Shown here: positions 1-64,000 of the stretch, one piece after another
Position numbering within the stretch: position 1 is the stretch's first letter
Layout of the letters: each line of letters begins with the position of its first letter
Source: Planctomycetota bacterium
GTDB taxonomy: Bacteria > Planctomycetota > Phycisphaerae > Phycisphaerales > UBA1924
Direction of reading: 5' to 3'
Length of the DNA: 64,000 nt
Assembly: GCA_024276195.1 (NCBI GenBank)
Contig: JAJRXR010000075.1
Location: 20,012 to 84,011, forward strand
The notes under the pieces: generated by a model
Databases searched by the model: none
Told to the model about the DNA's origin: nothing
What the model saw: the letters and a program-made list of their open reading frames with translations, nothing else
Translations under genes and position numbers: made by a program

Positions 1-693
1 CGGTTCACGGTCGAGGGCATCGAGGATCAGCTGCGAAACTTTATCGTGTCGGGGTTTTCTGATGTGCTCGGCGAGAGCCGCATCCCGATCCTGGATCTGG
101 CGGCGAACTACGACGAGCTGGGCGAGTTTCTGAGCGAGCGTCTCGGGGCGGAGGTCGGGGCGTACGGGCTGGATCTGACGTCGCTGCTGGTTGAGAACAT
201 CTCGCTGCCGCCGAACGTTGAGGAGGCGCTCGACAAGCGGTCGAGCATGGGGATCATCGGGGATCTCAAGAGCTACATGCAGTTCCAGACCGCCGAGGCG
301 ATCGGGGACGCGGCGACAAACCCGGGCGGGGGGATGGGCGACGCGATGGGCCTGGGCGCCGGGTTCGCGATGGCGAACCAGATGGGCCAGGCGATGAACA
401 TGGGCGGCGCTGGCGCGCCGCCGCCGGTGCCGGGCGCTGCGCAGATCTGGGTCGCGCAGAACGGGCAGAAGACCGGGCCGTTCGGGATGGATCAGATCGC
501 GCAGATGGCGCAGGCGGGGACGATCAAGCCCGACTCGCTGGTCTGGAAAGAGGGCATGGCGGCGTGGGCCAAGGCGATCGAGACGCCCGAGCTGGCGTCG
601 ATCGTGGGGCGGACCCCGCCGCCTTTGCCCGGGCAGGCGGCGCCCCCGCCGGTCCCGGTGACCCCGCCGCCCCCACCCGCTGAGGGCTCTTGA
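1..693 (+). CDS. SPFH-domain protein with C-terminal GYF_2 domain (5' partial)
   Basis: The reading frame is open from the first base, so the gene starts upstream; the GTG at 46 is probably internal. What remains is the end of an SPFH/virion-core-like domain (about residues 1-90), a Gly/Met/Ala-rich linker containing GLGAGFAMANQMG, then a GYF_2 domain of about 50 residues (IWVAQNGQKTGPFGMDQI ... LVWKEGMAAWAKA), and a Pro-rich tail. This order is typical of the COG4260 SPFH proteins, which are thought to scaffold membrane complexes. GYF_2 domains bind proline-rich peptides or mediate protein contacts. The stop TGA overlaps the ATG of the next gene (TGATG), so the two are translationally coupled and probably work together. 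Function beyond the domain level is unknown. Confidence 0.85.
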   Translation, partial: RFTVEGIEDQLRNFIVSGFSDVLGESRIPILDLAANYDELGEFLSERLGAEVGAYGLDLTSLLVENISLPPNVEEALDKRSSMGIIGDLKSYMQFQTAEAIGDAATNPGGGMGDAMGLGAGFAMANQMGQAMNMGGAGAPPPVPGAAQIWVAQNGQKTGPFGMDQIAQMAQAGTIKPDSLVWKEGMAAWAKAIETPELASIVGRTPPPLPGQAAPPPVPVTPPPPPAEGS

Positions 694-1850
694 TGGGCGA
701 GCCCGAGGTCCACGAGGCTTCGGAGATGCCCGAGGCGACGCCGGATCGGGGCGCCGGACGATCGCACGGGGAGCGGCGCTTTCCGTGCTCGAACTGCGGC
801 GCCCAGCTCCGCTTCGCCCCGGGCGCCTTGGCGATGCGCTGCGCCCACTGCGGCGCGCTCAACGAGATCGAGGCCAGCGACGCCGAGATCCAGGAGCTCG
901 ATTACGCGGCCCAGCTTCGCGATCTTGAGTCCAGCGAGGAGCTCGTCGATGAGATCATCAGCGCGTGCGAGTCGTGCGGCGCTCGGATCGAGCTCCCGCC
1001 CAACGTCACCAGCGGCCCCTGCCCGTTCTGCACGCGAACGGTTGTCGCGACCGGGCGCAGCATCAAGCTCATCAAGCCGCGCTCGGTGCTCCCGTTCGCG
1101 ATCGATTCAGGCGGGGCGCGCGAGCGGTTCGCGGCGTGGCTCAAGAAGCTCTGGTTCGCGCCGCGGAACCTGAAAAAGGCCGCGGTCATCGACGGCAAGC
1201 TCAGCGGTGTCTACCTGCCCTACTGGACCTACGACTCGGGCGCGATCACCGATTACACCGGGCAGCGCGGCGTGCACTACTGGGTGACAGAGACCTACAC
1301 CACCATGGTCAACGGCAAGATGCAGGTCCGCACCCGTCAGGTCCGCAAGACCCGCTGGTATCCCGCAGCCGGGCGCGTCAGCGACTGGTTCGACGACCTG
1401 CTCATCCCCGCGAGCACCTCGGTTCAGACCGATCGCCTGCACAAGCTCGAGCCGTGGGATCTTGAGTCGCTGACCGAGTACGCCGATGAATATCTGGCCG
1501 GGTTCCGCAGCGAGAGCTACAGCGTGGGGCTGGGTTCGGGCTTCGAGCAGGCCAAAGCCGCGATGGTCCCGCAGATCCGGGCGACGATCTGCGCCGATAT
1601 CGGAGGCGACGTCCAGCGCGTCGGGACCATGGACACCCGGCACCACTCGATCACATTCAAGCACATCCTGCTGCCCGTCTGGGTCTGCGCGTACCGCTTC
1701 AAGGGCACGCTGTACCAGATATTGATCAACGCGCGCACGGGCGAGGTCATCGGCGAGCGCCCGTGGTCGTGGGCAAAGATATCTCTGAGTGTGCTTGTGG
1801 CGCTGCTGGTGATTACGGCTGTTGTCGCCGCCATTGCCCTGCGGGGATGA
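693..1850 (+). CDS. Double zinc-ribbon, C-terminally membrane-anchored protein
   Basis: This 385-residue protein has two Cys4 zinc ribbons: C32/C35/C50/C53 and C92/C95/C110/C113. A middle domain of about 240 residues is rich in Trp and Tyr (LSGVYLPYWTYDSG, HYWVTETYTTM), and one transmembrane helix lies at about 361-383. The architecture matches bacterial proteins often labelled 'TFIIB-type zinc ribbon' or, misleadingly, 'primosomal protein N'-like'. These are frequently encoded next to SPFH proteins, as here. I chose the ATG at 693, which overlaps the upstream stop, rather than the TTG at 690. The likely role is a membrane-tethered partner of the upstream SPFH protein. No enzymatic motif is visible. 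Confidence 0.8.
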   Translation: MGEPEVHEASEMPEATPDRGAGRSHGERRFPCSNCGAQLRFAPGALAMRCAHCGALNEIEASDAEIQELDYAAQLRDLESSEELVDEIISACESCGARIELPPNVTSGPCPFCTRTVVATGRSIKLIKPRSVLPFAIDSGGARERFAAWLKKLWFAPRNLKKAAVIDGKLSGVYLPYWTYDSGAITDYTGQRGVHYWVTETYTTMVNGKMQVRTRQVRKTRWYPAAGRVSDWFDDLLIPASTSVQTDRLHKLEPWDLESLTEYADEYLAGFRSESYSVGLGSGFEQAKAAMVPQIRATICADIGGDVQRVGTMDTRHHSITFKHILLPVWVCAYRFKGTLYQILINARTGEVIGERPWSWAKISLSVLVALLVITAVVAAIALRG

Positions 1851-1934
1851 GCGAGCACGCCCCTTGCCTGCGCCCCGCCGTCCTGCGATGATCCCGTCTG
1901 CCAGAGCGTGCAAGGCGCTACCAAGGAGAGACCG

Positions 1935-2567
1935 ATGAAGATTCGAACGACGATCGGCGTGTCATTGCTCGCGTGCGCCATCGCGGGCGTCGCCCTCGCC
2001 TCGCGGGCGCAGCCCGAGGCGCAGCGGGGCGATACGCAGCAGCCCGAGATGCGCCCGCCGACGGGCATCGTGACCCCGGCCCACCGCGTCCCGGTGATCG
2101 GTGACTTTGCGCCCATGGCCGGGCACTGGCGGACGGAGGCGCAGGGGCGGGTGTATGAGGAGGTCTGGCTCCCGCCCAGAAACGGGCAGATGACCGGGGC
2201 GATGCGCTCGTTCGACGCCGACGGCAAGCTCCTGCTGCTCGAGCTGCTCACGATCGCAGAGATCGAGGGCGGGGTGGAGTATCGCCTGCGCCACTTCGAT
2301 GCTGAGATGACCCCGTGGGAGAGCGAGGCCGAAAGCCCGCTCATCATGCGGGGCTCACGCTTCGTTGATGGGCGCGTCCTGTTTGACGAGGTCGAGGGCG
2401 CCGACACGCTCGCGGGCGCGATCATCGACCTGGGCACGCCCGACCGGATGTCGTTCGTGCTCTCGTTCAGCAAGGACACGGGCGGCGGCGCGTTCCGCCT
2501 GACGTTCGAGCGCATCGGATCCGAAAAAGCTGCTGACGAAGAGACGCCGGCGACGCCCGAGGATTGA
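1935..2567 (+). CDS. Exported DUF6265-family protein
   Basis: The product is 210 residues with a Sec signal peptide (MKIRTTIGVSLLACAIAGVALA) followed by a lipocalin-like DUF6265 domain. The start of that domain is marked by MAGHWRTEAQG...EEVWLPPRNGQMTGAMR, which is characteristic of the family. The function of DUF6265 is unknown; related small beta-barrel domains bind hydrophobic ligands. The ATG at 1935 is preceded by a strong Shine-Dalgarno sequence (AAGGAGAG, 1923-1930), which decides the start over the in-frame GTG at 1908. The gene lies about 85 bases after the zinc-ribbon gene and converges with the next gene. Confidence 0.8.
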   Translation: MKIRTTIGVSLLACAIAGVALASRAQPEAQRGDTQQPEMRPPTGIVTPAHRVPVIGDFAPMAGHWRTEAQGRVYEEVWLPPRNGQMTGAMRSFDADGKLLLLELLTIAEIEGGVEYRLRHFDAEMTPWESEAESPLIMRGSRFVDGRVLFDEVEGADTLAGAIIDLGTPDRMSFVLSFSKDTGGGAFRLTFERIGSEKAADEETPATPED

Positions 2568-2581
2568 CCGGGCCGTCTTCG

Positions 2582-3907
2582 TCAGCCGTCGTTTGTGCGG
2601 GCGAGTTCGTCGCGGACGAGCTGTTCAACACGCTCGATGACCTGCTCGGGGGTGTCGCTTCCCTTGGCGGGGGTTTCGGTCGCGACGACGCCGCCCTGGG
2701 CGTCGAGGATGAAGATGGTCGGGTAGACGCGGACCCGGAAGCTGCGGGCCATCGCGTCGGCATCGACGAGCAGGCGCTGGCGGTAGGCGTTGGAGTTGAT
2801 CATTGCCTTGGCCTTGCCCGGGTCCGAGCGCACGACCGGCGCCAGGACATCCACCGCCTCGCCCGCGAACGTCTCGGCGAGCCCGGAGATCAGCGGCGCA
2901 TAATCCCGGCTCGGGACGCTCCACGTTCCCCAGAAAAAGATCACGCTGATCCGCCCCTGCTGCGTCTCGTTCGAGACCGTTTCGCCCGAGGCGTCCTCGA
3001 CGCTGAAGCTCGCGGCCCTGGCCCGTGAGGGGGGCCTGGGCGTGGCTTTCACGTTCTCGCCGCGGCGCACGCCGGCGCCCTTTACGCCGGTCCGGACCGG
3101 CCCGGTCGCGGTGCGGGGCTCGATCTTCTTGTATCCGTCGGGGATGTTGACCTCGAGGTCTTCGGGCGCGATCTCCGCGTCGATGCGCATGTCCTCAAGC
3201 GTGAGGATCAGGCTGATGGCGATGATGTCGGCGTCGGTGATGCGTTCGATGCGCCGGGGCAGGTTGTCCTCGACGCCCAGGAACCACTTCGCCTTGTTGG
3301 CTCTGGCCTGCCCCCGGGATGTGGCGCTCTGCTGGTCTTTGGCGTAGGTGATGAGCACGACGTCGCACTCGACGCCGCCGATGGTTTCGCGGTTTTGCAG
3401 CTCGACCGAAACCGCGTCGAGCTCGCGTGCGAGCGGGTCGGCGCCGAGCAGCTCGTCGAGGTTCATCTGCTGGCGCATCGAGAGCCCGACGCCCCTGGCC
3501 CGGGCGCGGGAGTTGGTGTTGACGCTCTTGGAGCGGTGCTCGACCCAGGTCACGGTGTCGCCCCGGGTCGCGGCGTCGAAGGTGTACTCCTCGCCGTCGC
3601 CCCGGTCCTTGCCGGCGCCGACGATCCGCGTCGCCCACACCCGCTCGCCATCTTCGTTCTCGACCCTCTGGGCGCGGAAGACCCCCTCGCCCGAGGGCAT
3701 GAACTGCATGAAGTTTTTGCTGCCCCCGCCGGCCAGGGTCATCCGCGCGGTGAGGGATTCGACCTGCTCGATCGCGCGGGAAGCCTGCTCGATGATGGCG
3801 CGTCCGTCGGGCGCCGCCTGGGCAAGCGCCCGGGGCGAAAGCACGGCGAGGACCGCCGCCAACACCAAGGCGCGGATCGCGCCGATCGAAATGCTCGTGG
3901 TCTGCAC
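2582..3907 (-). CDS. LolA-fold (DUF2092-like) protein fused to a cysteine-less TlpA-like thioredoxin domain
   Basis: This 441-residue exported protein starts at a GTG (3907) with a strong GGAGGAG eight bases upstream, then a signal peptide (ALVLAAVLAVLSPRALA). Residues about 30-265 resemble DUF2092/LolA-fold proteins, which handle lipids or lipoproteins in the periplasm. A basic linker leads to a thioredoxin-like domain (about 300-435) of the TlpA type. It keeps the cis-proline motif (RVYPTIFIL, P396), but the active site, normally WCxxC, reads W329-S-V-P-S333, so both redox cysteines are serine. The domain therefore cannot act as a thiol oxidoreductase and is more likely a binding module. 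It lies 99 bases downstream of trpC on the same strand. Confidence 0.82.
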   Translation of the reverse strand: MQTTSISIGAIRALVLAAVLAVLSPRALAQAAPDGRAIIEQASRAIEQVESLTARMTLAGGGSKNFMQFMPSGEGVFRAQRVENEDGERVWATRIVGAGKDRGDGEEYTFDAATRGDTVTWVEHRSKSVNTNSRARARGVGLSMRQQMNLDELLGADPLARELDAVSVELQNRETIGGVECDVVLITYAKDQQSATSRGQARANKAKWFLGVEDNLPRRIERITDADIIAISLILTLEDMRIDAEIAPEDLEVNIPDGYKKIEPRTATGPVRTGVKGAGVRRGENVKATPRPPSRARAASFSVEDASGETVSNETQQGRISVIFFWGTWSVPSRDYAPLISGLAETFAGEAVDVLAPVVRSDPGKAKAMINSNAYRQRLLVDADAMARSFRVRVYPTIFILDAQGGVVATETPAKGSDTPEQVIERVEQLVRDELARTNDG

Positions 3908-4006
3908 GGGGGGTCTCCTCCAAACGGGTCGCGGGGGGTCCACGCTTGTACTGGTTCAGGCGGGGCGATGTTCCAGCGAGTTCCAACGATGTTCCAGCGA
4001 TTCTCT

Positions 4007-4834
4007 CTAGGACCGCCCGAGCATGGCTTCGAGTGCCCGTCCCGGGTGTTCGGCACGCATCAGGTGTTCGCCCACGAGAACGATCTTGACGCCCGCCCTT
4101 CGCAGGCGGGTCAGGTCGTCCTTGGTCCGGATGCCGGACTCGGAGACGAGCACGGAGGTGTCGTCCACCAGGTCCACGAGGCGCAGGGTGTGGTTCAGAT
4201 CGGTGGTCATGGCGCTCAGATCGCGGTTGTTGATCCCCAGGAGCCCGTAGCCGGGGTGGGGGAACCCGACGTGGGGGCGGACGCGCAGGAGGTTCTCGAT
4301 GGAGTGGACCTCGAGCAGGGCGGTCATCTGGAGCTGCTGGCTGAGGATGAGCAGGTCCACGATCTGGCTCTCGGTGAGGCACTCGGCGATGAGCAGGACG
4401 GCGTCGGCGCCCGCCGCCCGGGCCTCCCAGAGCTGCCAGGGGTCGATGACGAAGTCCTTGCGCAAGACCGGCAGGGGGACGACGCTCTTGATGCGCTGAA
4501 TATACTCGAGGCGTCCAGCGAAGAATCTTTCGTCCGTGAGGCACGAGATGGCCGATGCGCCGGCGTTGAGGTAGGCCCGCGCAATGATTTCAGGCGAAAA
4601 CCCATCATCTTCGTATTCGGGGCGGATCCAGCCGGCGGACGGGCTGCGCCGCTTGATCTCCGCGATCACCGCTGTCAGCCCGGCGTCGCTCATCCGGCGC
4701 AAGGCCCCAAAGAAGTTCCGAGGCGGCTCCGCCTGCGCGACCCGGGCCTCGAGCTCGCCCATCGAGACCCCCGCCTTGGCCCGCGCGACCTCCTCGCGCT
4801 TGTGCGCGATGATCGCTGCGAGCGTCTCGGGCAT
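4007..4834 (-). CDS. trpC: Indole-3-glycerol phosphate synthase
   Basis: TrpC converts CdRP to indole-3-glycerol phosphate in tryptophan synthesis, in the cytoplasm. The (beta/alpha)8 barrel shows every active-site strand: IAEIKRRSPSAG, LRKDFVID, ALLEVHS, LGINNRDL, VSESGI and VLVGEHLM. I chose the ATG at 4834 (MPETLAAIIAHKREEV), which gives 275 residues and aligns with the usual family N-terminus. ATGs at 4873 and 4882 would add 13-16 residues and overlap the start of the divergent CPBP gene (4872). No other trp biosynthesis gene is in the window, so trpC stands alone; trpS is nearby but concerns tRNA charging. Just downstream of the stop, a 14-base sequence (TCGCTGGAACATCG) occurs twice. Confidence 0.95.
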   Translation of the reverse strand: MPETLAAIIAHKREEVARAKAGVSMGELEARVAQAEPPRNFFGALRRMSDAGLTAVIAEIKRRSPSAGWIRPEYEDDGFSPEIIARAYLNAGASAISCLTDERFFAGRLEYIQRIKSVVPLPVLRKDFVIDPWQLWEARAAGADAVLLIAECLTESQIVDLLILSQQLQMTALLEVHSIENLLRVRPHVGFPHPGYGLLGINNRDLSAMTTDLNHTLRLVDLVDDTSVLVSESGIRTKDDLTRLRRAGVKIVLVGEHLMRAEHPGRALEAMLGRS

Positions 4835-4871
4835 CTCGGGGCGGGTCGGCTGGCTCTCGGGGTCGGGGGGC

Positions 4872-5945
4872 ATGGCGTTCATTGTTGCGCTGGTTCTGCT
4901 GGCTGTCGCCCCGCAGGCCCTGGCCCAGGGAGATACAGCCGACCGGACCGTCGGCGAGGTCATGCAGGACATCGACCAATGGAAGATCCCGCTCCTGGGG
5001 ATTGGGACATTGCTCGTGCTGGCCATCCTCGTCGCGGGGGGGCTGCTCAGGCCGGGCGGGTTCGAGAAGGCGGGGCTGCGCAATATTGACCCCCTGCCCT
5101 GGGGTGTGTGGCTGTTCGCCGCCCTGGTCGTCCTGCTCGCCCAGTCCTCGGCCCACGGCGTTCTCGCGGGCACGGGCGCGCTCGACAAGCTCGGGGGCGA
5201 GGGCGGGCTCAGCGATGAGCAGACGGCGATCGTGCTCAGCCTGGGCGGGTACTTCTTCGGCGCGATAGCGGGTTTCGGGATGCTGTACATCCTGCACAAG
5301 TCCGCGCCCGAGGGGGGGCTGCGCGTCTCGCCGGTCGATCTGCCGCTCGGGCTCGGGTGCTTTGTTCTGGCGTACCCGCTGGTGCAGCTCGCGTCGATCG
5401 GGGCCGTGGCGATCTACAAGTCGTTCCAGGACGGGCAGAGCCCGGACCCGATCGCCCACGACGTGCTCCAGCGGATCAACGAGCAGTTCGCGACCAACAC
5501 GCAGGACATGTGGACGTGGCTGACAATCGGGGCGGCGGTGATCGGGGCGCCGATCGTCGAGGAGCTGATCTACCGGATCTTCATCCAGTCGGGCCTGCTC
5601 AAGCTGCTCAAGAGCCCGTGGGTCTCGATCATCACAACCGCGTTGATCTTCACGGCCATGCACCGCGCCAGCGCGGGCGACAGCGTCCCCGTCCCCTGGC
5701 ACGCGCTCATCCCGCTGCTGGCGCTGGGCATCACGATGGGCGTGGCGTACGAGCGCACGCGGCGCGTCGGCGTGCCCATCGCGATGCACATGTGCTTCAA
5801 CGCGCTCATGGTGACGCTGACGATTCTCGCCTCGGACGCGCCGCGCACGACCGAGCAGGCGCCAGAGCGCACCGGCGACCGCGCGAGCGAGCGGGCGCCC
5901 GAGGCCCAGGACCCCGACCCGAGGTATATGGAGACGGTCCCCTGA
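4872..5945 (+). CDS. CPBP (CAAX protease / bacteriocin-processing) family membrane protease
   Basis: The 357-residue polytopic membrane protein has an N-terminal signal sequence (MAFIVALVLLAVAPQALAQG) and about seven further hydrophobic segments. The C-terminal half contains the three motifs of the CPBP/Abi glutamic-type metal-dependent intramembrane proteases: EELIYR, FTAMH and HMCFN. Members cleave membrane or prenylated substrates; the substrate here is unknown. The ATG at 4872 lies immediately next to the alternative trpC start on the other strand, so the two genes are transcribed divergently from a very tight region. A large palindromic repeat begins 7 bases after the stop. Confidence 0.9.
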   Translation: MAFIVALVLLAVAPQALAQGDTADRTVGEVMQDIDQWKIPLLGIGTLLVLAILVAGGLLRPGGFEKAGLRNIDPLPWGVWLFAALVVLLAQSSAHGVLAGTGALDKLGGEGGLSDEQTAIVLSLGGYFFGAIAGFGMLYILHKSAPEGGLRVSPVDLPLGLGCFVLAYPLVQLASIGAVAIYKSFQDGQSPDPIAHDVLQRINEQFATNTQDMWTWLTIGAAVIGAPIVEELIYRIFIQSGLLKLLKSPWVSIITTALIFTAMHRASAGDSVPVPWHALIPLLALGITMGVAYERTRRVGVPIAMHMCFNALMVTLTILASDAPRTTEQAPERTGDRASERAPEAQDPDPRYMETVP

Positions 5946-5952
5946 GCGTCGT

Positions 5953-6037
5953 CTTGAAGCCCTAAGCGTCAGCGCCGGGTTGGCCTTGCGAACCGCCATG
6001 GGCGCTCGAACCCGGCGCTGACGCTTTGGGCTTCAAG
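5953..6037. repeat. Palindromic repeat, family A (full copy)
   Basis: Two 29-base arms (5953-5981 and 6009-6037) are inverted complements with a single mismatch, around a 27-base centre. The core is AAGCGTCAGCGCCGGGTT. The same core occurs as a half copy at 18656-18685 and as a nearly identical 84-base full palindrome inside rsgA at 52517-52600. It fills the gap between the CPBP protease and trpS. There is no T-run, so it looks like a REP/MITE-type element rather than a simple terminator. Confidence 0.9.
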
Positions 6038-6081
6038 AGAGAGCGATCGCACGCGGCGCCCCCCTCCCTAGCATTGCCCCC

Positions 6082-7152
6082 ATGACTGCCCAGAAACCAC
6101 GCATCCTGACCGGCGACACCCCCACGGGGCGCCTCCACCTCGGGCACTGGGTCGGCTCGGTCGAGAACCGCGTCGCCCTGCAGGACGAGTACGACTGCTA
6201 CTTCCTGATCGCGAACATGCACGCCTTCACGACCCGGGCCGACAAGCCGGGCGAGATTCGCGAGTCCACGATCGAGATCGTCAAGGACTGGCTCGCGTGC
6301 GGCATCGACCCGGAGCGCGCCAGCGTCGTCCTCCAGAGCGAGATCCCCGCGATTGTCGAGCTGAGCTGGTACTTCGCGATGCTCATCCCGTTCAACCGCG
6401 TGATGCGCAACCCGACGCTCAAGACCGAGATCGAGGCCAAGGGCCTGGGCGATCATTACAGCTTCGGGTTCCCGCTGTACGCCGTGGGGCAGTGTGCCGA
6501 CATTCTTGTGTTCCGCCCCGAGCTGGTGCCGGTGGGCGAAGACCAGGTCGCGCACATCGAGATGACCCGCGAGGTGGCGCGCCGGTTCAACCAGGTCTAC
6601 TGCGACGTCGATCCGCAGACCGAGGACGCGGACTACGTCAACGCGGGCGGGCTCTTTCCCATCCCCGCGGCCAAGGTCGGGCGCATCGCCCGCCTGCCCG
6701 GGACCGACGGCGTCAACAAGATGTCCAAAAGCCTCAACAACGCCATCTCCCTCACCGACTCGCCCAAGCAGGTCAAAAAGAAGGTGGGACAGATCTACAC
6801 CGGGCGCCAGTCGATGGACGAACCGGGCGACATCACCAACTCGCTTTTCCAGTACGTCCGCGCGTTCATCAAGGACGAGGGACGCATAAAGGAGCTGGAA
6901 GATGCGTATTCCAAGGGCGACAACATCGGTGACGGGCACGTCAAGGTTGAGGTTGCGTCTGCCATCAGCGAGCTGCTGGCGCCGATCCAGGAGCGCCGGG
7001 CCAGGTACGAGGCGCCGGGCGGGGATGAGCTGATCGTCGAGGTCATCCGCGAGGGGATCAAGAAGGCGACGCCGATGGCCGAGGAGACGCTCGAGCTGGC
7101 CAAGAGCGCGATGAAGCTGGACTTTGCGCGCCGGTCGATCTCGTTTACCTGA
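6082..7152 (+). CDS. trpS: Tryptophanyl-tRNA synthetase
   Basis: This class I aminoacyl-tRNA synthetase of 356 residues charges tRNA-Trp in the cytoplasm. The HIGH-type motif is H19-L-G-H22 within TGRLHLGHWVGS. The KMSKS motif is at 213-217 (VNKMSKSLNNAIS). The VGEDQVAHIEMTRE segment is typical of bacterial TrpRS. The length fits the family. The ATG start lies 44 bases after the family A palindrome; no T-box-like leader is visible, so any control is probably by the promoter. Confidence 0.96.
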   Translation: MTAQKPRILTGDTPTGRLHLGHWVGSVENRVALQDEYDCYFLIANMHAFTTRADKPGEIRESTIEIVKDWLACGIDPERASVVLQSEIPAIVELSWYFAMLIPFNRVMRNPTLKTEIEAKGLGDHYSFGFPLYAVGQCADILVFRPELVPVGEDQVAHIEMTREVARRFNQVYCDVDPQTEDADYVNAGGLFPIPAAKVGRIARLPGTDGVNKMSKSLNNAISLTDSPKQVKKKVGQIYTGRQSMDEPGDITNSLFQYVRAFIKDEGRIKELEDAYSKGDNIGDGHVKVEVASAISELLAPIQERRARYEAPGGDELIVEVIREGIKKATPMAEETLELAKSAMKLDFARRSISFT

Positions 7153-7235
7153 CATCGAGAAGGACCCCGCGCCCCGGGTCGGGGGCGGGGGGGCTGTGCG
7201 CGCCGCGAGAAACCCATCGCGCGGCGCGGGGATGG

Positions 7236-7706
7236 TCAGCCATCGAGCGCGTGACGCACGGCGCCGTTGACCTGCATCAACGCCCGGTTCCTCATCATGC
7301 GGATGGCCATGCGTCCGCCGTGGGCCGCGCGGTGGACCCTGCGGATCAGGGCGGGGGGCGCCTCGATCGATTCGAGCTCTTCGATGCAGCGCCTGGCGAT
7401 CCGGGTGACGTCCTGCATCGCGTCGCTGGCGCGCCGGTTGATCGCGTCCTTGCCCTCTTGCCCGGCGTGGATGATGGCCGCGTCGGGCGCGCCCGCGTCG
7501 TCGAGCTCGCGGATGACTCCGATGGTTCTGGTGCGAACCGTGCGGATCTGCTCGCTTGCCCGCTCGACGCGATCGCCGATGCGTTCGATGCACGCCTGGG
7601 CGATCTCGCCCGCGTCGCTGGCCTGCGCCGGGGTGCCGACCATCAGACCAAGCAGCACCGCACCCAGGGGCGCGAGCGCACGACCACGAAACGAAAGACT
7701 CATCAT
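7236..7706 (-). CDS. Exported hypothetical helical protein
   Basis: The product is 156 residues. A signal peptide (ALAPLGAVLLGLMVGTPAQA) precedes a mature part that is predicted mostly helical, rich in Arg, Ala and Ile (IAQACIERIGDRVERASEQI). Two Cys residues (in AQACIER and RRCIEEL) could form a disulfide in the periplasm. The ATG at 7706 has a good Shine-Dalgarno sequence (TTTGGAGGG at 7712-7720). I do not recognise a family. It converges with trpS, 83 bases away. Confidence 0.7.
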   Translation of the reverse strand: MMSLSFRGRALAPLGAVLLGLMVGTPAQASDAGEIAQACIERIGDRVERASEQIRTVRTRTIGVIRELDDAGAPDAAIIHAGQEGKDAINRRASDAMQDVTRIARRCIEELESIEAPPALIRRVHRAAHGGRMAIRMMRNRALMQVNGAVRHALDG

Positions 7707-7804
7707 GATGACCCTCCAAACAGTAGAGAACACGCCTGCGCAGACCGGCCGCCTCCAAGGCGGGGGCGCGCGGGCTCGGGACCGGACTCATCTGGTGTCA
7801 ACGC

Positions 7805-7855
7805 GCCCGCCGATCGCTCGGCGGGCTGGGTCTCTCGACGGCGCCCTCGGGCGCC
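7805..7855. repeat. Two adjacent short hairpins
   Basis: GCCCGCCGA/TCGGCGGGC (7805-7826, loop 4) is followed by GGCGCCC/GGGCGCC (7840-7855, loop 2). They sit in the 265-base gap between two divergent genes (7706 minus, 7972 plus). Because neither gene ends here and no T-run follows, they are not obvious terminators; they may be repeat-derived or affect the leader RNA. Nothing else is visible in the gap. Confidence 0.5.
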
Positions 7856-7971
7856 GCCGGCGCGTCAGAGCCTCAACGCAGGGGAGTGCGCCTCATTGCA
7901 GAAAATTGGCGACAATTCGCAACCAACCCGCTGCCCCGGCGCGTACGCCCGCTCCGGCGCTACCCTTGCCC

Positions 7972-8175
7972 ATGACCTTCTGGATCGTCATGGGCCTGAT
8001 TCTCGCGGTCGGAGCCGGGCTCGGCACGCTCATCTGGTGGCGCGTCGGCGACCAGTGGGCCGACGCCGAGCACAAAAAGTTCGCGCCCAAACGCGACCGC
8101 ATGCACGGCGCAGACCCGACCGTGATCCGAGGTTTCAATACCGACAACGACGACACCACCCCACCCTCCCCCTGA
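7972..8175 (+). CDS. Small single-pass membrane protein
   Basis: This 67-residue protein has one N-terminal transmembrane helix (MTFWIVMGLILAVGAGLGTLIWW) followed by a charged, soluble tail ending in Pro/Ser. It ends 7 bases before the GTG of truA, and the frame is read with clean codon use, which supports a real gene translated together with truA. No known family is recognised. The ATG lies within a much longer open frame on the same strand, whose upstream part looks non-coding. Confidence 0.6.
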   Translation: MTFWIVMGLILAVGAGLGTLIWWRVGDQWADAEHKKFAPKRDRMHGADPTVIRGFNTDNDDTTPPSP

Positions 8176-8182
8176 GCTGCGC

Positions 8183-9157
8183 GTGCCCCGATACAAGCTC
8201 ACAGTCGCCTACGACGGCACAGACTTCCACGGCTGGCAAAAGCAAGAGCCCCTCGCCCCCGATCCGTCCGACCCGGCTGCCCAGACCTTGCCCGAACTCA
8301 GCGAGCCGCTTGAGAGTCGCCCCGGGCGCGTCGCGCTGCGCACCGTCCAGCATGTCCTCGAACAAGCCGTCCGCCAGACCATCCGAGAGCCGATCACCCT
8401 GATCGGCGCCTCGCGCACCGACTCGGGCGTGCACGCCCACGGGCAGGTCGCCGCGTTTACATCAACGCCCGACGCCGCCCGCGGCGTCGGCTGGCCAGCG
8501 GAGCGCGGCTGCGACTCCCTCATCCGCGCGCTCAACGCACGCCTCCCCGATGACCTGCTCGTGCGCGCCGCCGAGATTGTCGGCGATACCTTCAACCCCA
8601 TCGGAGACTGCGTGAGCAAGGGCTACAGCTACACCCTGCACCTCTCGCAGCAGCGCCCGCTCTGGGATCGGCGGACCGTCTTCCACACCTGGCAGGATCT
8701 CGACCTTGCCCGCATGCAAGAGGCGGCGGCGTTGCTCACCGGCACGCACGACTTCGCCGCCCTCGCCGCAGCCAATCACGGGCGCCAGACCACCGTCCGC
8801 ACGATCTTCGATTGCACGGTGTCAGAAGTCTTCCTCCCTCTCCCCCTCGGGGGAGAGGGGCGGGGTGAGGGGGGGGCGCCCTCCCCGGTAGAGCCGGTTT
8901 CCAACCGCCTCATTGCTTCCTCCCCCTTCCCAGCCCGCCGCCTCCGGATCGACGTCTCCGGCGACGGCTTCCTCTACAACATGGTCCGCATCCTCGCCGG
9001 AACCTTGCACGAAGTGGGACGAGGCAAGATCGACCCGAACCAGATCCCCGCGATCCTCGAATCGAATAACAGGACCAACGCCGGCCCGACCCTGCCTGCG
9101 GAGGGGCTGAGGCTGGAGTGGATTCGGTATGAAGCAAGCAGGTCAAACGAACGCTGA
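8183..9157 (+). CDS. truA: tRNA pseudouridine(38-40) synthase TruA
   Basis: TruA isomerises uridines 38-40 of the tRNA anticodon stem-loop. The catalytic motif is GASRTDSGVHAHGQ with the nucleophile D80. The N-terminus (YKLTVAYDGTDFHGWQ) and the C-terminal motif (GDGFLYNMVRILAGTLHEVG) are both present. At 324 residues it is longer than the usual 250-280. Part of the excess is a disordered N-terminal insertion (about 21-48). Another part is a Gly/Glu-rich insertion at about 216-240 (LPLPLGGEGRGEGG) encoded by a perfect palindrome (8836-8859), set between the core strands. The start is GTG 8183. The gene overlaps the next gene by 29 bases. Confidence 0.94.
   Translation: MPRYKLTVAYDGTDFHGWQKQEPLAPDPSDPAAQTLPELSEPLESRPGRVALRTVQHVLEQAVRQTIREPITLIGASRTDSGVHAHGQVAAFTSTPDAARGVGWPAERGCDSLIRALNARLPDDLLVRAAEIVGDTFNPIGDCVSKGYSYTLHLSQQRPLWDRRTVFHTWQDLDLARMQEAAALLTGTHDFAALAAANHGRQTTVRTIFDCTVSEVFLPLPLGGEGRGEGGAPSPVEPVSNRLIASSPFPARRLRIDVSGDGFLYNMVRILAGTLHEVGRGKIDPNQIPAILESNNRTNAGPTLPAEGLRLEWIRYEASRSNER
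8836..8859. repeat. Palindromic repeat, family D, in frame inside truA
   Basis: Perfect 10-base arms CCCTCTCCCC (8836-8845) and GGGGAGAGGG (8850-8859) with a 4-base loop, followed by a G-rich flank to about 8876. The element is translated as Leu-Pro/Gly-Glu-rich peptide in truA. It matches the widespread type of CCCTCTCCCC...GGGGAGAGGG repeat found in many bacterial genomes (recognised from memory, not searched). Confidence 0.8.
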
Positions 9158-9644
9158 GAGACTTCGGAAGCGGCATCGCGCGGTGCTCGCTCGTGCAGGC
9201 ATCGCGCTCGTGCTGTTCGCATTCGTTTGCCTGTTTTCAGCATCTTTTGCGTGGATGCGCTCGGACGGACACACGGAGTGGATCCAGATCGGATCGGGCT
9301 CGTTCACGCGCGGCTTTACTTCACGCGAGTATTACAGGGATCGGCCAGTTGATTTTCAGTTTGAGCCCAGCATCGATGTCAGGTGGCTTCCGATTCCAGA
9401 GGGGTTCACCCTTGGTGGAATCGGACCACCAAGATGGGAGTACCTGCAGTTCTCGTTCATGCCATTTGCTCTCGTGTACATGCTGATCGGCATCCGGTCT
9501 GCGTTCGTCTTGAGGCGGCTGGTTGATGAGAGTGTCTGTTCGCATTGCGCGTACTCTCTTGCGGGGTTGACGGCCAACCGCTGCCCCGAATGCGGCGAGC
9601 CGGTCACAAGTCATTCGCGAGCTCACGCTCGCGGCTCGGAATGA
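9129..9644 (+). CDS. Membrane protein with C-terminal CxxC...CPECG zinc ribbon
   Basis: This 171-residue protein has two transmembrane helices (about 19-40 and 110-130) and a C-terminal zinc ribbon with CSHCAYSLAGL and CPECG. The ribbon is a hallmark of many Phycisphaerae membrane proteins of unknown role. The gene starts inside the end of truA. Its last ten codons (HSRAHARGSE) and its stop codon are encoded by a palindromic repeat (9614-9644), so the natural C-terminus has been replaced or extended by the repeat. GC content is lower than in its neighbours. Confidence 0.7.
   Translation: MKQAGQTNAERLRKRHRAVLARAGIALVLFAFVCLFSASFAWMRSDGHTEWIQIGSGSFTRGFTSREYYRDRPVDFQFEPSIDVRWLPIPEGFTLGGIGPPRWEYLQFSFMPFALVYMLIGIRSAFVLRRLVDESVCSHCAYSLAGLTANRCPECGEPVTSHSRAHARGSE
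9614..9644 (+). repeat. REP, family B, left direct copy
   Basis: 31 bases identical to 10188-10218. It overlaps the 3' end of the zinc-ribbon gene and provides its TGA stop (9642-9644). It contains the inner palindrome GCGAGC...GCTCGC. Confidence 0.88.
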
Positions 9645-9664
9645 GGGCGTCGCTGTATTAAACA

Positions 9665-9686
9665 GAGCCGCGAGCGTAAGCTCGCG
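9665..9686 (-). repeat. REP, family B, inverted copy
   Basis: GAGCCGCGAGCG plus AAGCTCGCG is the inverted complement of the core of the copies at 9614 and 10188, with one changed base. It ends 5 bases before the transposase ATG, so it lies in its leader and with the 9614 copy can form a long stem. Confidence 0.85.
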
Positions 9687-9690
9687 CATC

Positions 9691-10179
9691 ATGACCGATC
9701 CGCTCGCATATCTCATCACCTGGACATGCCGAGGAACATGGCTCCACGGCGATGCCCGCGGGTCGTTCAAGCGAGTTTCCGGTCGTGATCTGCCGGTGAA
9801 GCTGGAGTCAGACCCTCACCGCGAAGCGGAAATACGCAGGAAACTCGTAGACAAGCCAAGGCTTCTCGATTGTGTTGCGCGTGAGCGGGTCGAGTCCGCC
9901 ATCAGAAAAATCAGCGAGATCCGCGGGTGGAATCTGCATGCGGTAGCGGTCCGTTCCAACCATGCTCATGTTGTTGTGTCCGCACCTCAGCGCCGCCCCG
10001 AGGCCGTCATGCAGCAGTTCAAGGCGTGGGGGACGCGGGCGTTGCGTGATTCGAGCGATCTCGCTGGCGATGAGAGTCCATGGACCAGGCACGGCAGCAC
10101 CCGGTATCTCTGGGACGAGCAGAGTGTCGAAGCCGCGATCGAGTATGTGCGAGATTGGCAGGATCGCCCGAGAGCGTGA
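9691..10179 (+). CDS. REP-associated HUH (Y1-type) transposase
   Basis: This 162-residue protein belongs to the Y1 transposase (IS200/RAYT-like) superfamily. It begins with YLITWTCRGTWLHGD, typical of the group, and has the metal-binding HUH motif H91-A-H93 in VRSNHAHVVVSAP. RAYT proteins nick and mobilise short REP palindromes rather than themselves. The nucleophilic tyrosine cannot be assigned with confidence; Y139 and Y152 are candidates. The gene is flanked by three copies of one palindrome, which supports a role on those sequences. GC is lower than in the surrounding genes. Confidence 0.85.
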   Translation: MTDPLAYLITWTCRGTWLHGDARGSFKRVSGRDLPVKLESDPHREAEIRRKLVDKPRLLDCVARERVESAIRKISEIRGWNLHAVAVRSNHAHVVVSAPQRRPEAVMQQFKAWGTRALRDSSDLAGDESPWTRHGSTRYLWDEQSVEAAIEYVRDWQDRPRA

Positions 10180-10187
10180 GCGCATGG

Positions 10188-10218
10188 TTCGCGAGCTCAC
10201 GCTCGCGGCTCGGAATGA
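10188..10218 (+). repeat. REP, family B, right direct copy
   Basis: 31 bases identical to 9614-9644. It begins 9 bases after the transposase stop codon. No fourth copy is evident to me in the window. Confidence 0.88.
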
Positions 10219-10297
10219 CTCAGAATCTCCCTTTCCGAGGAAGCTCTGGCGCCATCGCACCAGATCGGCGACACTCATCCAACCCCGGAGGGCCTCT

Positions 10298-11026
10298 ATG
10301 CGTCTCACAATCCTGGTCGCAGCTTTCGCCCTCCTGACATCTCACGCCATCGCCGGCCCGGTGCTCGTCGGGGACGAGCGTGTGCTGACGGCGTTCGCCC
10401 ACTCGATCGACGCCGGGGGCGACGGGCTGGCCGATGGTCCGAACATGACTTCGCTCGGAACGTTCGGCGGGCTGTACTCCGATACCGTGCGCGCCGATTC
10501 CTCCGGTGGGAACTTCAACGCGGTCAGCATCGCCGGCGCCGACCAGCTCTCGTTCTTCGAGCCCGATTCGCTCAATACCTTCAACGCCAGCGGCGGCGCC
10601 CAAGTCCTCACGAAAGCCCGCCTCGGCGCCTCGCAGGCGCACGCGCGATCGACCAACTCGATCCGCCTGGTCTTCGAGGTTGACGCCGGGAGCGCCTTTG
10701 AGCTGGCGGGCGGGCTCGGGGGGTACGCCAACGGCGACGCGACCTCGGGCGTGCGCGTCACGCTCCGGGCCGAAAGCGATATCGACGCGCTGTTCGAGCA
10801 GACCAAGCTCGGGTCGTTCGCGACATCGGGCACGCTCAGCGAGGGGCGCTGGGTGTTGGAGCTGCACGCCGAGGCGAGTGTTTTCTCGTCCGGGTCCGGG
10901 CTCGGGGATTCGAGTTCGGGCGCGTTCTTCCAGGAAGTCCGGTTCACGCTCGTGCCGGCGCCCGCGTCGCTGGCGCCGCTGGCGCTTGCCTTGGCGTTTG
11001 TGCGCCGCCGTCGCCTGCCCGCCTGA
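10298..11026 (+). CDS. Exported protein with PEP-CTERM-like sorting tail
   Basis: The 242-residue product has a signal peptide (MRLTILVAAFALLTSHAIA), a beta-rich low-Cys body, and a C-terminal VPAPASLAPLALALAF segment followed by RRRR. This small motif, hydrophobic helix and basic end are the pattern of PEP-CTERM-type signals, which are processed by an exosortase and are common in planctomycetes. The body resembles no domain I know. The ATG is preceded by CGGAGG (10286-10291). It is probably a cell-surface or secreted matrix protein. No exosortase gene is in the window. Confidence 0.75.
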   Translation: MRLTILVAAFALLTSHAIAGPVLVGDERVLTAFAHSIDAGGDGLADGPNMTSLGTFGGLYSDTVRADSSGGNFNAVSIAGADQLSFFEPDSLNTFNASGGAQVLTKARLGASQAHARSTNSIRLVFEVDAGSAFELAGGLGGYANGDATSGVRVTLRAESDIDALFEQTKLGSFATSGTLSEGRWVLELHAEASVFSSGSGLGDSSSGAFFQEVRFTLVPAPASLAPLALALAFVRRRRLPA

Positions 11027-11049
11027 GACGCCCTCCGTATGCTCGGGGT

Positions 11050-12405
11050 GTGAGCCTGCGCATCCTCCACATCTCGACGCGACTGATCCTGGGCGGCTCG
11101 CAAGAAAACACGGTCCTCTCCTGCGAGGGACAGGCCCGCTGCGGGCACGAGGTGCACCTCGCCTTCGGCCCCATCTTCGGTCCCGAGGGGTCGATGCTCC
11201 CGCGCCTCAAAGCATTCAACGAGCGAGTCGCGCGAGACGGGAGCGCCAAGCCCATCACGCTGCACGAGCTGCCGCACATGGTGCGGGAGATCCACCCGAT
11301 CAAGGACCACCTCTGCTTCCATCGCGACCTGAAACGATTACTGCGAGAAGTGAAGCCGGACGTTGTCCACACGCACTCATCAAAGGCCGGCATCCTCGGG
11401 CGCTGGGCAGCGTGGCGGGCTCTCAAAGCCGCGGGATTCACATCCCGCGGACCGCAGGATTCACATCCTGCGGCTTTAGAAACAACAAGGAATGTACGCC
11501 CCGCGATCATCCACACCATCCACGGCCCCCCCTTCATGCCCATCGAGGGCGGGGCGATCGCACGAGCCAGGATCCGGGCAAAGAACCACCTCTATACGCT
11601 CGCCGAGCGCTTCGCGGCCAAGCGCTGTCACACCATCGTCAGCGTCGCCGACGCGATGACCGAGCAGTTTCTGGCGCGCAACATCGGAATGCCAGAGCAG
11701 TACGTCACCGTCCGCTCGGGCATGGAGGTCGAGGCCTTTCTCAGCCCGCGCCCGGGCGAATCGCGCGATGAGATGCGCGCCGAGCTTGGCATCGACCCGG
11801 GCGACTTCGTCGTCGGCACGGTCGCCCGCCTCGCCCAGCACAAGGGGCACGATGATCTGCTCGACGCTCTGGGCGATGATCTGCGATCGCGCGATGGCTG
11901 GAAGCTGCTGTGGGTGGGCGACGGGTGGTGGCGTGATCGCCTGCTTGCGCGCGCGCGCGAGCTGGGGCTGCAAGAGAAAATCATCTGCACGGGTTTGGTC
12001 CCGCCCGAGCGCGTGCCGGCGATGGTGCGCGCGATGGACGTGCTGGCGCACCCGTCGTACCGCGAGGGCCTGCCCAGGACCGTGCCGCAGGCGCTGTTGT
12101 GTGGGGTCTGCCCGGTCGCGTACGATGTGGACGGCACGCGCGAGGCGTGCATCGACGGACGCACCGGGCGCCTCGTGGCGCCGGGCGATACGCGGGCGCT
12201 CGGCGACGCGATCCGAGAACTCTGGGAGCGACCCGATGAGCGCGCGCGCTTGGCGCAACAAGGACAGACCGAGTGCGCCGAACGATTCTCGGCGCAGACC
12301 ATGGTCCACGCGCTCGAGGGCGTGTACCGGGCGGCCATCGTTCGCGCTCGCGGTGATGGTGTGTCTGGGGATGCCGACGCCAACGCTCCAGGCCCAGCTT
12401 CTTGA
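11050..12405 (+). CDS. GT4-family glycosyltransferase
   Basis: This 451-residue GT-B enzyme transfers sugar from an activated donor, probably in surface polysaccharide synthesis. The N-terminal domain has ILHISTRLILGGSQENT and VVHTHSSKAGILGRWAA. The C-terminal domain has VGTVARLAQHKGHDDLLDA and the donor-site region HPSYREGLPRTVPQALLCG. Start is GTG 11050. About residues 126-143 (AAGFTSRGPQDSHPAA) are encoded by a double palindrome (11425-11477) inserted in frame, just before IIHTIHGPPF. In relatives the WAA segment runs almost directly into that strand. The 3' end overlaps the next gene. Confidence 0.88.
   Translation: MSLRILHISTRLILGGSQENTVLSCEGQARCGHEVHLAFGPIFGPEGSMLPRLKAFNERVARDGSAKPITLHELPHMVREIHPIKDHLCFHRDLKRLLREVKPDVVHTHSSKAGILGRWAAWRALKAAGFTSRGPQDSHPAALETTRNVRPAIIHTIHGPPFMPIEGGAIARARIRAKNHLYTLAERFAAKRCHTIVSVADAMTEQFLARNIGMPEQYVTVRSGMEVEAFLSPRPGESRDEMRAELGIDPGDFVVGTVARLAQHKGHDDLLDALGDDLRSRDGWKLLWVGDGWWRDRLLARARELGLQEKIICTGLVPPERVPAMVRAMDVLAHPSYREGLPRTVPQALLCGVCPVAYDVDGTREACIDGRTGRLVAPGDTRALGDAIRELWERPDERARLAQQGQTECAERFSAQTMVHALEGVYRAAIVRARGDGVSGDADANAPGPAS
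11425..11477. repeat. Palindromic repeat, family C, in frame inside a glycosyltransferase gene
   Basis: Two hairpin units in tandem: CCGCGGGATTCACATCCCGCGG and CCGCAGGATTCACATCCTGCGG share the GATTCACATC loop, and the ends AAAGCC/GGCTTT also pair, giving a 53-base nested palindrome. Outside the arms the flanking sequence is ordinary coding sequence. The reading frame is open through it. Confidence 0.88.
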
Positions 12406-14308
12406 TCTCGACCCGCCCGCAGCGGAGGTGTTGGGCGAGCAGACCGGGGCGATGGCGCTGCGCGATCTGCTCCTGGCCCAGAGCGAGCGCCTCGAAGCGA
12501 GAGACGACGCGGGCGCCCCGGTCCGGGCGGAGCTGCGCCGCCTGAGCGCAGCGCTGCTCGAGAGCTCCAGGGCGGTCCCCGTCCTACTCGGTCGCACGAT
12601 GGCCGCCCGCCTGCCCGAGCTCGACGCCCTGGCCAGCGACCCGCGCCTCGACGCGGTCGATCGCTCGCTTGTGCTGGCGGACCTGCGCCGGGCGCGCTCG
12701 CAGATCCCGGTCTCGACCGACCAGCTCGACCGGGCGATGCGCAGCGCGCTGGCGAGATTGGCCCATGTATCAGGGCGAACGTCGGGGCGAACGCCGTCGG
12801 GACCAGGGTGGGTGCTGAACGTTCGCGCAGATGTTTCCGGCGCCCCGACGCTCGAGCGCGCAATCGAGCTGCTCGTGTCGCTCTCTGATGATGATGAATA
12901 CCGCCTCGCGTGCGAGCGACTTGCCTCGGTGGCCGGCGCGGCGCAGGGGCGCCCGGCCTATGCGCCTGCGGGCGATCGGCTCGCCCAGCGCGTTCGCCTG
13001 GCGAGCGTGCTGATCGACTCGCCCCCGGGCTGGGTGTCGCAGGAGCAGCGCCAGCAGGGCGGCGCGGGGATCGCGCGGGCGTGTGCGCTCGTGATGGACC
13101 CGGCGACGCGCCGCGTCGGCGCCGACCTGCTCGACCGGTACGCGGGCCTGGCGCGTCTGCTCGCGCTCGGCGATGCGCTGGACACGACCAACGACACCCG
13201 GGCGCTGCTCGCCAAGCTCGCGGCCAGCATCGAGGGCCCGCCCGGGCTGGACACTACCGAGGCGATGTCGCGCGGGCTCAGGCTCGCGATCGGCGATCCA
13301 GCCCTCGACCGTGACGAGTCGGACCTGCTGCGTCAGCTCCGACCGGCCTGGCGCACTGCGCGCCGAGAGGCGAAGCTTCAGGCCCGCGCCATCGTGCCGC
13401 GTCTGGCGCCGATGCTGGATGTGGACGCCCCCCTGACGGACCCGGCCACTCTCGCGACCCTCGCCTCTGCCAGTGCGCCCACGGCTCTTGCCCGCACACT
13501 CCTCTCGCTCTCGGACCTGCTCGACGACGATGAATCCGGGGCGAGCGCCCGCCCCAAGGCCCACGGCGACCGCGCCAAAGTTGCAGACCGCGTCCTCGCG
13601 TTGACCTCCAACATGGACGACAGCGCCGAGCGGGCACGCCGAACGCTTGAGCTGATGAACGAAGATCTCCGGCGTGCCAGCGCCCTGGTCCGTGCGCACA
13701 CCGACGCTGACCCGCTGGCGAAGATCAGCGCGCGCGTGTACGACAACACGCTCTCGGCGTGGGCGGATGAGGGCGCGGACCTGATCGAGGCCCGGGCTGC
13801 GCTCGGGCGAGCCGAGCGCCTTGCCCAGTGGCTCGACGCCGAGGCTCTGGTCGCCCCGCTCTCGGCGGGCGACGCGCTCGTGCAGCGGTGGGCGGGCATC
13901 GAGCTCTCGCGCGGCGCGGTCGAGATCATCAGCGCCGGGCTCGCCGAGAAGGTGTCGGTCGCTGTGCGCCTCGCGGATGAGGGCGATGCCGCCCGGATCG
14001 ACAGGGCGCTGGCCAGGCTTGACGAGCGGTACCTCGCCATCCGCCTGCTGGCGCAGCTCGACGGGCGCCTGCATGAGCTGTGGTCGGGCGACGCGAAGGA
14101 CGCGAGCGTGCTGTCCGAGCTCGCCCTCGGCCCGCCCCCCGAGGGCGCGTGGCTGCTCGACCAGCGCACGGCGCTGGCGACGCTGTGCATGCAGGGCGAA
14201 GAGCTCGCCTCAGCGACCATCCGCGACGACCGCCCCGTCGCGAGCGACCTGCGGAAGGCGCTCAACGCGACAGCGCAGCGATTGATGCGGGCGATCGAGG
14301 GGCGGTAG
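12356..14308 (+). CDS. Large hypothetical exported protein
   Basis: The frame encodes about 650 residues, mostly helical and rich in Ala, Leu, Arg and Asp (LRRLSAALLESSRAVPVLLG), with no Cys-rich or catalytic motif that I recognise. The start is uncertain. ATG 12356 gives a short signal-like sequence ending TPTLQAQ. A longer hydrophobic stretch (SFALAVMVCLG) lies just upstream in frame without a clear start codon, so GTG 12353 is also possible. It overlaps the end of the glycosyltransferase gene by about 50 bases, which suggests joint translation. It may be an exported repeat-like scaffold; function unknown. Confidence 0.65.
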   Translation: MVCLGMPTPTLQAQLLDLDPPAAEVLGEQTGAMALRDLLLAQSERLEARDDAGAPVRAELRRLSAALLESSRAVPVLLGRTMAARLPELDALASDPRLDAVDRSLVLADLRRARSQIPVSTDQLDRAMRSALARLAHVSGRTSGRTPSGPGWVLNVRADVSGAPTLERAIELLVSLSDDDEYRLACERLASVAGAAQGRPAYAPAGDRLAQRVRLASVLIDSPPGWVSQEQRQQGGAGIARACALVMDPATRRVGADLLDRYAGLARLLALGDALDTTNDTRALLAKLAASIEGPPGLDTTEAMSRGLRLAIGDPALDRDESDLLRQLRPAWRTARREAKLQARAIVPRLAPMLDVDAPLTDPATLATLASASAPTALARTLLSLSDLLDDDESGASARPKAHGDRAKVADRVLALTSNMDDSAERARRTLELMNEDLRRASALVRAHTDADPLAKISARVYDNTLSAWADEGADLIEARAALGRAERLAQWLDAEALVAPLSAGDALVQRWAGIELSRGAVEIISAGLAEKVSVAVRLADEGDAARIDRALARLDERYLAIRLLAQLDGRLHELWSGDAKDASVLSELALGPPPEGAWLLDQRTALATLCMQGEELASATIRDDRPVASDLRKALNATAQRLMRAIEGR

Positions 14309-14314
14309 GCGCCC

Positions 14315-16093
14315 TTAGATCTCCACCACCTGCATATCCGCCTCGCGCTTCTTCGCGACCGGCGGTGTGCGCACGTCGGTCGTAAACATGCGCAGGGCCT
14401 CGCTGGCCCGGGCCATTTCTTCGCGGATGGAGGCGCTGTCGTACAGGCGGGCACGGGGGAGGGTGACGCCGCCGTCGCCGGCGGGGACCTGGCCCGGGCC
14501 TTCGTCGACGATGAAATCGTCGATGGTGAATGAGGGGCGGTCGAGTTCGCCGCCGCGGGCGAGCTCGCGCAGATCTTCGCTGATCTGCCCCTCGGTCTTG
14601 GCCGACTGCACAACGGGGATGGCCTGGACGAAGGCCTGGAGCAGGCCCCGGGCGTTCTCGAACGTGCCGCCCTTCTCGGCGAAGGTCGCGCCGGGCAGGA
14701 CGACGTCGGCGATCTCGCTCAGGCGGCTCGCGTGCGAGTCGATCATGATGACGTGCGGGTCGGAGAGGGCGTCGAGGAGCGTGTCGGTGGCCCAGTCGCT
14801 CGGGTACGAGCCGGTGACGATGACGCTGGCGAACTCGGCGCGCATGGCGCGGTTGATGAACTCATCGCACGCGAGGACGGACTCTGGCCCGGCGTTGGTG
14901 ATGGCTTCGAGCACGCGCCGGACGCCACGGGCGTTGGGGGCTTTCTCGGCGTACATCGTGAACGCGCCCGCGTCGTCTGGTTTGGCGCCCTTGGGGAAGG
15001 TCTTGTCCTCGCCCTGGAACGGCACTGGTCCGACCGCCAGCACGGCGTCCGGGTCCAGCTCGCGCGCGAGCGAGGCGAGCGAGAAGGCCTCTTCACAGGT
15101 GAGCATCGGGCTGACGAGCAGCGCGAGGCGCCCGCCGTGGTCCTTGGCTTCGCGGATGACGTCGAGCGATTGGTGGTAGGCCTTGACGTAATCGGACTCG
15201 ACGAGCGTGCCGAACTGTCTCCGCCAAGGGCGGGTCAGGCGGTTGTCGGCGTGGACGTGCTTCCAGCTGTACCGGACCTCGTCGGTGATCCACCACTGGT
15301 TCACTTCCGTGTTCTCGCGCGGGCGCAGGCGGTGGATGCGTCCCTCGTTGTGGTCGATCCAGATGTTGTCGCCCGAGGCGGTCAGCGGGTCGATGCCCGC
15401 AGTGGACTTGAGCAGCCACACGCGCTGGGCAAAGAGAAAGTCCTTGTCGAGCAGGGCGCCCACGGGGCAGAGGTCAACGACGTTGCCGCTCAGCTCGTTG
15501 TCGAGCGGGACGCCCGGGAAGACGTCGATCTGGCTTGTGTTGCCGCGACCGTCGATGGTGAGCTCGCTCGTGCCCGGGATTTCTTTGGCGAATCGGACGC
15601 ACCGGGTGCAGAGGATGCACCGGTCGGCGTAGATGTAGATGTTCGGGCCGAGGTCCTTCTTGGGCGCCTTGACCTTGGTCTCTTCGAAGCGGCTGGTCCC
15701 GCGCCCGTACTTGTAGCTGAAGTCCTGCAAGGTGCATTCGCCGGCTTGGTCGCAGACGGGGCAGTCGAGCGGGTGGTTGATGAGCAGGTATTCCATGACC
15801 GCCCGCTGGTTGGCGACGGACTTGGGGCTGTCGGTGTAGACGACCATGCCGTCGGAGGCGTCGGTCGAGCAGGTGGGCAGGAGCTTGCCGCCCATCATGG
15901 GCTCGAGCTTGCCCTCGTTGCGCGGGTTCGGCGCCCAGACCTCGCCCAGGCAGATCCGGCACTGGGCCGGGATCGACAGCCCCGGGTGATAGCAATACTG
16001 CGGGATCTCGACGCCGGCGCGGTTGGCGATCGAGATGATCTTCTCGCCCGGCGAGAACTCGCACTCGGTCCCGTTGATCGTGATGGTGGGCAT
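14315..16093 (-). CDS. NuoG-like NADH-quinone oxidoreductase subunit (orphan)
   Basis: 592 residues. The N-terminal domain has all expected iron-sulfur ligands: [2Fe-2S] C34, C45, C48, C75; the NuoG His-Cys3 motif H107, C111, C114, C120; and a [4Fe-4S] site C159, C162, C165, C209. A molybdopterin-oxidoreductase-like domain follows, as in complex I subunit G, carrying electrons from NADH towards quinone. The total is shorter than many NuoG proteins (about 700-900). I start it at ATG 16093 (MPTITINGTECEFSPG); the frame continues upstream without coding character. No other nuo gene lies in the window, so it is either an isolated complex I gene or a subunit of another NAD-linked oxidoreductase. 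Confidence 0.88.
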   Translation of the reverse strand: MPTITINGTECEFSPGEKIISIANRAGVEIPQYCYHPGLSIPAQCRICLGEVWAPNPRNEGKLEPMMGGKLLPTCSTDASDGMVVYTDSPKSVANQRAVMEYLLINHPLDCPVCDQAGECTLQDFSYKYGRGTSRFEETKVKAPKKDLGPNIYIYADRCILCTRCVRFAKEIPGTSELTIDGRGNTSQIDVFPGVPLDNELSGNVVDLCPVGALLDKDFLFAQRVWLLKSTAGIDPLTASGDNIWIDHNEGRIHRLRPRENTEVNQWWITDEVRYSWKHVHADNRLTRPWRRQFGTLVESDYVKAYHQSLDVIREAKDHGGRLALLVSPMLTCEEAFSLASLARELDPDAVLAVGPVPFQGEDKTFPKGAKPDDAGAFTMYAEKAPNARGVRRVLEAITNAGPESVLACDEFINRAMRAEFASVIVTGSYPSDWATDTLLDALSDPHVIMIDSHASRLSEIADVVLPGATFAEKGGTFENARGLLQAFVQAIPVVQSAKTEGQISEDLRELARGGELDRPSFTIDDFIVDEGPGQVPAGDGGVTLPRARLYDSASIREEMARASEALRMFTTDVRTPPVAKKREADMQVVEI

Positions 16094-16209
16094 GGGCTCA
16101 GGCAGTCTCAGGGTGAGGCGATGGCGCCTCAGGACAATCCCAGGCGCCGGGGCACACTGTAGGCGAAATCGCCCCCCGTTCGAGTCTGGCCCTCGCCCGA
16201 GACCCGCCC

Positions 16210-16989
16210 TCAGATATCGCCCCAGCTCTCGATCCAGCGCCGGATGCGTTGCTCGGGCGTGGGCTCGACGCTGAGGATCTGGCTGGTCTCGCCCTGGTTG
16301 GGGCTGCCGTGCCACGGCGCCCGCCCCATGCTCGCCCGGGCGATGCGGTCGAGGGCCGTAGCGTACCTGGGCGAGTCCCGCAGCGGCTCCATCGCCGGGT
16401 CCGCCTTGAGCACCATCGCCTGGCGGAACCCGGAGCTGACCGCCAGGTGCAGGATCGTCAGCGCGTCCTCGCGCTCGCCCAAGCCCGCCAGCATCCGGGC
16501 GACGTGGTAGTAGTTCTGCCCGCTGGGCGTTCGCCCCTGGGTGGAGATCGCCGTCCGCTTCCAGAGCGTGATGGCCTGGCGTTTGCGTCCGTTGCCGTAG
16601 TGGGCCCAGGCGCGCATAAAGAGCTGCCCCGGGCCAGCGCTTCCCTGTCCGCGCCGGGTCAGATCCATCAGGCGCCCCCACCCGCGGGTCGCTTCTTCCC
16701 GGTCGCCGAGTTTCTGGCGGACGAGCGAGTAATACAGCCACGCCGCCGTGTCATCGGGCGCCTGCGCGATGTACCCGCTCGTCAGGCGTTCGGCGTCGAG
16801 CAGGCGCCCCTGGTCGAGCGACTCGCTGATCTGGCGGGTCATCTCGCGCGCCAGCGCCGCCCGCTCGCCCGCTTGGCGGACCAGATCCGCCCGCGTCGGC
16901 GGGGCGCCGAGGATCAGCACACCGCCCGCCGTCACGACACCCACCAGGATCGCACAGCTCAGGATGGCCCGAATCGGGATGCGCCCCAT
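16210..16989 (-). CDS. Membrane-anchored TPR-like protein
   Basis: This 259-residue protein has an N-terminal membrane anchor (IPIRAILSCAILVGVVTAGGV) and then helical repeats of tetratricopeptide type (about 60-200; LDAERLTSGYIAQAPDDTAAW, ATRGWGRLMDLTRRG, RKRQAITLWKR). Such domains mediate protein contacts. The ATG at 16989 has AGGAG eight to nine bases upstream, preferred over the GTG at 17007. It is on the same strand as the NuoG-like gene, 116 bases ahead of it. No specific function is indicated. Confidence 0.75.
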   Translation of the reverse strand: MGRIPIRAILSCAILVGVVTAGGVLILGAPPTRADLVRQAGERAALAREMTRQISESLDQGRLLDAERLTSGYIAQAPDDTAAWLYYSLVRQKLGDREEATRGWGRLMDLTRRGQGSAGPGQLFMRAWAHYGNGRKRQAITLWKRTAISTQGRTPSGQNYYHVARMLAGLGEREDALTILHLAVSSGFRQAMVLKADPAMEPLRDSPRYATALDRIARASMGRAPWHGSPNQGETSQILSVEPTPEQRIRRWIESWGDI

Positions 16990-17002
16990 GGCTTGGCTCC
17001 TG

Positions 17003-17056
17003 CCCACTCGCCCACTCGCCCATCTCGCCCGTCTCGCCCGTCTCGCCCGTCTCGCC
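17003..17056. repeat. Short tandem repeat CTCGCCC(A/GT)
   Basis: Units of 8-9 bases (CCCACTCG, then CTCGCCCGT three times) fill the space between the divergent TPR-like gene and hisS. A related tandem CTCGCC repeat occurs upstream of glyS (37577-37686). Confidence 0.8.
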
Positions 17057-17100
17057 GGACCCGCCCGCCCGGGCGCCCCGCCTCGAATAGGCTACCACCG

Positions 17101-18660
17101 ATGCCCCCGAACCCAGCTTCAACCCCGGCGCCAGATCCCGCCCAGCCCCCCAGGCCCATCAAGGCCCCGCGAGGCACGCGAGACCTCTACCCGGAGGACG
17201 CCGCCAGAATCCGATACATCCAGAAAGCCTGGACGGATGCCTCCGTCCGCCACGGATTCGAGGAAATCGAAGGCCCCACCTTCGAGAGCGTGGACCTGTA
17301 CTCGGTCAAAAGCGGCGAGGGCATCCTGGGCGAGCTTTTTCAGGCCTTCTCCGGCAAGAGCCCCGAAGAGATCGAGCAGGTCCAAAGAACCGGGCAGGCC
17401 CCCTTTGCGCTCCGCCCCGAGTTCACCCCCACCCTCGCCCGCATGTACGCCGCCCGGGCCAAGCAGCTCACCAAGCCAACCAAGTGGTTCACGGCCGGGC
17501 CGTACTTCCGGGCGGAGAGGCCCCAGCGCGGGCGCCTTAGAGAGTTTTTGCAGTGGAACGTGGATGTGATCGGGGATGATGGGACAGCGGAGGGGCGGGC
17601 GCAGGCGGATGCGGAGTGCATTGGGTGTTGCTGCGCATTGCTTGAGACAACTGGGATCGCCGCCGATGATGTCATAGTCCATCTCGGTAACCGCAAGATG
17701 GTCGATGGAATCATGTTGGCTGCTGGCCTTCCCATAGATCGGCTGAGTTCGTGGTATGCCTACCTTGATGGCGCTACAAAACGATCCGACAAAGAGAACA
17801 AAAAGTTTTGTGTAGACAATGATATTCCGTCAGACATCAGCGAACGAATGGGAGCGGTGATTGGCTCCACACAGCACTCACGCAAAGGTCTTTCGGAATC
17901 GCTTGGCATTGACGAGAATCTTGTTCGCGAGCACTTGGCGCCTGTAGAGATTTTGGTAGAGCAGGGCTGGCGAGCTTGGTTGAACTGGCTCAGCCTGGGC
18001 ATCGTCCGCGGCCTCGCCTACTACACCGGCACGGTCTTTGAAGCCATCGCCGACGGCGAGCGGGCCGTCGCGGGCGGCGGGCGCTACGACAACCTCATCG
18101 AGCTCTTTGGCGGTCCGCCCACGCCGGCCGTCGGCTTTGCGATGGGCGATGTCGTGCTCGGGCTGCTACTCGAAGACAAGGGCCTGATGCCCGAGGGCAG
18201 CGAACTGCTCGACGCGATCAGCGCGCCCGGCGCGAGCCGCAGGCCAGAAGTCTTTGTCATTTCCGCCGATGATGAGGCGACGGACCCGACGACGCGCCGC
18301 CTGGTCGCGGATCTGCGCCGGGGCGTCGAATCGCACCGGTCCAAGGACGAATCGCTCAAACCCTGGGACGCGCGCCGGTACGAGGCGTCCAGCGCCGGTG
18401 TCCGCCCGATCCACGCTCGCCATACCTACAAATCCACGCGGAACCTCAAGAAGCTGCTCTCCGACGCGGAGCGTCAGCACGCCAAGCTCGCCGCCATTAT
18501 TCACGGCGATGACCGTGTCCAACTCCGCGATCTCGACCGGCGCGCCGAGCTGACGCCCAAGGACGTGCCGGGCTTGCCCGATGATGTCGCCGAGTTCAGC
18601 GTGAACCCGCAGAGCCCGGTCTACATCGGGCGCGCGGCCGCGGCGCTGCTTAGCTCTTGA
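17101..18660 (+). CDS. hisS: Histidyl-tRNA synthetase
   Basis: This class II synthetase of 519 residues charges tRNA-His. Motifs include the PRGTRDLYPED N-terminus, LRPEFTPTLARM, the motif 2 region FRAERPQRGRLREFLQWN, the HisA signature RGLAYYTGTVFE and GGGRYDNL. The anticodon-binding domain is at the C-terminus. It is longer than E. coli HisRS (424), partly by an N-terminal Pro-rich extension. Residues about 158-296 (17575-17990), the insertion region between motif 2 and HisA, are encoded by DNA with visibly lower GC and different codon choice (many gat, att, gaa, aaa codons). The stop codon TGA is part of a family A repeat. Confidence 0.95.
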   Translation: MPPNPASTPAPDPAQPPRPIKAPRGTRDLYPEDAARIRYIQKAWTDASVRHGFEEIEGPTFESVDLYSVKSGEGILGELFQAFSGKSPEEIEQVQRTGQAPFALRPEFTPTLARMYAARAKQLTKPTKWFTAGPYFRAERPQRGRLREFLQWNVDVIGDDGTAEGRAQADAECIGCCCALLETTGIAADDVIVHLGNRKMVDGIMLAAGLPIDRLSSWYAYLDGATKRSDKENKKFCVDNDIPSDISERMGAVIGSTQHSRKGLSESLGIDENLVREHLAPVEILVEQGWRAWLNWLSLGIVRGLAYYTGTVFEAIADGERAVAGGGRYDNLIELFGGPPTPAVGFAMGDVVLGLLLEDKGLMPEGSELLDAISAPGASRRPEVFVISADDEATDPTTRRLVADLRRGVESHRSKDESLKPWDARRYEASSAGVRPIHARHTYKSTRNLKKLLSDAERQHAKLAAIIHGDDRVQLRDLDRRAELTPKDVPGLPDDVAEFSVNPQSPVYIGRAAAALLSS

Positions 18661-18685
18661 AGCCCCAAGCGTCAGCGCCGGGTTT
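18656..18685 (+). repeat. Palindromic repeat, family A (half copy)
   Basis: CTTGAAGCCC(C)AAGCGTCAG... through GGGTTT matches one arm of the full copy at 5953-6037; the second arm is missing. The TGA stop of hisS (18658-18660) lies inside it. Confidence 0.85.
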
Positions 18686-18694
18686 GGATCACAA

Positions 18695-18822
18695 ATGCGT
18701 ACGCGGAGGGCGCGAATCTGGAACGCGGAGATCGCGGGGAGATGGCGGAGAAGAAAGAAAAAATCCTCTCTTCTCTTCTACTCCGCGTCCTTCGCGTTCC
18801 TCCGCGCCCTCCGCGTACGCAT
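18695..18822. repeat. 128-base inverted-repeat element (MITE-like)
   Basis: Perfect 20-base terminal arms: ATGCGTACGCGGAGGGCGCG at 18695-18714 and its exact complement at 18803-18822. Inside, AACGCGGAGA and TCTCCGCG-type blocks and an A/G-rich tract facing a C/T-rich tract (GAAGAAAG vs CTTCTCTTC) also pair in part. No open reading frame or T-run terminator is evident. It occupies most of the 242-base gap after hisS. Confidence 0.85.
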
Positions 18823-18902
18823 CTCTCTCCCCCCCATTGCCCATTGCCCGGCTCTAACGACCTGGTTTCAAGGGACATGCGGATCAGGCGTATCGTGTTC
18901 GC

Positions 18903-19475
18903 ATGAGCTACATCGAAATCGTCCACGAGTCCGAGGCGACCGGCGAGCTGGCGGGCCTGTACCAACGCTTCGGCAACGGGGACGGCACGGTGGACAACGT
19001 CCTCAAGGTCCACTCGCTCAACCCGCCCTCGCTCGAGGCGCACTGCGCGCTCTATACCCAGGCGATGCACAGGCCCAGCCCGGTCTCGCGGGCCGAGCGC
19101 GAGATGGTCGGCGTGTGCGTCAGCCGCATCAACGGGTGCGCGTACTGCCTCCAGCACCACGCGGTGGGCCTCGAACGCCTGCTCCCGCTGGATCGCAAGG
19201 CGATCGCCGACGAACTGAAATCGGGCGATGTCTCGGGCCTGAGCGCGCGCGAGCGGGCGATGGTTGAGTACGCGACCAAGCTCACGAGCGCCCCGGCGTC
19301 GATGGGCGCGGGCGATGTTGGCGCCCTGCGCCAAGCGGGGCTGAGCGACCGGGAGATTCTGGATGTCTGCCAGGCCGCGGCGTATTTCGCGTACGCCAAC
19401 CGCATCGTCCTGGGCCTGGGCGCCTCGCTGGGCGAGGGCGAGGGCGGGCAGGGGCACTGGCCCAGCGAGGGGTAG
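18903..19475 (+). CDS. AhpD-like / carboxymuconolactone-decarboxylase-fold peroxidase-related protein
   Basis: The product is 190 residues. The redox site is C79-A-Y-C82-x3-H86 within RINGCAYCLQHHAVGL, preceded by the conserved REMVGV helix. This matches the AhpD-like 'peroxidase-related enzyme' group, which uses the CxxC pair to reduce peroxides or pass on reducing equivalents in the cytoplasm. Length fits that subgroup, which is longer than the simple CMD domain. It lies 10 bases upstream of a lipoprotein gene, probably in one transcript. No alkyl hydroperoxide reductase partner is nearby. Confidence 0.88.
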   Translation: MSYIEIVHESEATGELAGLYQRFGNGDGTVDNVLKVHSLNPPSLEAHCALYTQAMHRPSPVSRAEREMVGVCVSRINGCAYCLQHHAVGLERLLPLDRKAIADELKSGDVSGLSARERAMVEYATKLTSAPASMGAGDVGALRQAGLSDREILDVCQAAAYFAYANRIVLGLGASLGEGEGGQGHWPSEG

Positions 19476-19484
19476 ACTCTGCCC

Positions 19485-20207
19485 GTGCGCCGATGGATGG
19501 TCATGGTGATTGCTGGTCTTTGTCTCGCGGGATGCGAGCAGCGCACGCAGCCGACGCCGATACCAGATACCAATCTGCTGAAAAACGCGTCGTTCGAGGG
19601 CGATTCGCGCGAGCCCTGGTTCTCGTTCGACGATCGGAACCCGAAGCAGTGGGGGGCGTTCTCGATCTCCGATGAGCGTGCGCACACGGGCGAGCGATCG
19701 GCGCTGCTGGAGCTGGATTCAGATGATTCGGACGACGCGATCCGCGTGCTCGGCGTAGTTCAGGAGATCGAGGGCGCCGCCTGCCCCGAGTATCTCAGCG
19801 GGTGGTACCTCGTCGAGGGCTGGCGGCGCGGCGCACAGAAGCAGTATGTGCAAGCCGTCGTCATCGCGTCCGGCGGGCCAACGCCCGCAGGCGTGCCCAA
19901 CTACCAGCTCGCCTACACACTCGCGGGCGTGACAACGAACCCGATGCCGACGCTCAAGAACCGGAAGTTTGTTGTGACCGGCCCGCCCGAGCCGGTCGAG
20001 GGCGAGTGGGTGTTCTTTGAGATCGAGATCGCCAGGCTCTTTGAAGTGAAGTGGGGCAGGCGCCCGGGCGAGGACGCGTCGCTGCGGGTGTTCTTTGAGG
20101 TCCGCTACGACGGGCGCGACCCGGCGGATGATGCGCGGGCACGGGCGCGGGTCTGGTTTGACGATCTGTACTTTGGCCCAGAGTCTCGCGCGCCCGGGGG
20201 TGGGTGA
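19485..20207 (+). CDS. Lipoprotein with jelly-roll-like domain
   Basis: This 240-residue protein has a lipoprotein signal peptide with lipobox LAGC (acylated C17). The segment NLLKNASFEGDSREPWFSF is typical of the start of carbohydrate-binding-like (CBM4/9-type) jelly-roll domains, and a WFDDLYFG strand ends the domain in the usual way. It probably sits on the periplasmic or outer face of a membrane and may bind glycan; the ligand is inferred from fold only. The start is GTG 19485, 10 bases after the AhpD-like gene. Confidence 0.72.
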   Translation: MRRWMVMVIAGLCLAGCEQRTQPTPIPDTNLLKNASFEGDSREPWFSFDDRNPKQWGAFSISDERAHTGERSALLELDSDDSDDAIRVLGVVQEIEGAACPEYLSGWYLVEGWRRGAQKQYVQAVVIASGGPTPAGVPNYQLAYTLAGVTTNPMPTLKNRKFVVTGPPEPVEGEWVFFEIEIARLFEVKWGRRPGEDASLRVFFEVRYDGRDPADDARARARVWFDDLYFGPESRAPGGG

Positions 20208-20217
20208 GCCGGGATTC

Positions 20218-21873
20218 CTACCAGATCCAGCGGACGCGCCCGAGGTCGGGGATGGGGACGGCGGTGTCCTTGAGGGGCGCCGGGAAGTAGACGACGAAGG
20301 CCTTGCCGATGAGCAGGTCGCGGTGGACGACGCCGACGGTGTTGTCCACCTGGTCGCTGATCCACGGGTCCGGCCCGGTTCCCCAGGGATTGGGCGAGCC
20401 GTTGCCAGCGCCCAAGGCCCAGAGGCGCGAATCGAGGCTCGAGGGCGAGTTGTCGCCGCACATGAAGAACTGGTCAGAGTTGAGGACAACGGGGAAGTTG
20501 GGGTGGGCGCCGCGCGTGGCTTTGCGAAAGTTGTGCTGGTAGTAGATGTCGCGTTTGATCGTGACGCGGTGGAGCGTGAACGCAGCCCCCTCGAAGGACC
20601 ATTTGAGCTTGGTGGGGCGGTAGACGTCCGGGTTGCCCAGGATGGATTTGGTGATCGCGGGGCGTTGGGCGAGGAGGCTTTCGAGCGAGCGACCCGTGGC
20701 GCCGGCGATGCGCTGGGCGGGGGTCAGCTCGTAGGCGCCGTCCTCGGGTCCGCCGGCGCTGAGCGCGCCGTCGATGAAAACGGACAACGCCTGGTCGGCG
20801 TGCCAGAACTCGACCTTGGTGACGCGCCCCGGCGCGAGCGTGCGCTTGGGGGCTTTCGTGCGCACGAGCTCGGCCCACGCGGGGTCGGGCTCGTCCGGGC
20901 TCGGGAGAAGGCGCATGGACAGGACGATCTCGCTCTGGGAGACCTGGGCGCGGTATTCGTGCCCGAGGGCTTCGAGCAGGGCGGTCGCGTTGGCGCCGTC
21001 GGTATCGGGCTCGATGCCCAGGCTCGCACCAACATCGGGCGCGGGGAACCGGGTCTGCTGGAGCCCTACGCGCGACTGGTTGTACGCGACGGCGTCGTCG
21101 ATGGGGCGCTTCCAGGTGAGGGTGCTGGGCGAGGGCGAGTCCTGGCGGTAGGTGACATCGGTGTCCACGCCCGTCCACGAGCCCTCGGCGCGCCAGGGCG
21201 AGGAGTAGGTCGAGCCAACAAGCGACGAGGCCGAGGGGGGGGTGTAGAGCGAGTCGAAGAGGGTCTGGAACATGGCGCGCTGGACGTGCTCGGGCTTGCG
21301 CTGGACGCGCCAGGAGTCGTCCTGCCAGGCCTTGACGCCTCGCTCGGAGCCGTCGCTGGGGACGGCTCGGCGGGCGAAGACGTCGCCGGCGACCAGGGCG
21401 ATCTGCTCGTTGGGCAGGCCGACGAGTCGTTTGATGTAGTTCTCTCGCGTGCCCGGGTTCTTGAAGACGACCACGTCCCAGCGTTTGGGATTGAACAGGG
21501 GCATGAGGTACTTGAGCACGAAGACGCGGTCGCCCGCGCTCAGCGGGACGTCCGTCTCCTGGAACCTGGTCCCCGTGATGGGATCGACGACCGAGATCGC
21601 CGCCCGAGGCTCGGCGCCCTGGGTCGAGAGGGGCCTGTTGTTGAGCCCCGGGTCGGCATAGTCCCACGGGCCGACGCTGAAGTCCGCGCCCGTCTCCGGC
21701 GCGACGAAGCGCATGTGCTTGCCCATCAGCGTCGGCGCCATCGAGCCCGTCGGGATCAGGAATCCCTCGATCACAAACCCACGGAACACGAACGCCATCA
21801 TGAAGGCGATCATGACGGACGTGAGCGTCTCCTTGATCGAGATCGCGGGCGAAGGCGTTGCGGACGTTGGCAT
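20218..21873 (-). CDS. lepB: Signal peptidase I with a large central insertion
   Basis: Signal peptidase I removes Sec signal peptides at the outer face of the inner membrane. The catalytic dyad is visible: S44 in IPTGSMAPTL and K148 in ENYIKRLVGLPNE. The C-terminal box is FMCGDNSPSSLDSRLW. One N-terminal transmembrane helix (about 18-38) is present. At 551 residues it is much longer than E. coli LepB (324). About 250-280 extra residues lie between the Lys box and the C-terminal box, containing a jelly-roll-like stretch (VTKVEFWHADQALSVFIDG). The insertion shows no separate catalytic motif. Confidence 0.9.
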   Translation of the reverse strand: MPTSATPSPAISIKETLTSVMIAFMMAFVFRGFVIEGFLIPTGSMAPTLMGKHMRFVAPETGADFSVGPWDYADPGLNNRPLSTQGAEPRAAISVVDPITGTRFQETDVPLSAGDRVFVLKYLMPLFNPKRWDVVVFKNPGTRENYIKRLVGLPNEQIALVAGDVFARRAVPSDGSERGVKAWQDDSWRVQRKPEHVQRAMFQTLFDSLYTPPSASSLVGSTYSSPWRAEGSWTGVDTDVTYRQDSPSPSTLTWKRPIDDAVAYNQSRVGLQQTRFPAPDVGASLGIEPDTDGANATALLEALGHEYRAQVSQSEIVLSMRLLPSPDEPDPAWAELVRTKAPKRTLAPGRVTKVEFWHADQALSVFIDGALSAGGPEDGAYELTPAQRIAGATGRSLESLLAQRPAITKSILGNPDVYRPTKLKWSFEGAAFTLHRVTIKRDIYYQHNFRKATRGAHPNFPVVLNSDQFFMCGDNSPSSLDSRLWALGAGNGSPNPWGTGPDPWISDQVDNTVGVVHRDLLIGKAFVVYFPAPLKDTAVPIPDLGRVRWIW

Positions 21874-21927
21874 GGGGCAACCTTAGCGTCTGGCTGAACG
21901 TCAGGGCGCAGGGGCGGACGCGTGCGC

Positions 21928-23361
21928 TCAGGACGAGCCGGCGCCCGAACCCGGGTCGGGGCGATTGGGGGGTGAGCCTCCCCGGCCCGGACCTTCTCCG
22001 GGGCCAGCGCCCGGCGGGCGTCGCCGACGCCGACGCCGTTTCTTCTTTGACTGCCCGCCAGACCCAGACCCAGACTCGCCGGATTTTTCTCCGCCTCTGC
22101 TCTCGCCTTGGGGGCGGGGCTCGCCCTGGCGGGGCGGGCGTCCGCCGGCGGGGGCGTTCTGGTCGCTGCCGGTTGCGGAGCGCCGCCTTCGCCGTCGGCG
22201 TTTGCCGGGCGACTTGGTCTCGCCCTCAGCGCTGGGCGAGGCGTCCTTCGTCTTCGCTCGCCTCTCGCCCGAGCCCGAGCCTGAACCCGAGGCGGGCGTC
22301 TCGGGGCGGGTCCGCCCGGAGCGATCGGAGCGCTCAGATCGCGGGGCGCGAGGCCCGGGCGGGCGAGATCGCGGCGCAGCAGGGGCGGACGGCGGCGGCG
22401 GGGTCTGCGATTCGGGCTCGGTCAGGTTCTCGACCGGGATCGCGGCCTGCTCGCCCGAATCCAGACGCACGAGCGCGAGCTGCGTCAGGATCTGCGTGTC
22501 CATGACGTACCCGTCGCCCTCGGGCGTGCCGACGCGGGCCTTGCGGTGCGGCAGGTTCTTGCGCAGATCGTCGTAGGTCTGGTCCTCGTAGCGCAGGCAG
22601 CACATCAGCCGCCCGCACCGACCCGAGATTTTGAGCGGATCGAGCGTGGCCTTCTGCATCTTGGCGGACTTCATCGACACGGGCTTGAGCACCTTGAGGA
22701 AGCTCTTGCAGCAGCAGTACTGCCCGCACCGCTCGTAGTCCGCGTTGATCCGGGCCTCGTCGCGGGCGCCGATGGTGCGGACCTCGACGCGCTGGTCCAG
22801 CGCCCGGCCCAGCTCGCGGGTGAGCTCGGGCAGCTCGATGCGTTGCTCGCTGGTGAGGTAGACGCTGGTGCGCTCGCCGCCGAGGATGGGCTCGACGTTG
22901 ACGACCTTGGCGTCGATGCTCATGCGATTGAGCACGTCGCGGGCGATGGCGCGGAGCCCGTGCATGGACTGCTCGATCTGGGCCTGTCGGTCAAGATCCT
23001 CGCCCGTGGCGATCCGCAGGGCCTGCCCCTTGGAATAGAACGGGTAGTCGCGCCCGCCCGAGCTCTCGATGTACTCGAGCATCTGCTTGCGCGACACCGA
23101 GCTGGCGCACCCGGCGTTGGGGCACGTGCTCGTGAGCATCTCGCCCAGCTCGTGCCCCCGGTGCGTGCGGACGACGATCTTGGACCCGCACCCGGGCTTG
23201 GCGTCGCCCTTGTACGGGAACTCGCCGACCATGCGCATCACGCCGAAGCGGACCACAATGGCGGTGGGCACGTTCAAGCGCTCGTACGCGTCGCGGTCCT
23301 CCCGCTCGCGCAGGTACTCGCTGAGATCGGCCTCGAACTGGGGCAGCGGCTGGATAGACAT
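21928..23361 (-). CDS. PSP1-domain protein (RicT-like) with basic C-terminal tail
   Basis: 477 residues. The conserved PSP1 core is at about 20-300, with the Cys-rich signature CGQYCCCKSFL ... SGRCGRLMCCLRYE that marks the RicT/YaaT family. In Bacillus, RicT with YlbF and YmcA controls RNA maturation and binds iron-sulfur clusters. The C-terminal 150 residues are low complexity, Pro-rich then Lys/Arg-rich (KKKRRRRRRRPPG), likely disordered and able to bind nucleic acid. I start at ATG 23361 (MSIQPLPQFEADL); the upstream frame is not coding-like. Two small exported proteins are encoded directly upstream on the same strand. Confidence 0.88.
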   Translation of the reverse strand: MSIQPLPQFEADLSEYLREREDRDAYERLNVPTAIVVRFGVMRMVGEFPYKGDAKPGCGSKIVVRTHRGHELGEMLTSTCPNAGCASSVSRKQMLEYIESSGGRDYPFYSKGQALRIATGEDLDRQAQIEQSMHGLRAIARDVLNRMSIDAKVVNVEPILGGERTSVYLTSEQRIELPELTRELGRALDQRVEVRTIGARDEARINADYERCGQYCCCKSFLKVLKPVSMKSAKMQKATLDPLKISGRCGRLMCCLRYEDQTYDDLRKNLPHRKARVGTPEGDGYVMDTQILTQLALVRLDSGEQAAIPVENLTEPESQTPPPPSAPAAPRSRPPGPRAPRSERSDRSGRTRPETPASGSGSGSGERRAKTKDASPSAEGETKSPGKRRRRRRRSATGSDQNAPAGGRPPRQGEPRPQGESRGGEKSGESGSGSGGQSKKKRRRRRRRPPGAGPGEGPGRGGSPPNRPDPGSGAGSS

Positions 23362-23405
23362 GGGCTGGGTTGGGCGCCTCGGGCTCGGGCCGCAATGGCC
23401 CGGGC

Positions 23406-23735
23406 TCAGGGCCTTGGCGCCCCCTTGGACCGGGCCCGGGCCGCGTTGAACAGCTCGGGCAGGTCGTGCTTGGCCCACAGCTCAAACCGCCCCTGGTCGT
23501 ATTTGTACACGAACAGCGTCTCGGTCCGGTCGTCCACAACGATCAGCGGCTCGGTGTTGCTCGATCGCGTCGTCATCATCGAGACGCCGGCGCTCGAGGT
23601 TGTCATCTCCGCGCTCGCCCGCGTGTCGAACAGACCGGAGCCCTGGGCGATGATCAGCGCGCCGATGACGACGGCGCTCAGGCACAGCGCCGCGCCGGCG
23701 CCGCGCCCGTCTGGTGTGTTGGTGTCGGTGTTCAT
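23406..23735 (-). CDS. Small membrane-anchored hypothetical protein
   Basis: 109 residues with an N-terminal membrane segment (AALCLSAVVIGALIIAQG) and a short soluble part containing EPLIVVDDRTETLFVYKYDQGRFELW, which looks like a single beta-hairpin of the kind seen in propeller-like repeats. It starts at an ATG overlapping the stop of the next gene upstream by 4 bases and ends 44 bases before ricT, so the three are probably one operon. Its neighbour carries a very similar 'value plus device' strand pair, suggesting the two are related. Function unknown. Confidence 0.6.
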   Translation of the reverse strand: MNTDTNTPDGRGAGAALCLSAVVIGALIIAQGSGLFDTRASAEMTTSSAGVSMMTTRSSNTEPLIVVDDRTETLFVYKYDQGRFELWAKHDLPELFNAARARSKGAPRP

Positions 23736-24025
23736 CGTGTGGGCTCCGCGTTGACGTCGTCGTTGAGGTCACGGTATCCCAGGCCTTCGACGATGTTGCG
23801 GGTGTTGTCCCAGCGGAGCAGGATCAGCTCGCGGTTGGCCGAGTCGAGCACGTACACGCCGTTGGAGTTGCCGCTGGGCAGATCGCCTCCGATGATGCTG
23901 TAGACACCGGGCGGGCGGCGCGTGGCGCCCTGGGCGCCCGCGACGGGGGTGAGGCTGACGGCGCCGAGCACCACCAGCAAGGCCGCGTTGAGTCCGATCA
24001 GGGCACGGGTTTGTCGCCGACGCAT
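23732..24025 (-). CDS. Small exported hypothetical protein
   Basis: 97 residues with a signal peptide (ALLVVLGAVSLTPVAGAQG). The mature part contains NGVYVLDSANRELILLRWDN, a strand pair that resembles EPLIVVDDRTETLFVYKY in the following gene. A strong Shine-Dalgarno sequence (CAGGAGGTCC) lies just upstream of the ATG. The 3' end overlaps the next gene by four bases, so translation is coupled. No family is recognised. Confidence 0.65.
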   Translation of the reverse strand: MRRRQTRALIGLNAALLVVLGAVSLTPVAGAQGATRRPPGVYSIIGGDLPSGNSNGVYVLDSANRELILLRWDNTRNIVEGLGYRDLNDDVNAEPTR

Positions 24026-24130
24026 CGTGGACCTCCTGTTGCAAAGTCTGTTGCAAAATCCCGCGAGCGGTTTCTCGTCAGTACCGTGCGCCGTTCCTGC
24101 GCCGGTGTTTGGTCAGCCCGGGCGCCCCGC

Positions 24131-24379
24131 CTAGTCCTGATGTCCGCGCTTGGAGGGGAAGACCGCGACGAACAGCGTCGCGCCCGCGAGCACCACCATG
24201 ACCAGGACCGTCAGGACGACGGGCGCCGAGGGATCCTGGCGGGGCGCGGGGGGCTTGAGCGACTGGGTCTGCTGGGCGATGGTGGGCGCGGCAGCGGCCG
24301 CGAGGCAGGCCGCCGCGATCAGGCCCGAACGCAGGGCGCCGACGCGCCGCGAGACAGAGTTGGAAATGGGCTGGGGCAT
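24131..24379 (-). CDS. Small exported membrane protein
   Basis: 82 residues. A signal peptide (ALRSGLIAAACLAAAAAPTIA) is followed by a polar linker and a C-terminal transmembrane helix (VVLTVLVMVVLAGATLFVAVF) ending in KRGHQD. It may be a single-pass inner-membrane protein with a short cytoplasmic tail. It lies between the small exported genes and the HYExAFE gene on the same strand. No family recognised. Confidence 0.5.
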   Translation of the reverse strand: MPQPISNSVSRRVGALRSGLIAAACLAAAAAPTIAQQTQSLKPPAPRQDPSAPVVLTVLVMVVLAGATLFVAVFPSKRGHQD

Positions 24380-24472
24380 GCTGTGATGCTACGGGGCGGG
24401 CGGGCGGCGGTAAACCGTTGTTTCCTCATGTGTTTCCTCACGCTGGACGCCCAACCTGAGCCCGCCCCGCTC

Positions 24473-25117
24473 CTACTCCCCCCCGATCGGGGCCAGCGCG
24501 GGCAGGGACGAGCCCGCGTCGAGCGTCAGGCCGGCCCTTGGGGGCGGGGACGCGCTCTCGGGCGACGAGAACGGGCGGCTCAGGCGGGCGAACGCCTCGG
24601 TGGGCAGGTCCACCGTCCGCCAGCGGGGCGAGCGGGTCTTCATCGCCCCCTCGTACTCATCCAGCGAGATCGCGCGCAGGGCGTACCAGCGTCCCTCGCG
24701 CTCGATGACCTCCTGAAAGAGCCCGTCCGGGGGCTGGTCCTCGCAGTGGTAGACGAAGATGAAGGCGCCCTCGTACCCGAGGCCGAAGAGCCGCTCCCAG
24801 GCCCGGAGCGATGAGACATCGTCGAGCGTCACCCAGCTTTCGAGGCGGGCGCGCCCACCGCCCCGCCCTGACCCCGGGTTCTTGCGCGCCGGGACTTTGC
24901 GTCCCTTGATCTCGATGAGCAGGTTGGTGTTCTCGCCGTAGACGACGAAATCAAAGCTCTTGAGCGCCGGCCCCGCCTCGCCCGCGCCGTCGAGGCGGAG
25001 CCTGGCCTTGGGCGGGAGCAGGGCCTTGCGCGCCTCGTTCACCGCGACGTACGGGATGCGCCGCTGGCGAAGGAACGCCTCGAACGCTCGTTCGTAGTGA
25101 TGGCGACGCTGGGCCAT
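24473..25117 (-). CDS. HYExAFE-family protein (PD-(D/E)XK nuclease-like)
   Basis: The 214-residue protein begins with the motif HHYERAFEAFL, which defines the HYExAFE family, known to me mainly from planctomycetes. A nuclease-like core follows, with FDFVVYG (D56) and LLIEIKGRK (E69, K71), a pattern like the D...ExK site of PD-(D/E)XK nucleases. Whether it cuts DNA is not shown. No methyltransferase or restriction partner is adjacent, so a restriction role is not supported. The C-terminal 40 residues are Pro/Ser-rich and probably disordered. Confidence 0.78.
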   Translation of the reverse strand: MAQRRHHYERAFEAFLRQRRIPYVAVNEARKALLPPKARLRLDGAGEAGPALKSFDFVVYGENTNLLIEIKGRKVPARKNPGSGRGGGRARLESWVTLDDVSSLRAWERLFGLGYEGAFIFVYHCEDQPPDGLFQEVIEREGRWYALRAISLDEYEGAMKTRSPRWRTVDLPTEAFARLSRPFSSPESASPPPRAGLTLDAGSSLPALAPIGGE

Positions 25118-25179
25118 CGCCCCAGCCTACCCGCTCGCCTGTTCGGCGTCGATACGGGAGTGTGGATCGGGACCATGGC

Positions 25180-26181
25180 TTACGGCGGGGCGAGGCGATC
25201 CAGCACGATCTCGATCCCCGGCGGGGGCGTCTTTCCGGGGCTCAGCGCCAGCGAGCGGATCATTGACCGGTGGTTGGCGCTGAGAAAGACCACGTCCTCG
25301 CACCCCTCGAGCTGGGCTGAGGCGACGGGCACGACACCGTCGCCGAGCTTGTTCGCCAGGGCGACAAGCTCACCCCGGGCGCCGGGTGGCAGCGTGACAA
25401 CCTGCCCCACGAGGCAGGTGAACTCGACATCCTCTGGCGCGGGGCGGGCGTTGAGGTCGGTCAGGAAGGGCGAGCCCGGGCGCAGGTCGGCGCCGGCCTG
25501 CCCGTCGCCGTCGAAGCTGAAGCGGTACAGATCCTCGGCCTCGGGCGCCGACTCACCCAGCAGACGCTCGGCCTGCTCGCGCACCTCCGACGCCCATTGC
25601 ATGCCCGCCCAGGGCGAGCCCGCGTGCGGCGTGCCGATCGTAATCAGACGATCGACGGCGCTGCGGGCCTCGGGCTCGCGATCGGCAAAGCCCGGGCGCG
25701 TCAGCGCGTCGCGCGCCACCAGCCCGCCCATGGAGTGGGCGACGATCGAGACGCGCTCGACGCTGCGGGCGCGCAGGCGGCGCAGGGCCGTGTCGAGCAG
25801 CTCGCCCGAGTCGCTGATCGCCTGGTCGTTGGGGTACTCGAAGCGCACCGTCGCGTGTCCGGCTTCGCCCAGCGCCGGCGCCAGCTCGTCCCAGATGCTC
25901 CCCGGCTCGTCGAGCCCATGAATCAGCAGCACGACACGGGCATCGAGCGTTTCGCCCGGGTCGATCTGGCGCCAGTCGCTCTCGCCCTCGCCGGGGCTGT
26001 AAACGCGGAGCCCGTGCCAGTGGGCGACGCGCTGGGCGGCGCTGTCTGAGTCGCCACGCGATGTGAACGAGAACGCACCGATCGTCAGCGCGATCCCCCC
26101 GATGATCGTCAGCGCTCCAACCAGGATCACACGCCTGCGTACCACCCTGGGTTGTTCGCTCTTGGGGCGGGTGCGTTTCAT
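25180..26181 (-). CDS. Membrane-anchored alpha/beta hydrolase (lipase-like)
   Basis: 333 residues. An N-terminal signal anchor (about 18-38) precedes an alpha/beta-hydrolase domain. The nucleophile elbow is A-H-S150-M-G-G in VSIVAHSMGGLVARDAL, and the oxyanion-side motif is LIHGLDEPGSIW (HG at 88-89). The pattern is that of triacylglycerol-lipase or PGAP1-like enzymes facing the periplasm. The catalytic His is likely in ANHRSM near the C-terminus. It lies 18 bases after the MCE protein gene, in a presumed operon for envelope lipid handling. Confidence 0.82.
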   Translation of the reverse strand: MKRTRPKSEQPRVVRRRVILVGALTIIGGIALTIGAFSFTSRGDSDSAAQRVAHWHGLRVYSPGEGESDWRQIDPGETLDARVVLLIHGLDEPGSIWDELAPALGEAGHATVRFEYPNDQAISDSGELLDTALRRLRARSVERVSIVAHSMGGLVARDALTRPGFADREPEARSAVDRLITIGTPHAGSPWAGMQWASEVREQAERLLGESAPEAEDLYRFSFDGDGQAGADLRPGSPFLTDLNARPAPEDVEFTCLVGQVVTLPPGARGELVALANKLGDGVVPVASAQLEGCEDVVFLSANHRSMIRSLALSPGKTPPPGIEIVLDRLAPP

Positions 26182-26199
26182 GGCGCGTGTCCGGGCGAC

Positions 26200-27462
26200 T
26201 TACCCGTCGCGTTCGATGATGAGCTGGAGCAGCTCCTGCTCGGCCCGCTGATACCGGTCGAACGCGGTCTCGATCGAGCGGGTCATGCCCAGGACGGTCT
26301 GCGGATCGACCAGGGCCGCGGACCGACCGTTGGACTCGACCTGCGCGATCACCGATTCGAGCGCTTCGGACGCGCCCCGCAGGTCGCCCACCGCCTCGGC
26401 GTACGAGCGGGCGGCGTTGTAGAGCGGCTCCTTCTCAAGATCCTCCTTCGACGGGGGCTTGAGCAGGCGCCAAGGCTGCGAGCGCAGCTCCGCGACCATC
26501 AGGTTGCCCTGCTCGGAGATCCGGCGCACGTTCATCACCGTCCGGTGAATCTCAGGCCCTTCCCGCGCCAGGATCAGGTTCGCCTCGTCGCCGAGGGCCG
26601 TGAAGCTCTCGACCGCGAGCGTGCCCTTGTCGAGCACGGTGTTGAGCTTGTCCACCGTCTCGAAACGGGCGCGCTCGGCGATCGCCTCGACGTGCGTCAG
26701 CGAGCGATCGACCTTGGCGCGGTTGGCGTTGATGCCCGCCTGGACCGAGGCCATGAGCGTCCGCGCGTCGGCGATGCCCCGGTTGGCGCCCTGGAGCAGC
26801 GGGCGGGCCTCGTCGGCGGCCTCGTCGAGATCCACCAGCAGGGCCGTGATGTGGTGGTCCCATGTGTCCAGGCGCGTGTTGATCTTGTCGGTGAACTCGC
26901 GCACCGAGCGGACCGTCGCCTTGATGTCCGGCTCGATCTCCTCCGACACGTTGTCGATCCGCGCGATGATGCTCTTGATGTTGTTAATCACTTCGGCGTC
27001 GATCCCGGCCTGCGCCAGCAGCCCCGGCGCGATCTGCCCGCGCAGCTCCCCGCCCTTGCTCACGACCGAGCTGTCCTTGGGCGTGCCCACGCCCGCGAAG
27101 TTGATCGTGCTGATCGACCCGATCAGCGGCGTGACCAGCCCCGCCCGCGCGTTGTCATAGAACTTGATCCGCGAATCGACCGCGATCGTCACGAGCATCG
27201 CATCGACAAAGTCGCCCTCGCCGAAGTTTGGTTTGACCGCCTCGACCCGCCCGACCTTCTGCCCGCCGAGCGTCACCTCGGACCCGGGCTTGAGCCCCGT
27301 CGCCCCGTCGCTGAGCGAGTATCGCACGACATACTCGGTCCGCGGCGTCAGCAGCGTGTCCTTCAGATCGCCCAGGATAAAGCTGATGACGACCGCGACG
27401 ATGAGCGAAGTCACCAGGAAAAACCCGGCCAGCACGTTGTTCTTTGAGGTGATTCGAGACAT
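26200..27462 (-). CDS. MlaD/MCE-domain lipid-transport protein
   Basis: 420 residues. One N-terminal transmembrane helix (about 10-30) is followed by an MCE domain (about 42-115; LSDGATGLKPGSEVTLGGQKVG), then a long helical region (about 150-420). MCE proteins form hexameric periplasmic rings or tubes that carry phospholipids between membranes with an ABC transporter. The upstream gene, 33 bases away, encodes a matching ATPase of the MlaF type. No MlaE permease gene is in the window. The start is ATG 27462. Confidence 0.87.
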   Translation of the reverse strand: MSRITSKNNVLAGFFLVTSLIVAVVISFILGDLKDTLLTPRTEYVVRYSLSDGATGLKPGSEVTLGGQKVGRVEAVKPNFGEGDFVDAMLVTIAVDSRIKFYDNARAGLVTPLIGSISTINFAGVGTPKDSSVVSKGGELRGQIAPGLLAQAGIDAEVINNIKSIIARIDNVSEEIEPDIKATVRSVREFTDKINTRLDTWDHHITALLVDLDEAADEARPLLQGANRGIADARTLMASVQAGINANRAKVDRSLTHVEAIAERARFETVDKLNTVLDKGTLAVESFTALGDEANLILAREGPEIHRTVMNVRRISEQGNLMVAELRSQPWRLLKPPSKEDLEKEPLYNAARSYAEAVGDLRGASEALESVIAQVESNGRSAALVDPQTVLGMTRSIETAFDRYQRAEQELLQLIIERDG

Positions 27463-27495
27463 AAGCCTGCTCCGATGGTCGCGTCCGGGGGCGGT

Positions 27496-28392
27496 CTAGC
27501 CCCGGGTCGCCTCCACGCTGGGTGTCTTGTGGATCCCCGGGCGTTCGGCGCCGAAGAGCGCCTGCTCGTACCCGCTGGTCTTCTGTCGGTCTGTGATCGG
27601 CCCGTGCGCGTCGCCTCGCAGTAACTGGCGGATCAGGCGCTCGTCCTCGTCCAGCCCCGAGGTCTCGTCCTCGGGCATGTCGCGCACGCGCTCGTACCAC
27701 TGGCGCGACTCGACGCGGAGGATGCGCCCCTTGTCGAGCATCGCCATCCGGTCGGCGATGGTGAACGCCGAGTCCATCTCGTGTGTCACCACGACCGAGG
27801 TGACGCCGAGCTGCTTGCTCAGGGCCATGATGAGCTGGTCGATCTGCGCGCTCGTCACCGGGTCGAGCCCGGCGCTGGGCTCGTCGTAGAACAAAATCTG
27901 CGGGTCGAGCGCCAGGGCGCGGGCCAGGCCCGCGCGCTTCTTCATGCCGCCCGAGATCTCGGCCGGGTACTTGTCGGCGTGCTCGCGCAGGCCCACGAGC
28001 TCGAGCTTGATCTGGACCTGGATGCTGATGATCTCGTCGTCGAGGTTGGTGTGCTCGCGGATGGGCAGGGCGACGTTCTCGCCGATGGTCATGGAGTTGA
28101 ACAGCGCCCCGGACTGGAACAGGATCCCGAAGCGTTTGCGGATCGAGTTGAGGCCTTCCTCGTTCTGCTCGCTGAGGCGCTGGCCGAAGATCTCGATCTC
28201 ACCCTCGCTGGGCGGGAACGACCCGATGAGCATGCGCAGGGTGGTGGACTTGCCCGAGCCCGAGCCTCCCATGATGACCATGGTCTCGCCGCGCCGGATG
28301 TCGAGGTTGACACCCGAGAGCACGGTGGCGTCCCCGAAGCGCTTGGCCACGTCCCGGCAGCGGATCACAGTCTCTGGTTCCCCCGTGCTCAC
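27496..28392 (-). CDS. MlaF-type ABC transporter ATPase
   Basis: The product is 298 residues. Walker A is GGSGSGKSTTLRML, the signature is ISGGMKKRAGLARAL and Walker B is ILFYDEPSAGLDP. The SGGM signature and the SAGLDP ending are typical of the MlaF subfamily that powers MCE lipid transport. I prefer the GTG at 28392 (VSTGEPETVIRCRD); an ATG at 28428 would add 12 residues that look non-coding. It is followed by the MlaD gene, with no permease between them. Confidence 0.9.
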   Translation of the reverse strand: MSTGEPETVIRCRDVAKRFGDATVLSGVNLDIRRGETMVIMGGSGSGKSTTLRMLIGSFPPSEGEIEIFGQRLSEQNEEGLNSIRKRFGILFQSGALFNSMTIGENVALPIREHTNLDDEIISIQVQIKLELVGLREHADKYPAEISGGMKKRAGLARALALDPQILFYDEPSAGLDPVTSAQIDQLIMALSKQLGVTSVVVTHEMDSAFTIADRMAMLDKGRILRVESRQWYERVRDMPEDETSGLDEDERLIRQLLRGDAHGPITDRQKTSGYEQALFGAERPGIHKTPSVEATRG

Positions 28393-28451
28393 AACGAGGA
28401 CTCTATCGGCGCGTCCCGCCCCGGGCATGCACGCGATGGGGCAAACCCGGG

Positions 28452-29225
28452 CTAGGGGGCCTCATCGGGGGCCGGCTCGGGCTCTGGCTCGACCTCTGGT
28501 GCGATCTCAGGCGTGGGGTCAGGCGGGATGGGGGCCAGCCCGGAGGCGAAGTCGGTCAGTCGGATCTCCGTGCCATCGCTGAGGACAATGACAAGATCGT
28601 CAAAGGCCGGCCCGCCCGAGGCGTTGGTCCCGGGGTTCTGCGGGTCGAACTCGAGCGCGAGCAGGGCGAGCCCGTTGTCGAACTCTGCGGGCACCGGCAG
28701 CACGCCAGGGCCTTGGTGGGACTGCATCTGAGGACCGACGTCGGGGTTGGCATAGGCGCTGAAGAACTTGATCAGGTTGGTCGGGACACCGATGTAGACG
28801 CCCATTGAATCGTGGTAAGCCGTCCGGAACGCGATGAACTCGGCGTCGGTGAGGTCGGCCGCGGGAGAGATGAGCACGAGGCGGGCCTCATCAAACTCGT
28901 CGGCTTCAATGTGCCTGAACACGGGCGAGGCCATCTTGTCCATCTGCCCGCCGACCATGCCCAGGCCGATGACAATCCCGACCCAGATGATCGTGACGAG
29001 CAGCCCGAGGATGATCCCCGCGATCGCCAGGCCCTTGCCCCCGACGCGCCCGCGTGAGCCGCCGATGCCGATGAGTGAGAACACGCCCAGCATCGTGCCC
29101 AGCAGCCCCAGCCCGGGGATGCAGCAGATCAACGAGCAGACCAGCGACAGGATCGCCATGATGCTCGTGCGCTCGGTCTCGGGAAAGATGTCGGCGCCGC
29201 CCTCGGCGTAGGGGTTCTGTGTCAT
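28452..29225 (-). CDS. DUF4190-domain membrane protein
   Basis: 257 residues. The N-terminal domain has two transmembrane helices (about 20-45, 60-85) separated by a short Gly/Arg loop (GIGGSRGRVGGKGLAIAG), which is the DUF4190 pattern. The C-terminal part is soluble and has no recognised fold; the end is Pro/Glu-rich (PEVEPEPEPAPDEAP). It is on the same strand as the MlaF-type gene, 59 bases upstream of it. Function unknown. Confidence 0.75.
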   Translation of the reverse strand: MTQNPYAEGGADIFPETERTSIMAILSLVCSLICCIPGLGLLGTMLGVFSLIGIGGSRGRVGGKGLAIAGIILGLLVTIIWVGIVIGLGMVGGQMDKMASPVFRHIEADEFDEARLVLISPAADLTDAEFIAFRTAYHDSMGVYIGVPTNLIKFFSAYANPDVGPQMQSHQGPGVLPVPAEFDNGLALLALEFDPQNPGTNASGGPAFDDLVIVLSDGTEIRLTDFASGLAPIPPDPTPEIAPEVEPEPEPAPDEAP

Positions 29226-29266
29226 GGCGCCAGCCTATGTCCCTCCGGGCCAGCGGGCCACCCCGC

Positions 29267-30421
29267 CTATCCCGTTGGACGCCCGATCCGCCCGACACAC
29301 TCGACCAGAATCTCGACGCCCCGGTCGATCTGCTCGTCCGTCGTCAGCCTCGACAGGCTCAGGCGGATCGACGAGTCCGCGTCCGTTTCATCGAGCCCCA
29401 TCGCCAGCAGCACCGGCGAGGGCTCGATCGAGCCCGAGGAGCACGCGCTGCCCGCCGAGGCCCACACCCCGCGCTCCGACAACGCCAGGAGCAACCGCTC
29501 GTTCTCGATCCCGGGCAGCAGCAGGTTGGTCGTGTTCCAGATCCGGTCGCCCGGGGCCGAGGCGCCGTTGACTTTGGCGCCGGGGATCCGCCCGAGCAGG
29601 GCGGTTTCCAGGCGGTCGCGCATGGCGCCGAGGCGTTCACGCTCGCTCGGGTCGTCAAGGAAGTCGCCCGCCTCGCGGGCCGCGGCGCCGGCGCCGAGAA
29701 TCCCGGGCACGTTCTCTGTGCCGGCGCGCCGCCCGAGCTCCTGGGCGCCGTGCAGTACCGGCGGGAGCGTCAGCCCCGGGCGCGAATACAGCGCCCCGAC
29801 GCCCTTTGGCCCGTGGAACTTGTGGGCGCTGAGGCTCAGCAGGTCAATCGACGGCGCCTCCGGGGCCGACAGATCCGTCGGGAGCTTGCCCACACGCTGC
29901 ACCGCGTCGGTGTGAAAGAGCACCCCGCGCTCCCGGCACACCGACGCGATCGACCCGATCGGCTGGATGACCCCTGTCTCGTTGTTGACCCACTGCACGC
30001 TGACGATCGCGACGTGCTCGTCGATCAGGTCCGGGGCGGTCGAGAGGTCAACGCGCCCGTCGGGCGCTGCGGGCAGACGCCGGACCTCGACGCCGCTGGT
30101 TTCGAGCGCGTGGGCAAGGTCGCGGACCGCTGCGTGCTCGAGCTCGCTGATGACGATCGCCCGTCGCCCGGTCAGGGCCAGGGCCGAGCGGATGGCCAGA
30201 TCGATCGACTCGGCGCCCGAGCTGGTCAGGGTGAGCTGTCGCGGGGCGGCGCCGATGAGGCGGGCCAGGTCTTGACGGGCGAGCTCGAGGGCGCCGCGGG
30301 CGCCCTGCCCGCCCCGGTGCAGGCTCGACGGGTTGTGCCACGCGGTCTCGAGCCCGCGCCGGACACCCTCGATCACGCCCGGCGTCGGGCGGGTGCTCGC
30401 GTTGGCGTCGAAATCAATCAC
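29267..30421 (-). CDS. Cysteine desulfurase (IscS/NifS family)
   Basis: The 384-residue PLP enzyme takes sulfur from cysteine for iron-sulfur cluster and thiolation pathways. The PLP lysine is K201 in LSAHKFHGPKG. The persulfide-forming Cys is C327 in SAGSACSSG, which marks group I (IscS/NifS). SGAESIDLAI and TENVPG are also family positions. The start is probably GTG 30421 (VIDFDANAST); an in-frame TTG at 30427 is possible. No iscU or iscR gene is beside it, so it may serve general sulfur transfer. Confidence 0.92.
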   Translation of the reverse strand: MIDFDANASTRPTPGVIEGVRRGLETAWHNPSSLHRGGQGARGALELARQDLARLIGAAPRQLTLTSSGAESIDLAIRSALALTGRRAIVISELEHAAVRDLAHALETSGVEVRRLPAAPDGRVDLSTAPDLIDEHVAIVSVQWVNNETGVIQPIGSIASVCRERGVLFHTDAVQRVGKLPTDLSAPEAPSIDLLSLSAHKFHGPKGVGALYSRPGLTLPPVLHGAQELGRRAGTENVPGILGAGAAAREAGDFLDDPSERERLGAMRDRLETALLGRIPGAKVNGASAPGDRIWNTTNLLLPGIENERLLLALSERGVWASAGSACSSGSIEPSPVLLAMGLDETDADSSIRLSLSRLTTDEQIDRGVEILVECVGRIGRPTG

Positions 30422-30487
30422 GGGCAAGTCTATTGAGCGCCCGGGTGGGAGGCGGGGTCGGGCGCCGGGGTCGGGTATCGTCCGTGC

Positions 30488-31303
30488 GTGGACCCGAAGC
30501 AGAGACCAACCGAGATACGAGCGATCGGGCTGGGAAAGTCGTTCGGCGCCCAGCGCGTGCTCGAGGGGATCGACCTGGAGATCGCCCGGGGCGAGATCGT
30601 CGCGATCGCGGGGATGAGCGGCTCGGGCAAGACGGTGCTGCTGGACCTGCTCACGGGCCTGATCGAGGCCAGCGAGGGGCGGGTGCTCATCGCCGACCAC
30701 GCGATGGAGGGATCCCCCCTCGTCGAGCTGAACGCGCTGAGCGAGCGCGAGCTCGACGCGCTGCGCATGCACTGGGCGATCGTCTTCCAGCACAACGCGC
30801 TGTTCAGCGCGACGGTGCGCGAGAACTGCGCGCTCTGGCTCCGCGAGAACGCGCGGATGGGCGAACGCGAGATCGACGAGCGTGTCCGCTGGGCGCTCAA
30901 GTCCGCGGCTCTGGACGTCGAGAGCGTCATCGACAAGCACCGCGACGAGCTCTCCGGGGGCATGGCCAAGCGCGTCGCCGTGGCCCGCGCCATCGCGATG
31001 GACCCGGCGATTATCTTCTACGACGAGCCCACCACCGGGCTCGACCCGATCGTCGCCGGCGAGATCCACGAGCTGATCTGGAACACCCACCACCTGCCCC
31101 TGAGCGACGGCGCCCAGCGCACCAGCATCATCGTCACCCATGACAAAGACCTGCTCCGCCGCCTGCGACCGCGCGTCGTCATGCTCCACAACCGGGGTGT
31201 GTGCTTCGATGGTCCGTACGACAACTTCGGCAAGGACGGGTGCGAGATCGCGGTCGAGTACCTCGCGGCGATGCCCGTGCTCCACGCGAGAACGCCGAGC
31301 TGA
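30488..31303 (+). CDS. Second MlaF-type ABC transporter ATPase
   Basis: 271 residues. Walker A is GMSGSGKTVLLDLL, the signature is LSGGMAKRVAVARAI and Walker B is IIFYDEPTTGLDP. The sequence resembles the MlaF-type ATPase at 27496 (both read SGGM-K/A-KR), so this is a second copy of the same transport class, lying about 2.1 kb away in the other direction. No permease or MCE gene follows it. The GTG start at 30488 is 66 bases from the cysteine desulfurase start, with a divergent promoter between them. Its stop abuts the stop of the TetR gene. Confidence 0.88.
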   Translation: MDPKQRPTEIRAIGLGKSFGAQRVLEGIDLEIARGEIVAIAGMSGSGKTVLLDLLTGLIEASEGRVLIADHAMEGSPLVELNALSERELDALRMHWAIVFQHNALFSATVRENCALWLRENARMGEREIDERVRWALKSAALDVESVIDKHRDELSGGMAKRVAVARAIAMDPAIIFYDEPTTGLDPIVAGEIHELIWNTHHLPLSDGAQRTSIIVTHDKDLLRRLRPRVVMLHNRGVCFDGPYDNFGKDGCEIAVEYLAAMPVLHARTPS

Positions 31304-31936
31304 TTACCCGTGGGGCGCGTTGTCGCTGCCCTTGGGGCCAGCGTCTCGACCGACAAGGATGCGGGTGAGCACGTCCTGAACGTGCCCGCCCTGCTCGTCG
31401 CGCCCGTGACCGGGGATTTTCATCGCGGTCATCACGCCGTAGCCCATGCCGATGTTGATCAGCAGCCACGCGACGACCTGGGCGCTGAAGCGAGCCGTCA
31501 CCTTGTGCTGGTCCTGGGCGAGCTCGATCTCGCGGACGAGGAACTCGTGGACCTTGGTGATGTGGTCGGACAGGGCCTTGTGGATGTCCTCGTCGTCCAC
31601 CTCGCTGATCGCCTGGAGGAAGACGCGGTACCCCGCCCGACCGCGCTCCGAGACCATCGGGTTGTCCCCGATGACGCGGCGCAGACGCTCGCCCGAGTCG
31701 CCCGCGCCCTCGAGGTCCTTGGCCCACTGCTCAAGGGTCTGGCGCCCGGTCCGCTCGATCAGGGCGATGAACAGCCCGCGCTTGGAGGCGAAGTGCCGGT
31801 AGATGATGGGCTCGGTGACGCCCGCGGCCCGGGCCAGCTCCGCGGTGGTGGTCCTGGCGAAACCGCGTTCGCTGAACAACTCAGCCGCACGGTCGAGCAG
31901 CTGCTCGCGTCTTTCTGCGGCCGGTAGGCGGCTCAT
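31304..31936 (-). CDS. TetR-family transcriptional regulator
   Basis: 210 residues. The N-terminal DNA-binding helix-turn-helix is at about 5-55 (ERREQLLDRAAELFSERGFARTTTAELARAAGVTEPIIYRHFASKRGLF), typical of TetR repressors. The C-terminal ligand domain is divergent. I start at ATG 31936 with an upstream AGGGGA. The gene converges on the MlaF-type ATPase gene with no intergenic space. The ligand and target genes are unknown; regulation of the adjacent ABC gene is possible but not shown. Confidence 0.9.
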   Translation of the reverse strand: MSRLPAAERREQLLDRAAELFSERGFARTTTAELARAAGVTEPIIYRHFASKRGLFIALIERTGRQTLEQWAKDLEGAGDSGERLRRVIGDNPMVSERGRAGYRVFLQAISEVDDEDIHKALSDHITKVHEFLVREIELAQDQHKVTARFSAQVVAWLLINIGMGYGVMTAMKIPGHGRDEQGGHVQDVLTRILVGRDAGPKGSDNAPHG

Positions 31937-32005
31937 GCGTCGTCCCCTGTCTGCCCGGGCTCTGCCTGGGATCAACCCCGATCTCGCCAGTAGGTTAGCC
32001 GAGAC

Positions 32006-32344
32006 TCACTCACGCCATTCCGCTTGTCGGCTCGCCTCACCCCTCTGGTTGAGTGGGACCGGGTCATACCCGCCCCGATTCAGCGGATGGCAGCGCAGCA
32101 GGCGCGAAACCATCAGGCGAGTCCCCCGCATCAGCCCGTGAACCCGGTACGCCTCGAGCGCATAGCGCGAGCACGTCGGCTCGAACCGGCACTGCCCGCC
32201 CACGATCGGGCTCAGCGTGAACCGGTACACCCAGATCAACCCCACGATCGGTGCGCACAGAATCCGCGACACCAGCCCCGGCGGCGCGTGCGACAACGCC
32301 TCGGGCACGCGCTCAGCATCGGCGGCGTCCGGGTCGTCAGGCAT
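32006..32344 (-). CDS. yidD: Membrane protein insertion efficiency factor YidD
   Basis: 112 residues. The conserved YidD core is CRFEPTCSRYALEAYRVHG ... LLRCHPLNRGGYDPV, with three Cys. YidD is a small, amphipathic membrane-associated protein thought to help YidC insert inner-membrane proteins. It overlaps the 3' end of rnpA by eight bases, as commonly seen. The usual next gene, yidC, is absent here: the downstream gene is tetR. Confidence 0.93.
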   Translation of the reverse strand: MPDDPDAADAERVPEALSHAPPGLVSRILCAPIVGLIWVYRFTLSPIVGGQCRFEPTCSRYALEAYRVHGLMRGTRLMVSRLLRCHPLNRGGYDPVPLNQRGEASRQAEWRE

Positions 32345-32792
32345 CGCCCGGAGCCCGCTCGGCGGCCCGCCGGTCGCGCCTGGCCTGCTCCCGGCTCGCC
32401 TCGTCGATCAGCTCGCCGAGCAGGCGCGTGTACTCGTCCAGCGAGGCCCGCCCGGAACGCCTGGGCGAGACGATGATGTCGTACGAGCGCATCCCCGGGC
32501 CAGTCGGGCGGGGCAGATCCGGGCGGATCTGGCGGAAGGCCTCGCGGATGAGGCGTTTGAGGCGTGCCCGGGCGACGGCGGACCCGACCCGCTTGCTCAC
32601 GCTCAGCCCGAGCCTGGGCTCGGGGCGATCGGTGGGGAGGATGTGGATGCTGAGCGGGCCACGGGCTTTGCGCAGTTTGTGCGCATAGACGGCGCTGTAC
32701 TCGGTATCGTGCTCGAGGCGGTGGCGGCGGCGGAAGACCAGGACGCGCGCCTGGCCCGGGCGGCGGGGTTGGGTGGGCGGGTTGGGGCTCAC
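32337..32792 (-). CDS. rnpA: Ribonuclease P protein component
   Basis: RnpA, with RNase P RNA, matures the 5' ends of tRNAs. The family core is present in RLGLSVSKRVGSAVARARLKRLIREAFR. At 151 residues it has a longer C-terminus than E. coli RnpA (119). The GTG start (32792) overlaps the stop TGA of the upstream membrane-protein gene by 4 bases (GTGA). The usual upstream partner rpmH is not visible here. Confidence 0.92.
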   Translation of the reverse strand: MSPNPPTQPRRPGQARVLVFRRRHRLEHDTEYSAVYAHKLRKARGPLSIHILPTDRPEPRLGLSVSKRVGSAVARARLKRLIREAFRQIRPDLPRPTGPGMRSYDIIVSPRRSGRASLDEYTRLLGELIDEASREQARRDRRAAERAPGDA

Positions 32793-33343
32793 GTCGAGAG
32801 ACGATAGGGGCGGGCGCCGGCGCGTCTGGGGGTTTCCGGGAGGAGGCCCATGAGGGTGAGCAGGGCGCCGAGTGCGATGAGCCAGAGGCGGGAGGTGGGA
32901 CCCAGGGCCAGGCGGGCGAGCGTTGAGCGGTGCTCGGCGCGGGCTGGCAGGATCGGGGGGTCGGGCTCGAGGGCCTGGAAGATGCCAACGGCGGGCGCGG
33001 CGGGCTCGGGCAGGTCCAGCGCGGCCCGGTCTTTGGGGACGAGATTGAGCTGGGCGGTCGCCAAGGCGCGGGCCAGGGCGGGGTCGTCGGATCGGAGGGC
33101 GTCGAGGTAGGCCATGTGGCGGTCGAGACGCTGGAGGTGAGCCCGTTCGAGGACGATGGTCCGGTCGCGCTGCCAGCGGGCGCTGCTGAGCTCATCGGCG
33201 GCGGGGATGAGCAGGGCGGCGGCCAGGAGGGTGACGCCGGACAGGAGCAGGAGCCACCCGGCGTCGATCCGGGGCGTGATCCTTCTCTGGCTCTGCCTGG
33301 GGCGCCTTGGCTGGTCGGTGTTGGGCTCTGGGCGCTCGCTCAC
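32789..33343 (-). CDS. Two-helix membrane protein of unknown function
   Basis: 184 residues. A transmembrane helix at about 25-45 (WLLLLSGVTLLAAALLIPAADEL) is followed by a helical section (VLERAHLQRLDRHMAYLDAL) and a second transmembrane helix near the C-terminus (LWLIALGALLTLMGLLPE). A coiled-coil-like stretch separates them, resembling small division or scaffold proteins, but no family match is clear. I start at GTG 33343; a much longer frame upstream is not coding-like. Its stop overlaps the rnpA start, so it is translated with rnpA. Confidence 0.7.
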   Translation of the reverse strand: MSERPEPNTDQPRRPRQSQRRITPRIDAGWLLLLSGVTLLAAALLIPAADELSSARWQRDRTIVLERAHLQRLDRHMAYLDALRSDDPALARALATAQLNLVPKDRAALDLPEPAAPAVGIFQALEPDPPILPARAEHRSTLARLALGPTSRLWLIALGALLTLMGLLPETPRRAGARPYRLST

Positions 33344-33454
33344 GCGGGGGCTATCGGGCGAGGGGGCGGTCGGGCCTGAAACACGGGGCGGTGGTCGGGC
33401 GGAAGGGAGCGGGACAGTGCGGGCAGCGATCGTGCGCCCGTAGACTTGTCGGAC

Positions 33455-34813
33455 ATGCGTGAAGGCGTCGTCATCACGGGGATCGGGACGGTGTGCGGGC
33501 TGGGCATCGGGGCGGATGCGCTGTGGGACGGGCTGTGCGCACCGCGGTCGGCGATCGGACCGATCACGCGGTTCGACGCCTCGGGGCTGCGCAGCCGCCT
33601 GGCGAGCGAGGCGCCCGAGTTCTCGGTGCGTGACAGCGTGCCCAAGAGCTACCGCAAGGCGACGAAGGTGATGTGCCGGGACACGGAGCTGGCGGTCGTC
33701 GCGGCTCGGCTCGCGGCGCTCGACGCGGGGGTGCGCACGCGCGGGAGCGACGAGGCGGACGAGGGGTTCGAGATCAGCGGCGAGCGTCTGGGGTGTCACA
33801 TCGGAGCCGGGCTGATCGCGGCGGAGACGGGCGAGCTTGGTCGCGCCCAGGCGACGGGGCTGGATGAGGACGGGGAGTTCTCGATCCGGGCGTGGGGGTC
33901 GGTGGGGGATGAGGCGCGGGGGGCGATGGAGAACCTGACGCCCTTGTGGCTGCTGAAGTACCTGCCGAACATGCCGGCGTGCCATGTGACGATCGTGCAC
34001 GGGGCCGAGGGACCGAGCAACACGATTACCTGCTTCGAGACGAGCGCGCTGCTGTGCCTGGGCGAGTCGTCGCGGGTGATCGAGCGCGGGGGTGCGGACG
34101 TGTGCTTCTCGGGGGGGACGGAGAGCAAGCTGAACCTGGTCGGGATGGTGCGGCTGGAGCACGCCGGGCGGTTGGCGACGACGCCGGTGGATCAGGCGGA
34201 CCGGGCGGGCTCGGAGGTGGTTCGCCCGTACGACCCGCAGAGCGCGGGCGGGGTTGCGGGCGAGGGGGCGGGGATCCTGATGCTCGAGGGGATGGGGCAC
34301 GCGCGGGGGCGCGGGGCGCGGGTGTACGCACAGGTCGCCGGGTTTGGCGCGGCGCAGACGCGCACGGCGGTTGACGCGATCTACGGCGAGCCGGTCGAAC
34401 GCGACGAGGGGCTGAGCGACGCGATACTGAGCGCGCTGCGCGACGCGGGGATCACGGCGGAGCAGGTCGACGCGATCGTGCCCGGGGCGCAGGGAGCGGC
34501 GGCGCTCGACCGGGCGGAGGCGGGGGCGCTGTCGGGCGTGTTTGGTGAGCGCCTGCGCGAGATCCCGCTGGTGACGATCAGCCCGAACGTGGGTTCGTGC
34601 GTCGCCGGGCAGGGGGGGCTGCAGACGGCGGTCGCGGCGATGTGCCTGCACAGACAGATGCTGCCCGGGCGGATCCACGCGGGGAGGCCTGCGGATGGGC
34701 TCGACGCGGGCGCGGCGGATACGCGCGACGCGCGGTTGACGTATGTGCTGGTGTGCGCCAGCGGGCTCGGCGGACAGAACGCGGCGATCGTCCTGCGTCG
34801 GGACGAGGGCTGA
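33455..34813 (+). CDS. Ketosynthase-fold protein lacking the catalytic triad (KS-beta/CLF-like)
   Basis: 452 residues of the FabF/KS fold. The overall fold is clear (REGVVITGIGTVCGLG, GPSNTITCFETSALLCLGE, VAGEGAGILMLE). Gapless comparison with the intact KS at 35419 shows that the nucleophile Cys position is E195 (Cys193 is two residues before it), the first His motif (NAHGTGT) reads VPGAQGA, and the second His is replaced by Val. It thus cannot condense by the normal mechanism and may act as a KS-beta (chain-length-factor-like) partner. It is on the same strand, 605 bases before the intact KS. The start is ATG 33455; a TTG at 33446 is less likely. Confidence 0.85.
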   Translation: MREGVVITGIGTVCGLGIGADALWDGLCAPRSAIGPITRFDASGLRSRLASEAPEFSVRDSVPKSYRKATKVMCRDTELAVVAARLAALDAGVRTRGSDEADEGFEISGERLGCHIGAGLIAAETGELGRAQATGLDEDGEFSIRAWGSVGDEARGAMENLTPLWLLKYLPNMPACHVTIVHGAEGPSNTITCFETSALLCLGESSRVIERGGADVCFSGGTESKLNLVGMVRLEHAGRLATTPVDQADRAGSEVVRPYDPQSAGGVAGEGAGILMLEGMGHARGRGARVYAQVAGFGAAQTRTAVDAIYGEPVERDEGLSDAILSALRDAGITAEQVDAIVPGAQGAAALDRAEAGALSGVFGERLREIPLVTISPNVGSCVAGQGGLQTAVAAMCLHRQMLPGRIHAGRPADGLDAGAADTRDARLTYVLVCASGLGGQNAAIVLRRDEG

Positions 34814-34821
34814 TGGGACGA

Positions 34822-34847
34822 TGCGAACAGTGCGAACAGTGCGAACG
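34822..34847. repeat. Short tandem repeat TGCGAACAG
   Basis: Nine-base units at 34822-34830 and 34831-34839 with a third partial unit to 34847, between the KS-beta-like gene and the GxxExxY gene. Could affect spacing in the leader; otherwise nothing else is visible there. Confidence 0.7.
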
Positions 34848-34890
34848 ATGAGATCGGATTCTTTCTTACCCTTCACGATGGAGACTCAAC

Positions 34891-35400
34891 ATGTCTGACT
34901 ACGGACGGAACGATCGGGGCGCCAGGCGGGGGACCCCGCTGTCGGATCTGGACCCGGCGCTGACGGATATCTCGCGGCGCGTCATCGGGTGCGCCATCGA
35001 GGTCCACAAAGAGCTCGGCCCCGGCTACCCGCGCGATCTGTACGTCTCGGCGCTGTCCAAGGCGTTGACCAAAGACGGCGTGAACTTCGCAGCGGACGCG
35101 CCGCTGGATGTTTCGTGCTGTGACGAGGTGATCGGGACGGTGACGGCGGACATGTACATCAACGAGCGGTTCCTGGTGGCGTTGTACGCCGAGCACATGG
35201 AGATCGGCTCGCAGGAGCGGTCCGAGCTGCGGGCGCGCCTCCGGGCGGCGGACCAGGAGCTGGGGCTGATTATCAACTTTGGCGAGCGCCGCCTCAAGGA
35301 CGGGCTTGTCCGTGTGCTCAACCCGGACAAGCTCAACCGGCTCCGTGAGGACGAGGAGTATGAGGACGACGACGAGGGCGAGTACGAGGATGATGATTGA
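34891..35400 (+). CDS. Degenerate GxxExxY-family protein (nuclease-fold remnant)
   Basis: 169 residues. The region VIGCAIEVHKELGPGYPRDLY and the later LGLIINFGERRLKDGLVRVLN match the PDDEXK_3/GxxExxY family. The family's name motif is altered: G45-x-x-R48-x-x-Y51, with R for E. The metal-binding D87 (TADMY) is kept, but the ExK pair is replaced by A97 and Y99 (FLVALYAEH). It is therefore unlikely to be an active nuclease. The C-terminus is strongly acidic (EYEDDDEGEYEDDD). A Shine-Dalgarno sequence (GGAGAC) precedes the ATG. It sits between the two ketosynthase-like genes. Confidence 0.8.
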   Translation: MSDYGRNDRGARRGTPLSDLDPALTDISRRVIGCAIEVHKELGPGYPRDLYVSALSKALTKDGVNFAADAPLDVSCCDEVIGTVTADMYINERFLVALYAEHMEIGSQERSELRARLRAADQELGLIINFGERRLKDGLVRVLNPDKLNRLREDEEYEDDDEGEYEDDD

Positions 35401-35418
35401 GCCTCGGAGCGTTGACGA

Positions 35419-36768
35419 ATGAGTGAGCGACGGGTTGTTCTGATGGGCATGGGCCTGGTGACGCCGCTCGGCGAGGATGTCGAGGCGGTGTGGTCCGGAC
35501 TGGTCGCGGGCACGAGCGCGATCGGGCCGGTGACGCGGTTCGACGCGGGGACGTTCGCGACGAACTTCGCGGCGGAGGTGCGCGGGTTTAGCCTGCGCGA
35601 TTCGATCGGGGGCGAGGCGAGTACGCACGAGGGCGCCGGGCAGAGCACGCACTTTGCGCTGGCCGCGTGCGCCCGGGCGTGGGCGCAGGCGGGGCTGGGC
35701 GCGGGCGCGGGGTCGGCGCCGGAGGGCGTGGACCCGCGCCGGATCGGGATCTATCTCGGCGCGGGCGAGGGGCCGCCGGACTTTGAGAGCTTCAGCGCCG
35801 CCAACATCGCGGGCTGGAACGCGGACACACGCACTGTGGACGGGGGCGCCTGGGCGAAGGTCGCGTACGAGCGGCTGAGCAAGATGCGCGAGTTGGAGCA
35901 GGAGCCGAACATGACGGTGGGGCGCCTGGCGAGGGCGTTTGGCGCCCGCGGGCCGGCGTTCAACTGCATGACGGCGTGCGCCGCGAGCACGCAAGCCGTG
36001 GGCGAGGCGAGCGAGATGATCCGGCGCGGGGACGCGGACGTCATGATCGCCGGCGGGGCGCACTCGATGATCCACCCGCTGGGGATGACGGGGTTTATCC
36101 GTCTGACGGCGATGTCCACCCGGCGCGATGACCCGGCGACCGCGTCGCGCCCGTTCGACGCGACGCGCGATGGGTTTGTCATGGGCGAGGGCGCGGGGAT
36201 TGTTGTCATTGAAGAGCTTGGGCACGCGCTGGGGCGCGGGGCGACGCCGCTGGCGGAGATCGCGGGCTATGGCTCGTCGGCGGATGCGTTCCGGATTACC
36301 GATATCCAGCCCGAGGGGCGCGGCGCGACCAGCGCCATGCGCCAAGCGTGCGCCCAGGCGGGCATCGACCCGACGAAGGCGGACGACAAGGGGCGGGCGC
36401 CGGTGCAGTATGTCAACGCGCACGGCACGGGCACGCAAGAGAACGACAAGATCGAGACGACGGCGGTGCGAAACGCCTTTGGGCCGATGGCGGACAAGCT
36501 GCTGTTCGGGTCGGTCAAGAGCATGCTCGGGCACCTGATCCAGGCGGCGGGGGCGGTTGAGCTGATTACCTGTGTCAAGGCGATCGAGACGGGGATCGTC
36601 CCGCCGACGATGAACCTGAAAAACCCGGACCCGAGGTGCGACCTGGACCACATCGCGGGCGAGGCGAGGGATCTGAACCCGAGCGGCGGGGTGGATGTCT
36701 GCCTGTCCAACTCGTTCGGGTTCGGCGGGCAGAACAACACGGTGTGCGTGCGGCGGTACGAGGAGTGA
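35419..36768 (+). CDS. Beta-ketoacyl-ACP synthase II-like ketosynthase
   Basis: 449 residues. The condensing-enzyme active site is complete: C187 in MTACAAST, H335 in NAHGTGT, H372 in KSMLGHLIQAAGA, and K367. It extends acyl chains from acyl and malonyl-ACP by decarboxylative condensation. The sequence is nearer FabF/type II PKS KS-alpha than FabB. It follows the dead nuclease-like gene by 18 bases and pairs with the KS-beta-like protein upstream. No ACP, ketoreductase, thioesterase or cyclase gene is beside it in the window. Confidence 0.93.
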   Translation: MSERRVVLMGMGLVTPLGEDVEAVWSGLVAGTSAIGPVTRFDAGTFATNFAAEVRGFSLRDSIGGEASTHEGAGQSTHFALAACARAWAQAGLGAGAGSAPEGVDPRRIGIYLGAGEGPPDFESFSAANIAGWNADTRTVDGGAWAKVAYERLSKMRELEQEPNMTVGRLARAFGARGPAFNCMTACAASTQAVGEASEMIRRGDADVMIAGGAHSMIHPLGMTGFIRLTAMSTRRDDPATASRPFDATRDGFVMGEGAGIVVIEELGHALGRGATPLAEIAGYGSSADAFRITDIQPEGRGATSAMRQACAQAGIDPTKADDKGRAPVQYVNAHGTGTQENDKIETTAVRNAFGPMADKLLFGSVKSMLGHLIQAAGAVELITCVKAIETGIVPPTMNLKNPDPRCDLDHIAGEARDLNPSGGVDVCLSNSFGFGGQNNTVCVRRYEE

Positions 36769-36772
36769 CGGT

Positions 36773-36847
36773 GGCACGGCTGACCGCGCAGCGGCAGCCG
36801 TGCTTTCTTGGTGCTCGCCGCACGGCTGCCCTTACGGGTCAGCCGTG
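36773..36847. repeat. Nested inverted repeat after the ketosynthase gene
   Basis: Outer arms GGCACGGCTGACC (36773-36785) and GGTCAGCCGTG (36837-36847) enclose inner arms GGCAGCCGTGC (36793-36803) and GCACGGCTGCC (36820-36830). The inner and outer arms are themselves related by a shared CACGGCTG core, so it may be a repeat formed by duplication of a smaller unit. It could end transcription, but has no T-run. Confidence 0.75.
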
Positions 36848-36925
36848 GCGCCGGCCATGCGTTCTCCGCGTATGTCTTTCATTGAGCCTGCCTTGCTCGC
36901 CCGATGAAGCTCCCGGAGGCTCCCC

Positions 36926-37573
36926 ATGAAGACCCTGGCCCTGTCCAAGATGGTTTCGGCGTCGGCGGTGCTGGTCGCCTCGGGCGTGGCGCTGCTGTTC
37001 GGGTACCAGCTTGTCCGCGGCGGCATCGTCGAGGACGTGTACAGGGACCGCCTGCGCGAGGTCTCGGGCGAGTATCGAGCGTTGCGAGCGCAGTACAACG
37101 AGGCCGTGCGCCGGACGGCGGTGACTGAGCTGCTTGTTGAGGATGGGCGGTTATCGGTCCGGGTGCGATCGGCGGCCGGGGTCGAGCGGGTGATCGAGAC
37201 GCCGTACGACCCGTCGGGCGAGATCTATGTTGATTACGTCGTGCTCGACGGGCGGGTCTGGATGCGCCGCGTGTTCGACGCACAGACGGCGCCGAGCCGG
37301 GGCGTGCTTATCGACCCGGCGCTGAGCACGATCGACTGGGACGACGAGAGCGCCCGCTTCGGCAAGACGGTCTACCGCTCGCTGGGCGAGGGGCGATGGG
37401 TGATTACGGTCTCGGGCGACGGGTCGCTGGGGATCGGGCCTGGGGGCGAGGCGGCGGCGGAGCTGGGCTCGGCGCCGGAGATCGGGGAGTTTGAGGAGAT
37501 GGAGAAGGATCTCGACGAGGATGTCTCGGGGATCGGGCTCGGCGAGGTGCTGCGCCGACTTGTTGGGGGGTGA
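36926..37573 (+). CDS. Signal-anchored hypothetical protein
   Basis: 215 residues. An N-terminal transmembrane helix (SASAVLVASGVALLFGYQLV) is followed by a helical, charged segment (EDVYRDRLREVSGEYRALRAQYNEAVRR), probably coiled coil, and a beta-rich domain (about 80-185). The C-terminus is acidic (EEMEKDLDEDVSG). It may be a periplasmic protein held to the inner membrane. A Shine-Dalgarno-like GGAGG occurs just upstream. Function unknown; it is between the ketosynthase locus and glyS. Confidence 0.68.
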   Translation: MKTLALSKMVSASAVLVASGVALLFGYQLVRGGIVEDVYRDRLREVSGEYRALRAQYNEAVRRTAVTELLVEDGRLSVRVRSAAGVERVIETPYDPSGEIYVDYVVLDGRVWMRRVFDAQTAPSRGVLIDPALSTIDWDDESARFGKTVYRSLGEGRWVITVSGDGSLGIGPGGEAAAELGSAPEIGEFEEMEKDLDEDVSGIGLGEVLRRLVGG

Positions 37574-37576
37574 GGT

Positions 37577-37686
37577 CGCGAATGGCGAAGTGGCGAAGTG
37601 GCGAAGTGGGGTATTGAGTCGTCCCCGACCTGCCAATCTCGCCATCTCACCACTCGCCATCTCGCCACTCGCCACTCGCCACTCGT
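37577..37686. repeat. Tandem repeats with inverted relation upstream of glyS
   Basis: Left block: GCGAAGTG-type 9-base units repeated three times or more (37577-37610). Right block: CGCCACTCGCCATCT-type units (37632-37686), roughly the complement of the left block with one base fewer per unit. The right block resembles the CTCGCC repeat upstream of hisS (17003-17056). No protein gene is seen in this 163-base gap. Confidence 0.8.
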
Positions 37687-37736
37687 CCCTATCATCGCCC
37701 CACTCCCGCACGCCACCGGGGGGCAAGGAGCGATTG

Positions 37737-39503
37737 ATGGGCGAGCAGACGACGACAACAAAGTCCATGGACGACATTATGGCGCTGTGCAAGCGGCGCG
37801 GGTTTGTCTATCAGGCCTCTGAGATCTACGGCGGGGTGAATGGCTTCTGGGACTACGGGCCGCTGGGGGCGCAGCTCAAGAAGAACCTGCGCGACGCGTG
37901 GTGGCAGGATGTTGTCATGCTCGGGTGCTGCGGCAAGGCGGGGCCGGACGGCAAGCCCGTGCGGATCGTGCCGGTGGACACGTGCATTATTCAGAACCCG
38001 AAGGTGTGGGAGGCGAGCGGGCATGTTGGAGGGTTCAATGATCCGATGGTGATCGACCAGTCAACGCCGGATGGCAAGCGATTCCGAGCGGACCATCTAT
38101 ACGGAATGTACCTCACCTGGTCGATCGATGAATCTCCTGACGAGATGCTTGAAGTACTTGAGGGTTACGCCAACGACACGACGCGCGACTTTCCGCATGG
38201 ACCCAATCTCACCTGTGTGGCAAGCGGGCCAGAGGAAGCGCTTGGAGTTTTTCGCTCAGTCGAGAAAAAGATTCGTGCCGAGATTCGTGTCTATGAGGGC
38301 TCTCACCGATACCCGGTCTTCGAGTACATCTCGAAGCGTGGAGATCATGACAAGCCCATTTTTGGCGCTGTCTTCCCAGTTCCACAGTGGATCCTCAAGC
38401 GACATTCAGCGTGTGTACCGAGTCCGTTTAACGCGCCTTCCCCGGAGTTGTTTGCGCAAATCCCTCCTCAAGGTAAGGTCTCGGAACTCATGGCGCCCCG
38501 CGCCTTCAACCTCATGTTCAAGACGTACATCGGCGCCACGGCGACCGAGGACGACATCGCGTACCTCCGCCCCGAGACGGCTCAGGGCATCTTCATCAAC
38601 TTCAAGAATGTCGTGGACACCACGCGGGTCTCGCTGCCGTTCGGGATCGCCCAGACGGGCAAGGCGTTTCGCAATGAGGTGACGCCGCGGAACTTCACGT
38701 TTCGCAGCCGTGAGTTCGAGCAGATGGAGATCGAGTTTTTCTGCCACCCGGACGAGGCGAAGGCGTGGTACACGTTCTGGCGCGACTGGCGGATGCAGTG
38801 GTGGCAGGACCTGGGGCTCGGGGGAGAGAACCTGATTTTGCGAGAGCACGACACGGACGAGCTGGCGCACTATGCGAAGGAGGGCGCGGGGACGAGCGAT
38901 ATTGAATATCGCTTCCCGTTCACGGCGCCCGGGTACGGCGAGCTCGAGGGAATCGCCGACCGGACGAACTTCGACCTCAAGCAGCACCAGGAGCATTCCA
39001 AGAAGAAGATGGAGTATCACGACACGACGCGGGGCGAGTTGTTGCCCAACGGGCAGCCCAAGGGCGAGTGGTACTTGCCGCATGTGATTGAGCCGAGCGC
39101 GGGGCTGGACCGGGGGGTGCTGGCGTTGTTGTGCGAGGCGTACACGCCGGACCCGGACAGGCCGAGCAAGGTGTACATGAAGTTCCACCCGCGGATCGCG
39201 CCGATCAAGGCGGCGGTCTTCCCGCTGGTCAAGAAGGACGGCATGCCCGAGAAGGCCCGCGAGATCCACGCGGCGTTGGTCACCCGCTTCGGACGCTTTG
39301 GAGCGATTGAGTTCGACGAGAAGCAGTCGATCGGCAAGCGGTACGCCCGGATGGACGAGGCGGGGGCGCCGTTCTGCTTTACGGTCGATGGGCAGACGCT
39401 CGAGGACGGGACCGTGACGGTCCGCGACCGGGACACGCTCGAGCAGACGCGGATACCGGAGGCGCAGGTCCCGGATTTCCTGGGTGAGCGGCTGGGGCTC
39501 TAG
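37737..39503 (+). CDS. glyS: Glycyl-tRNA synthetase (alpha2 type)
   Basis: This class II enzyme of 588 residues charges tRNA-Gly. It is the single-chain dimeric type, not the alpha-beta type. Markers are GFVYQASEIYGGVNGFWDYGPLG, RPETAQGIFINFKNV, GKAFRNEVTPRNFTFRSREFEQMEIEFF and SAGLDRGVLALL. The ATG at 37737 has AAGGAG upstream. Residues about 102-251 (38040-38490) contain the variable insertion between motifs 1 and 2 and are encoded with lower GC and different codon choice (tca, gaa, att, ttt). The tandem repeats upstream lie 51 bases before the ATG. Confidence 0.95.
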   Translation: MGEQTTTTKSMDDIMALCKRRGFVYQASEIYGGVNGFWDYGPLGAQLKKNLRDAWWQDVVMLGCCGKAGPDGKPVRIVPVDTCIIQNPKVWEASGHVGGFNDPMVIDQSTPDGKRFRADHLYGMYLTWSIDESPDEMLEVLEGYANDTTRDFPHGPNLTCVASGPEEALGVFRSVEKKIRAEIRVYEGSHRYPVFEYISKRGDHDKPIFGAVFPVPQWILKRHSACVPSPFNAPSPELFAQIPPQGKVSELMAPRAFNLMFKTYIGATATEDDIAYLRPETAQGIFINFKNVVDTTRVSLPFGIAQTGKAFRNEVTPRNFTFRSREFEQMEIEFFCHPDEAKAWYTFWRDWRMQWWQDLGLGGENLILREHDTDELAHYAKEGAGTSDIEYRFPFTAPGYGELEGIADRTNFDLKQHQEHSKKKMEYHDTTRGELLPNGQPKGEWYLPHVIEPSAGLDRGVLALLCEAYTPDPDRPSKVYMKFHPRIAPIKAAVFPLVKKDGMPEKAREIHAALVTRFGRFGAIEFDEKQSIGKRYARMDEAGAPFCFTVDGQTLEDGTVTVRDRDTLEQTRIPEAQVPDFLGERLGL

Positions 39504-39706
39504 CGGAGGCCGAGCCGCGTGAATCGGTGGGAAAGCTGAAACGCGGGGCGCGGCGCCCCGGTAGAGCAGGCGGGCGCCCGAGAAACGTGGGCGCCGCATG
39601 TCCCAAAGAAATCATTCCGCTGGTGTGAACCGGCGCGGCGGGTCGGAGACTGGCGCCTCGGGTTGGGGCGGGTTCGAGAGCCCGGTTCTGGGGCGGATCC
39701 TGAGCG

Positions 39707-41104
39707 GTGGGGAGCGAAAGCGTGTGGAAGTGGCTGCTGGGGATCGTGATTGTGTTCGCAGTGGTGCTCGGCGGCGGGGCCTTGGTGGTGATCAAATCGC
39801 CGCTGGGTGAGCGGCTGCTCGGGTCGATGAACCAGCAGGGCGGGGGGACGGAGGTTCGCCTGGAGGGCGCCGAGCTTGGGGATCTGGTGCGGACGGTCAG
39901 CGCTCCGGGCTCGATCGAGCCCAAGACCTTGATCAATATTTCGAGCCAGGTCTCGGCGAAGATCACGGCTCTGCCATTCCGCGAGGGCGACAAGGTCGAG
40001 GCGGACGACGTGGTGGTGCGTCTGGACCCGGTGAATCTTGTGGCGCGCCTGGACGCGGTCAAGGCGGCGCTCAAGAGCGAGCGGGCGAGGCTGACGGGGG
40101 CCGAGGCGGGGCTGATCAACGCGAGGCTGAACTTCGAGCGTCTGCGTCAGTTGTTCGAGACGGGCGATGTTCCCAAGGCGGACCTCGACGGGGCCGAGGC
40201 GGGGTTCCTCAGCGCCATGAGCAACAAGCAGGTGATCGAGGCCACGATCGAGCAGGCCCAGGCCACGATCGAGCAGGCGCAGAAGGATCTGGACAACACG
40301 GTCATCAAGAGCCCGATCGACGGGGTGATCACGGTGCTCAACGCGGAGGTGGGCGAGACGGCGGTTGTGGGCACGACCAACACGCCCGGCTCGGTCATCA
40401 TGGAGATCGCGGACCTGTCGGAGATGCTCGTCAAGGCGCAGGTCGATGAGACGAACATCGCGCCCGTCCACGCGGGGCAGGGCGCGACGGTCTACGTCAA
40501 CGCGTACGACGACCGGACCTTCACGGGCAAGGTCCAAAAAGTCGGTCTCAAGCGACAGGTCGCGGCGGACGGGACGGGCGTGTTCAACACCGAGATCCTG
40601 CTCGGGCTCGAGGAGGGCGAGCGCCTCTACTCGGGCCTGACGGCCAGCGTGGACATCGAGGTCGAGAACTTCTACGACGTGATCCGCGTGCCCAGCCAGG
40701 CCGTGCTCGACCGGCGCGTCGAGGATCTGCCCGATGAGGTTGTCAAGGGGTGCGAGCATGTGGACACGACCAAGACGTTTGCGCGGGTGGTGTACCGCCT
40801 GGTCGATGGCAAGGCGGTCGCGACGCCCGTGAGCGTCGGGGCGAGCGATCTGACGCACACCATGATTCTGGGCGGGCTGGACGAGGGCGAGCGGGTGGTG
40901 ACGGGGCCGTACCGGGTGCTGGTGGATCTCAAGCACGACCAGCGCCTCAAGGACAAGGACGCCGAGGCTGCTGAGGGCGAGGACGCGGACGCGTCGGAGC
41001 AGGACGAGGCCAGCGCTGAGGAGTCGGGCGGCGACGCATCTGATGAGGCGGAGGATGCGGACGAGCCTGCGGGCGAGGTCGCGGGGGGCGACGGGGGACC
41101 ATGA
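39707..41104 (+). CDS. MacA/HlyD-family periplasmic adaptor
   Basis: 465 residues from GTG 39707; the GTG at 39722 (VWKWLLGIVIVFAVV), with GGGGAG upstream, is an equally plausible start. One transmembrane helix at the N-terminus is followed by a barrel-sandwich hybrid (QVSAKITALPFREGDKVE), a coiled-coil hairpin (about 110-190) and a beta-barrel domain. This is the MacA-type adaptor linking an ABC permease to an outer-membrane channel. The C-terminus has about 60 Asp/Glu/Ala-rich residues, likely disordered. Its stop overlaps the ABC ATPase start (ATGA). An open frame just upstream (39598-39810) is in another register. Confidence 0.9.
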   Translation: MGSESVWKWLLGIVIVFAVVLGGGALVVIKSPLGERLLGSMNQQGGGTEVRLEGAELGDLVRTVSAPGSIEPKTLINISSQVSAKITALPFREGDKVEADDVVVRLDPVNLVARLDAVKAALKSERARLTGAEAGLINARLNFERLRQLFETGDVPKADLDGAEAGFLSAMSNKQVIEATIEQAQATIEQAQKDLDNTVIKSPIDGVITVLNAEVGETAVVGTTNTPGSVIMEIADLSEMLVKAQVDETNIAPVHAGQGATVYVNAYDDRTFTGKVQKVGLKRQVAADGTGVFNTEILLGLEEGERLYSGLTASVDIEVENFYDVIRVPSQAVLDRRVEDLPDEVVKGCEHVDTTKTFARVVYRLVDGKAVATPVSVGASDLTHTMILGGLDEGERVVTGPYRVLVDLKHDQRLKDKDAEAAEGEDADASEQDEASAEESGGDASDEAEDADEPAGEVAGGDGGP

Positions 41105-41931
41105 GCGACGGGCTCGACAGCTCGCTTCCGATGATCGAGATCCGAGGGCTCCACAAGGTGTTCAAGGTGGGCGAGGGGCGTGTGCACGCGCTGCGCGGGG
41201 TGGACCTGCGGATCATGCCCAACGAGTTTGTGGCGATCATGGGCGCGTCGGGCTCGGGCAAGAGCACGCTGATGAACATCCTGGGCGCGCTCGACAAGCC
41301 GACGAAGGGTGTGTACCTGCTGCGGGGCAAGGCGACGCACGCGATGGGGATGTCGCGCCTGGCGAGTGTGCGCAACGAGGAGATCGGGTTTATCTTTCAG
41401 AGCTTCGAGCTGCTGAACCGGGCGTCGGCGCTGAAGAACGTGATGCTGCCGATGCTGTACTCGAACCAGCGGATTTTTAGCGCCCGGCGGCGCGCCAAGC
41501 GGGCGTTGGAGCTTGTCGGGCTGAGCGATCGGATGAGCCACAGGCCCAACCAGCTCTCGGGCGGGCAGCGTCAGCGTGTCGCGATCGCGCGGGCGCTGGT
41601 GAACGACCCGGCGATCTTGCTGGCCGACGAGCCGACGGGCAACCTGGACACGAAGACGACCTCGGAGATCATCGGTCTGTTCCGCAAGCTGCACGAGAAC
41701 GGGCAGACGATCATCGTGGTGACGCACGAGGAGGACGTCGCGGGGTACAGCGACCGGATCGTGCGCCTGCGTGACGGCGAGATCGTCTCGGACCACCCGA
41801 CGAGCGAGGACCCGATGCACCAGGCGTGGGTGCGCCGGATGAGTGAGGGGATGGGTGGGGTTGCTGGCGCGAGCGAGGCGGAGATCGACGAGGGCAGCCC
41901 GGAGCCCGAGGCGCAGGAGAGCGCGCGATGA
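41101..41931 (+). CDS. MacB-type ABC transporter ATPase
   Basis: 276 residues. Walker A is GASGSGKSTLMNILGALD, the signature LSGGQRQRVAIARAL and Walker B ILLADEPTGNLD, which is the LolD/MacB subfamily. It powers a mechanotransmitting export system with the permease that follows. The C-terminus ends in acidic residues (EIDEGSPEPEAQ). The ATG overlaps the upstream stop by four bases, and its own stop overlaps the next start likewise, so translation is coupled throughout. Confidence 0.94.
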   Translation: MSDGLDSSLPMIEIRGLHKVFKVGEGRVHALRGVDLRIMPNEFVAIMGASGSGKSTLMNILGALDKPTKGVYLLRGKATHAMGMSRLASVRNEEIGFIFQSFELLNRASALKNVMLPMLYSNQRIFSARRRAKRALELVGLSDRMSHRPNQLSGGQRQRVAIARALVNDPAILLADEPTGNLDTKTTSEIIGLFRKLHENGQTIIVVTHEEDVAGYSDRIVRLRDGEIVSDHPTSEDPMHQAWVRRMSEGMGGVAGASEAEIDEGSPEPEAQESAR

Positions 41932-43187
41932 AGGTGATTCTTGCGGTCATCCTGTTTGTTGTGCGCCTGGTGGTGCAGACGGTGTTTTTGGCGCTCGGGC
42001 AGATCTGGGCGAACAAGACGCGGTCGGTGCTGACGTGCCTGGGGATTATTTTCGGTGTGGCCGCCGTGATCGCGGTGGTGGGGTTGCTCGGGGGGATGCG
42101 CGGGTTTGTGCTCAAGGAGTTCGAGACGATCGGCGCCAAGAAGATGTGGGTCTGGGGCGATGTGCCCGAGTCCAAAGAGTCGGTGATGTCGTGGACGGAC
42201 GTCAAGATGACGCTCTCCGAGGCGAAGCTGATCCTTGAGAAGGCGCCGTCGATCGACACGCTCACGCCCATGACCGAGATGGGCATGGGCGTGTCGTACA
42301 AGGGCAAGGTTTTGCAGGGCATCCGGGTCAAGGGGGTGTGGAGCGAGTGGCACGAGATCGAGGACCGTCAGGTAATCTACGGGCGCCCGTTCTCGCGCAT
42401 TGATGAGGAAGAGGCGCGCCAGGTGGCGCTGGTGAACCTGACGGCGATCGAGAAGCTCGGTCTGAGCACGGACCCGTCGGGGGAGTACATCCTGCTGGAT
42501 AACCGGCGGTTCCTGGTGATCGGGCTGGTGGAGACCAAGGACTTCAGCTTCGCCGACGGCGGGCAGGGCGCCGAGGCCGAGATCATCATCCCGTACGCGA
42601 CCGTCAAGTCGATGAACCCGTACTCCGGGGTCTACTTCACGATGCAGATGAAGGACCCGGACGCGGCGGACGACGCCGAGGCGGAGGTCCGGTTCATTCT
42701 TCGCAACCGGCGGGGGCTCGGGCCGGAGGATGAGGACACGTTCGGGATTCAGGTGCTGCAGAGCGTGATCGAGCAGTTCAACATGATCGCCAGCGTCGCG
42801 ACGATCGGGGGGTTCTTTGTCGCGGCGATCTCGCTGTTCGTGGGCGGGATCGGGATCATGAACATCATGCTCGTGTCGGTGTCGGAGCGGACGCGGGAGA
42901 TCGGGCTGCGCAAGGCGGTGGGGGCGAAGCCGCCGACGGTGCTGCTGCAGTTTCTGGTCGAGGCGATCGTGCTGTGCCTGGTGGGCGGGCTGATCGGCCT
43001 CGGGATCGGCCAGGGCGTGATCATGGGCTTCCGCGCCGGGCTGGACTGGATGAGCGAGGCGGGGGTTCCCGTGTGGATCGTGGTGGGGGTGCTGGCGGTG
43101 ACGGGCGCCACGGGCGTGATCTTTGGCATGTTCCCGGCGATCAAGGCGGCCAGGCTCAACCCGATCGACGCGCTGCGCCACGAATAA
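41928..43187 (+). CDS. MacB-type ABC permease (FtsX family)
   Basis: 419 residues. An N-terminal transmembrane helix precedes a periplasmic MacB_PCD domain (about 60-280), then three C-terminal transmembrane helices with the FtsX-family motif MLVSVSERTREIGLRKAVGA. Unlike E. coli MacB the ATPase is a separate gene, as is common elsewhere. It probably exports a peptide, lipoprotein or small molecule with the adaptor and TolC-like protein. The substrate is not indicated. Confidence 0.93.
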   Translation: MKVILAVILFVVRLVVQTVFLALGQIWANKTRSVLTCLGIIFGVAAVIAVVGLLGGMRGFVLKEFETIGAKKMWVWGDVPESKESVMSWTDVKMTLSEAKLILEKAPSIDTLTPMTEMGMGVSYKGKVLQGIRVKGVWSEWHEIEDRQVIYGRPFSRIDEEEARQVALVNLTAIEKLGLSTDPSGEYILLDNRRFLVIGLVETKDFSFADGGQGAEAEIIIPYATVKSMNPYSGVYFTMQMKDPDAADDAEAEVRFILRNRRGLGPEDEDTFGIQVLQSVIEQFNMIASVATIGGFFVAAISLFVGGIGIMNIMLVSVSERTREIGLRKAVGAKPPTVLLQFLVEAIVLCLVGGLIGLGIGQGVIMGFRAGLDWMSEAGVPVWIVVGVLAVTGATGVIFGMFPAIKAARLNPIDALRHE

Positions 43188-43256
43188 ACCTTTCTTGAAA
43201 CGCCAATCCTGAGACGCCAAGACGCCTCGGACCGATCTGTTCTCTAGAGGACCCGG

Positions 43257-45128
43257 ATGCACACGACACACGAGTTGGCCAGACAAAGTACCCCGATCGT
43301 GCGCTTCGCTGCAGGGGGCGCGTTGGTCGGGATGGCGCTCGCGCTGAGCGCCTGCACCAACCCGTTCGGGTCGGACCCGATGGACTACGACCGGCGCACG
43401 TCCGGCGAGCGGCTGCGCGAGATCCGCTCGCTGCCGGTCGATCGCTACCGGGCGCCGGAGGTTGACGCGCAGGTCGAGACGGACAGCGCGGTCGCGGCGG
43501 CCCGGGCGCGCTTCGAGGCGATGGAGACGTACGAGCTCTCGCTTGAGCAGGCGCGGGCCGAGACGCTGACGAACAACCTGGGGCTTCGGGCGACGCTGGT
43601 GGCGCCCGCGATCGCCGCGGAGGCGGTCAACGTGGAGGAGGGGCGGTTCGAGGGGGTCTTCACGCTCTCGGGCGCCTGGATTGAAACCGATTCGCCGACG
43701 GCCTCGACACTCGCGGGCTCGCAGACACGGACGCAAACGATCACGCCGGGCCTGCGCATTCCGCTGCGCACGGGGGGGGAGGCGTCGATCACGGTGCCGA
43801 TCACGAAGTTTCAGACGGACAACGCGTTCAGCACGCTCAACCCGGCGGTGACGGCGGATTTGCAGTTCTCGCTGAGCCACAACCTGCTCCGGGGCGCGGG
43901 TCGGCGCGCGACGATGCACTCGGTGCGCATCGCCGACTACAACCGCCAGATTTCTGAGGTACAGACCAAGCTCGAGATCATCCGTCAGCTCGCGGGGGTG
44001 GACCGCTCGTACTGGCGCCTGTTCGCGTCGCGCGAGGTGCTGCATGTCCGCCTGCAGCAGTACGAGCTGGCCCACGAGCAGCTCGCGCGGGCCGAGCGTC
44101 AGAACCGGGCGGGGACGGTGGCCGAGATCGAGGTCATCCGGGCGCGCTCGGGCGTGGCGGACCGGGTGGACCAGATCCTGCGCGCCCAGAACCAGGTTTT
44201 GCTGCAGGAGCGCGAGCTCAAGCGGATCGTGAACATCCCGGGTCTGGACGTGGACACGGATGTGATTCTTGTGCCCGCGAGCCCGCCGGATCCGGTGCGG
44301 TATCTGTTTGACCGGGGCGAGCTGATGGGCGAGGCGCTGGCCACGCGGATGGAGCTGCTTGAGGACGAGCTGCGCCTTGCCATGGACGCAGCGACGATCG
44401 CCTTCAACCGCAACCAGGCGTTGCCGCTGCTGGCGATGAACTACACCTACCGCATCAACAGCCTGGGCGGGACCACGGGCGACGCCTTCAGCCAGCTCGC
44501 GGACAACAACTTCGAGGATTGGACCGTGGGGCTCAACGCGGAGGTGCCGCTGGGCAACCAGCAGCGACGCGCCGCGGTCGCGCAGAGTGTCTTGGCAAGG
44601 CTCCAGCGCCTGAGCACGCGCGAGGCAAGGCGCCAGACCATCCGCAAGGAGGTGCTCGACGCGATCGACAAGCTCGAGAGCGACTGGCAGCGCATCCTCG
44701 CGGCCCGCGAGACGGTGATCCTCAACACCCGCTCGCTCGAGGCCGAGCAGCGCCAGTTCGGGGTCGGGCGTTCGACGAGCACGGACGTGCTCAACGCGGA
44801 CACGCGCCTGGGCGAGGCTCGACTGACCGAGATCCAGGCGATCGCGGATTATCAGATCAGCCAGGTGGATTTGGCGTTCGCGTCGGGGCTGATGATGGGC
44901 GCGACCAAGGTCCGGTGGGAGGTCAACGACCCAAGGGGGACGCCCGAGGCCGAGGCCCAGCGGGCGGGCGAGCCCGATTACTCGCCCGGGACCGGGCAGG
45001 TGTACCGGGCCAAAGACCCGGCGCCTCTTGGCGAGCTGGAGCCCGAAATATCGGCGCAACTGCCCGCGGCGCCGGCGACGGCGGATGTTGAGCCCGTTGT
45101 CCCGATCGAGCCAAACTCGGGGGGCTGA
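43257..45128 (+). CDS. TolC/NodT-family outer-membrane efflux lipoprotein
   Basis: 623 residues. The signal peptide ends in lipobox LSAC (C about 33), so the N-terminus is probably lipid-anchored, like OprM/NodT. Two outer-membrane efflux repeats follow; the second holds QVDLAFASGLM near the end. TolC proteins form trimeric channels through the outer membrane and periplasm. It completes the MacA-MacB-TolC set starting at 39707. It is longer than usual owing to about 60 residues at each end, the C-terminus being Pro/Glu-rich. The ATG follows the permease stop by 69 bases. Confidence 0.9.
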   Translation: MHTTHELARQSTPIVRFAAGGALVGMALALSACTNPFGSDPMDYDRRTSGERLREIRSLPVDRYRAPEVDAQVETDSAVAAARARFEAMETYELSLEQARAETLTNNLGLRATLVAPAIAAEAVNVEEGRFEGVFTLSGAWIETDSPTASTLAGSQTRTQTITPGLRIPLRTGGEASITVPITKFQTDNAFSTLNPAVTADLQFSLSHNLLRGAGRRATMHSVRIADYNRQISEVQTKLEIIRQLAGVDRSYWRLFASREVLHVRLQQYELAHEQLARAERQNRAGTVAEIEVIRARSGVADRVDQILRAQNQVLLQERELKRIVNIPGLDVDTDVILVPASPPDPVRYLFDRGELMGEALATRMELLEDELRLAMDAATIAFNRNQALPLLAMNYTYRINSLGGTTGDAFSQLADNNFEDWTVGLNAEVPLGNQQRRAAVAQSVLARLQRLSTREARRQTIRKEVLDAIDKLESDWQRILAARETVILNTRSLEAEQRQFGVGRSTSTDVLNADTRLGEARLTEIQAIADYQISQVDLAFASGLMMGATKVRWEVNDPRGTPEAEAQRAGEPDYSPGTGQVYRAKDPAPLGELEPEISAQLPAAPATADVEPVVPIEPNSGG

Positions 45129-45147
45129 TCGCCCGATCACCGGGGGC

Positions 45148-45399
45148 ATGAGCAGGCCCGCTGATCGCGCAGAGCACCCGACCCCAGCGACCCCAGCGAC
45201 CCCCACGAGCCCGAAGAGTTCGACGAGCGAGGCGCCGGCGCCTCAGGTTGAGTCGCAGATCGAGCCGCACGACGAGCTGCTGCGGTTCGCGGCCAACGCC
45301 GACGAGCTGGCGCAGCGGATCTGGAACGGGCAGGGCACGGACCTGAACCATCTGATTGGTGATGCGATTCAATCGCGCGAAACGCTCCGGGCCGCCTGA
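45148..45399 (+). CDS. Small hypothetical protein
   Basis: 83 residues from ATG 45148. The N-terminal half is Pro/Thr/Ser-rich and probably disordered; the C-terminal half (HDELLRFAANADELAQRIWNGQ, GTDLNHLIGDAIQSR) is probably helical. The last 22 codons are duplicated at 46040-46107 with 63 of 68 bases identical. No family is recognised. It lies 19 bases after the TolC-like gene and may share its transcript. Confidence 0.55.
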   Translation: MSRPADRAEHPTPATPATPTSPKSSTSEAPAPQVESQIEPHDELLRFAANADELAQRIWNGQGTDLNHLIGDAIQSRETLRAA

Positions 45400-45406
45400 G
45401 CGCGGC

Positions 45407-45895
45407 TTACTTCCGCGTGTAGCGCGCGACCATGAACTCGACCCACTCGCCGTCCTGCCCCGGTGTGCGCGAGCGCAGCAGGCGCGTGTTCTCGTCCACG
45501 ATCTCGATGACGTCCTGGTACGTCGCCAGCTTGCCTTCCTCAAAGAACGACGGGCCCTCGGTGTTGAGCGGGAGGATCTTGCCACCTTCTTCGAGCTGGC
45601 CTTCGTAGACAAACATGCTGGTCATCACCGAGCAGACCCAGTTGCCGACGAAACGCTCGCGGGCTGGGTCGTAGCCGAGCGTCATCCGCATGGACATTGT
45701 GCCGGCGTTGTCGGGCATCTCGCCCTGCCCCTCGCAGATGATCCAGAGGTCGCCCAGCGCGCGCACGGTTTCGGCGCCCGTGCTCTTGATCTTGGGCTGA
45801 TCCTGGCCCATGTCGGCCTCGGACTCGAACGTCCACTCGCCAACGAGCTTCTGAAGCCACTCGTGCTGATGCTGGGATTTGGCGTTGCAGTCCAT
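45407..45895 (-). CDS. DUF1579-family protein
   Basis: 162 residues. The family pattern is HEWLQKLVGEWTFESEADMG ... WIICEGQGEMPDN ... MRMTLGYDPARERFVGNW. DUF1579 proteins are small lipocalin-like beta barrels of unknown role. The ATG 45895 has AGGAG upstream (TTTTCAGGAGATTCC), so the in-frame ATG at 45952 is not used. It converges on the small gene at 45148 with 7 bases between the stops. Confidence 0.85.
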   Translation of the reverse strand: MDCNAKSQHQHEWLQKLVGEWTFESEADMGQDQPKIKSTGAETVRALGDLWIICEGQGEMPDNAGTMSMRMTLGYDPARERFVGNWVCSVMTSMFVYEGQLEEGGKILPLNTEGPSFFEEGKLATYQDVIEIVDENTRLLRSRTPGQDGEWVEFMVARYTRK

Positions 45896-45960
45896 TGGAA
45901 TCTCCTGAAAAGGCGCCGGGGAGCAAAGACATGCGAAATCGGAGGCCGGCACTGGTTGAG

Positions 45961-46123
45961 TCTACTTTGCCTTATGCAGTGTGCTACATTCGGGGCAGCA
46001 GAATGCTTCGCCGGAAGGGCAGAGGCCGCTGAGGTCGTACAGCGTATCTGGAACGGGCAGGGCACTGATCTGAACCATCTGATTGGTGATGCGATTCAGT
46101 CACGCGATGAGCGGACGGCGTGA
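45961..46123. pseudogene. Mosaic of two gene fragments
   Basis: Two remnants abut. On the minus strand, 46036 down to 45961 reads YDLSGLC...CCPEC...stop, the end of a CxYDLxGL...CPECG zinc ribbon like the intact one encoded next door (46125-46493). On the plus strand, 46040-46107 is a 93% copy of the end of the gene at 45148 (QRIWNGQGTDLNHLIGDAIQSR). A plus-strand open frame 45974-46123 runs through both, but it begins in the antisense of the ribbon, so it is probably not a gene. The junction is near 46037. Confidence 0.7.
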
Positions 46124-46124
46124 G

Positions 46125-46493
46125 TCAGGGATTGTGGCTGATCGATGTCCCACATTCGGGACATTGTTGAATCTCTTCAGCACCACAGAGTCCACGCAAG
46201 TCATAGTTGCACTCAGGACACACTTCCCAAGGGGGCGGTAGCTTCGGGCGTGTGCCGGGAAGGACCTCGGCGAGTGCGAGGCACAGGAGCGCGAACCACG
46301 CGATGGGCGCCGTTCCACATACGAACCAGGCGGTGCTTATCCCTGCGAGTGTCGTGCTCCCGCTCGGGTTCGTGGAGAGCAGGTTGAGCGAGTTGAGCAA
46401 GAAGAGCAACAGAAACGACAGGGTGAGCCATGCGAGCGGGAATATGGTGATCCAGAGCGTCTTGATCAGCGTTGCACGAGTCTTTGGCTTCAC
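46125..46493 (-). CDS. Small membrane protein with CPECG zinc ribbon
   Basis: 122 residues. Two transmembrane helices (about 9-37 and 48-76) and a C-terminal Cys4 zinc ribbon (CPECNYDLRGL, CPECG) are seen, the same class as the protein at 9129-9644. These are common in Phycisphaerae and of unknown role. The ATG overlaps the stop of the M20 amidohydrolase gene by four bases (ATGA), so it is translated with that gene. Confidence 0.75.
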   Translation of the reverse strand: MKPKTRATLIKTLWITIFPLAWLTLSFLLLFLLNSLNLLSTNPSGSTTLAGISTAWFVCGTAPIAWFALLCLALAEVLPGTRPKLPPPWEVCPECNYDLRGLCGAEEIQQCPECGTSISHNP

Positions 46494-47809
46494 TTCCCCA
46501 GTATCTCCAGCGCCGCTGTTGTCATGGCCTCAACCCCGGCCGTGATCGTCGGCTTCGCATCGGGCGCGAAGTACGGCGTGTGCAGGCTGGGCAGGGTCTT
46601 GCCCTCGGCTTTGAGCTGGTCGTACATCTCTTGCTCGATGGCGCCGACGCGGAACATGAGGCTGGGGATGGGCGGGCTCTGGCGTCCGTAGCGGGCGAAG
46701 TCTTCGCCGCCCATGATGGGCGTGCCGGGCAGGATGCGCTCGCGGCCCATGCGATCGGCGATGACCTGTTCGATGCGCGCTGTCAGGGCCGGGTCGTTGT
46801 ACAGCGACGGCGTGAACTCGTCCTTGACGACGACGTCGGGGAGCTTGTCCTCGGGGATGCCGAAGGCGCGGGCGTTGCCGATGGTGATGCGTTTGATGGC
46901 CGCGAGGAGTTTGGCGCGGGTTTCATCGTCGTAGGAGCGGACGGTGACCTGGAGGTCGGCCCGTTCGGAGATGATGTTGTGCTTGGTTCCCGCGTGGATG
47001 GAGCCGACCGTCACGACGGCGGGCGCCTGCGGGTCGATCTCGCGGCTGACGACGGTCTGCAGGTCCATGATGATCGACGCGGCCAGGACGATGGGGTCTT
47101 TGGTGGTGTGGGGGGCGGAGCCGTGCCCGCCGATGCCGTGGATGGTGATGTCAACGGAATCGACGTTGGCCATGGCCCAGCCGGGGACGAAGGCGAACGA
47201 GCCGGCGGGGTGGTTGGACGAAACATGGAAGGCGATGTTGAAGTCGGGGCGTGGGAAGCGGGTGAAGAGGCCGTCTTCGAGCATGGCCTTGGCGCCGGCG
47301 CCGCGTTCCTCGGCGGGCTGACCGATCATCATCAGCGTGCCCGACCACTGGCCGCGCATCTCCATCAGGCGCCTGGCGGTCCCGACGAGGACGGTCATGT
47401 GGACATCGTGCCCGCAGGCGTGCATGACGGAGACTTCTTGCCCGGTTTGTTCTGTGGCGCGGGCGGTGGAGGCGTAGGGCAGGCCGGTGCGTTCTTCGAC
47501 GGGGAGGGCGTCGAGGTCGGAGCGGATCATGAGGGTGGGGCCGGGGCCGTTGTGGAAGAGGGCGACGAAGCCGTGCCCGCCGACGCTTTCGGTGACGTCC
47601 ATGCCGGCGGCCCGCAGCTCGCGCGCGAGGCGTTTGGCGGTGTTGGCTTCCTGAAAGCTCAGCTCGGGGTTTGAGTGCAGGTGGTGGTAGAGGGCTTCGA
47701 GGGATTGGTAATCGCCCTCGATGGCCCGGGACAGGGCGTCCTGGGCGAGGGCGACCGTCGTCATCGTCGCAACCGCGAGAAGTGCCAGGGGCAATCTGAA
47801 CCGGGTCAT
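46490..47809 (-). CDS. Exported M20-family amidohydrolase
   Basis: 439 residues. A signal peptide (LPLALLAVATMTTVALAQ) leads into an M20 metallohydrolase. Metal-ligand motifs are MHACGHDVHMTVL, QPAEERGAGAKAM and the C-terminal MGGEDFARY. These are typical of the IAA-Leu-resistant/N-acyl-L-amino acid amidohydrolase group, which cleaves N-acyl amino acids or peptides in the periplasm. The ATG has AGGAG upstream. The tRNA-Ser gene lies 35 bases upstream. Confidence 0.9.
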   Translation of the reverse strand: MTRFRLPLALLAVATMTTVALAQDALSRAIEGDYQSLEALYHHLHSNPELSFQEANTAKRLARELRAAGMDVTESVGGHGFVALFHNGPGPTLMIRSDLDALPVEERTGLPYASTARATEQTGQEVSVMHACGHDVHMTVLVGTARRLMEMRGQWSGTLMMIGQPAEERGAGAKAMLEDGLFTRFPRPDFNIAFHVSSNHPAGSFAFVPGWAMANVDSVDITIHGIGGHGSAPHTTKDPIVLAASIIMDLQTVVSREIDPQAPAVVTVGSIHAGTKHNIISERADLQVTVRSYDDETRAKLLAAIKRITIGNARAFGIPEDKLPDVVVKDEFTPSLYNDPALTARIEQVIADRMGRERILPGTPIMGGEDFARYGRQSPPIPSLMFRVGAIEQEMYDQLKAEGKTLPSLHTPYFAPDAKPTITAGVEAMTTAALEILGK

Positions 47810-47844
47810 GAGAATCTCCTCGGGCAGTAAGGAAGGAAAAAAAG

Positions 47845-47931
47845 CGGAGCCGGTGGGATTCGAACCCACGGAACCCTTGCGGGTTCACTCGATTTCAAGT
47901 CGAGCGCCTTCAGCCGCTCAGCCACAGCTCC
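47845..47931 (-). tRNA. tRNA-Ser(UGA)
   Basis: Reading the minus strand, a 7-base acceptor stem GGAGCTG pairs with CGGCTCC (one G-U), with discriminator G. The D-arm is GTGGCTGAGCGGCTGAAGGC. The anticodon stem is CTCGA/TCGAG with loop CTTGAAA, anticodon TGA. A long variable arm (GTGAACCCGCAAGGGTTCC) and the T-arm (GTGGGTTCGAATCCCAC) follow, as expected for tRNA-Ser. CCA is not encoded. A run of seven T residues follows the 3' end (47837-47843). Confidence 0.97.
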
Positions 47932-48023
47932 GAATAGCGCGATCTTGGCGCCGTGGGCAAGCGTACCCACGCCGGGCGTCGCCTCAACCGGGGGATACGA
48001 TCCAGCCCCAGGAGACCCCCCGC

Positions 48024-48644
48024 GTGAGCCCGATCGAGACCCTGACCTTCGCCGAGCTGCTCGATGAACTGGCGGCCAAGACGCCCGCGCCCGGGGGCGG
48101 GGCCGTCGCGGGGGCGGTGGGGGCGCTCGCGGGCGCCCTGGGCGGGATGGTCGTGGCGTATTCGGTGGGCAAGGCCTCGCTGAGCGAGCATCAGGACGAG
48201 CTCGAATCCGGGGCCAACCGGCTCCGGGCGGCCCGGGGCCTGCTGCTGGCGCTGGCGCACGAGGACGCCCGGGCGTACGGGCTGCTGACGGAGCTGCGCC
48301 GTCTGGCGGAGGATGATCCGAGGCGGGTGAGCGAGGAGGCGGGGGTGGAGGCGGCGGTGCTGGGGGCGCCGCGGGCAACGATGGCGGCGGCGATCGACCT
48401 GCTGCGATTGCTCGAATCGCTCGTGCCGATCACGAACAAGTTTTTGCACTCGGACCTAGCGGTCGCGGCGGTCCTGGGCGAGGCCACGGCCAGATCGGCG
48501 TGGTGGAACGTGCGCGTGAACCTCTCGATGGCCGACGAGGGGGCGAGGAAGACGATCGTGCGCGAGGGGCTGGCGTCGCTCGAAGACGCGCGGGCGCGGC
48601 GCGAGCGGATCGAGCGGGCGTGCAGCGACGGGAGCAGCGCATGA
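48024..48644 (+). CDS. Cyclodeaminase/cyclohydrolase-family protein (FTCD_C)
   Basis: 206 residues of helical FTCD_C fold. The glycine-rich opening TPAPGGGAVAGAVGALAGALGGMV is the hallmark of formimidoyltetrahydrofolate cyclodeaminase-like proteins, which act on C1-folate derivatives. Start is GTG 48024 with CAGGAGA just upstream. The stop overlaps the SpoIIE phosphatase gene start by four bases. No histidine-degradation gene is nearby, so a role in folate C1 handling is likely but the exact reaction is uncertain. Confidence 0.85.
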   Translation: MSPIETLTFAELLDELAAKTPAPGGGAVAGAVGALAGALGGMVVAYSVGKASLSEHQDELESGANRLRAARGLLLALAHEDARAYGLLTELRRLAEDDPRRVSEEAGVEAAVLGAPRATMAAAIDLLRLLESLVPITNKFLHSDLAVAAVLGEATARSAWWNVRVNLSMADEGARKTIVREGLASLEDARARRERIERACSDGSSA

Positions 48645-49987
48645 CGATTGGAGCCGACGAGCTTGACCTTCGGCGGGCTGACCTGAGCGCCAACTCCACG
48701 CTCAGCGAGCTGACCGAGCTGCTGCGCACGGGCAGCACGATCCAGGACCCCGCGGAGATGCTGGCGCACTACGCGTCCTGGTTCGGGCGAGATCCGGCGG
48801 CCATCGCCACGGACCTGCTTGTGACGGTGTCGAAGCGCGACATGCCCGAGGGGCGGTACAAGCTCACGCGCGTGCTCACGGCCCGCCAGCGCCTCGAAGA
48901 CGGGCGCGGCGTAGCCAACCCGTGGCGCGAGTGGGATCGGCTGCCCGAGGGCAGCGGCGGGCTGATCGGGATGATCCTCGAGCAGGACGAGCCGCAGTTG
49001 ATTACTGGGCTGGAGGCGCCCCACGATCCGGTGCTGGGCGAGCTGCTGGCGCCGATGCGCGCGTGCATGGCGACGCCGCACTTTGATGATGGGCAGGCGC
49101 TCAACTGGGCGTTGCAGTTCTCGATGGACCCGGCCCGCTGGTCGCCCGAGGATGTCGAGCGGTCGATGCTCAACGGGAACCTGCTGGGCACGGCCACGCG
49201 GAACCTGGTTTCCAAGCAGCAGGCCCAACTGCTCAACGAGCGCCTCGAGGCGCAGCTCGACGAGGTGGCGCGCGTGCAGCGGTCGCTGCTGCCGGACAAA
49301 ACACCCGAGATTCCCGGGCTGAAAATCGCCACAAGCTATCTGACGAGCGAGAAGGCGGGCGGGGATTACTACGACTTTCACAGGTTCAGCGAGACGCGAT
49401 GGGGGATCGTGATCGCGGATGTCTCCGGGCACGGCGCCGCGGCGGCGACGGTGATGGCGATGCTCCACGCGCTGTTCCCCCTGCGCAGCTCGGGCGACGC
49501 CTCGCCCATGGGATCGATCGAGGAGACCAACCGGCGTCTGTACCATTCGCTGCACGAGGGGATGTTTGTGACAGCCATGTTCATGCTCTACGACGCATCG
49601 ACGGGGGGGATGGAGTTTGTCCTGTGCGGGCACCCGCCGGCGCGGGTGCGCCGGGCGGACGGGCGCGTCGAAGAGCTCTCTGGTGAGGCGATGCTCCCGC
49701 TGGGCATTGTTGACCCGTACGAGCTTCGCGCCACACAGGGCAGACTGAACCCGGGCGACACGATCGTCATGTACACCGACGGGATCACCGAGGCGGCGCG
49801 GATCGACGAGGACGGGCGGCGCGACATGTTCGGCGTCGAGCGCCTCGACGAGGCCCTGCGCCGGTGCACCGGGCGCCCCTCGTGCGTGATCGATTCGGTC
49901 CACAAAGCCCTGTATGAGCACGTCGGCGCCATGACGCGGGACGACGACCAGACGCTCGTGGTCATCCAACGCGAGGGCGATGCGTGA
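48641..49987 (+). CDS. SpoIIE-type (PP2C) serine phosphatase
   Basis: 448 residues. The N-terminal half (about 1-190) is a divergent domain of unknown type. A helical linker containing LDEVARVQRSLLPDK, typical of RsbU-like phosphatases, leads to the PPM/SpoIIE catalytic domain (about 220-445) with metal motifs GGDYYDF, IADVSGHGAAA, MYTDGITEA and DDDQTLVVI. Such enzymes dephosphorylate anti-anti-sigma factors or similar partners. Neither an anti-sigma nor an anti-anti-sigma factor gene is in the window. Start overlaps the upstream stop. Confidence 0.88.
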   Translation: MTIGADELDLRRADLSANSTLSELTELLRTGSTIQDPAEMLAHYASWFGRDPAAIATDLLVTVSKRDMPEGRYKLTRVLTARQRLEDGRGVANPWREWDRLPEGSGGLIGMILEQDEPQLITGLEAPHDPVLGELLAPMRACMATPHFDDGQALNWALQFSMDPARWSPEDVERSMLNGNLLGTATRNLVSKQQAQLLNERLEAQLDEVARVQRSLLPDKTPEIPGLKIATSYLTSEKAGGDYYDFHRFSETRWGIVIADVSGHGAAAATVMAMLHALFPLRSSGDASPMGSIEETNRRLYHSLHEGMFVTAMFMLYDASTGGMEFVLCGHPPARVRRADGRVEELSGEAMLPLGIVDPYELRATQGRLNPGDTIVMYTDGITEAARIDEDGRRDMFGVERLDEALRRCTGRPSCVIDSVHKALYEHVGAMTRDDDQTLVVIQREGDA

Positions 49988-50460
49988 GCGCACGCGAGTG
50001 GTTCGACACGCCCGACGCGACCGGAACAACAGACACCGGCGAGCGCGGGCTGCGGTTTTCTTGCACAAGCTGCGGCGCCTGCTGCACCGGCCCGACCGGG
50101 TACGTCGCGTTTACTCGCGATGAGGCCGGCGGCATCGCCAAACGCCTCGGGATCACGCTCTCGCACTTCATGCGCTGGTACACGCACGACACGGTCGAGG
50201 GGCGCTCGCTGACGGAGCGCAAGACCGAGCACGGGCACGACTGTGTGTTTCTCGATCGCGAGACCATCCCGGGCAAGGCGATCTGTTCGATCTATGAGGA
50301 TCGCCCGAGCCAGTGTAGAACGTGGCCGTTCTGGGAGATCAACCTGCGATCGCCCAGGCACTGGAAGTCGGCCTCGCGCGGGTGCCCGGGGATGAACACG
50401 GGCAGGCTGCACGCGCCCGAGCACGTTCGTTTGACCCGCGAGCGCGACGAGATCGGATAA
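49984..50460 (+). CDS. YkgJ-family cysteine cluster protein
   Basis: 158 residues. The Cys-rich motif FSCTSCGACCTGPTGYVAF with later CVFL, CSIYEDRPSQCRTWPFWE fits the YkgJ/CxxCxxCC zinc- or iron-binding family (COG0727). Function of the family is not established. The GTG start overlaps the phosphatase stop by four bases (GTGA), so the FTCD_C, phosphatase and YkgJ genes form a tightly coupled set. Confidence 0.88.
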   Translation: MSAREWFDTPDATGTTDTGERGLRFSCTSCGACCTGPTGYVAFTRDEAGGIAKRLGITLSHFMRWYTHDTVEGRSLTERKTEHGHDCVFLDRETIPGKAICSIYEDRPSQCRTWPFWEINLRSPRHWKSASRGCPGMNTGRLHAPEHVRLTRERDEIG

Positions 50461-50513
50461 GCCGGGGCGTATGATGGTTGGCGTCGAGAGCGCAGACCCA
50501 CGAGGAGAGCTTT

Positions 50514-52253
50514 ATGTCACAGGCAGTCAGCGAGTTTGTCCCCGCCGATCTTGACGCGTCCGAGTGGGCGAACATCGAGCCGTTGCTGCGCGCGCTGCTC
50601 GGGCGTTCGGTCGAGTCGGCGGCGGATTTCGAGCGGTGGATCGTGGACCGGTCCGAGCTCGACGCGGCGATCAGCGAGGCCACGGCGCTGCTCTACATCG
50701 GCATGACGTGCGACACAGAGAACGAGTCCCGCCAGAAGGCGTACGCGAGCTTCATCGAGAACGTGGCGCCGAAGGTCAAGCCCCTGGCGTTCGAGCTGGA
50801 CAAGATGCACGCGCGCCTGAGCGAAAGGTTCGACCTGGGCGAGCGGTACTTTGTTCTCAACCGGGATACGAGCGCGGATGTCGAGCTGTTCCGGGAGGAG
50901 AACATCCCGCTCCAGACGGAAGTAGAAAAACTCTCGACCGAGTATCAGGCAATCATCGGCGCGATGACGGTGACGTTCGATGGGCAGGAAAAAACCCTGC
51001 CGCAGATGGGCGTGTACCAGGAATCGACCGACCGCGACGAGCGCGAGCACGCCTGGAATGTGGTCAGCGAGCGCCGCCTGCAGGACAGTGAGAAGATCAG
51101 CTCTATCTTTGACCAGATGGTGACCAGGCGTGACGCGATGGGGCGCAACGCCGGGTTTGGGGGCTATGTCGGGTACACGTTCAAGGGGATGCGCCGGTTT
51201 GATTACACGCCGGAGCTGTGTTTCGCGTTCCACGACGCGATCGAGAAGCACGTCATGCCGTTCGTGGCGCGTCTGGACGAGCGCCGGCGTTCGCAGCTTG
51301 GGCTCGAATCGCTCCGTCCGTGGGATCTGGGCGTGGACCCGAAGGGGCGCGGCCCGCTCCGCCCGTTCGAGGGCGGGGTGGACCTGGTGAGCAAGACCCA
51401 GCGGGTGTTCGACCGGATGAGCCCGGAGCTGGCGGGAATGTTCGAGACGCTCGGCGACGGTTCCAACACCAGCGGCGCCGACGGGGGGGCGAGCCTGGAT
51501 CTGGACAGCCGCATGGGCAAGGCGCCCGGCGGGTACCAGTACATGCGCGACCGCTCGCGCCGGGCGTTTATCTTTATGAACGCCGCGGGCCAGCACCGTG
51601 ATGTCGAGACGATGGTGCACGAGGCGGGGCACGCGTTCCACAGCATGTACTGCGTCGATGAGCCGCTGGTGCATTACCGCGAGAGCCCGATCGAGTTCGC
51701 CGAGGTCGCGTCGATGACGATGGAGCTGCTGACGATGCCCTGCTGGGGCGAGTATTACCCGGACGGGGAGGACCTCGGTCGGGCGCGTCGCCAGCAGATG
51801 GAGGGGTCGCTGAGCCTGCTGCCGTGGATCGCGACGATCGACGCGTTCCAGCACTGGTTGTATACGAACCCGGCGCACTCGCGCGAGCAGCGCGCCGGGG
51901 CGTGGCTCGGGCTCGAAGAGCGATTTGGCGTGCAGGGGCACCGCGTGGACTGGACCGGGCTCGAGAGCGCCCGCCCGCTTGTCTGGCAGCGCCAGGGGCA
52001 CCTGTTCGGGAACCCGTTTTATTACATCGAGTACGGCATCGCCCAGCTCGGCGCGCTCGGCCTCTGGCTCAAGAGCCTCGAAGAGGGCCAGGACGCGGCG
52101 CTGAGCGCGTACAAGCGAGCCCTGTCGCTCGGCGGCTCGCGCCCGCTGCCGGAGCTGTTCGCAGCGGCGGATCTCCCGTTCGACTTTGGTGATTCGACCG
52201 TGGCGCGCCTCGTCGAGCGCGTCGAGGCGGAGCTGGAGAAGCTGCCCGAGTGA
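50514..52253 (+). CDS. M3-family oligoendopeptidase (PepF-like)
   Basis: 579 residues. The zinc site is H369-E370-x-x-H373 in ETMVHEAGHAFHSMY, with the downstream ligand helix SPIEFAEVASMTMELL. This is the thimet/PepF type that degrades short peptides in the cytoplasm. The N-terminal helical half is complete and no signal peptide is seen. The ATG at 50514 has GGAGAG upstream. It is 10 bases upstream of rsgA, so the two are probably one transcript. Confidence 0.93.
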   Translation: MSQAVSEFVPADLDASEWANIEPLLRALLGRSVESAADFERWIVDRSELDAAISEATALLYIGMTCDTENESRQKAYASFIENVAPKVKPLAFELDKMHARLSERFDLGERYFVLNRDTSADVELFREENIPLQTEVEKLSTEYQAIIGAMTVTFDGQEKTLPQMGVYQESTDRDEREHAWNVVSERRLQDSEKISSIFDQMVTRRDAMGRNAGFGGYVGYTFKGMRRFDYTPELCFAFHDAIEKHVMPFVARLDERRRSQLGLESLRPWDLGVDPKGRGPLRPFEGGVDLVSKTQRVFDRMSPELAGMFETLGDGSNTSGADGGASLDLDSRMGKAPGGYQYMRDRSRRAFIFMNAAGQHRDVETMVHEAGHAFHSMYCVDEPLVHYRESPIEFAEVASMTMELLTMPCWGEYYPDGEDLGRARRQQMEGSLSLLPWIATIDAFQHWLYTNPAHSREQRAGAWLGLEERFGVQGHRVDWTGLESARPLVWQRQGHLFGNPFYYIEYGIAQLGALGLWLKSLEEGQDAALSAYKRALSLGGSRPLPELFAAADLPFDFGDSTVARLVERVEAELEKLPE

Positions 52254-52263
52254 TGTCAATCGC

Positions 52264-53667
52264 ATGAACCGGCGCCAGCGTGAGCAACTCGAAGCCCTGT
52301 TAAAGTCTCTGCCCAAGGGCGAGCAGGACCGCCTGATGCGCGACGGCGCTGCGGCCAGGGCCGACGATCAGCAGCGGCGCAGGGGCGAGCGCAAACGCTA
52401 TGAAGACCTCGACGCTCCCCGCCCGTCCGCGTCCAAGCGAAAGACCGAGCCCGTGCGCGAGTACGCGCTCAAGCTCCTCGCGCGCGAACAGGCGGGCAGC
52501 GCAAGTCACCCGGTTTCAAGCCCTGAGCGTCAGCGACGGGTTTCCGGGGCGGACATCGGCGCCACGGAGGAAGAAACCCGTCGCTTACGCTCAGGGCTTG
52601 GCTCACACTCGGGGCTTGATGAGGTGCAAACGGGCGTGGCGGTGTTCGCGGGCAAGCGTCGGTGCCTGGTGCGCCCGGACGGGGCGCCGGGCGACGGGTC
52701 GGGGGATGTCGAGTGTCGCCTGCCGGCGGATCTGGCGGGGCGCCAGCAGTCGGAGCTGTGCGTGGGCGATCGGGTGAGCTTTGTGCGCGCTGGCGATGAG
52801 CGCCGGGACGCGGACGAGATTGTGCAGGTGCTGGCGCGCAGGACGGTCCTGTCGCGCCGGGACCAGCGCACGGGTGAGTCGCGAGCGATCGCGGCGAACG
52901 TGGACGCGGTGGTGATTGTCGTGAGCGTGGTGAGCCCGCCGCTGCACCCGAGGCTGATCGATCGGTACCTCATCGCGATCGAGGATTCGTGGGTGGAGTG
53001 GTCGTCCGGCTCGCACGCGGACGACCCGGACCCGGCCCAGGCGATCATCGCGGTCAACAAGATCGACCTGCTCGATGCGCTGCCCGAGGACGAACGTCGG
53101 GCGGAGCTCTGCAGGCTCGATCCGTACCGGGCGCTGGGGCTGCCGATTGTCGAGGTTGCGGCGCAGGACGGGCGGGGGGCTGATGAACTGCGATCGTTGT
53201 TGATCGGCAAGACGGTAGTTTTTGTCGGGCATTCGGGGGTGGGCAAGAGTTCGCTGACGAACGCGCTCGACCCGCGCCTGGGCCTGCGCACGGCGGAGAT
53301 CGGCGCCGCGGCCAACCGCGGGCGGCACACGACCACCTCCAGCCAGCTCTACGAGATTGTGTCGCCCAGCGGGGAGCCGTTCTGGGTGATCGATACGCCC
53401 GGCGTCCGATTTTTCGCGCTCGAGGAGCTGACACCGGCGCAGCTGCGCGATTCGCTGCCCGAGCTGCGCCGCCTGCGCCGCGGGTGCAAGTTCAACGATT
53501 GCACCCACACGCACGAGCCGGAGTGCGCCGTGCGCGAGGCGGTGGCGCGGGGCGAGATGCACGAGGCCCGGTACGAGACGTACACGCGCCTGCTCGAAGA
53601 GATCGATCGGGGCCTGCGCCCGCCCGACGATCGGATCCGCCCGCTGCCGGAGACCGACGGCGCATGA
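52264..53667 (+). CDS. rsgA: Ribosome small-subunit GTPase RsgA
   Basis: RsgA is a circularly permuted GTPase that helps the final maturation of the 30S subunit. G motifs appear in permuted order: NKID (265-268), GHSGVGKSS (322-330) and DTPG (377-380). The zinc site is C408, C413, H415 and C421. At 467 residues it exceeds the usual 300-350. A basic N-terminal extension of about 120 residues precedes the OB domain. Residues 85-112 (SSPERQRRVSGADIG...) are encoded by a family A palindrome (52517-52600), read in frame. Confidence 0.94.
   Translation: MNRRQREQLEALLKSLPKGEQDRLMRDGAAARADDQQRRRGERKRYEDLDAPRPSASKRKTEPVREYALKLLAREQAGSASHPVSSPERQRRVSGADIGATEEETRRLRSGLGSHSGLDEVQTGVAVFAGKRRCLVRPDGAPGDGSGDVECRLPADLAGRQQSELCVGDRVSFVRAGDERRDADEIVQVLARRTVLSRRDQRTGESRAIAANVDAVVIVVSVVSPPLHPRLIDRYLIAIEDSWVEWSSGSHADDPDPAQAIIAVNKIDLLDALPEDERRAELCRLDPYRALGLPIVEVAAQDGRGADELRSLLIGKTVVFVGHSGVGKSSLTNALDPRLGLRTAEIGAAANRGRHTTTSSQLYEIVSPSGEPFWVIDTPGVRFFALEELTPAQLRDSLPELRRLRRGCKFNDCTHTHEPECAVREAVARGEMHEARYETYTRLLEEIDRGLRPPDDRIRPLPETDGA
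52517..52600. repeat. Palindromic repeat, family A, in frame inside rsgA
   Basis: 27-base arms (52517-52543 and 52574-52600) with one mismatch, around a 30-base centre. The core differs from the copy at 5953 at a few positions (GAGCGTCAGCGACGGG instead of AAGCGTCAGCGCCGGG). Its 84 bases equal 28 codons, so the frame is unaffected. Confidence 0.9.
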
Positions 53668-53747
53668 AAGAGGCCGCGAGCCCGCCCCCCACGGGGAAAC
53701 GTGCCCGCGACCGTTGACGAACACCCTTTCGGGCGCGTCGCCTCGAA

Positions 53748-53789
53748 GCGCCAGGAACCCCTCCCGCGCCGACGCGCGGGACCTGGCGC
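53748..53789. terminator. Hairpin between convergent rsgA and FG-GAP genes
   Basis: Arms GCGCCAGG (53748-53755) and CCTGGCGC (53782-53789) enclose an inner CCCGCG/CGCGGG stem. It lies in the 127-base gap where two genes converge, so it may end transcription in both directions. There is no T-run, so it would be Rho-like or structure-only. Confidence 0.45.
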
Positions 53790-53794
53790 CCGTC

Positions 53795-55573
53795 TCAGGA
53801 GCCGGTGTTGTAATCCTCGATAAACCGGAGCACGTCGAGGAAGTCCAGAATCCAGTCGCCGTTCTGGTCCGCCGTCAGGGAGGCGTCAGAGAACGCGGTG
53901 ATGAACGCGATGGCGTCGCTCATGCTCAGCGAGCCGTCGCCATCGAAGTCCGCCGGGCTGAACGGCGCCTCGACCAGCAGGATCTGGTTTGCGGGCACGT
54001 CCACGAGTGTGGTGAAGCTCCCGTCGTTCCAGCGGACGCGCAGGGCGTCGATCGTGAGGCTGCCAGCGAGCCCGAAGTGGGCGCCGACCTGCCCGGACGA
54101 GCAGTGGCTTGTCGCCGCGTCCACGCTGTCGATATATGAACCTTGCGCCGTCACCGCGGTGACGAGCGACCCGATCCCTGCCGGCGCGAGTGAGTCGCGC
54201 GCCGAGGTGTCGAGATCAACCCGGATCCAGTTGGCGTCGGGCGGGGTGGGCTGGCCCGGGGAGACTAGGTTGTTCCGGTAGAGGCTGAAGGGTCCGCTAG
54301 AGGCGAAGATGGCGATGTCCATGTCGCCGTCGTTGTCATAGTCGAGGCTGATGGCGCCGCGCCCCTGGAAGCGGTGCTCGAGTCCGGAGGGGATGGCGTC
54401 CTCCTCGAAGACGAGCCCGCCCATGTTTTTCCAGAGGTAGGTTTGTTCTCCGACCCACGACTGGTTGAAGCCGTTGGTCGAGAGGATGTCGCTGAGCCCG
54501 TCGTGGTCGAGATCGACGATGAGCACGCCCCAGGCCCAGCCGCCGTTGAGCACACCCGGCTCGGTTGCGACATCAACAAAGCTCCCGTCGGGGCTCCCGT
54601 CGGGCTGCTGGACCATGAGCTGGTTGCCCGGGCCATCGAGGAAGGGGTAGTAGGAGCCGCTGACGTACATATCGAGCAGGCCGTCGTTGTTCACATCGCC
54701 GGCGGCAAAGCCCATGGCGTTGTTGAAGGCGTCGCCGACCTCTTCGATCTCGGTGAACGAGAGCAGGCCCATCTCGTCGGGTCCGTTGTTGGTGTAGAAG
54801 CGGGAGGAGCCGGTGTCGCCGATGAGCATGTACTCGGGGTAGCGGTCGCCGTTGAAATCGACCCACGCGGGGACAAACCCCTGGACCTGGTTGAACTCGA
54901 GCCCGAGCTGCGCGGTGGAGTCGGTGAATGTGCCGTCGCCGTTGTTGAGGTAGACCCGGTTGCCGGCCCGGTTGTGGTTGTAAGCGGAGACGCTCAGGTC
55001 CAGATCCCCGTCGAGGTCGATGTCGCCCCAGCCCGAGCCGGTGCCGTTGATGAAGTTCTCGCTGAGGAGCATCTGAACACCGGCGCTGGAGGCAGTGTCG
55101 GTGAAGGTGCACTGCCCCTCGGCGTTGGGACCGTTGTTGCGGTAGAGCTTGTGGCTCATGGGCACGGGGCTCTGATCGCCCGGGCCATAGCTGGTGACGA
55201 AAATGTCGATCCACCCGTCGCCGTCGTAGTCGGCGGCGCTGGCGCCGAACGAGTGTTGGGAGATTTCAATCCCCCATTCTGCGGCGTGATCGGTGAAGGT
55301 TCCGTCCCGGTTGTTGATGAAGAGGCTGTCGGGCGCTCCGCCCCCGCCGAGGACGAAGATATCGACCCACCCGTCGCGGTCGAAGTCCGCCGCAGCGCCA
55401 CCGGCGCTCAAAAATACCAGGAACGGCGATTCGCCCCACTCATGGAAGACATCGACCCCGGCCTCAGCACTGACATCCGTAAAGTCGAACAGCGGTTGTG
55501 CGCAGGCTGACGAGCCCAATGCTGAACCCAATGCAACAACCAACGCCCAAGCAACGCCCGTGTGTGCGCGCAT
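53795..55573 (-). CDS. Secreted FG-GAP/VCBS-ASPIC protein with dockerin-like C-terminus
   Basis: 592 residues. A signal peptide (ALVVALGSALGSSACA) is followed by repeated Asp-rich calcium motifs of FG-GAP/VCBS type (AADFDRDGWVDIFVLG, AADYDGDGWIDIFVTSY, GDIDLDGDLDLSVS, AGDVNNDGLLDMYVSG) forming a beta-propeller. An ASPIC/UnbV segment follows (DALRVRWNDGSFTTLVDVPANQ). The C-terminus (PADFDGDGSLSMSDAIAFIT, ADQNGDWILDFLDVLRFIE) has two EF-hand-like repeats like the planctomycete divergent dockerin. It is probably surface-exposed and binds calcium. No cohesin gene is nearby. I start at ATG 55573. Confidence 0.9.
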   Translation of the reverse strand: MRAHTGVAWALVVALGSALGSSACAQPLFDFTDVSAEAGVDVFHEWGESPFLVFLSAGGAAADFDRDGWVDIFVLGGGGAPDSLFINNRDGTFTDHAAEWGIEISQHSFGASAADYDGDGWIDIFVTSYGPGDQSPVPMSHKLYRNNGPNAEGQCTFTDTASSAGVQMLLSENFINGTGSGWGDIDLDGDLDLSVSAYNHNRAGNRVYLNNGDGTFTDSTAQLGLEFNQVQGFVPAWVDFNGDRYPEYMLIGDTGSSRFYTNNGPDEMGLLSFTEIEEVGDAFNNAMGFAAGDVNNDGLLDMYVSGSYYPFLDGPGNQLMVQQPDGSPDGSFVDVATEPGVLNGGWAWGVLIVDLDHDGLSDILSTNGFNQSWVGEQTYLWKNMGGLVFEEDAIPSGLEHRFQGRGAISLDYDNDGDMDIAIFASSGPFSLYRNNLVSPGQPTPPDANWIRVDLDTSARDSLAPAGIGSLVTAVTAQGSYIDSVDAATSHCSSGQVGAHFGLAGSLTIDALRVRWNDGSFTTLVDVPANQILLVEAPFSPADFDGDGSLSMSDAIAFITAFSDASLTADQNGDWILDFLDVLRFIEDYNTGS

Positions 55574-55920
55574 AAGAACTACCCCACATCGAGGCGCCCA
55601 CACGGTATAGCCCGCCGCGCACGAGAACGCGACGGACACCCCCACGACGGGCGCCGAGACTCCAAACTCTGCTGCACAATCACAGACGCGACCGAGACCC
55701 GGTGCGCACCGAACAGAATGGTGATCCCCGCGATGGTCGGCGTTCTGAAGGAACGCCGCCGAGACCCTGAGACGGGGACCCTGAGACCCTGCAACAGCGC
55801 ACGCGTCGGCGTGCGCTACATCCGGTCTACCCCGCCCCGCCCGAGAATGCAAGGGCCATCTCGCGCAAACCGGCTTTCTGGCGTGCATGGGGCGCCCTGG
55901 AGCAGAGCTACCGTTGCACC
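55574..55920. other. Divergent intergenic region (347 bases)
   Basis: It separates the FG-GAP gene (minus) from the decarboxylase gene (plus) and should hold both promoters. I see no convincing gene, RNA or perfect palindrome in it; a small direct repeat (GACCCTGAGAC-type) occurs near 55763-55791. Confidence 0.6.
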
Positions 55921-57426
55921 ATGCCAGAACCCGCCCCGCCGCCGCACCCCAGCCGGGACGAGCTGACCCGGATCGCCCGCAGGGCCATCGACTGGGGAGC
56001 CGAGTACCTCGCCGGGCTTGAATCGCGCCCGGTGCAGACCCCGGCTCGCCCGGGCGACCTGCTCGCTCGCCTGCCCGCGTCGCCGCCCGAGGCGACCCCG
56101 GGCGACATCAACGCGGAGTGGGACGCGATCTTTCGTGATCTCGATGAGCTGATCGCTCCGTCGCTGACGCACTGGCAGTCGCCCTCGTTCTTCGCGTTCT
56201 TCCCGTGCAACCACTCGGCGCCGGGCATTGTCGCGGAAGTGCTCAGCGCCATGCTCAACGTCAACGGCATGAGCTGGTCCACCGCCCCGGGCGTCACCGA
56301 ACTTGAGATCCGCATGCTCGACTGGATGGGCGAGGCGCTCGCCCTGCCGGCGTGCTTCCGCTCGGATGCGCCGGGCGGGGGCGGGGTGATCCAGTCCACG
56401 GCGTCGGACGCGACACTCGTGGCGCTCGTCGCCGCCCGTCACCGCGCCCGCAGGCTCCACCCGGACGACGACACGATTGACTCGAAGTTGTGCGTCTACA
56501 CCTCGACGCAGGCGCACTCGTCGGTCGTCAAGGCCGCGATGGTCGCGGGGCTTGTGCGCGCGCCGGACGACACCCTGCGCCTGCGCCTGATCGAGACCGA
56601 CAGCACGCTGGCGATGGACCCGGACGCGCTGGGCGCCTCGATCCGCGCCGATCTGGACGCGGGCCTGGTCCCCGCGTTTGTCTGCGCGACGCTCGGGACG
56701 ACGTCCTCGGGCGCGATCGACCCGCTGGAGGCTGTCGCCGGCGCGTGCGATGGGTGCGCCCCGCGCCCGTGGCTCCACGTTGACGCGGCCTGGGCGGGCG
56801 CTGCCCTGATCTGCCCCGAGCTGCGCGCCGCCCTGGGCGACGGGCTCGATCGGGCCGACTCGCTGTGCATCAACCCGCACAAGTGGCTGCTGACGAACTT
56901 CGACTGCGATCTCATGTGGACGAGGGCCAGCTCGGACCTGGTCGGCGCCCTCTCGATCACGCCCGAGTACCTGCGCCACGAGTCGCAGGACTGCGGGGCG
57001 GTGGACTATCGCGACTGGCAGATCCCGCTCGGGCGCCGGTTTCGGGCGCTCAAGCTGTGGCTCGTGATGCGCCGCTACGGGATCGAGGGCCTGCGCGCGC
57101 ACATCCGCTCGCATGTCCGGTGGGCGGCGGAGTTCGAGTCCTGGGTCCGCGAAGACGACCGCTTCGAGATCTCGGCGCCTCGGTCGCTCTCGCTGGTCTG
57201 CCTGCGCCTGGGCGCGGGCGACGGGGCGACCCGGGCGCTGCTCGAGCGGATGAATGCGTCGGGAGAGGTCTATCTTTCGCACACCACCCTGCCCGGCGCC
57301 CCGGGCGACGAGCGGTTCGTCATCCGCGTGGCCATCGGCGCGACGCAGACCGAGCGCGTGCATGTCGAGCGCCTCTGGGGGCTGCTCCGCGCCGAGGCGG
57401 GGCGGGTGCTAGGCTCAGCGCCATGA
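55921..57426 (+). CDS. PLP-dependent aromatic-amino-acid/group II decarboxylase
   Basis: 501 residues. The PLP lysine is K321 in INPHKWLLTNFDCDLMW, with the cofactor-stacking His at H200 (STQAHSSVVKAA) and the LHVDAAWAG strand. The N-terminal SPSFFAFFPCNHSAPGIVAE and WSTAPGVTELE motifs are those of eukaryote-like aromatic-L-amino-acid decarboxylases. It removes CO2 from Trp, Tyr, Phe or a related amino acid; the exact substrate is not shown. Its stop overlaps the ATG of a lipoprotein gene (ATGA). Confidence 0.9.
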   Translation: MPEPAPPPHPSRDELTRIARRAIDWGAEYLAGLESRPVQTPARPGDLLARLPASPPEATPGDINAEWDAIFRDLDELIAPSLTHWQSPSFFAFFPCNHSAPGIVAEVLSAMLNVNGMSWSTAPGVTELEIRMLDWMGEALALPACFRSDAPGGGGVIQSTASDATLVALVAARHRARRLHPDDDTIDSKLCVYTSTQAHSSVVKAAMVAGLVRAPDDTLRLRLIETDSTLAMDPDALGASIRADLDAGLVPAFVCATLGTTSSGAIDPLEAVAGACDGCAPRPWLHVDAAWAGAALICPELRAALGDGLDRADSLCINPHKWLLTNFDCDLMWTRASSDLVGALSITPEYLRHESQDCGAVDYRDWQIPLGRRFRALKLWLVMRRYGIEGLRAHIRSHVRWAAEFESWVREDDRFEISAPRSLSLVCLRLGAGDGATRALLERMNASGEVYLSHTTLPGAPGDERFVIRVAIGATQTERVHVERLWGLLRAEAGRVLGSAP

Positions 57427-58043
57427 GACGACTCCTCTTTGCCTGTGCTGCGCTTCCCGCGATGACGCTGATGCTCGGCGGGTGTCGGTCCGCTGGGGGG
57501 GCGCCCAGCGTCGCGCTCGAGCCCGGGCAGTATGCGCGCGCGTTCGACGAGACCAAAGACCTGCTCGCCTCGCGCCAGTTCACGCTCGAGCGGGTGGACG
57601 CGCGGGGCGGGATCATCACGACCCGCCCCAAGGCCACGGCTGGCCTGGCCACGCCCTGGGACACCGAGCAATCGAGCCTGCGCCAAGAGGTCGAAGACCT
57701 GATGAACCAGCAGGAGCGGCGCGTGCGCGTTGTATTCACGCGGGCGGGCGATGGGGGCGAGTCGATCGGCGACGGCGAGCGAGCGCCGGACCTGCGAGAT
57801 GCCGCCGGCCCGATCGAGGCCCGGTTCGAGGTGACCGTGCTGCGCGTGAGCGTGCCCGGGGGGCGCATCGAATCCTCGGTGATCCTTATGAGCACCCGCA
57901 CGCGCGACCCGGAGCTGGCCCGGCGCGGGGTCGGCGGGCGAGACCGGATCGCGATTTCAACCGACGACGCTCTGGCGTCACGCCTGGCCCAGGCGCTGCG
58001 TGAGCGTCTGGCACACAGCAGGTCTGAGTTATCTCAGCGGTAA
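57423..58043 (+). CDS. Hypothetical lipoprotein
   Basis: 206 residues. The signal ends with lipobox LGGC (C21). The mature part has a two-strand start (ASRQFTLERVDARGGIITTRP), and a later stretch (ARFEVTVLRVSVPGGRIESSVIL) suggests a small alpha/beta fold. It is translated with the decarboxylase gene (four-base overlap), a link without a clear reason. It converges with the LuxR gene, the two overlapping by 15 bases at their 3' ends. No family is recognised. Confidence 0.72.
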   Translation: MRRLLFACAALPAMTLMLGGCRSAGGAPSVALEPGQYARAFDETKDLLASRQFTLERVDARGGIITTRPKATAGLATPWDTEQSSLRQEVEDLMNQQERRVRVVFTRAGDGGESIGDGERAPDLRDAAGPIEARFEVTVLRVSVPGGRIESSVILMSTRTRDPELARRGVGGRDRIAISTDDALASRLAQALRERLAHSRSELSQR

Positions 58044-58925
58044 ATTTTCGGGGTCGGTTCGCGCCGGAATGAGCGTTGGCTTGGCCTCGACCTGTCCCGC
58101 AGCCCCGCGGGCGCCGATCCGGAGCGGTCCGGCGGGCTGGGTGGGCTGGGCGGGGGGAACCCCCTCGCCCGACGCATCAACGCCGACGCGCCCGAGCGCC
58201 CGGGCGATCAACGCCCCGCGCGAGGTCGCGCCGAGCTTCCGGTGCAGGTTTTTGACATGGTCGTGAACCGTGTGCGGGCTGCGGTCGAGCAGGTCGGCGA
58301 TCGAGCGCACGCTCTGGCCGAGGATCAGTTGTTCGAGCACGAGACGTTCGCGGCTGGTCAGCCAAACCGGGGCGCCCGGTGCATCGCCGAGCGCAAGGCG
58401 GGCGCGCCGCGCCAGCACCGGCGTGAGCGACTCGAGGGCGGCGCCCAGGAACAGCGTTTCGTCCGCTTCATCTCGGCGCTGCGCCAGCTGGATAATCACG
58501 ACACGATCACCAGGACCGAGGCGCCCCCAGGTCTGGAGCGTCTGAAGATCAGCTGCGTCATCCCAGAGTTTGTCGGCGCCGAGTGCTGGCTGCTCAAGGG
58601 TCAGCGCCCTAGACGAGCCGAGCTGTTCGAGGCGCGAGCGCACGCACAGAGCGCCCTGAGACGAGAGCGGCGTCTGCCCGAGCTGGCCTGCTCCGGCGCT
58701 CACACCAACCGCGTCGATCTCGAGCGGGGCATCGATGCGGGCGCCCCGAGCGAGAACGACGGCGACGCCGTAGACGCCCGGGAAGGAGGCGATGCACTCG
58801 GCGGCCTGCTCGCCCCAGTCGGAGGTGGCGACCGCCGGGAGCCTCTCGACGCGCGAGGCGACGCGGACCGCGTGGGCCATCCACAGGGTCCAGGGCGGGG
58901 TATCGGCGTGGGAGGGAGTGTGCAT
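58029..58925 (-). CDS. LuxR-family transcriptional regulator
   Basis: 298 residues. The C-terminal LuxR-type helix-turn-helix is at about 205-265 (LTSRERLVLEQLILGQSVRSIADLLDRSPHTVHDHVKNLHRKLGATSRGALIAR). The N-terminal part (about 1-190) may be GAF-like; no receiver aspartate motif is seen, so it is not an ordinary response regulator. I start at ATG 58925 (MHTPSHADTPPW); a TTG at 58952 is another option. It is divergent from the gene at 59196. Confidence 0.85.
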   Translation of the reverse strand: MHTPSHADTPPWTLWMAHAVRVASRVERLPAVATSDWGEQAAECIASFPGVYGVAVVLARGARIDAPLEIDAVGVSAGAGQLGQTPLSSQGALCVRSRLEQLGSSRALTLEQPALGADKLWDDAADLQTLQTWGRLGPGDRVVIIQLAQRRDEADETLFLGAALESLTPVLARRARLALGDAPGAPVWLTSRERLVLEQLILGQSVRSIADLLDRSPHTVHDHVKNLHRKLGATSRGALIARALGRVGVDASGEGVPPAQPTQPAGPLRIGARGAAGQVEAKPTLIPARTDPENLPLR

Positions 58926-59195
58926 CTGGACTATGTCATCGGCGGTACGCAAGCGGTTTCACGAGCGCATTCGGGTCTGAAGGGCGTTTTGAGGCGTCTA
59001 CCCCTGATTGTGTGTGATGATGTATCTGGGAAGCACGACACGGCGCGCGATTGGGCCGTTTCGCGCTCAAAGCACATGTGTATATCCGTAAATGGACGAG
59101 GTGAAATCCGCAATTGCGGTGAGTTTTGGCAGGGAAGGGTGGCCCAAGTCCATTCTTGAGGCACCTTTGGGGGAGTTACGCCGGTCGGTGCGGTC
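58926..59195. other. Divergent intergenic region, lower GC
   Basis: 270 bases between the luxR-type gene and the next plus-strand gene. GC is lower than elsewhere (TGTGTGTGATGATGTATC, ACATGTGTATATCCG). It probably carries both promoters. A near-palindromic ATCCGCAATTGCGGTGA lies at about 59106-59122. No gene seen. Confidence 0.5.
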
Positions 59196-59936
59196 GTGAC
59201 GACTGGGATCATGCCGTCGATCCTGGGGGACATGGTTGGTGTTGAGAAGCGCCAACCCCATGGATGGGTCACGTCTATGCGCGCATCGCCGCGACAAGTT
59301 GCAACACGTTTCGTGCCGCTGGACTGGCAGCCCGAAGCGCTCCAGCTACTCGACGAGCATCACCTCGTCGCGTGGTCACACTCGGTGCGCACCCGAACAG
59401 CATTCGCAGCCGGGTTGAGCCAGTTCCTCGCGTCGCAGCGCGATCTGTCTGTATGCGTGCTGCACGGTCGATCCATCACCAATCTTGATGCGCTCTGTCA
59501 GCAGCTCGAGCGTCAGATCCCGGGTCCGCCGCTGGACCGTCGGATCGGCGGGTCGAGCGGTGTGATTGAGCTGTTGCGCAGCCGCGATCAACGACCGGGT
59601 CGCCCGGCGCCGCGCCAGCGCGTCATCCTCTGGTCGGACGCGGACATCCTGCTCCGGGCGGACTGCGAGCTGTTCGGGCGCGTCGTCGACGCGCTCACCG
59701 GGGTGGCCGCGGAGATGGAGTACTCCAGTGACGACCAGCTGCTTCTGCAGCGGACGGTCTTTGTGGGGGCGCCCGCGCTGGATATGTACGCCGACGACGC
59801 CTCGGGGCAGTTCTGCGGCTGGCGCTGCGCCGACGACTCGGAAGCGTTCTGGACGGTGGTCTCGGGGCTCGAGCGTCCGCCGATGATGCGGGTGCATATC
59901 GACTCGCTCATGGGCGAGCCGCCCCGGCGCGTGTAA
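59196..59936 (+). CDS. Conserved-looking hypothetical protein
   Basis: Up to 246 residues from GTG 59196. ATGs at 59211, 59232 and 59277 are possible starts; the last gives 219 residues beginning MRASPRQVATRFVPLDWQPEAL. The body has alternating strands and helices (CVLHGRSITNLDALCQQLE, RVILWSDADILLRADCELF, VDALTGVAAEMEY), suggesting an alpha/beta protein of the P-loop-like fold but with no Walker motif. Close to rsmD but 65 bases apart. Function unknown. Confidence 0.68.
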   Translation: MTTGIMPSILGDMVGVEKRQPHGWVTSMRASPRQVATRFVPLDWQPEALQLLDEHHLVAWSHSVRTRTAFAAGLSQFLASQRDLSVCVLHGRSITNLDALCQQLERQIPGPPLDRRIGGSSGVIELLRSRDQRPGRPAPRQRVILWSDADILLRADCELFGRVVDALTGVAAEMEYSSDDQLLLQRTVFVGAPALDMYADDASGQFCGWRCADDSEAFWTVVSGLERPPMMRVHIDSLMGEPPRRV

Positions 59937-60001
59937 ACGCCAGGGCGATTCACTCTCGCAATGCCGCTTGACTCGGCGCCCGCAGGGGGCTTTGGTCGGT
60001 T

Positions 60002-60766
60002 GTGCGCATCATCGGTGGGACATATCGCAGGCGACAGCTCAAGAGCCCGCCCGAGAGGTCAACGACGCGTCCGCTGCCGGACAACGTGCGTGAGGCGGTA
60101 TTCAACCTGCTGCGCGGGCACTTCGAGGGTCAGGCGGTGCTGGACTGCTTCGCCGGGACGGGCTCGTTCGGGCTCGAGGCGGTTTCGCGCGGCGCCGAGC
60201 GGGTGGTCATGGTCGAGCTCGACCGGCGCGTCGCCCGTGTGCTCGAAGAGAACATCGCAACGCTGGGCGTCGAGGACCGGGCGGAGATCGCCACCAGCGA
60301 TGCGCTCGGGGCTGGGGCATTGCTGCGCTGCCCGCGTCCGGTCCACATCATCTTCATGGACCCGCCTTACGAGATGGTGCGCGACCCGGAGCAGTGGCCG
60401 CGTGTGCGCATGCAGATGCAGCGTCTGATCGAGATGCTCACGCCCACGGGGTACGCGATTTTGCGCACGCCGCACCCGTTTGTGCATTCGCTGGACCCGC
60501 AGACGGGCGAGGCGATCACGCCGGTCGAGGCCAAGCGTCGGTTTGACGAGGCCAAAGCGGTGTTTCTCGACGAGGCGTTCGGGAGCAAGACGGACGGGCA
60601 AGAGGCGGGCGGGTCGCGCCGGGCTCAACAGCCGGCCCGCGAGAACACCAAGATCGACCTGCGCATCGAGGGCGCCCTCGGCCCCGAGACCCACGCCTAC
60701 GGGAGCACGGCCGTGCATCTGTACATGCGCGATCCCGAGTGTGAGGGCGGGCCTCCGGGCGGGTAA
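60002..60766 (+). CDS. rsmD: 16S rRNA guanine(966)-N2 methyltransferase RsmD
   Basis: 254 residues. The methyl donor site is LDCFAGTGSFGLEAVSRGA and the catalytic motif is D120-P-P-Y123 (IIFMDPPYEM). The N-terminal MRIIGGTYRRRQL is the usual RsmD start, here from GTG 60002. It methylates G966 of 16S rRNA. It is longer than E. coli RsmD (198) through a C-terminal extension of about 50 residues that includes EAGGSRRAQQPAREN. It lies 9 bases upstream of the UvrD-family helicase gene. Confidence 0.92.
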   Translation: MRIIGGTYRRRQLKSPPERSTTRPLPDNVREAVFNLLRGHFEGQAVLDCFAGTGSFGLEAVSRGAERVVMVELDRRVARVLEENIATLGVEDRAEIATSDALGAGALLRCPRPVHIIFMDPPYEMVRDPEQWPRVRMQMQRLIEMLTPTGYAILRTPHPFVHSLDPQTGEAITPVEAKRRFDEAKAVFLDEAFGSKTDGQEAGGSRRAQQPARENTKIDLRIEGALGPETHAYGSTAVHLYMRDPECEGGPPGG

Positions 60767-60775
60767 GCTCGGGGT

Positions 60776-63700
60776 GTGAACACGGAAGCTCAAGACCTGC
60801 TCGACGGGCTCAACGACGCCCAGCGTTCTACGGTGATCCATCAAGGCCCGGCGCTGATTGTGCTGGCCGGGCCGGGCACGGGCAAGACGCGCGTCATCAC
60901 GCACCGGGTGGCGTTCGCTGTGCGTGAGCTTGGCGCCGAGCCGGAATCGGTCGTGGCGCTGACGTTCACGAACAAGGCCGCCGAGGAGATGCGCGAGCGC
61001 CTCGCGGAGTTGCTGGACCGCTCGACGAGCGAGCGGCTGAATGTTCACACGTTCCACTCGTTCGGGCGGCGTCTGCTCAGCCGCTTCGCGGACATCGCGG
61101 GCCTGCCCCCGGAGCCGATGCTTGTGGACTCGGCCCAGCAGCGCCGCCTGCTCCGGTCGATCATCCGCGAGCACGGGCTCTACCCCGAGGCCCGGGCGTC
61201 GGGGATCGACAGCGCGGTGGAGCACGCCTCCGGGGTGATCGAGCGCCTGCGCAACAACGCGATCGAGCCCGGTGACGCGGTGAAGCGCGGGCAGCGCCTG
61301 CTCGAAGATGGCGCGTGTGACGATGAGGCGCGGGCGTTGGCGACGAGATATCTGGGCGGCGCCCGGGCGTACGGGTTGTTTGAGGAGGCGTGCCGGGAGC
61401 GTGGGTGGCTGAGTTTTTCGGACATGGTGTTGGCTCCGATCCGGATGCTGCGCGAGAGCCAGATGGTGCGTGACATCTGCCGGGGCGAGCTTGCCCATGT
61501 GGTGGTGGACGAGTTTCAGGATGTGAACCGGGCGCAGATCGAGCTGCTGCGCGGGCTGGTACCGCCCGGGAGCGGGGCGGAGCTGTGTGTTGTTGGTGAC
61601 GACGACCAGGCGATCTATGCGTTCCGCGGCGCCGACGACCGGGCATTTGCGCACTTTCGCGGGATCTGGGCGGACGCCGAGACGATCCCGCTGGTCGAGA
61701 GCTACCGGTCGCAGCGTGAGATCATCGACGCGTCGCAGGCGACGATCGGGCGCTGCGCCGATCGGTTTGAGCCTGGCAAGATGATCGAGCGGGCGGCGTC
61801 GCTCTCGGGCGAGGCGGCGCAGCCTGGGGCGGTGGTGGAGGTGGTCCGTCTCGAGGATGACGGGCAGAACGGGGAGGTCGCCAGCGCGTTGATCCTGGCG
61901 GACATGGCCTCGCGCCCGGGCGCGAGCCTGAATGACTACGCCGTGATCGGGCGGACACACGGCGAGATCGACCGCGTGCGCCGGGCGCTCGAGCTCGAGG
62001 GGGTCCCGACGCGGAGCGCCCGCCCGCCGAGCGCGGGCGAGGACGAGGGCGTGCAGGACGTGCTGGCGTGGGCGGAATCGCTGTGCAACCCGGAGGCGTC
62101 GTGGGCGGCGCGCCGGGTGCTGCTGCGCCCGCCGATGTTGTTTGATCCGTCGGAGGTCAACGCGTGGGAGAGCGGCTACCGGGCGCAGGCGTCCAGGGCG
62201 CACGCGGGCGACCCCGCGGTCGCGCCGCCGGGCGAGTACATCCCCTGGATCATCGAGCGGTTCGCCTCCGACGCGGCGCTGGGCGACCGGGTCGAGCGCC
62301 TTGGAACGTTGTGGACAGAGCTGAGCGCCGTCACCGCCTCGGCCCGGGCGGACGAGGCGATCACGCGGATCGTGCAGCAGACAGGGGCTGCGCACGCGGA
62401 CCTGCTCGACGGGCGGGCGCGGGCGCGGCGCATCGCGGCGATCGTCGCGATGATCCGCTTTGCGCGCGGGCGTGTTCCGCGCCTCGATCAGCCCGCGGAC
62501 CTGCGCGCGTTCCTGGCGTACTACGACGATCTGGACAGTCGCGAGCAGGGATTCGCCTCGCCCGACCCGGCCGAGGCGCTCGAGGCCGAGGGCGCGGGCG
62601 ATGAGTCCGGGGAGCAGGCGGTGTGCGTGATGACGCCGCACGCGAGCAAGGGACTCGAGTTTGACACCGTGATCCTGCCCCGGGTCACGCCCCAGCACGG
62701 GTATCCCAAGAGTTCAAATAGCGAGACCGAGTCTCTGCCCGAGGGTGTGCTTGATGAGGACGACGAGCGCCCAGTGAAGGAGCGCGAGCAGGACGAGGAA
62801 CGCCGGATTTTTTATGTCGCGTGTACGCGGGCGCGCCGGCGTCTGGTGCTGCTCGCCAAGCTGCCCAAGTCAAAGTCAAAGTCAACGCACTTCACGCTCG
62901 AGCTGCTGGGCGATGGTCTGGCGACGGAGACAACCGCGGGCGACGTGCTGGCCCGGGCTGCGGAGCGGGGCGTGGGCGACGGGGCGAGCGACTCGCTCGA
63001 GCGCGAAGTCTCGGCGTACAAGCAGCGTCAGGCCCGGGGCGAGGTGTTCGCGCGGGCGCGCCGGGCGGCCCGCCTCGACGCGGCTTCGGCGCTGCACAGC
63101 GCCGACAACGCCGGCGCCGGCCCCGAAGCGATCAAACAAGCCCGGGCGCGGATCGGCGACGCGGCGGCGCGCATGGGCGTGATCGCCTCGGTCGAACGCG
63201 ATGGATGTGCGCCGGGCTGGGTTGAAGGGGAGGCGCTCGAACGCTTCGCCCATGACCTGTGCGAGCGTGCGGGAGCGGGCGAGCCGGCGCCATCGGATCA
63301 GGAGGCGAGCTTTGCGCCGCTGAGGGCGCCGCTGAAGCTGAGTTTTTCGCATGTGAAGGACTACGCGGAGTGCCCGCGGTGTTTCTATCTGCGCCGGGTG
63401 CTGCGTCTGGGCGATGCGCCCGGGGGCGCGATGGTGGTGGGGCAGGTGGTCCACAAGGCGCTCGAGCTGTTTGTCAAGGAGCTGGGCGAGGCGGAGAACG
63501 AGGGGTGCGCCGCGCCGGGCGACGGGCGATTGCTGGAGATCGGACGCGAGAAGTACTTTGAGATGCTCCCCCCCGGCTCCGACGCGGACGCGGCGCAGCT
63601 CGACCAGGTGCTCGCGCTTCTTTCCACGGCCTCAACGATGCTCGGCGAGGCGGGGGTGCAGTTTCTTGAGCACGAGTACAACGTCGTCTTCCCGTACGAG

Positions 63701-64000
63701 CGCAACGGCGTTGAGCATTCGATCGAGGCGAAGATCGACCGGATCGACCAGCTCGGCATCGGCGCCGGTACGGCTTTGCGCATCGTGGACTACAAAACCG
63801 GGAACCCGTCCAAGGCGCTGCGCGAACCTCCACCGACGGATCTGCAGCTCGGGATCTACGCGATGGCGCTGCGCCATGTGTACGGGCCGGAGGCCGAGGC
63901 GACGGGCGAGTACTGGCTGCTGCGTTCGGGAGAGCGCGGGCGCCTGGACCTGGGCTCGCTCAATGAGGAGAAGATCCGGGGCAAGATCGACAAGGCGATC
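60776..64000 (+). CDS. UvrD-family helicase fused to PD-(D/E)XK nuclease (3' partial)
   Basis: The frame runs from GTG 60776 to the window end, 1075 codons without a stop. Helicase motifs: Q-motif LNDAQRSTV, Walker A GPGTGKT (32-38), motif Ia ALTFTNKAAEEM, Walker B D245-E-F-Q-D, motif III VGDDDQAIYAFRGA, motif V PHASKGLEFDTVILPR, motif VI FYVACTRARRRLVLL. A PD-(D/E)XK nuclease domain follows from about residue 855 (SFSHVKDYAECPRCF, GQVVHKALELF, VDYKTG with D1005 and K1007, LQLGIYAMAL). A 3'-5' helicase plus nuclease in one chain suggests AddA/RecB-like DNA end processing. The DYAECP start may hold a Cys for an iron-sulfur site. Confidence 0.92.
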   Translation, partial: MNTEAQDLLDGLNDAQRSTVIHQGPALIVLAGPGTGKTRVITHRVAFAVRELGAEPESVVALTFTNKAAEEMRERLAELLDRSTSERLNVHTFHSFGRRLLSRFADIAGLPPEPMLVDSAQQRRLLRSIIREHGLYPEARASGIDSAVEHASGVIERLRNNAIEPGDAVKRGQRLLEDGACDDEARALATRYLGGARAYGLFEEACRERGWLSFSDMVLAPIRMLRESQMVRDICRGELAHVVVDEFQDVNRAQIELLRGLVPPGSGAELCVVGDDDQAIYAFRGADDRAFAHFRGIWADAETIPLVESYRSQREIIDASQATIGRCADRFEPGKMIERAASLSGEAAQPGAVVEVVRLEDDGQNGEVASALILADMASRPGASLNDYAVIGRTHGEIDRVRRALELEGVPTRSARPPSAGEDEGVQDVLAWAESLCNPEASWAARRVLLRPPMLFDPSEVNAWESGYRAQASRAHAGDPAVAPPGEYIPWIIERFASDAALGDRVERLGTLWTELSAVTASARADEAITRIVQQTGAAHADLLDGRARARRIAAIVAMIRFARGRVPRLDQPADLRAFLAYYDDLDSREQGFASPDPAEALEAEGAGDESGEQAVCVMTPHASKGLEFDTVILPRVTPQHGYPKSSNSETESLPEGVLDEDDERPVKEREQDEERRIFYVACTRARRRLVLLAKLPKSKSKSTHFTLELLGDGLATETTAGDVLARAAERGVGDGASDSLEREVSAYKQRQARGEVFARARRAARLDAASALHSADNAGAGPEAIKQARARIGDAAARMGVIASVERDGCAPGWVEGEALERFAHDLCERAGAGEPAPSDQEASFAPLRAPLKLSFSHVKDYAECPRCFYLRRVLRLGDAPGGAMVVGQVVHKALELFVKELGEAENEGCAAPGDGRLLEIGREKYFEMLPPGSDADAAQLDQVLALLSTASTMLGEAGVQFLEHEYNVVFPYERNGVEHSIEAKIDRIDQLGIGAGTALRIVDYKTGNPSKALREPPPTDLQLGIYAMALRHVYGPEAEATGEYWLLRSGERGRLDLGSLNEEKIRGKIDKAI

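Follow-up and report, generated by a model that had tools for sequence, protein, structure and literature searches.

In aromatic type II polyketide synthases (PKSs), a ketosynthase (KSalpha) lies adjacent to a partner of the same fold that lacks the active-site Cys (KSbeta or CLF), and Gln is usual at the Cys site of CLFs. A catalogue of KS-CLF pairs appeared in 2023, presumably with McBride as first author. It lists pairs in Planctomycetes and Candidatus Omnitrophica and includes a large unexplored, mainly non-actinobacterial KS-CLF clade, but in the part of it that is available the anatomy, the split, the acid residue and the universality reported below are not described (PMC10132072). Highly reducing type II PKSs (ishigamide, aryl polyene, cinnamoyl-lipid) combine a KS-CLF with an ACP, a ketoreductase (KR) and dehydratases (DH) according to the excerpts available (PMC10698177, PMC8358021, PMC9381841). 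In planctomycetes, an acid in place of Cys163 was already noted in 2009 for the FabF paralogues RB3714 (Asp163) and RB4527 (Glu163) of Rhodopirellula baltica, in a paper on ladderane synthesis that also has Kuste3606/2805/3348 of Kuenenia among its KS paralogues (PMC2649909). Judged by this description, they resemble the KS reported here in carrying an acid for Cys163, but for the paralogues of either organism the available text of the paper mentions neither a partner KSalpha nor a special cassette of ACP and DH genes, nor conservation throughout an order. In the anammox ladderane clusters, radical SAM and phytoene-desaturase genes accompany the KS paralogues (PMC2649909); neither was found among the Pfam-scanned proteins neighbouring the KS loci of this study. 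An antiSMASH table for three Phycisphaerae strains including P. mikurensis gives zero type II PKSs for all three and one arylpolyene-related gene for P. mikurensis (PMC8882080), and the accessible part of a further paper describes 'ladderane'-labelled clusters of unknown function from Omnitrophota as well as other phyla (PMC9902471). Within PMC papers, we found no literature on the split gene set or on the middle protein of the locus.

The locus is part of a 64,000-nucleotide stretch of DNA from an uncultured planctomycete of the order Phycisphaerales; the whole stretch is referred to as the window. It consists of KSbeta, a GxxExxY protein and KSalpha, encoded in tandem on one strand:

33455-34813, + strand: KSbeta, ketosynthase fold (Pfam and NCBIfam profile matches, residue alignment)
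34037-34039, + strand: GAG codon (Glu195) at the active-site Cys position of KSbeta (alignment)
34891-35400, + strand: GxxExxY protein, PD-(D/E)XK fold family, acidic C-terminal tail (Pfam and NCBIfam profile matches)
35419-36768, + strand: KSalpha, FabF-like ketosynthase (profile matches, residue alignment)
35977-35979, + strand: TGC codon (Cys187), nucleophile of KSalpha (alignment)

The KSbeta ORF is also open from a TTG at 33446, so that the Glu at the Cys position is E195 when counted from the ATG at 33455 and E198 when counted from the TTG. Best NCBIfam E-values are 2.2e-62, 6.1e-19 and 2.2e-125 for KSbeta, the GxxExxY protein and KSalpha, and dN/dS values against the relative L035 are 0.27, 0.11 and 0.13, respectively; because of these values the three genes are not chance occurrences. 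No RNA family reached its gathering score in 32000-40000. Profiles and alignments confirmed the succession proposed in a sequence-only reading of this DNA, namely a KS with Glu for Cys, a GxxExxY protein devoid of the ExK dyad and an intact KS. That reading saw here the best candidate for an undescribed system, but 'undescribed' is too strong a term in view of the Asp/Glu KS paralogues of 2009 (PMC2649909) and the KS-CLF pairs of 2023 (PMC10132072), as far as the available parts of both sources go.

KSbeta matches the N and C domains of Pfam ketoacyl-synt with 82.3 and 50.3 bits. The claim that it has no catalytic His is correct for this protein, which carries G and S at the two catalytic His positions and S at the Lys position, but it does not extend to the KSbeta family, where the first His is retained in 49 and the second in 22 of 128 distinct rows. 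The Cys site is occupied by E in 91 of these rows, by D in 26, by Q and S in 5 each and by A in one; Ser or Ala is found in six rows from Omnitrophota. An acid or amide in 122 of the 128 rows, Gln among them in 5, would suit a KSQ-like decarboxylase, which generates an acetyl primer from malonyl-ACP, with Glu/Asp playing the part of the loading-KSQ Gln. However, both His residues that assist decarboxylation are missing here and are kept in only the minority of rows just given, and Ser or Ala does not fit this role in the Omnitrophota rows, so that we consider such a function quite improbable.

Loss of catalytic residues, together with faster evolution (dN/dS 0.27-0.32 against 0.10-0.13 for the neighbour genes), might also be expected if KSbeta were a decaying, functionless duplicate of FabF. 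This is contradicted by residues that are invariant within P166-V181, by the conserved acid and by the distribution of the gene, and we give the idea hardly any credence. Of the 121 genomes sampled from the host order, 120 have KSbeta at E<=4e-68, a cut that we chose ourselves; the raw tallies (121/121 for the order, 140/149 for the phylum) are unusable as KSbeta counts, since their cut-offs also admit FabF and KSalpha. In G018, where KSalpha is close to a contig end, the best KSbeta match (1.1e-40) is at the level of a paralogue. Relatives of KSbeta are also present in other classes and in Omnitrophota. Viral carriage was considered and dropped, as no relative of KSbeta turned up when the viral collection was scanned by pattern.

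KSalpha has an intact catalytic set (C187, H335, H372, K367). It scores above the cut-off of PRK07314, a FabF-type subfamily model (414 against 387 bits), and below that of the FabF equivalog (418 against 494 bits); FabF models are the top-scoring ones for both KSbeta and KSalpha. Cys is found at the nucleophile site in 85 of the 94 members of the KSalpha set, and the nine rows without Cys (E 5, D 3, A 1) are at KSbeta places and score better with P0003. In the order outside the host family, KSbeta and KSalpha lie within 1.5 kb on the same strand in 78 of 84 genomes, with a gap of 3-120 bp in 66 of these. The exceptions are G033 (7.1 kb apart), G118 (1.9 kb), G082 (on another contig) and three genomes without a KSalpha at E<=1e-130 (G019, G091, G114), although in G019 KSalpha does in fact adjoin KSbeta, but in two pieces. 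Within the family, the two genes are separated in seven of 36 genomes, where the middle gene is apart as well, and also in G077, G098 and G101. KSbeta also has no KSalpha beside it in many loci with titles such as Planctomycetaceae.

In a phylum sample of 149 genomes, 24 have a KSbeta match of at least 415 bits, the next genome reaching 337 bits. KSalpha (E<=1e-100) was found in 22 genomes and a special ACP (E<=3.4e-25) in 23, in each case all among those 24; the three cut-offs were fixed after the score gaps had become visible. As 125 of the 149 genomes are without such a KSbeta match, the system is not phylum-wide. Comparison of gene content and gene order supports the view that KSbeta and KSalpha are a deeply conserved pair within a chain-building gene set, in line with the sequence-only reading, which took the pair for the core of such a set.

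Its further statement that no ACP, reductase or cyclase accompanies the pair is valid for the locus, where a Pfam scan of the neighbours in the window recognised no tailoring gene. The pair does not stand alone, though: in the host genome an ACP is found between two dehydratases (DH1-ACP-DH2) on another contig, and in other lineages these genes are located beside the KS pair. The special ACP of ~128 residues is present in 118 of 121 genomes of the host order, in which the gene set occupies two places, with the DH-ACP-DH cassette apart from the KS pair. The DH1-ACP-DH2 arrangement was seen in 17 of 20 fetched genomes of the order. Loci that deviate from it are L245 (best DH1 match inverted and 2.6 kb off), L262 (3.2 kb off) and L246 (none), and there is no ketoreductase in the split cassette. 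DH1 retains His and Glu in all 20 loci that have it (the 21 rows listed as DH1 include L246, whose best match is its own DH2); DH2 retains both in 21 of 21 loci, just two of which have the Gly of its PG site.

In other Planctomycetota and in Omnitrophota, the KS pair is encoded directly downstream of two DHs and the ACP, and in Planctomycetota outside the host order a FabG-type reductase is often part of the cluster, too. Three loci (L065, L305, L306) show a contiguous DH-KR-ACP-DH-KSbeta-KSalpha order. Their KRs match TIGR01830 best (300, 294 and 275 bits, cut-off 298) and all three score above cut-off with PRK12826.1-2, a FabG subfamily model. L046 and L308 have this contiguous succession without the KR, as has L307, where the contig ends inside KSalpha. 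We also considered an aromatic starter, but the candidate genes are too patchy: of the 21 cassette loci, seven have a fused aroD-aroE gene nearby, and a DAHP synthase is encoded close to the KS pair in seven of 171 sources.

With a probability of about 0.6, we propose that KSbeta and KSalpha pair up as a putative heterodimer, the condensing enzyme in a dedicated type II synthase of fatty acids or polyketides whose mode of action resembles that of highly reducing type II PKSs. Malonyl units would be carried on the special ACP, and Cys187 of KSalpha would hold the growing chain and carry out the condensation, while the nucleophile-less KSbeta may be structural and line the pocket, governing chain length or primer choice. 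Reduction would be by a FabG-type ketoreductase, found in-cluster in other Planctomycetota and perhaps a general FabG in the host, and the DH1/DH2 pair would dehydrate. The acyl chain produced would then be unsaturated, unless a general enoyl reductase also takes part.

In their kinds of genes, the contiguous clusters with ACP, two DHs, FabG-type KR, KSalpha and a Cys-less partner KS correspond to those of the highly reducing type II PKSs. They differ in that the partner KS mostly has Glu/Asp rather than Gln, and the system of the host order in being split between two places and near-universal there. With aromatic type II PKSs, the system shares the neighbouring KSalpha and Cys-less partner of one fold, but the CLFs in L285-L287 have Gln (DQA/EQA) where the present KSbeta has Glu, and neither a cyclase nor an aromatase was seen with the present KS pair. 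When KSbeta was constrained to group with three CLFs of aromatic type II PKSs from Streptomyces, the tree was 18.7 lnL units worse, which is not rejected (p-AU 0.066); in the best tree, with these CLFs included, KSbeta is not grouped with them, and its join to a Streptomyces KSbeta is weak (49/27). The long ACP of a Streptomyces plasmid cluster (L289) resembles the special ACP over 130 residues (35%); this cluster also encodes two DHs, a reductase and several KSs, with Ala aligned at the Cys site of its KSbeta and an Asp adjacent.

The presence in practically every genome of the order distinguishes the system from most secondary metabolism and counts against a PKS. The genes may instead represent a second, housekeeping system of fatty-acid elongation that makes a special acyl chain of the membrane or envelope, with KSbeta as regulatory or structural subunit. 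The rhizobial AcpXL system for very-long-chain fatty acids is comparable in kind. Such a role agrees with a gene set that is practically universal in the order and was split and scattered without loss, with the scores of both KSs for FabF models, including passage of PRK07314 but not of the FabF equivalog by KSalpha, and with the lack of a recognised tailoring gene beside the KS pair. In Omnitrophota, a reductase near the cluster on the opposite strand resembles the enoyl reductase FabL (L058, 287 bits, cut-off 328), which fits elongation and, for this phylum, argues against a polyene pathway that lacks an ER. On the other hand, clusters of other lineages run on into genes for an alpha/beta hydrolase, GH3, DUF362 or a thioester reductase, none of which is needed for ordinary fatty-acid synthesis. 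We regard housekeeping elongation as a possible but less favoured explanation, and retain the dedicated synthase with its KSalpha/KSbeta heterodimer as our preferred reading.

The middle protein matches TIGR04256 (68.5 bits, cut-off 35) and PF13366 (PDDEXK_3; 69.8 bits, above cut-off), and H39, G45, Y51, N129 and R141 of the GxxExxY family are kept. In contrast to that family, its ExK dyad is replaced by A97 and Y99, D87 being kept, and the namesake Glu is R48 here and is retained in only 7 of the 37 rows of the KS-linked set. The Lys is absent from 36 of these rows and from nine of nine further copies, and a new Arg (R133) is invariant in all 37, whereas D, E and K are all retained in each of 20 fetched unlinked GxxExxY proteins. 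The replacement of the nuclease residues, noted before in this one protein, is a clade-wide loss in a gene that is under purifying selection.

All 36 genomes of the host family have the gene. Conservation of the three-gene order goes well beyond a single genome, as it is contiguous, with the GxxExxY gene between the KS genes, in 25 of the 36 and in loci L035-L043. Four more family genomes have it adjoining one KS gene (KSalpha in G077 and G101, KSbeta in G098 and in G089, there at a contig end). Judged from residues and distribution, the protein is a family-level addition that is dead as a nuclease and under purifying selection. The chances are even that it is a passenger with a job of its own, which came to lie between the KS genes of one family by happenstance. 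No family-grade copy was found in 85 sampled genomes of the order outside the family, and no PDB relative by sequence (single match, E 0.88). In the six g2 genomes neither KS gene lies near it; its neighbours there are homologues of the cysteine desulfurase and ABC genes of the window, and in five of these genomes KSbeta stays near homologues of rnpA, yidD and TetR. Its universality in the family, the proximity to KS genes and a residue pattern unlike that of the unlinked proteins argue against a passenger. An accessory added by one family, which is no longer a nuclease but which selection has retained, perhaps for a role as binding partner, is conceivable, though we remain doubtful. Bolder still, and unlikely in our view, is that a KSalpha/KSbeta heterodimer of the Glu/Asp type forms the basis of a second acyl-chain synthase in the core gene set of Phycisphaerales, for which one family recruited a disarmed PD-(D/E)XK fold as a subunit or assembly factor.

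KSbeta, KSalpha, ACP, DH1 and DH2 provide a defined gene set for genetic and chemical study. If our preferred reading is true, the lipid/polyketide chemistry of planctomycetes would include a core pathway that has been overlooked, a KSalpha/KSbeta-ACP-DH system present throughout the order and encoded in two places. The disarmed GxxExxY protein may serve as a clean case for the role of dead nuclease folds and, if it does act with the KS pair, a nuclease fold would have been turned into a component of a lipid/polyketide synthase.

Three adjacent genes on one strand are found in the 3.04 Mb genome (88 contigs) carrying the window. A sequence-only reading had described a ketosynthase with Glu for Cys, a GxxExxY gene and an intact ketosynthase in a row, and its coordinates and residues were confirmed:

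33455-34813, + strand: KSbeta, a ketosynthase (KS) fold in which Glu replaces the nucleophile Cys
34891-35400, + strand: a protein of the GxxExxY family
35419-36768, + strand: KSalpha, a FabF-like KS with the complete Cys-His-His set

As housekeeping-type genes for a canonical ACP and FabF occur on another contig of the same genome, the KS pair is additional to housekeeping fatty-acid synthesis. At 39707-43187, consecutive HlyD-like, ABC ATPase and MacB-like permease genes (named by eye) form a probable efflux or lipoprotein-export set.

KSbeta is matched at E<=4e-68 in 120 of 121 sampled Phycisphaerales genomes (the exception, G018, has a best match of only 1.1e-40), and 118 of the 121 have KSalpha at E<=1e-130. 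Beyond the window's family, 78 of 84 genomes of the order carry both genes on the same strand within 1.5 kb, 66 of these 78 with a gap of 3-120 bp. The Cys site of 128 distinct KSbeta rows is occupied by Glu (91), Asp (26), Gln (5), Ser (5) or Ala (1), Ser and Ala exclusively in Omnitrophota; rows from the order have Glu (55), Gln (3) or Asp (2), and order-like loci Glu (9). Invariant residues are present across the KSbeta family. With dN/dS of 0.27 when compared with locus L035 and 0.32 with a partial L039 copy, KSbeta is under purifying selection, which is weaker than that on neighbouring genes. Loci L298-L304 from genomes of the same phylum (G187, G143, G166, G236, G221) carry several KSbeta copies per genome without an adjoining KSalpha; in L298 and L302 one copy adjoins a FabF-like gene, beyond which lie genes resembling FabD and PlsX (both named by eye).

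An ACP, a reductase and a cyclase had been reported as lacking nearby. This holds at the locus itself, but an ACP of a special, long type lies between two dehydratases on another contig, C34 (coordinates computed from locus L118):

28259-28687, - strand: dehydratase DH1
27773-28159, - strand: special (second) ACP
27228-27749, - strand: dehydratase DH2

DH1 retains the His, Gly and Glu of FabZ, whereas in DH2 His and Glu are kept and the PG site is altered. The same gene order on one strand was found in 17 of 20 further genomes fetched from the order (exceptions L245, L246 and L262), and the special ACP in 118 of 121. In 13 genomes this ACP and KSbeta are on one contig, at least 488 kb apart; in 104 they are on different contigs, so that distances are measurable only for the 13. 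Elsewhere the genes are contiguous. In Planctomycetota loci L046, L065, L305, L306 and L308, KSbeta is preceded by a FabA/FabZ-like dehydratase, an ACP of the long type and another dehydratase, and followed by KSalpha; L065, L305 and L306 have a FabG-type reductase upstream as well. The arrangement extends to genomes of the same class outside the order (L308, and L307 with KSalpha truncated by the contig end). Omnitrophota likewise have a dehydratase and ACP upstream, with the second dehydratase immediately 5′ of KSbeta in L057 and L058; their reductase is on the opposite strand. In L058 it is a FabL-like SDR (5188-5979), divergent from an adjoining DH-ACP-DH-KSbeta-KSalpha-thioester reductase cluster. 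Given the contiguous clusters elsewhere and the remote DH1-ACP-DH2 cassette in the order, an ancestral gene set was most likely split in two within the Phycisphaerales.

A fused aroD-aroE-like gene (L118, 5425-8688) adjoins the C34 cassette, a feature seen in 7 of 21 cassette loci, and in 7 of 171 sources a class II DAHP synthase is found in the vicinity of the KS pair. These genes might point to an aromatic starter, or their presence may be fortuitous.

An evenly drawn sample of 149 Planctomycetota genomes contains 24 with KSbeta (>=415 bits; next genome 337 bits). All 22 genomes with KSalpha (E<=1e-100) and all 23 with the special ACP (E<=3.4e-25) are among these 24, while the remaining 125 lack all three at these cut-offs, which were chosen post hoc from score gaps in a sample containing related, non-independent genomes. 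Five of the 125 have weaker ACP matches (7e-15 to 3.6e-11).

In a tree of 71 KS rows, KSalpha of the clusters forms one group (support 99/94) and all 30 KSbeta rows a separate one (95/76), with Planctomycetota and Omnitrophota nested inside each. Uniting KSbeta with KSalpha was not rejected (p 0.497). KSbeta joins, at weak support (49/27), the KSbeta of a Streptomyces plasmid cluster (L289, NZ_CP108813.1, 1-9203; fabD-ACP-reductase-DH-KS-DH-KS-fused KS-KS III); in this Streptomyces KSbeta, Ala occupies the Cys site and Asp the adjacent position. The Streptomyces ACP is of the same long type (35% alike to the special ACP over 130 residues).

We propose that the system operates in the manner of highly reducing type II synthases, in which KSalpha would be the condensing subunit, KSbeta its inactive partner, and the special ACP and dehydratase pair further components. 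The comparison concerns how the system would work, and its membership of a known class is tentative: Gln at the Cys site is a feature of the CLFs (the Cys-less partners in type II PKS), whereas KSbeta of the window has Glu; common descent with CLFs is neither supported nor rejected, as constraining KSbeta with three CLFs cost 18.7 log-likelihood units (p-AU 0.066); and the KSalpha/KSbeta heterodimer is a prediction.

Within the sampled order, this form of the GxxExxY gene is restricted to the window's family. Family-grade matches (>=122 bits; next score 77) occur in all 36 of its genomes and in none of the 85 other sampled genomes of the order. The three-gene order is not confined to one genome, since the gene lies between KSbeta and KSalpha in 25 of the 36; it adjoins KSalpha alone in two, KSbeta alone in two (one at a contig end) and neither in seven. 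Among 37 different linked rows, the Lys of the ExK dyad is missing in 36, the Glu in 22 and D87 in nine, while Arg133 is invariant; nine further copies, seven of them away from both KS genes, likewise lack the Lys. All 20 fetched unlinked paralogues, mostly high scorers of the genome search, retain D, E and K. As catalysis is predicted to be lost and purifying selection is strong (dN/dS 0.11 and 0.10), a binding role fits the protein. The suggestion that it was kept for binding agrees with the loss of catalytic residues and with selection; a KS is a possible partner. In the six genomes of one genus (g2) it lies next to counterparts of two other window genes, the cysteine desulfurase (at 51-55% identity) and the ABC gene (36-38%). 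KSbeta is near rnpA, yidD and TetR homologues in five of these genomes (L149-L153); the sixth KSbeta locus, L154, had no match to these three. With each gene retaining its own window neighbours, the locus seems to have been broken apart with all pieces kept. The loci compared were L311-L314, L316, L317 and L149-L153, their window counterpart being 29267-32792.

The system had been put forward as a candidate for an undescribed one, which holds only in part. For R. baltica, KS paralogues in which Asp or Glu stands at Cys163 are reported (Rattray 2009, PMC2649909), as are KS-CLF pairs for Planctomycetes and Omnitrophica in a 2023 catalogue (PMC10132072) and 'ladderane' clusters of unknown function for Omnitrophota and other phyla (PMC9902471). 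Of three further papers, one lists zero type II PKS clusters in three strains and, for P. mikurensis, one arylpolyene gene (PMC8882080), one treats type III PKS (PMC10896814) and one only mentions a GxxExxY domain next to RT (PMC8934634). No description of the split set, of its conservation across the order or of the dead GxxExxY clade was found in the literature searched.

Downstream genes in other lineages include alpha/beta hydrolase, GH3, DUF362 and thioester reductase. Following contiguous clusters, GH3 proteins, a methyltransferase and a DUF362 iron-sulfur protein were seen at L305 8085-12126, L054 11816-13558 and L081 12563-14266. The near-universality of the set in the order points to a core role rather than an ordinary secondary metabolite; the product may be an acyl chain of the membrane or envelope and, given the varied downstream genes, may differ from lineage to lineage.
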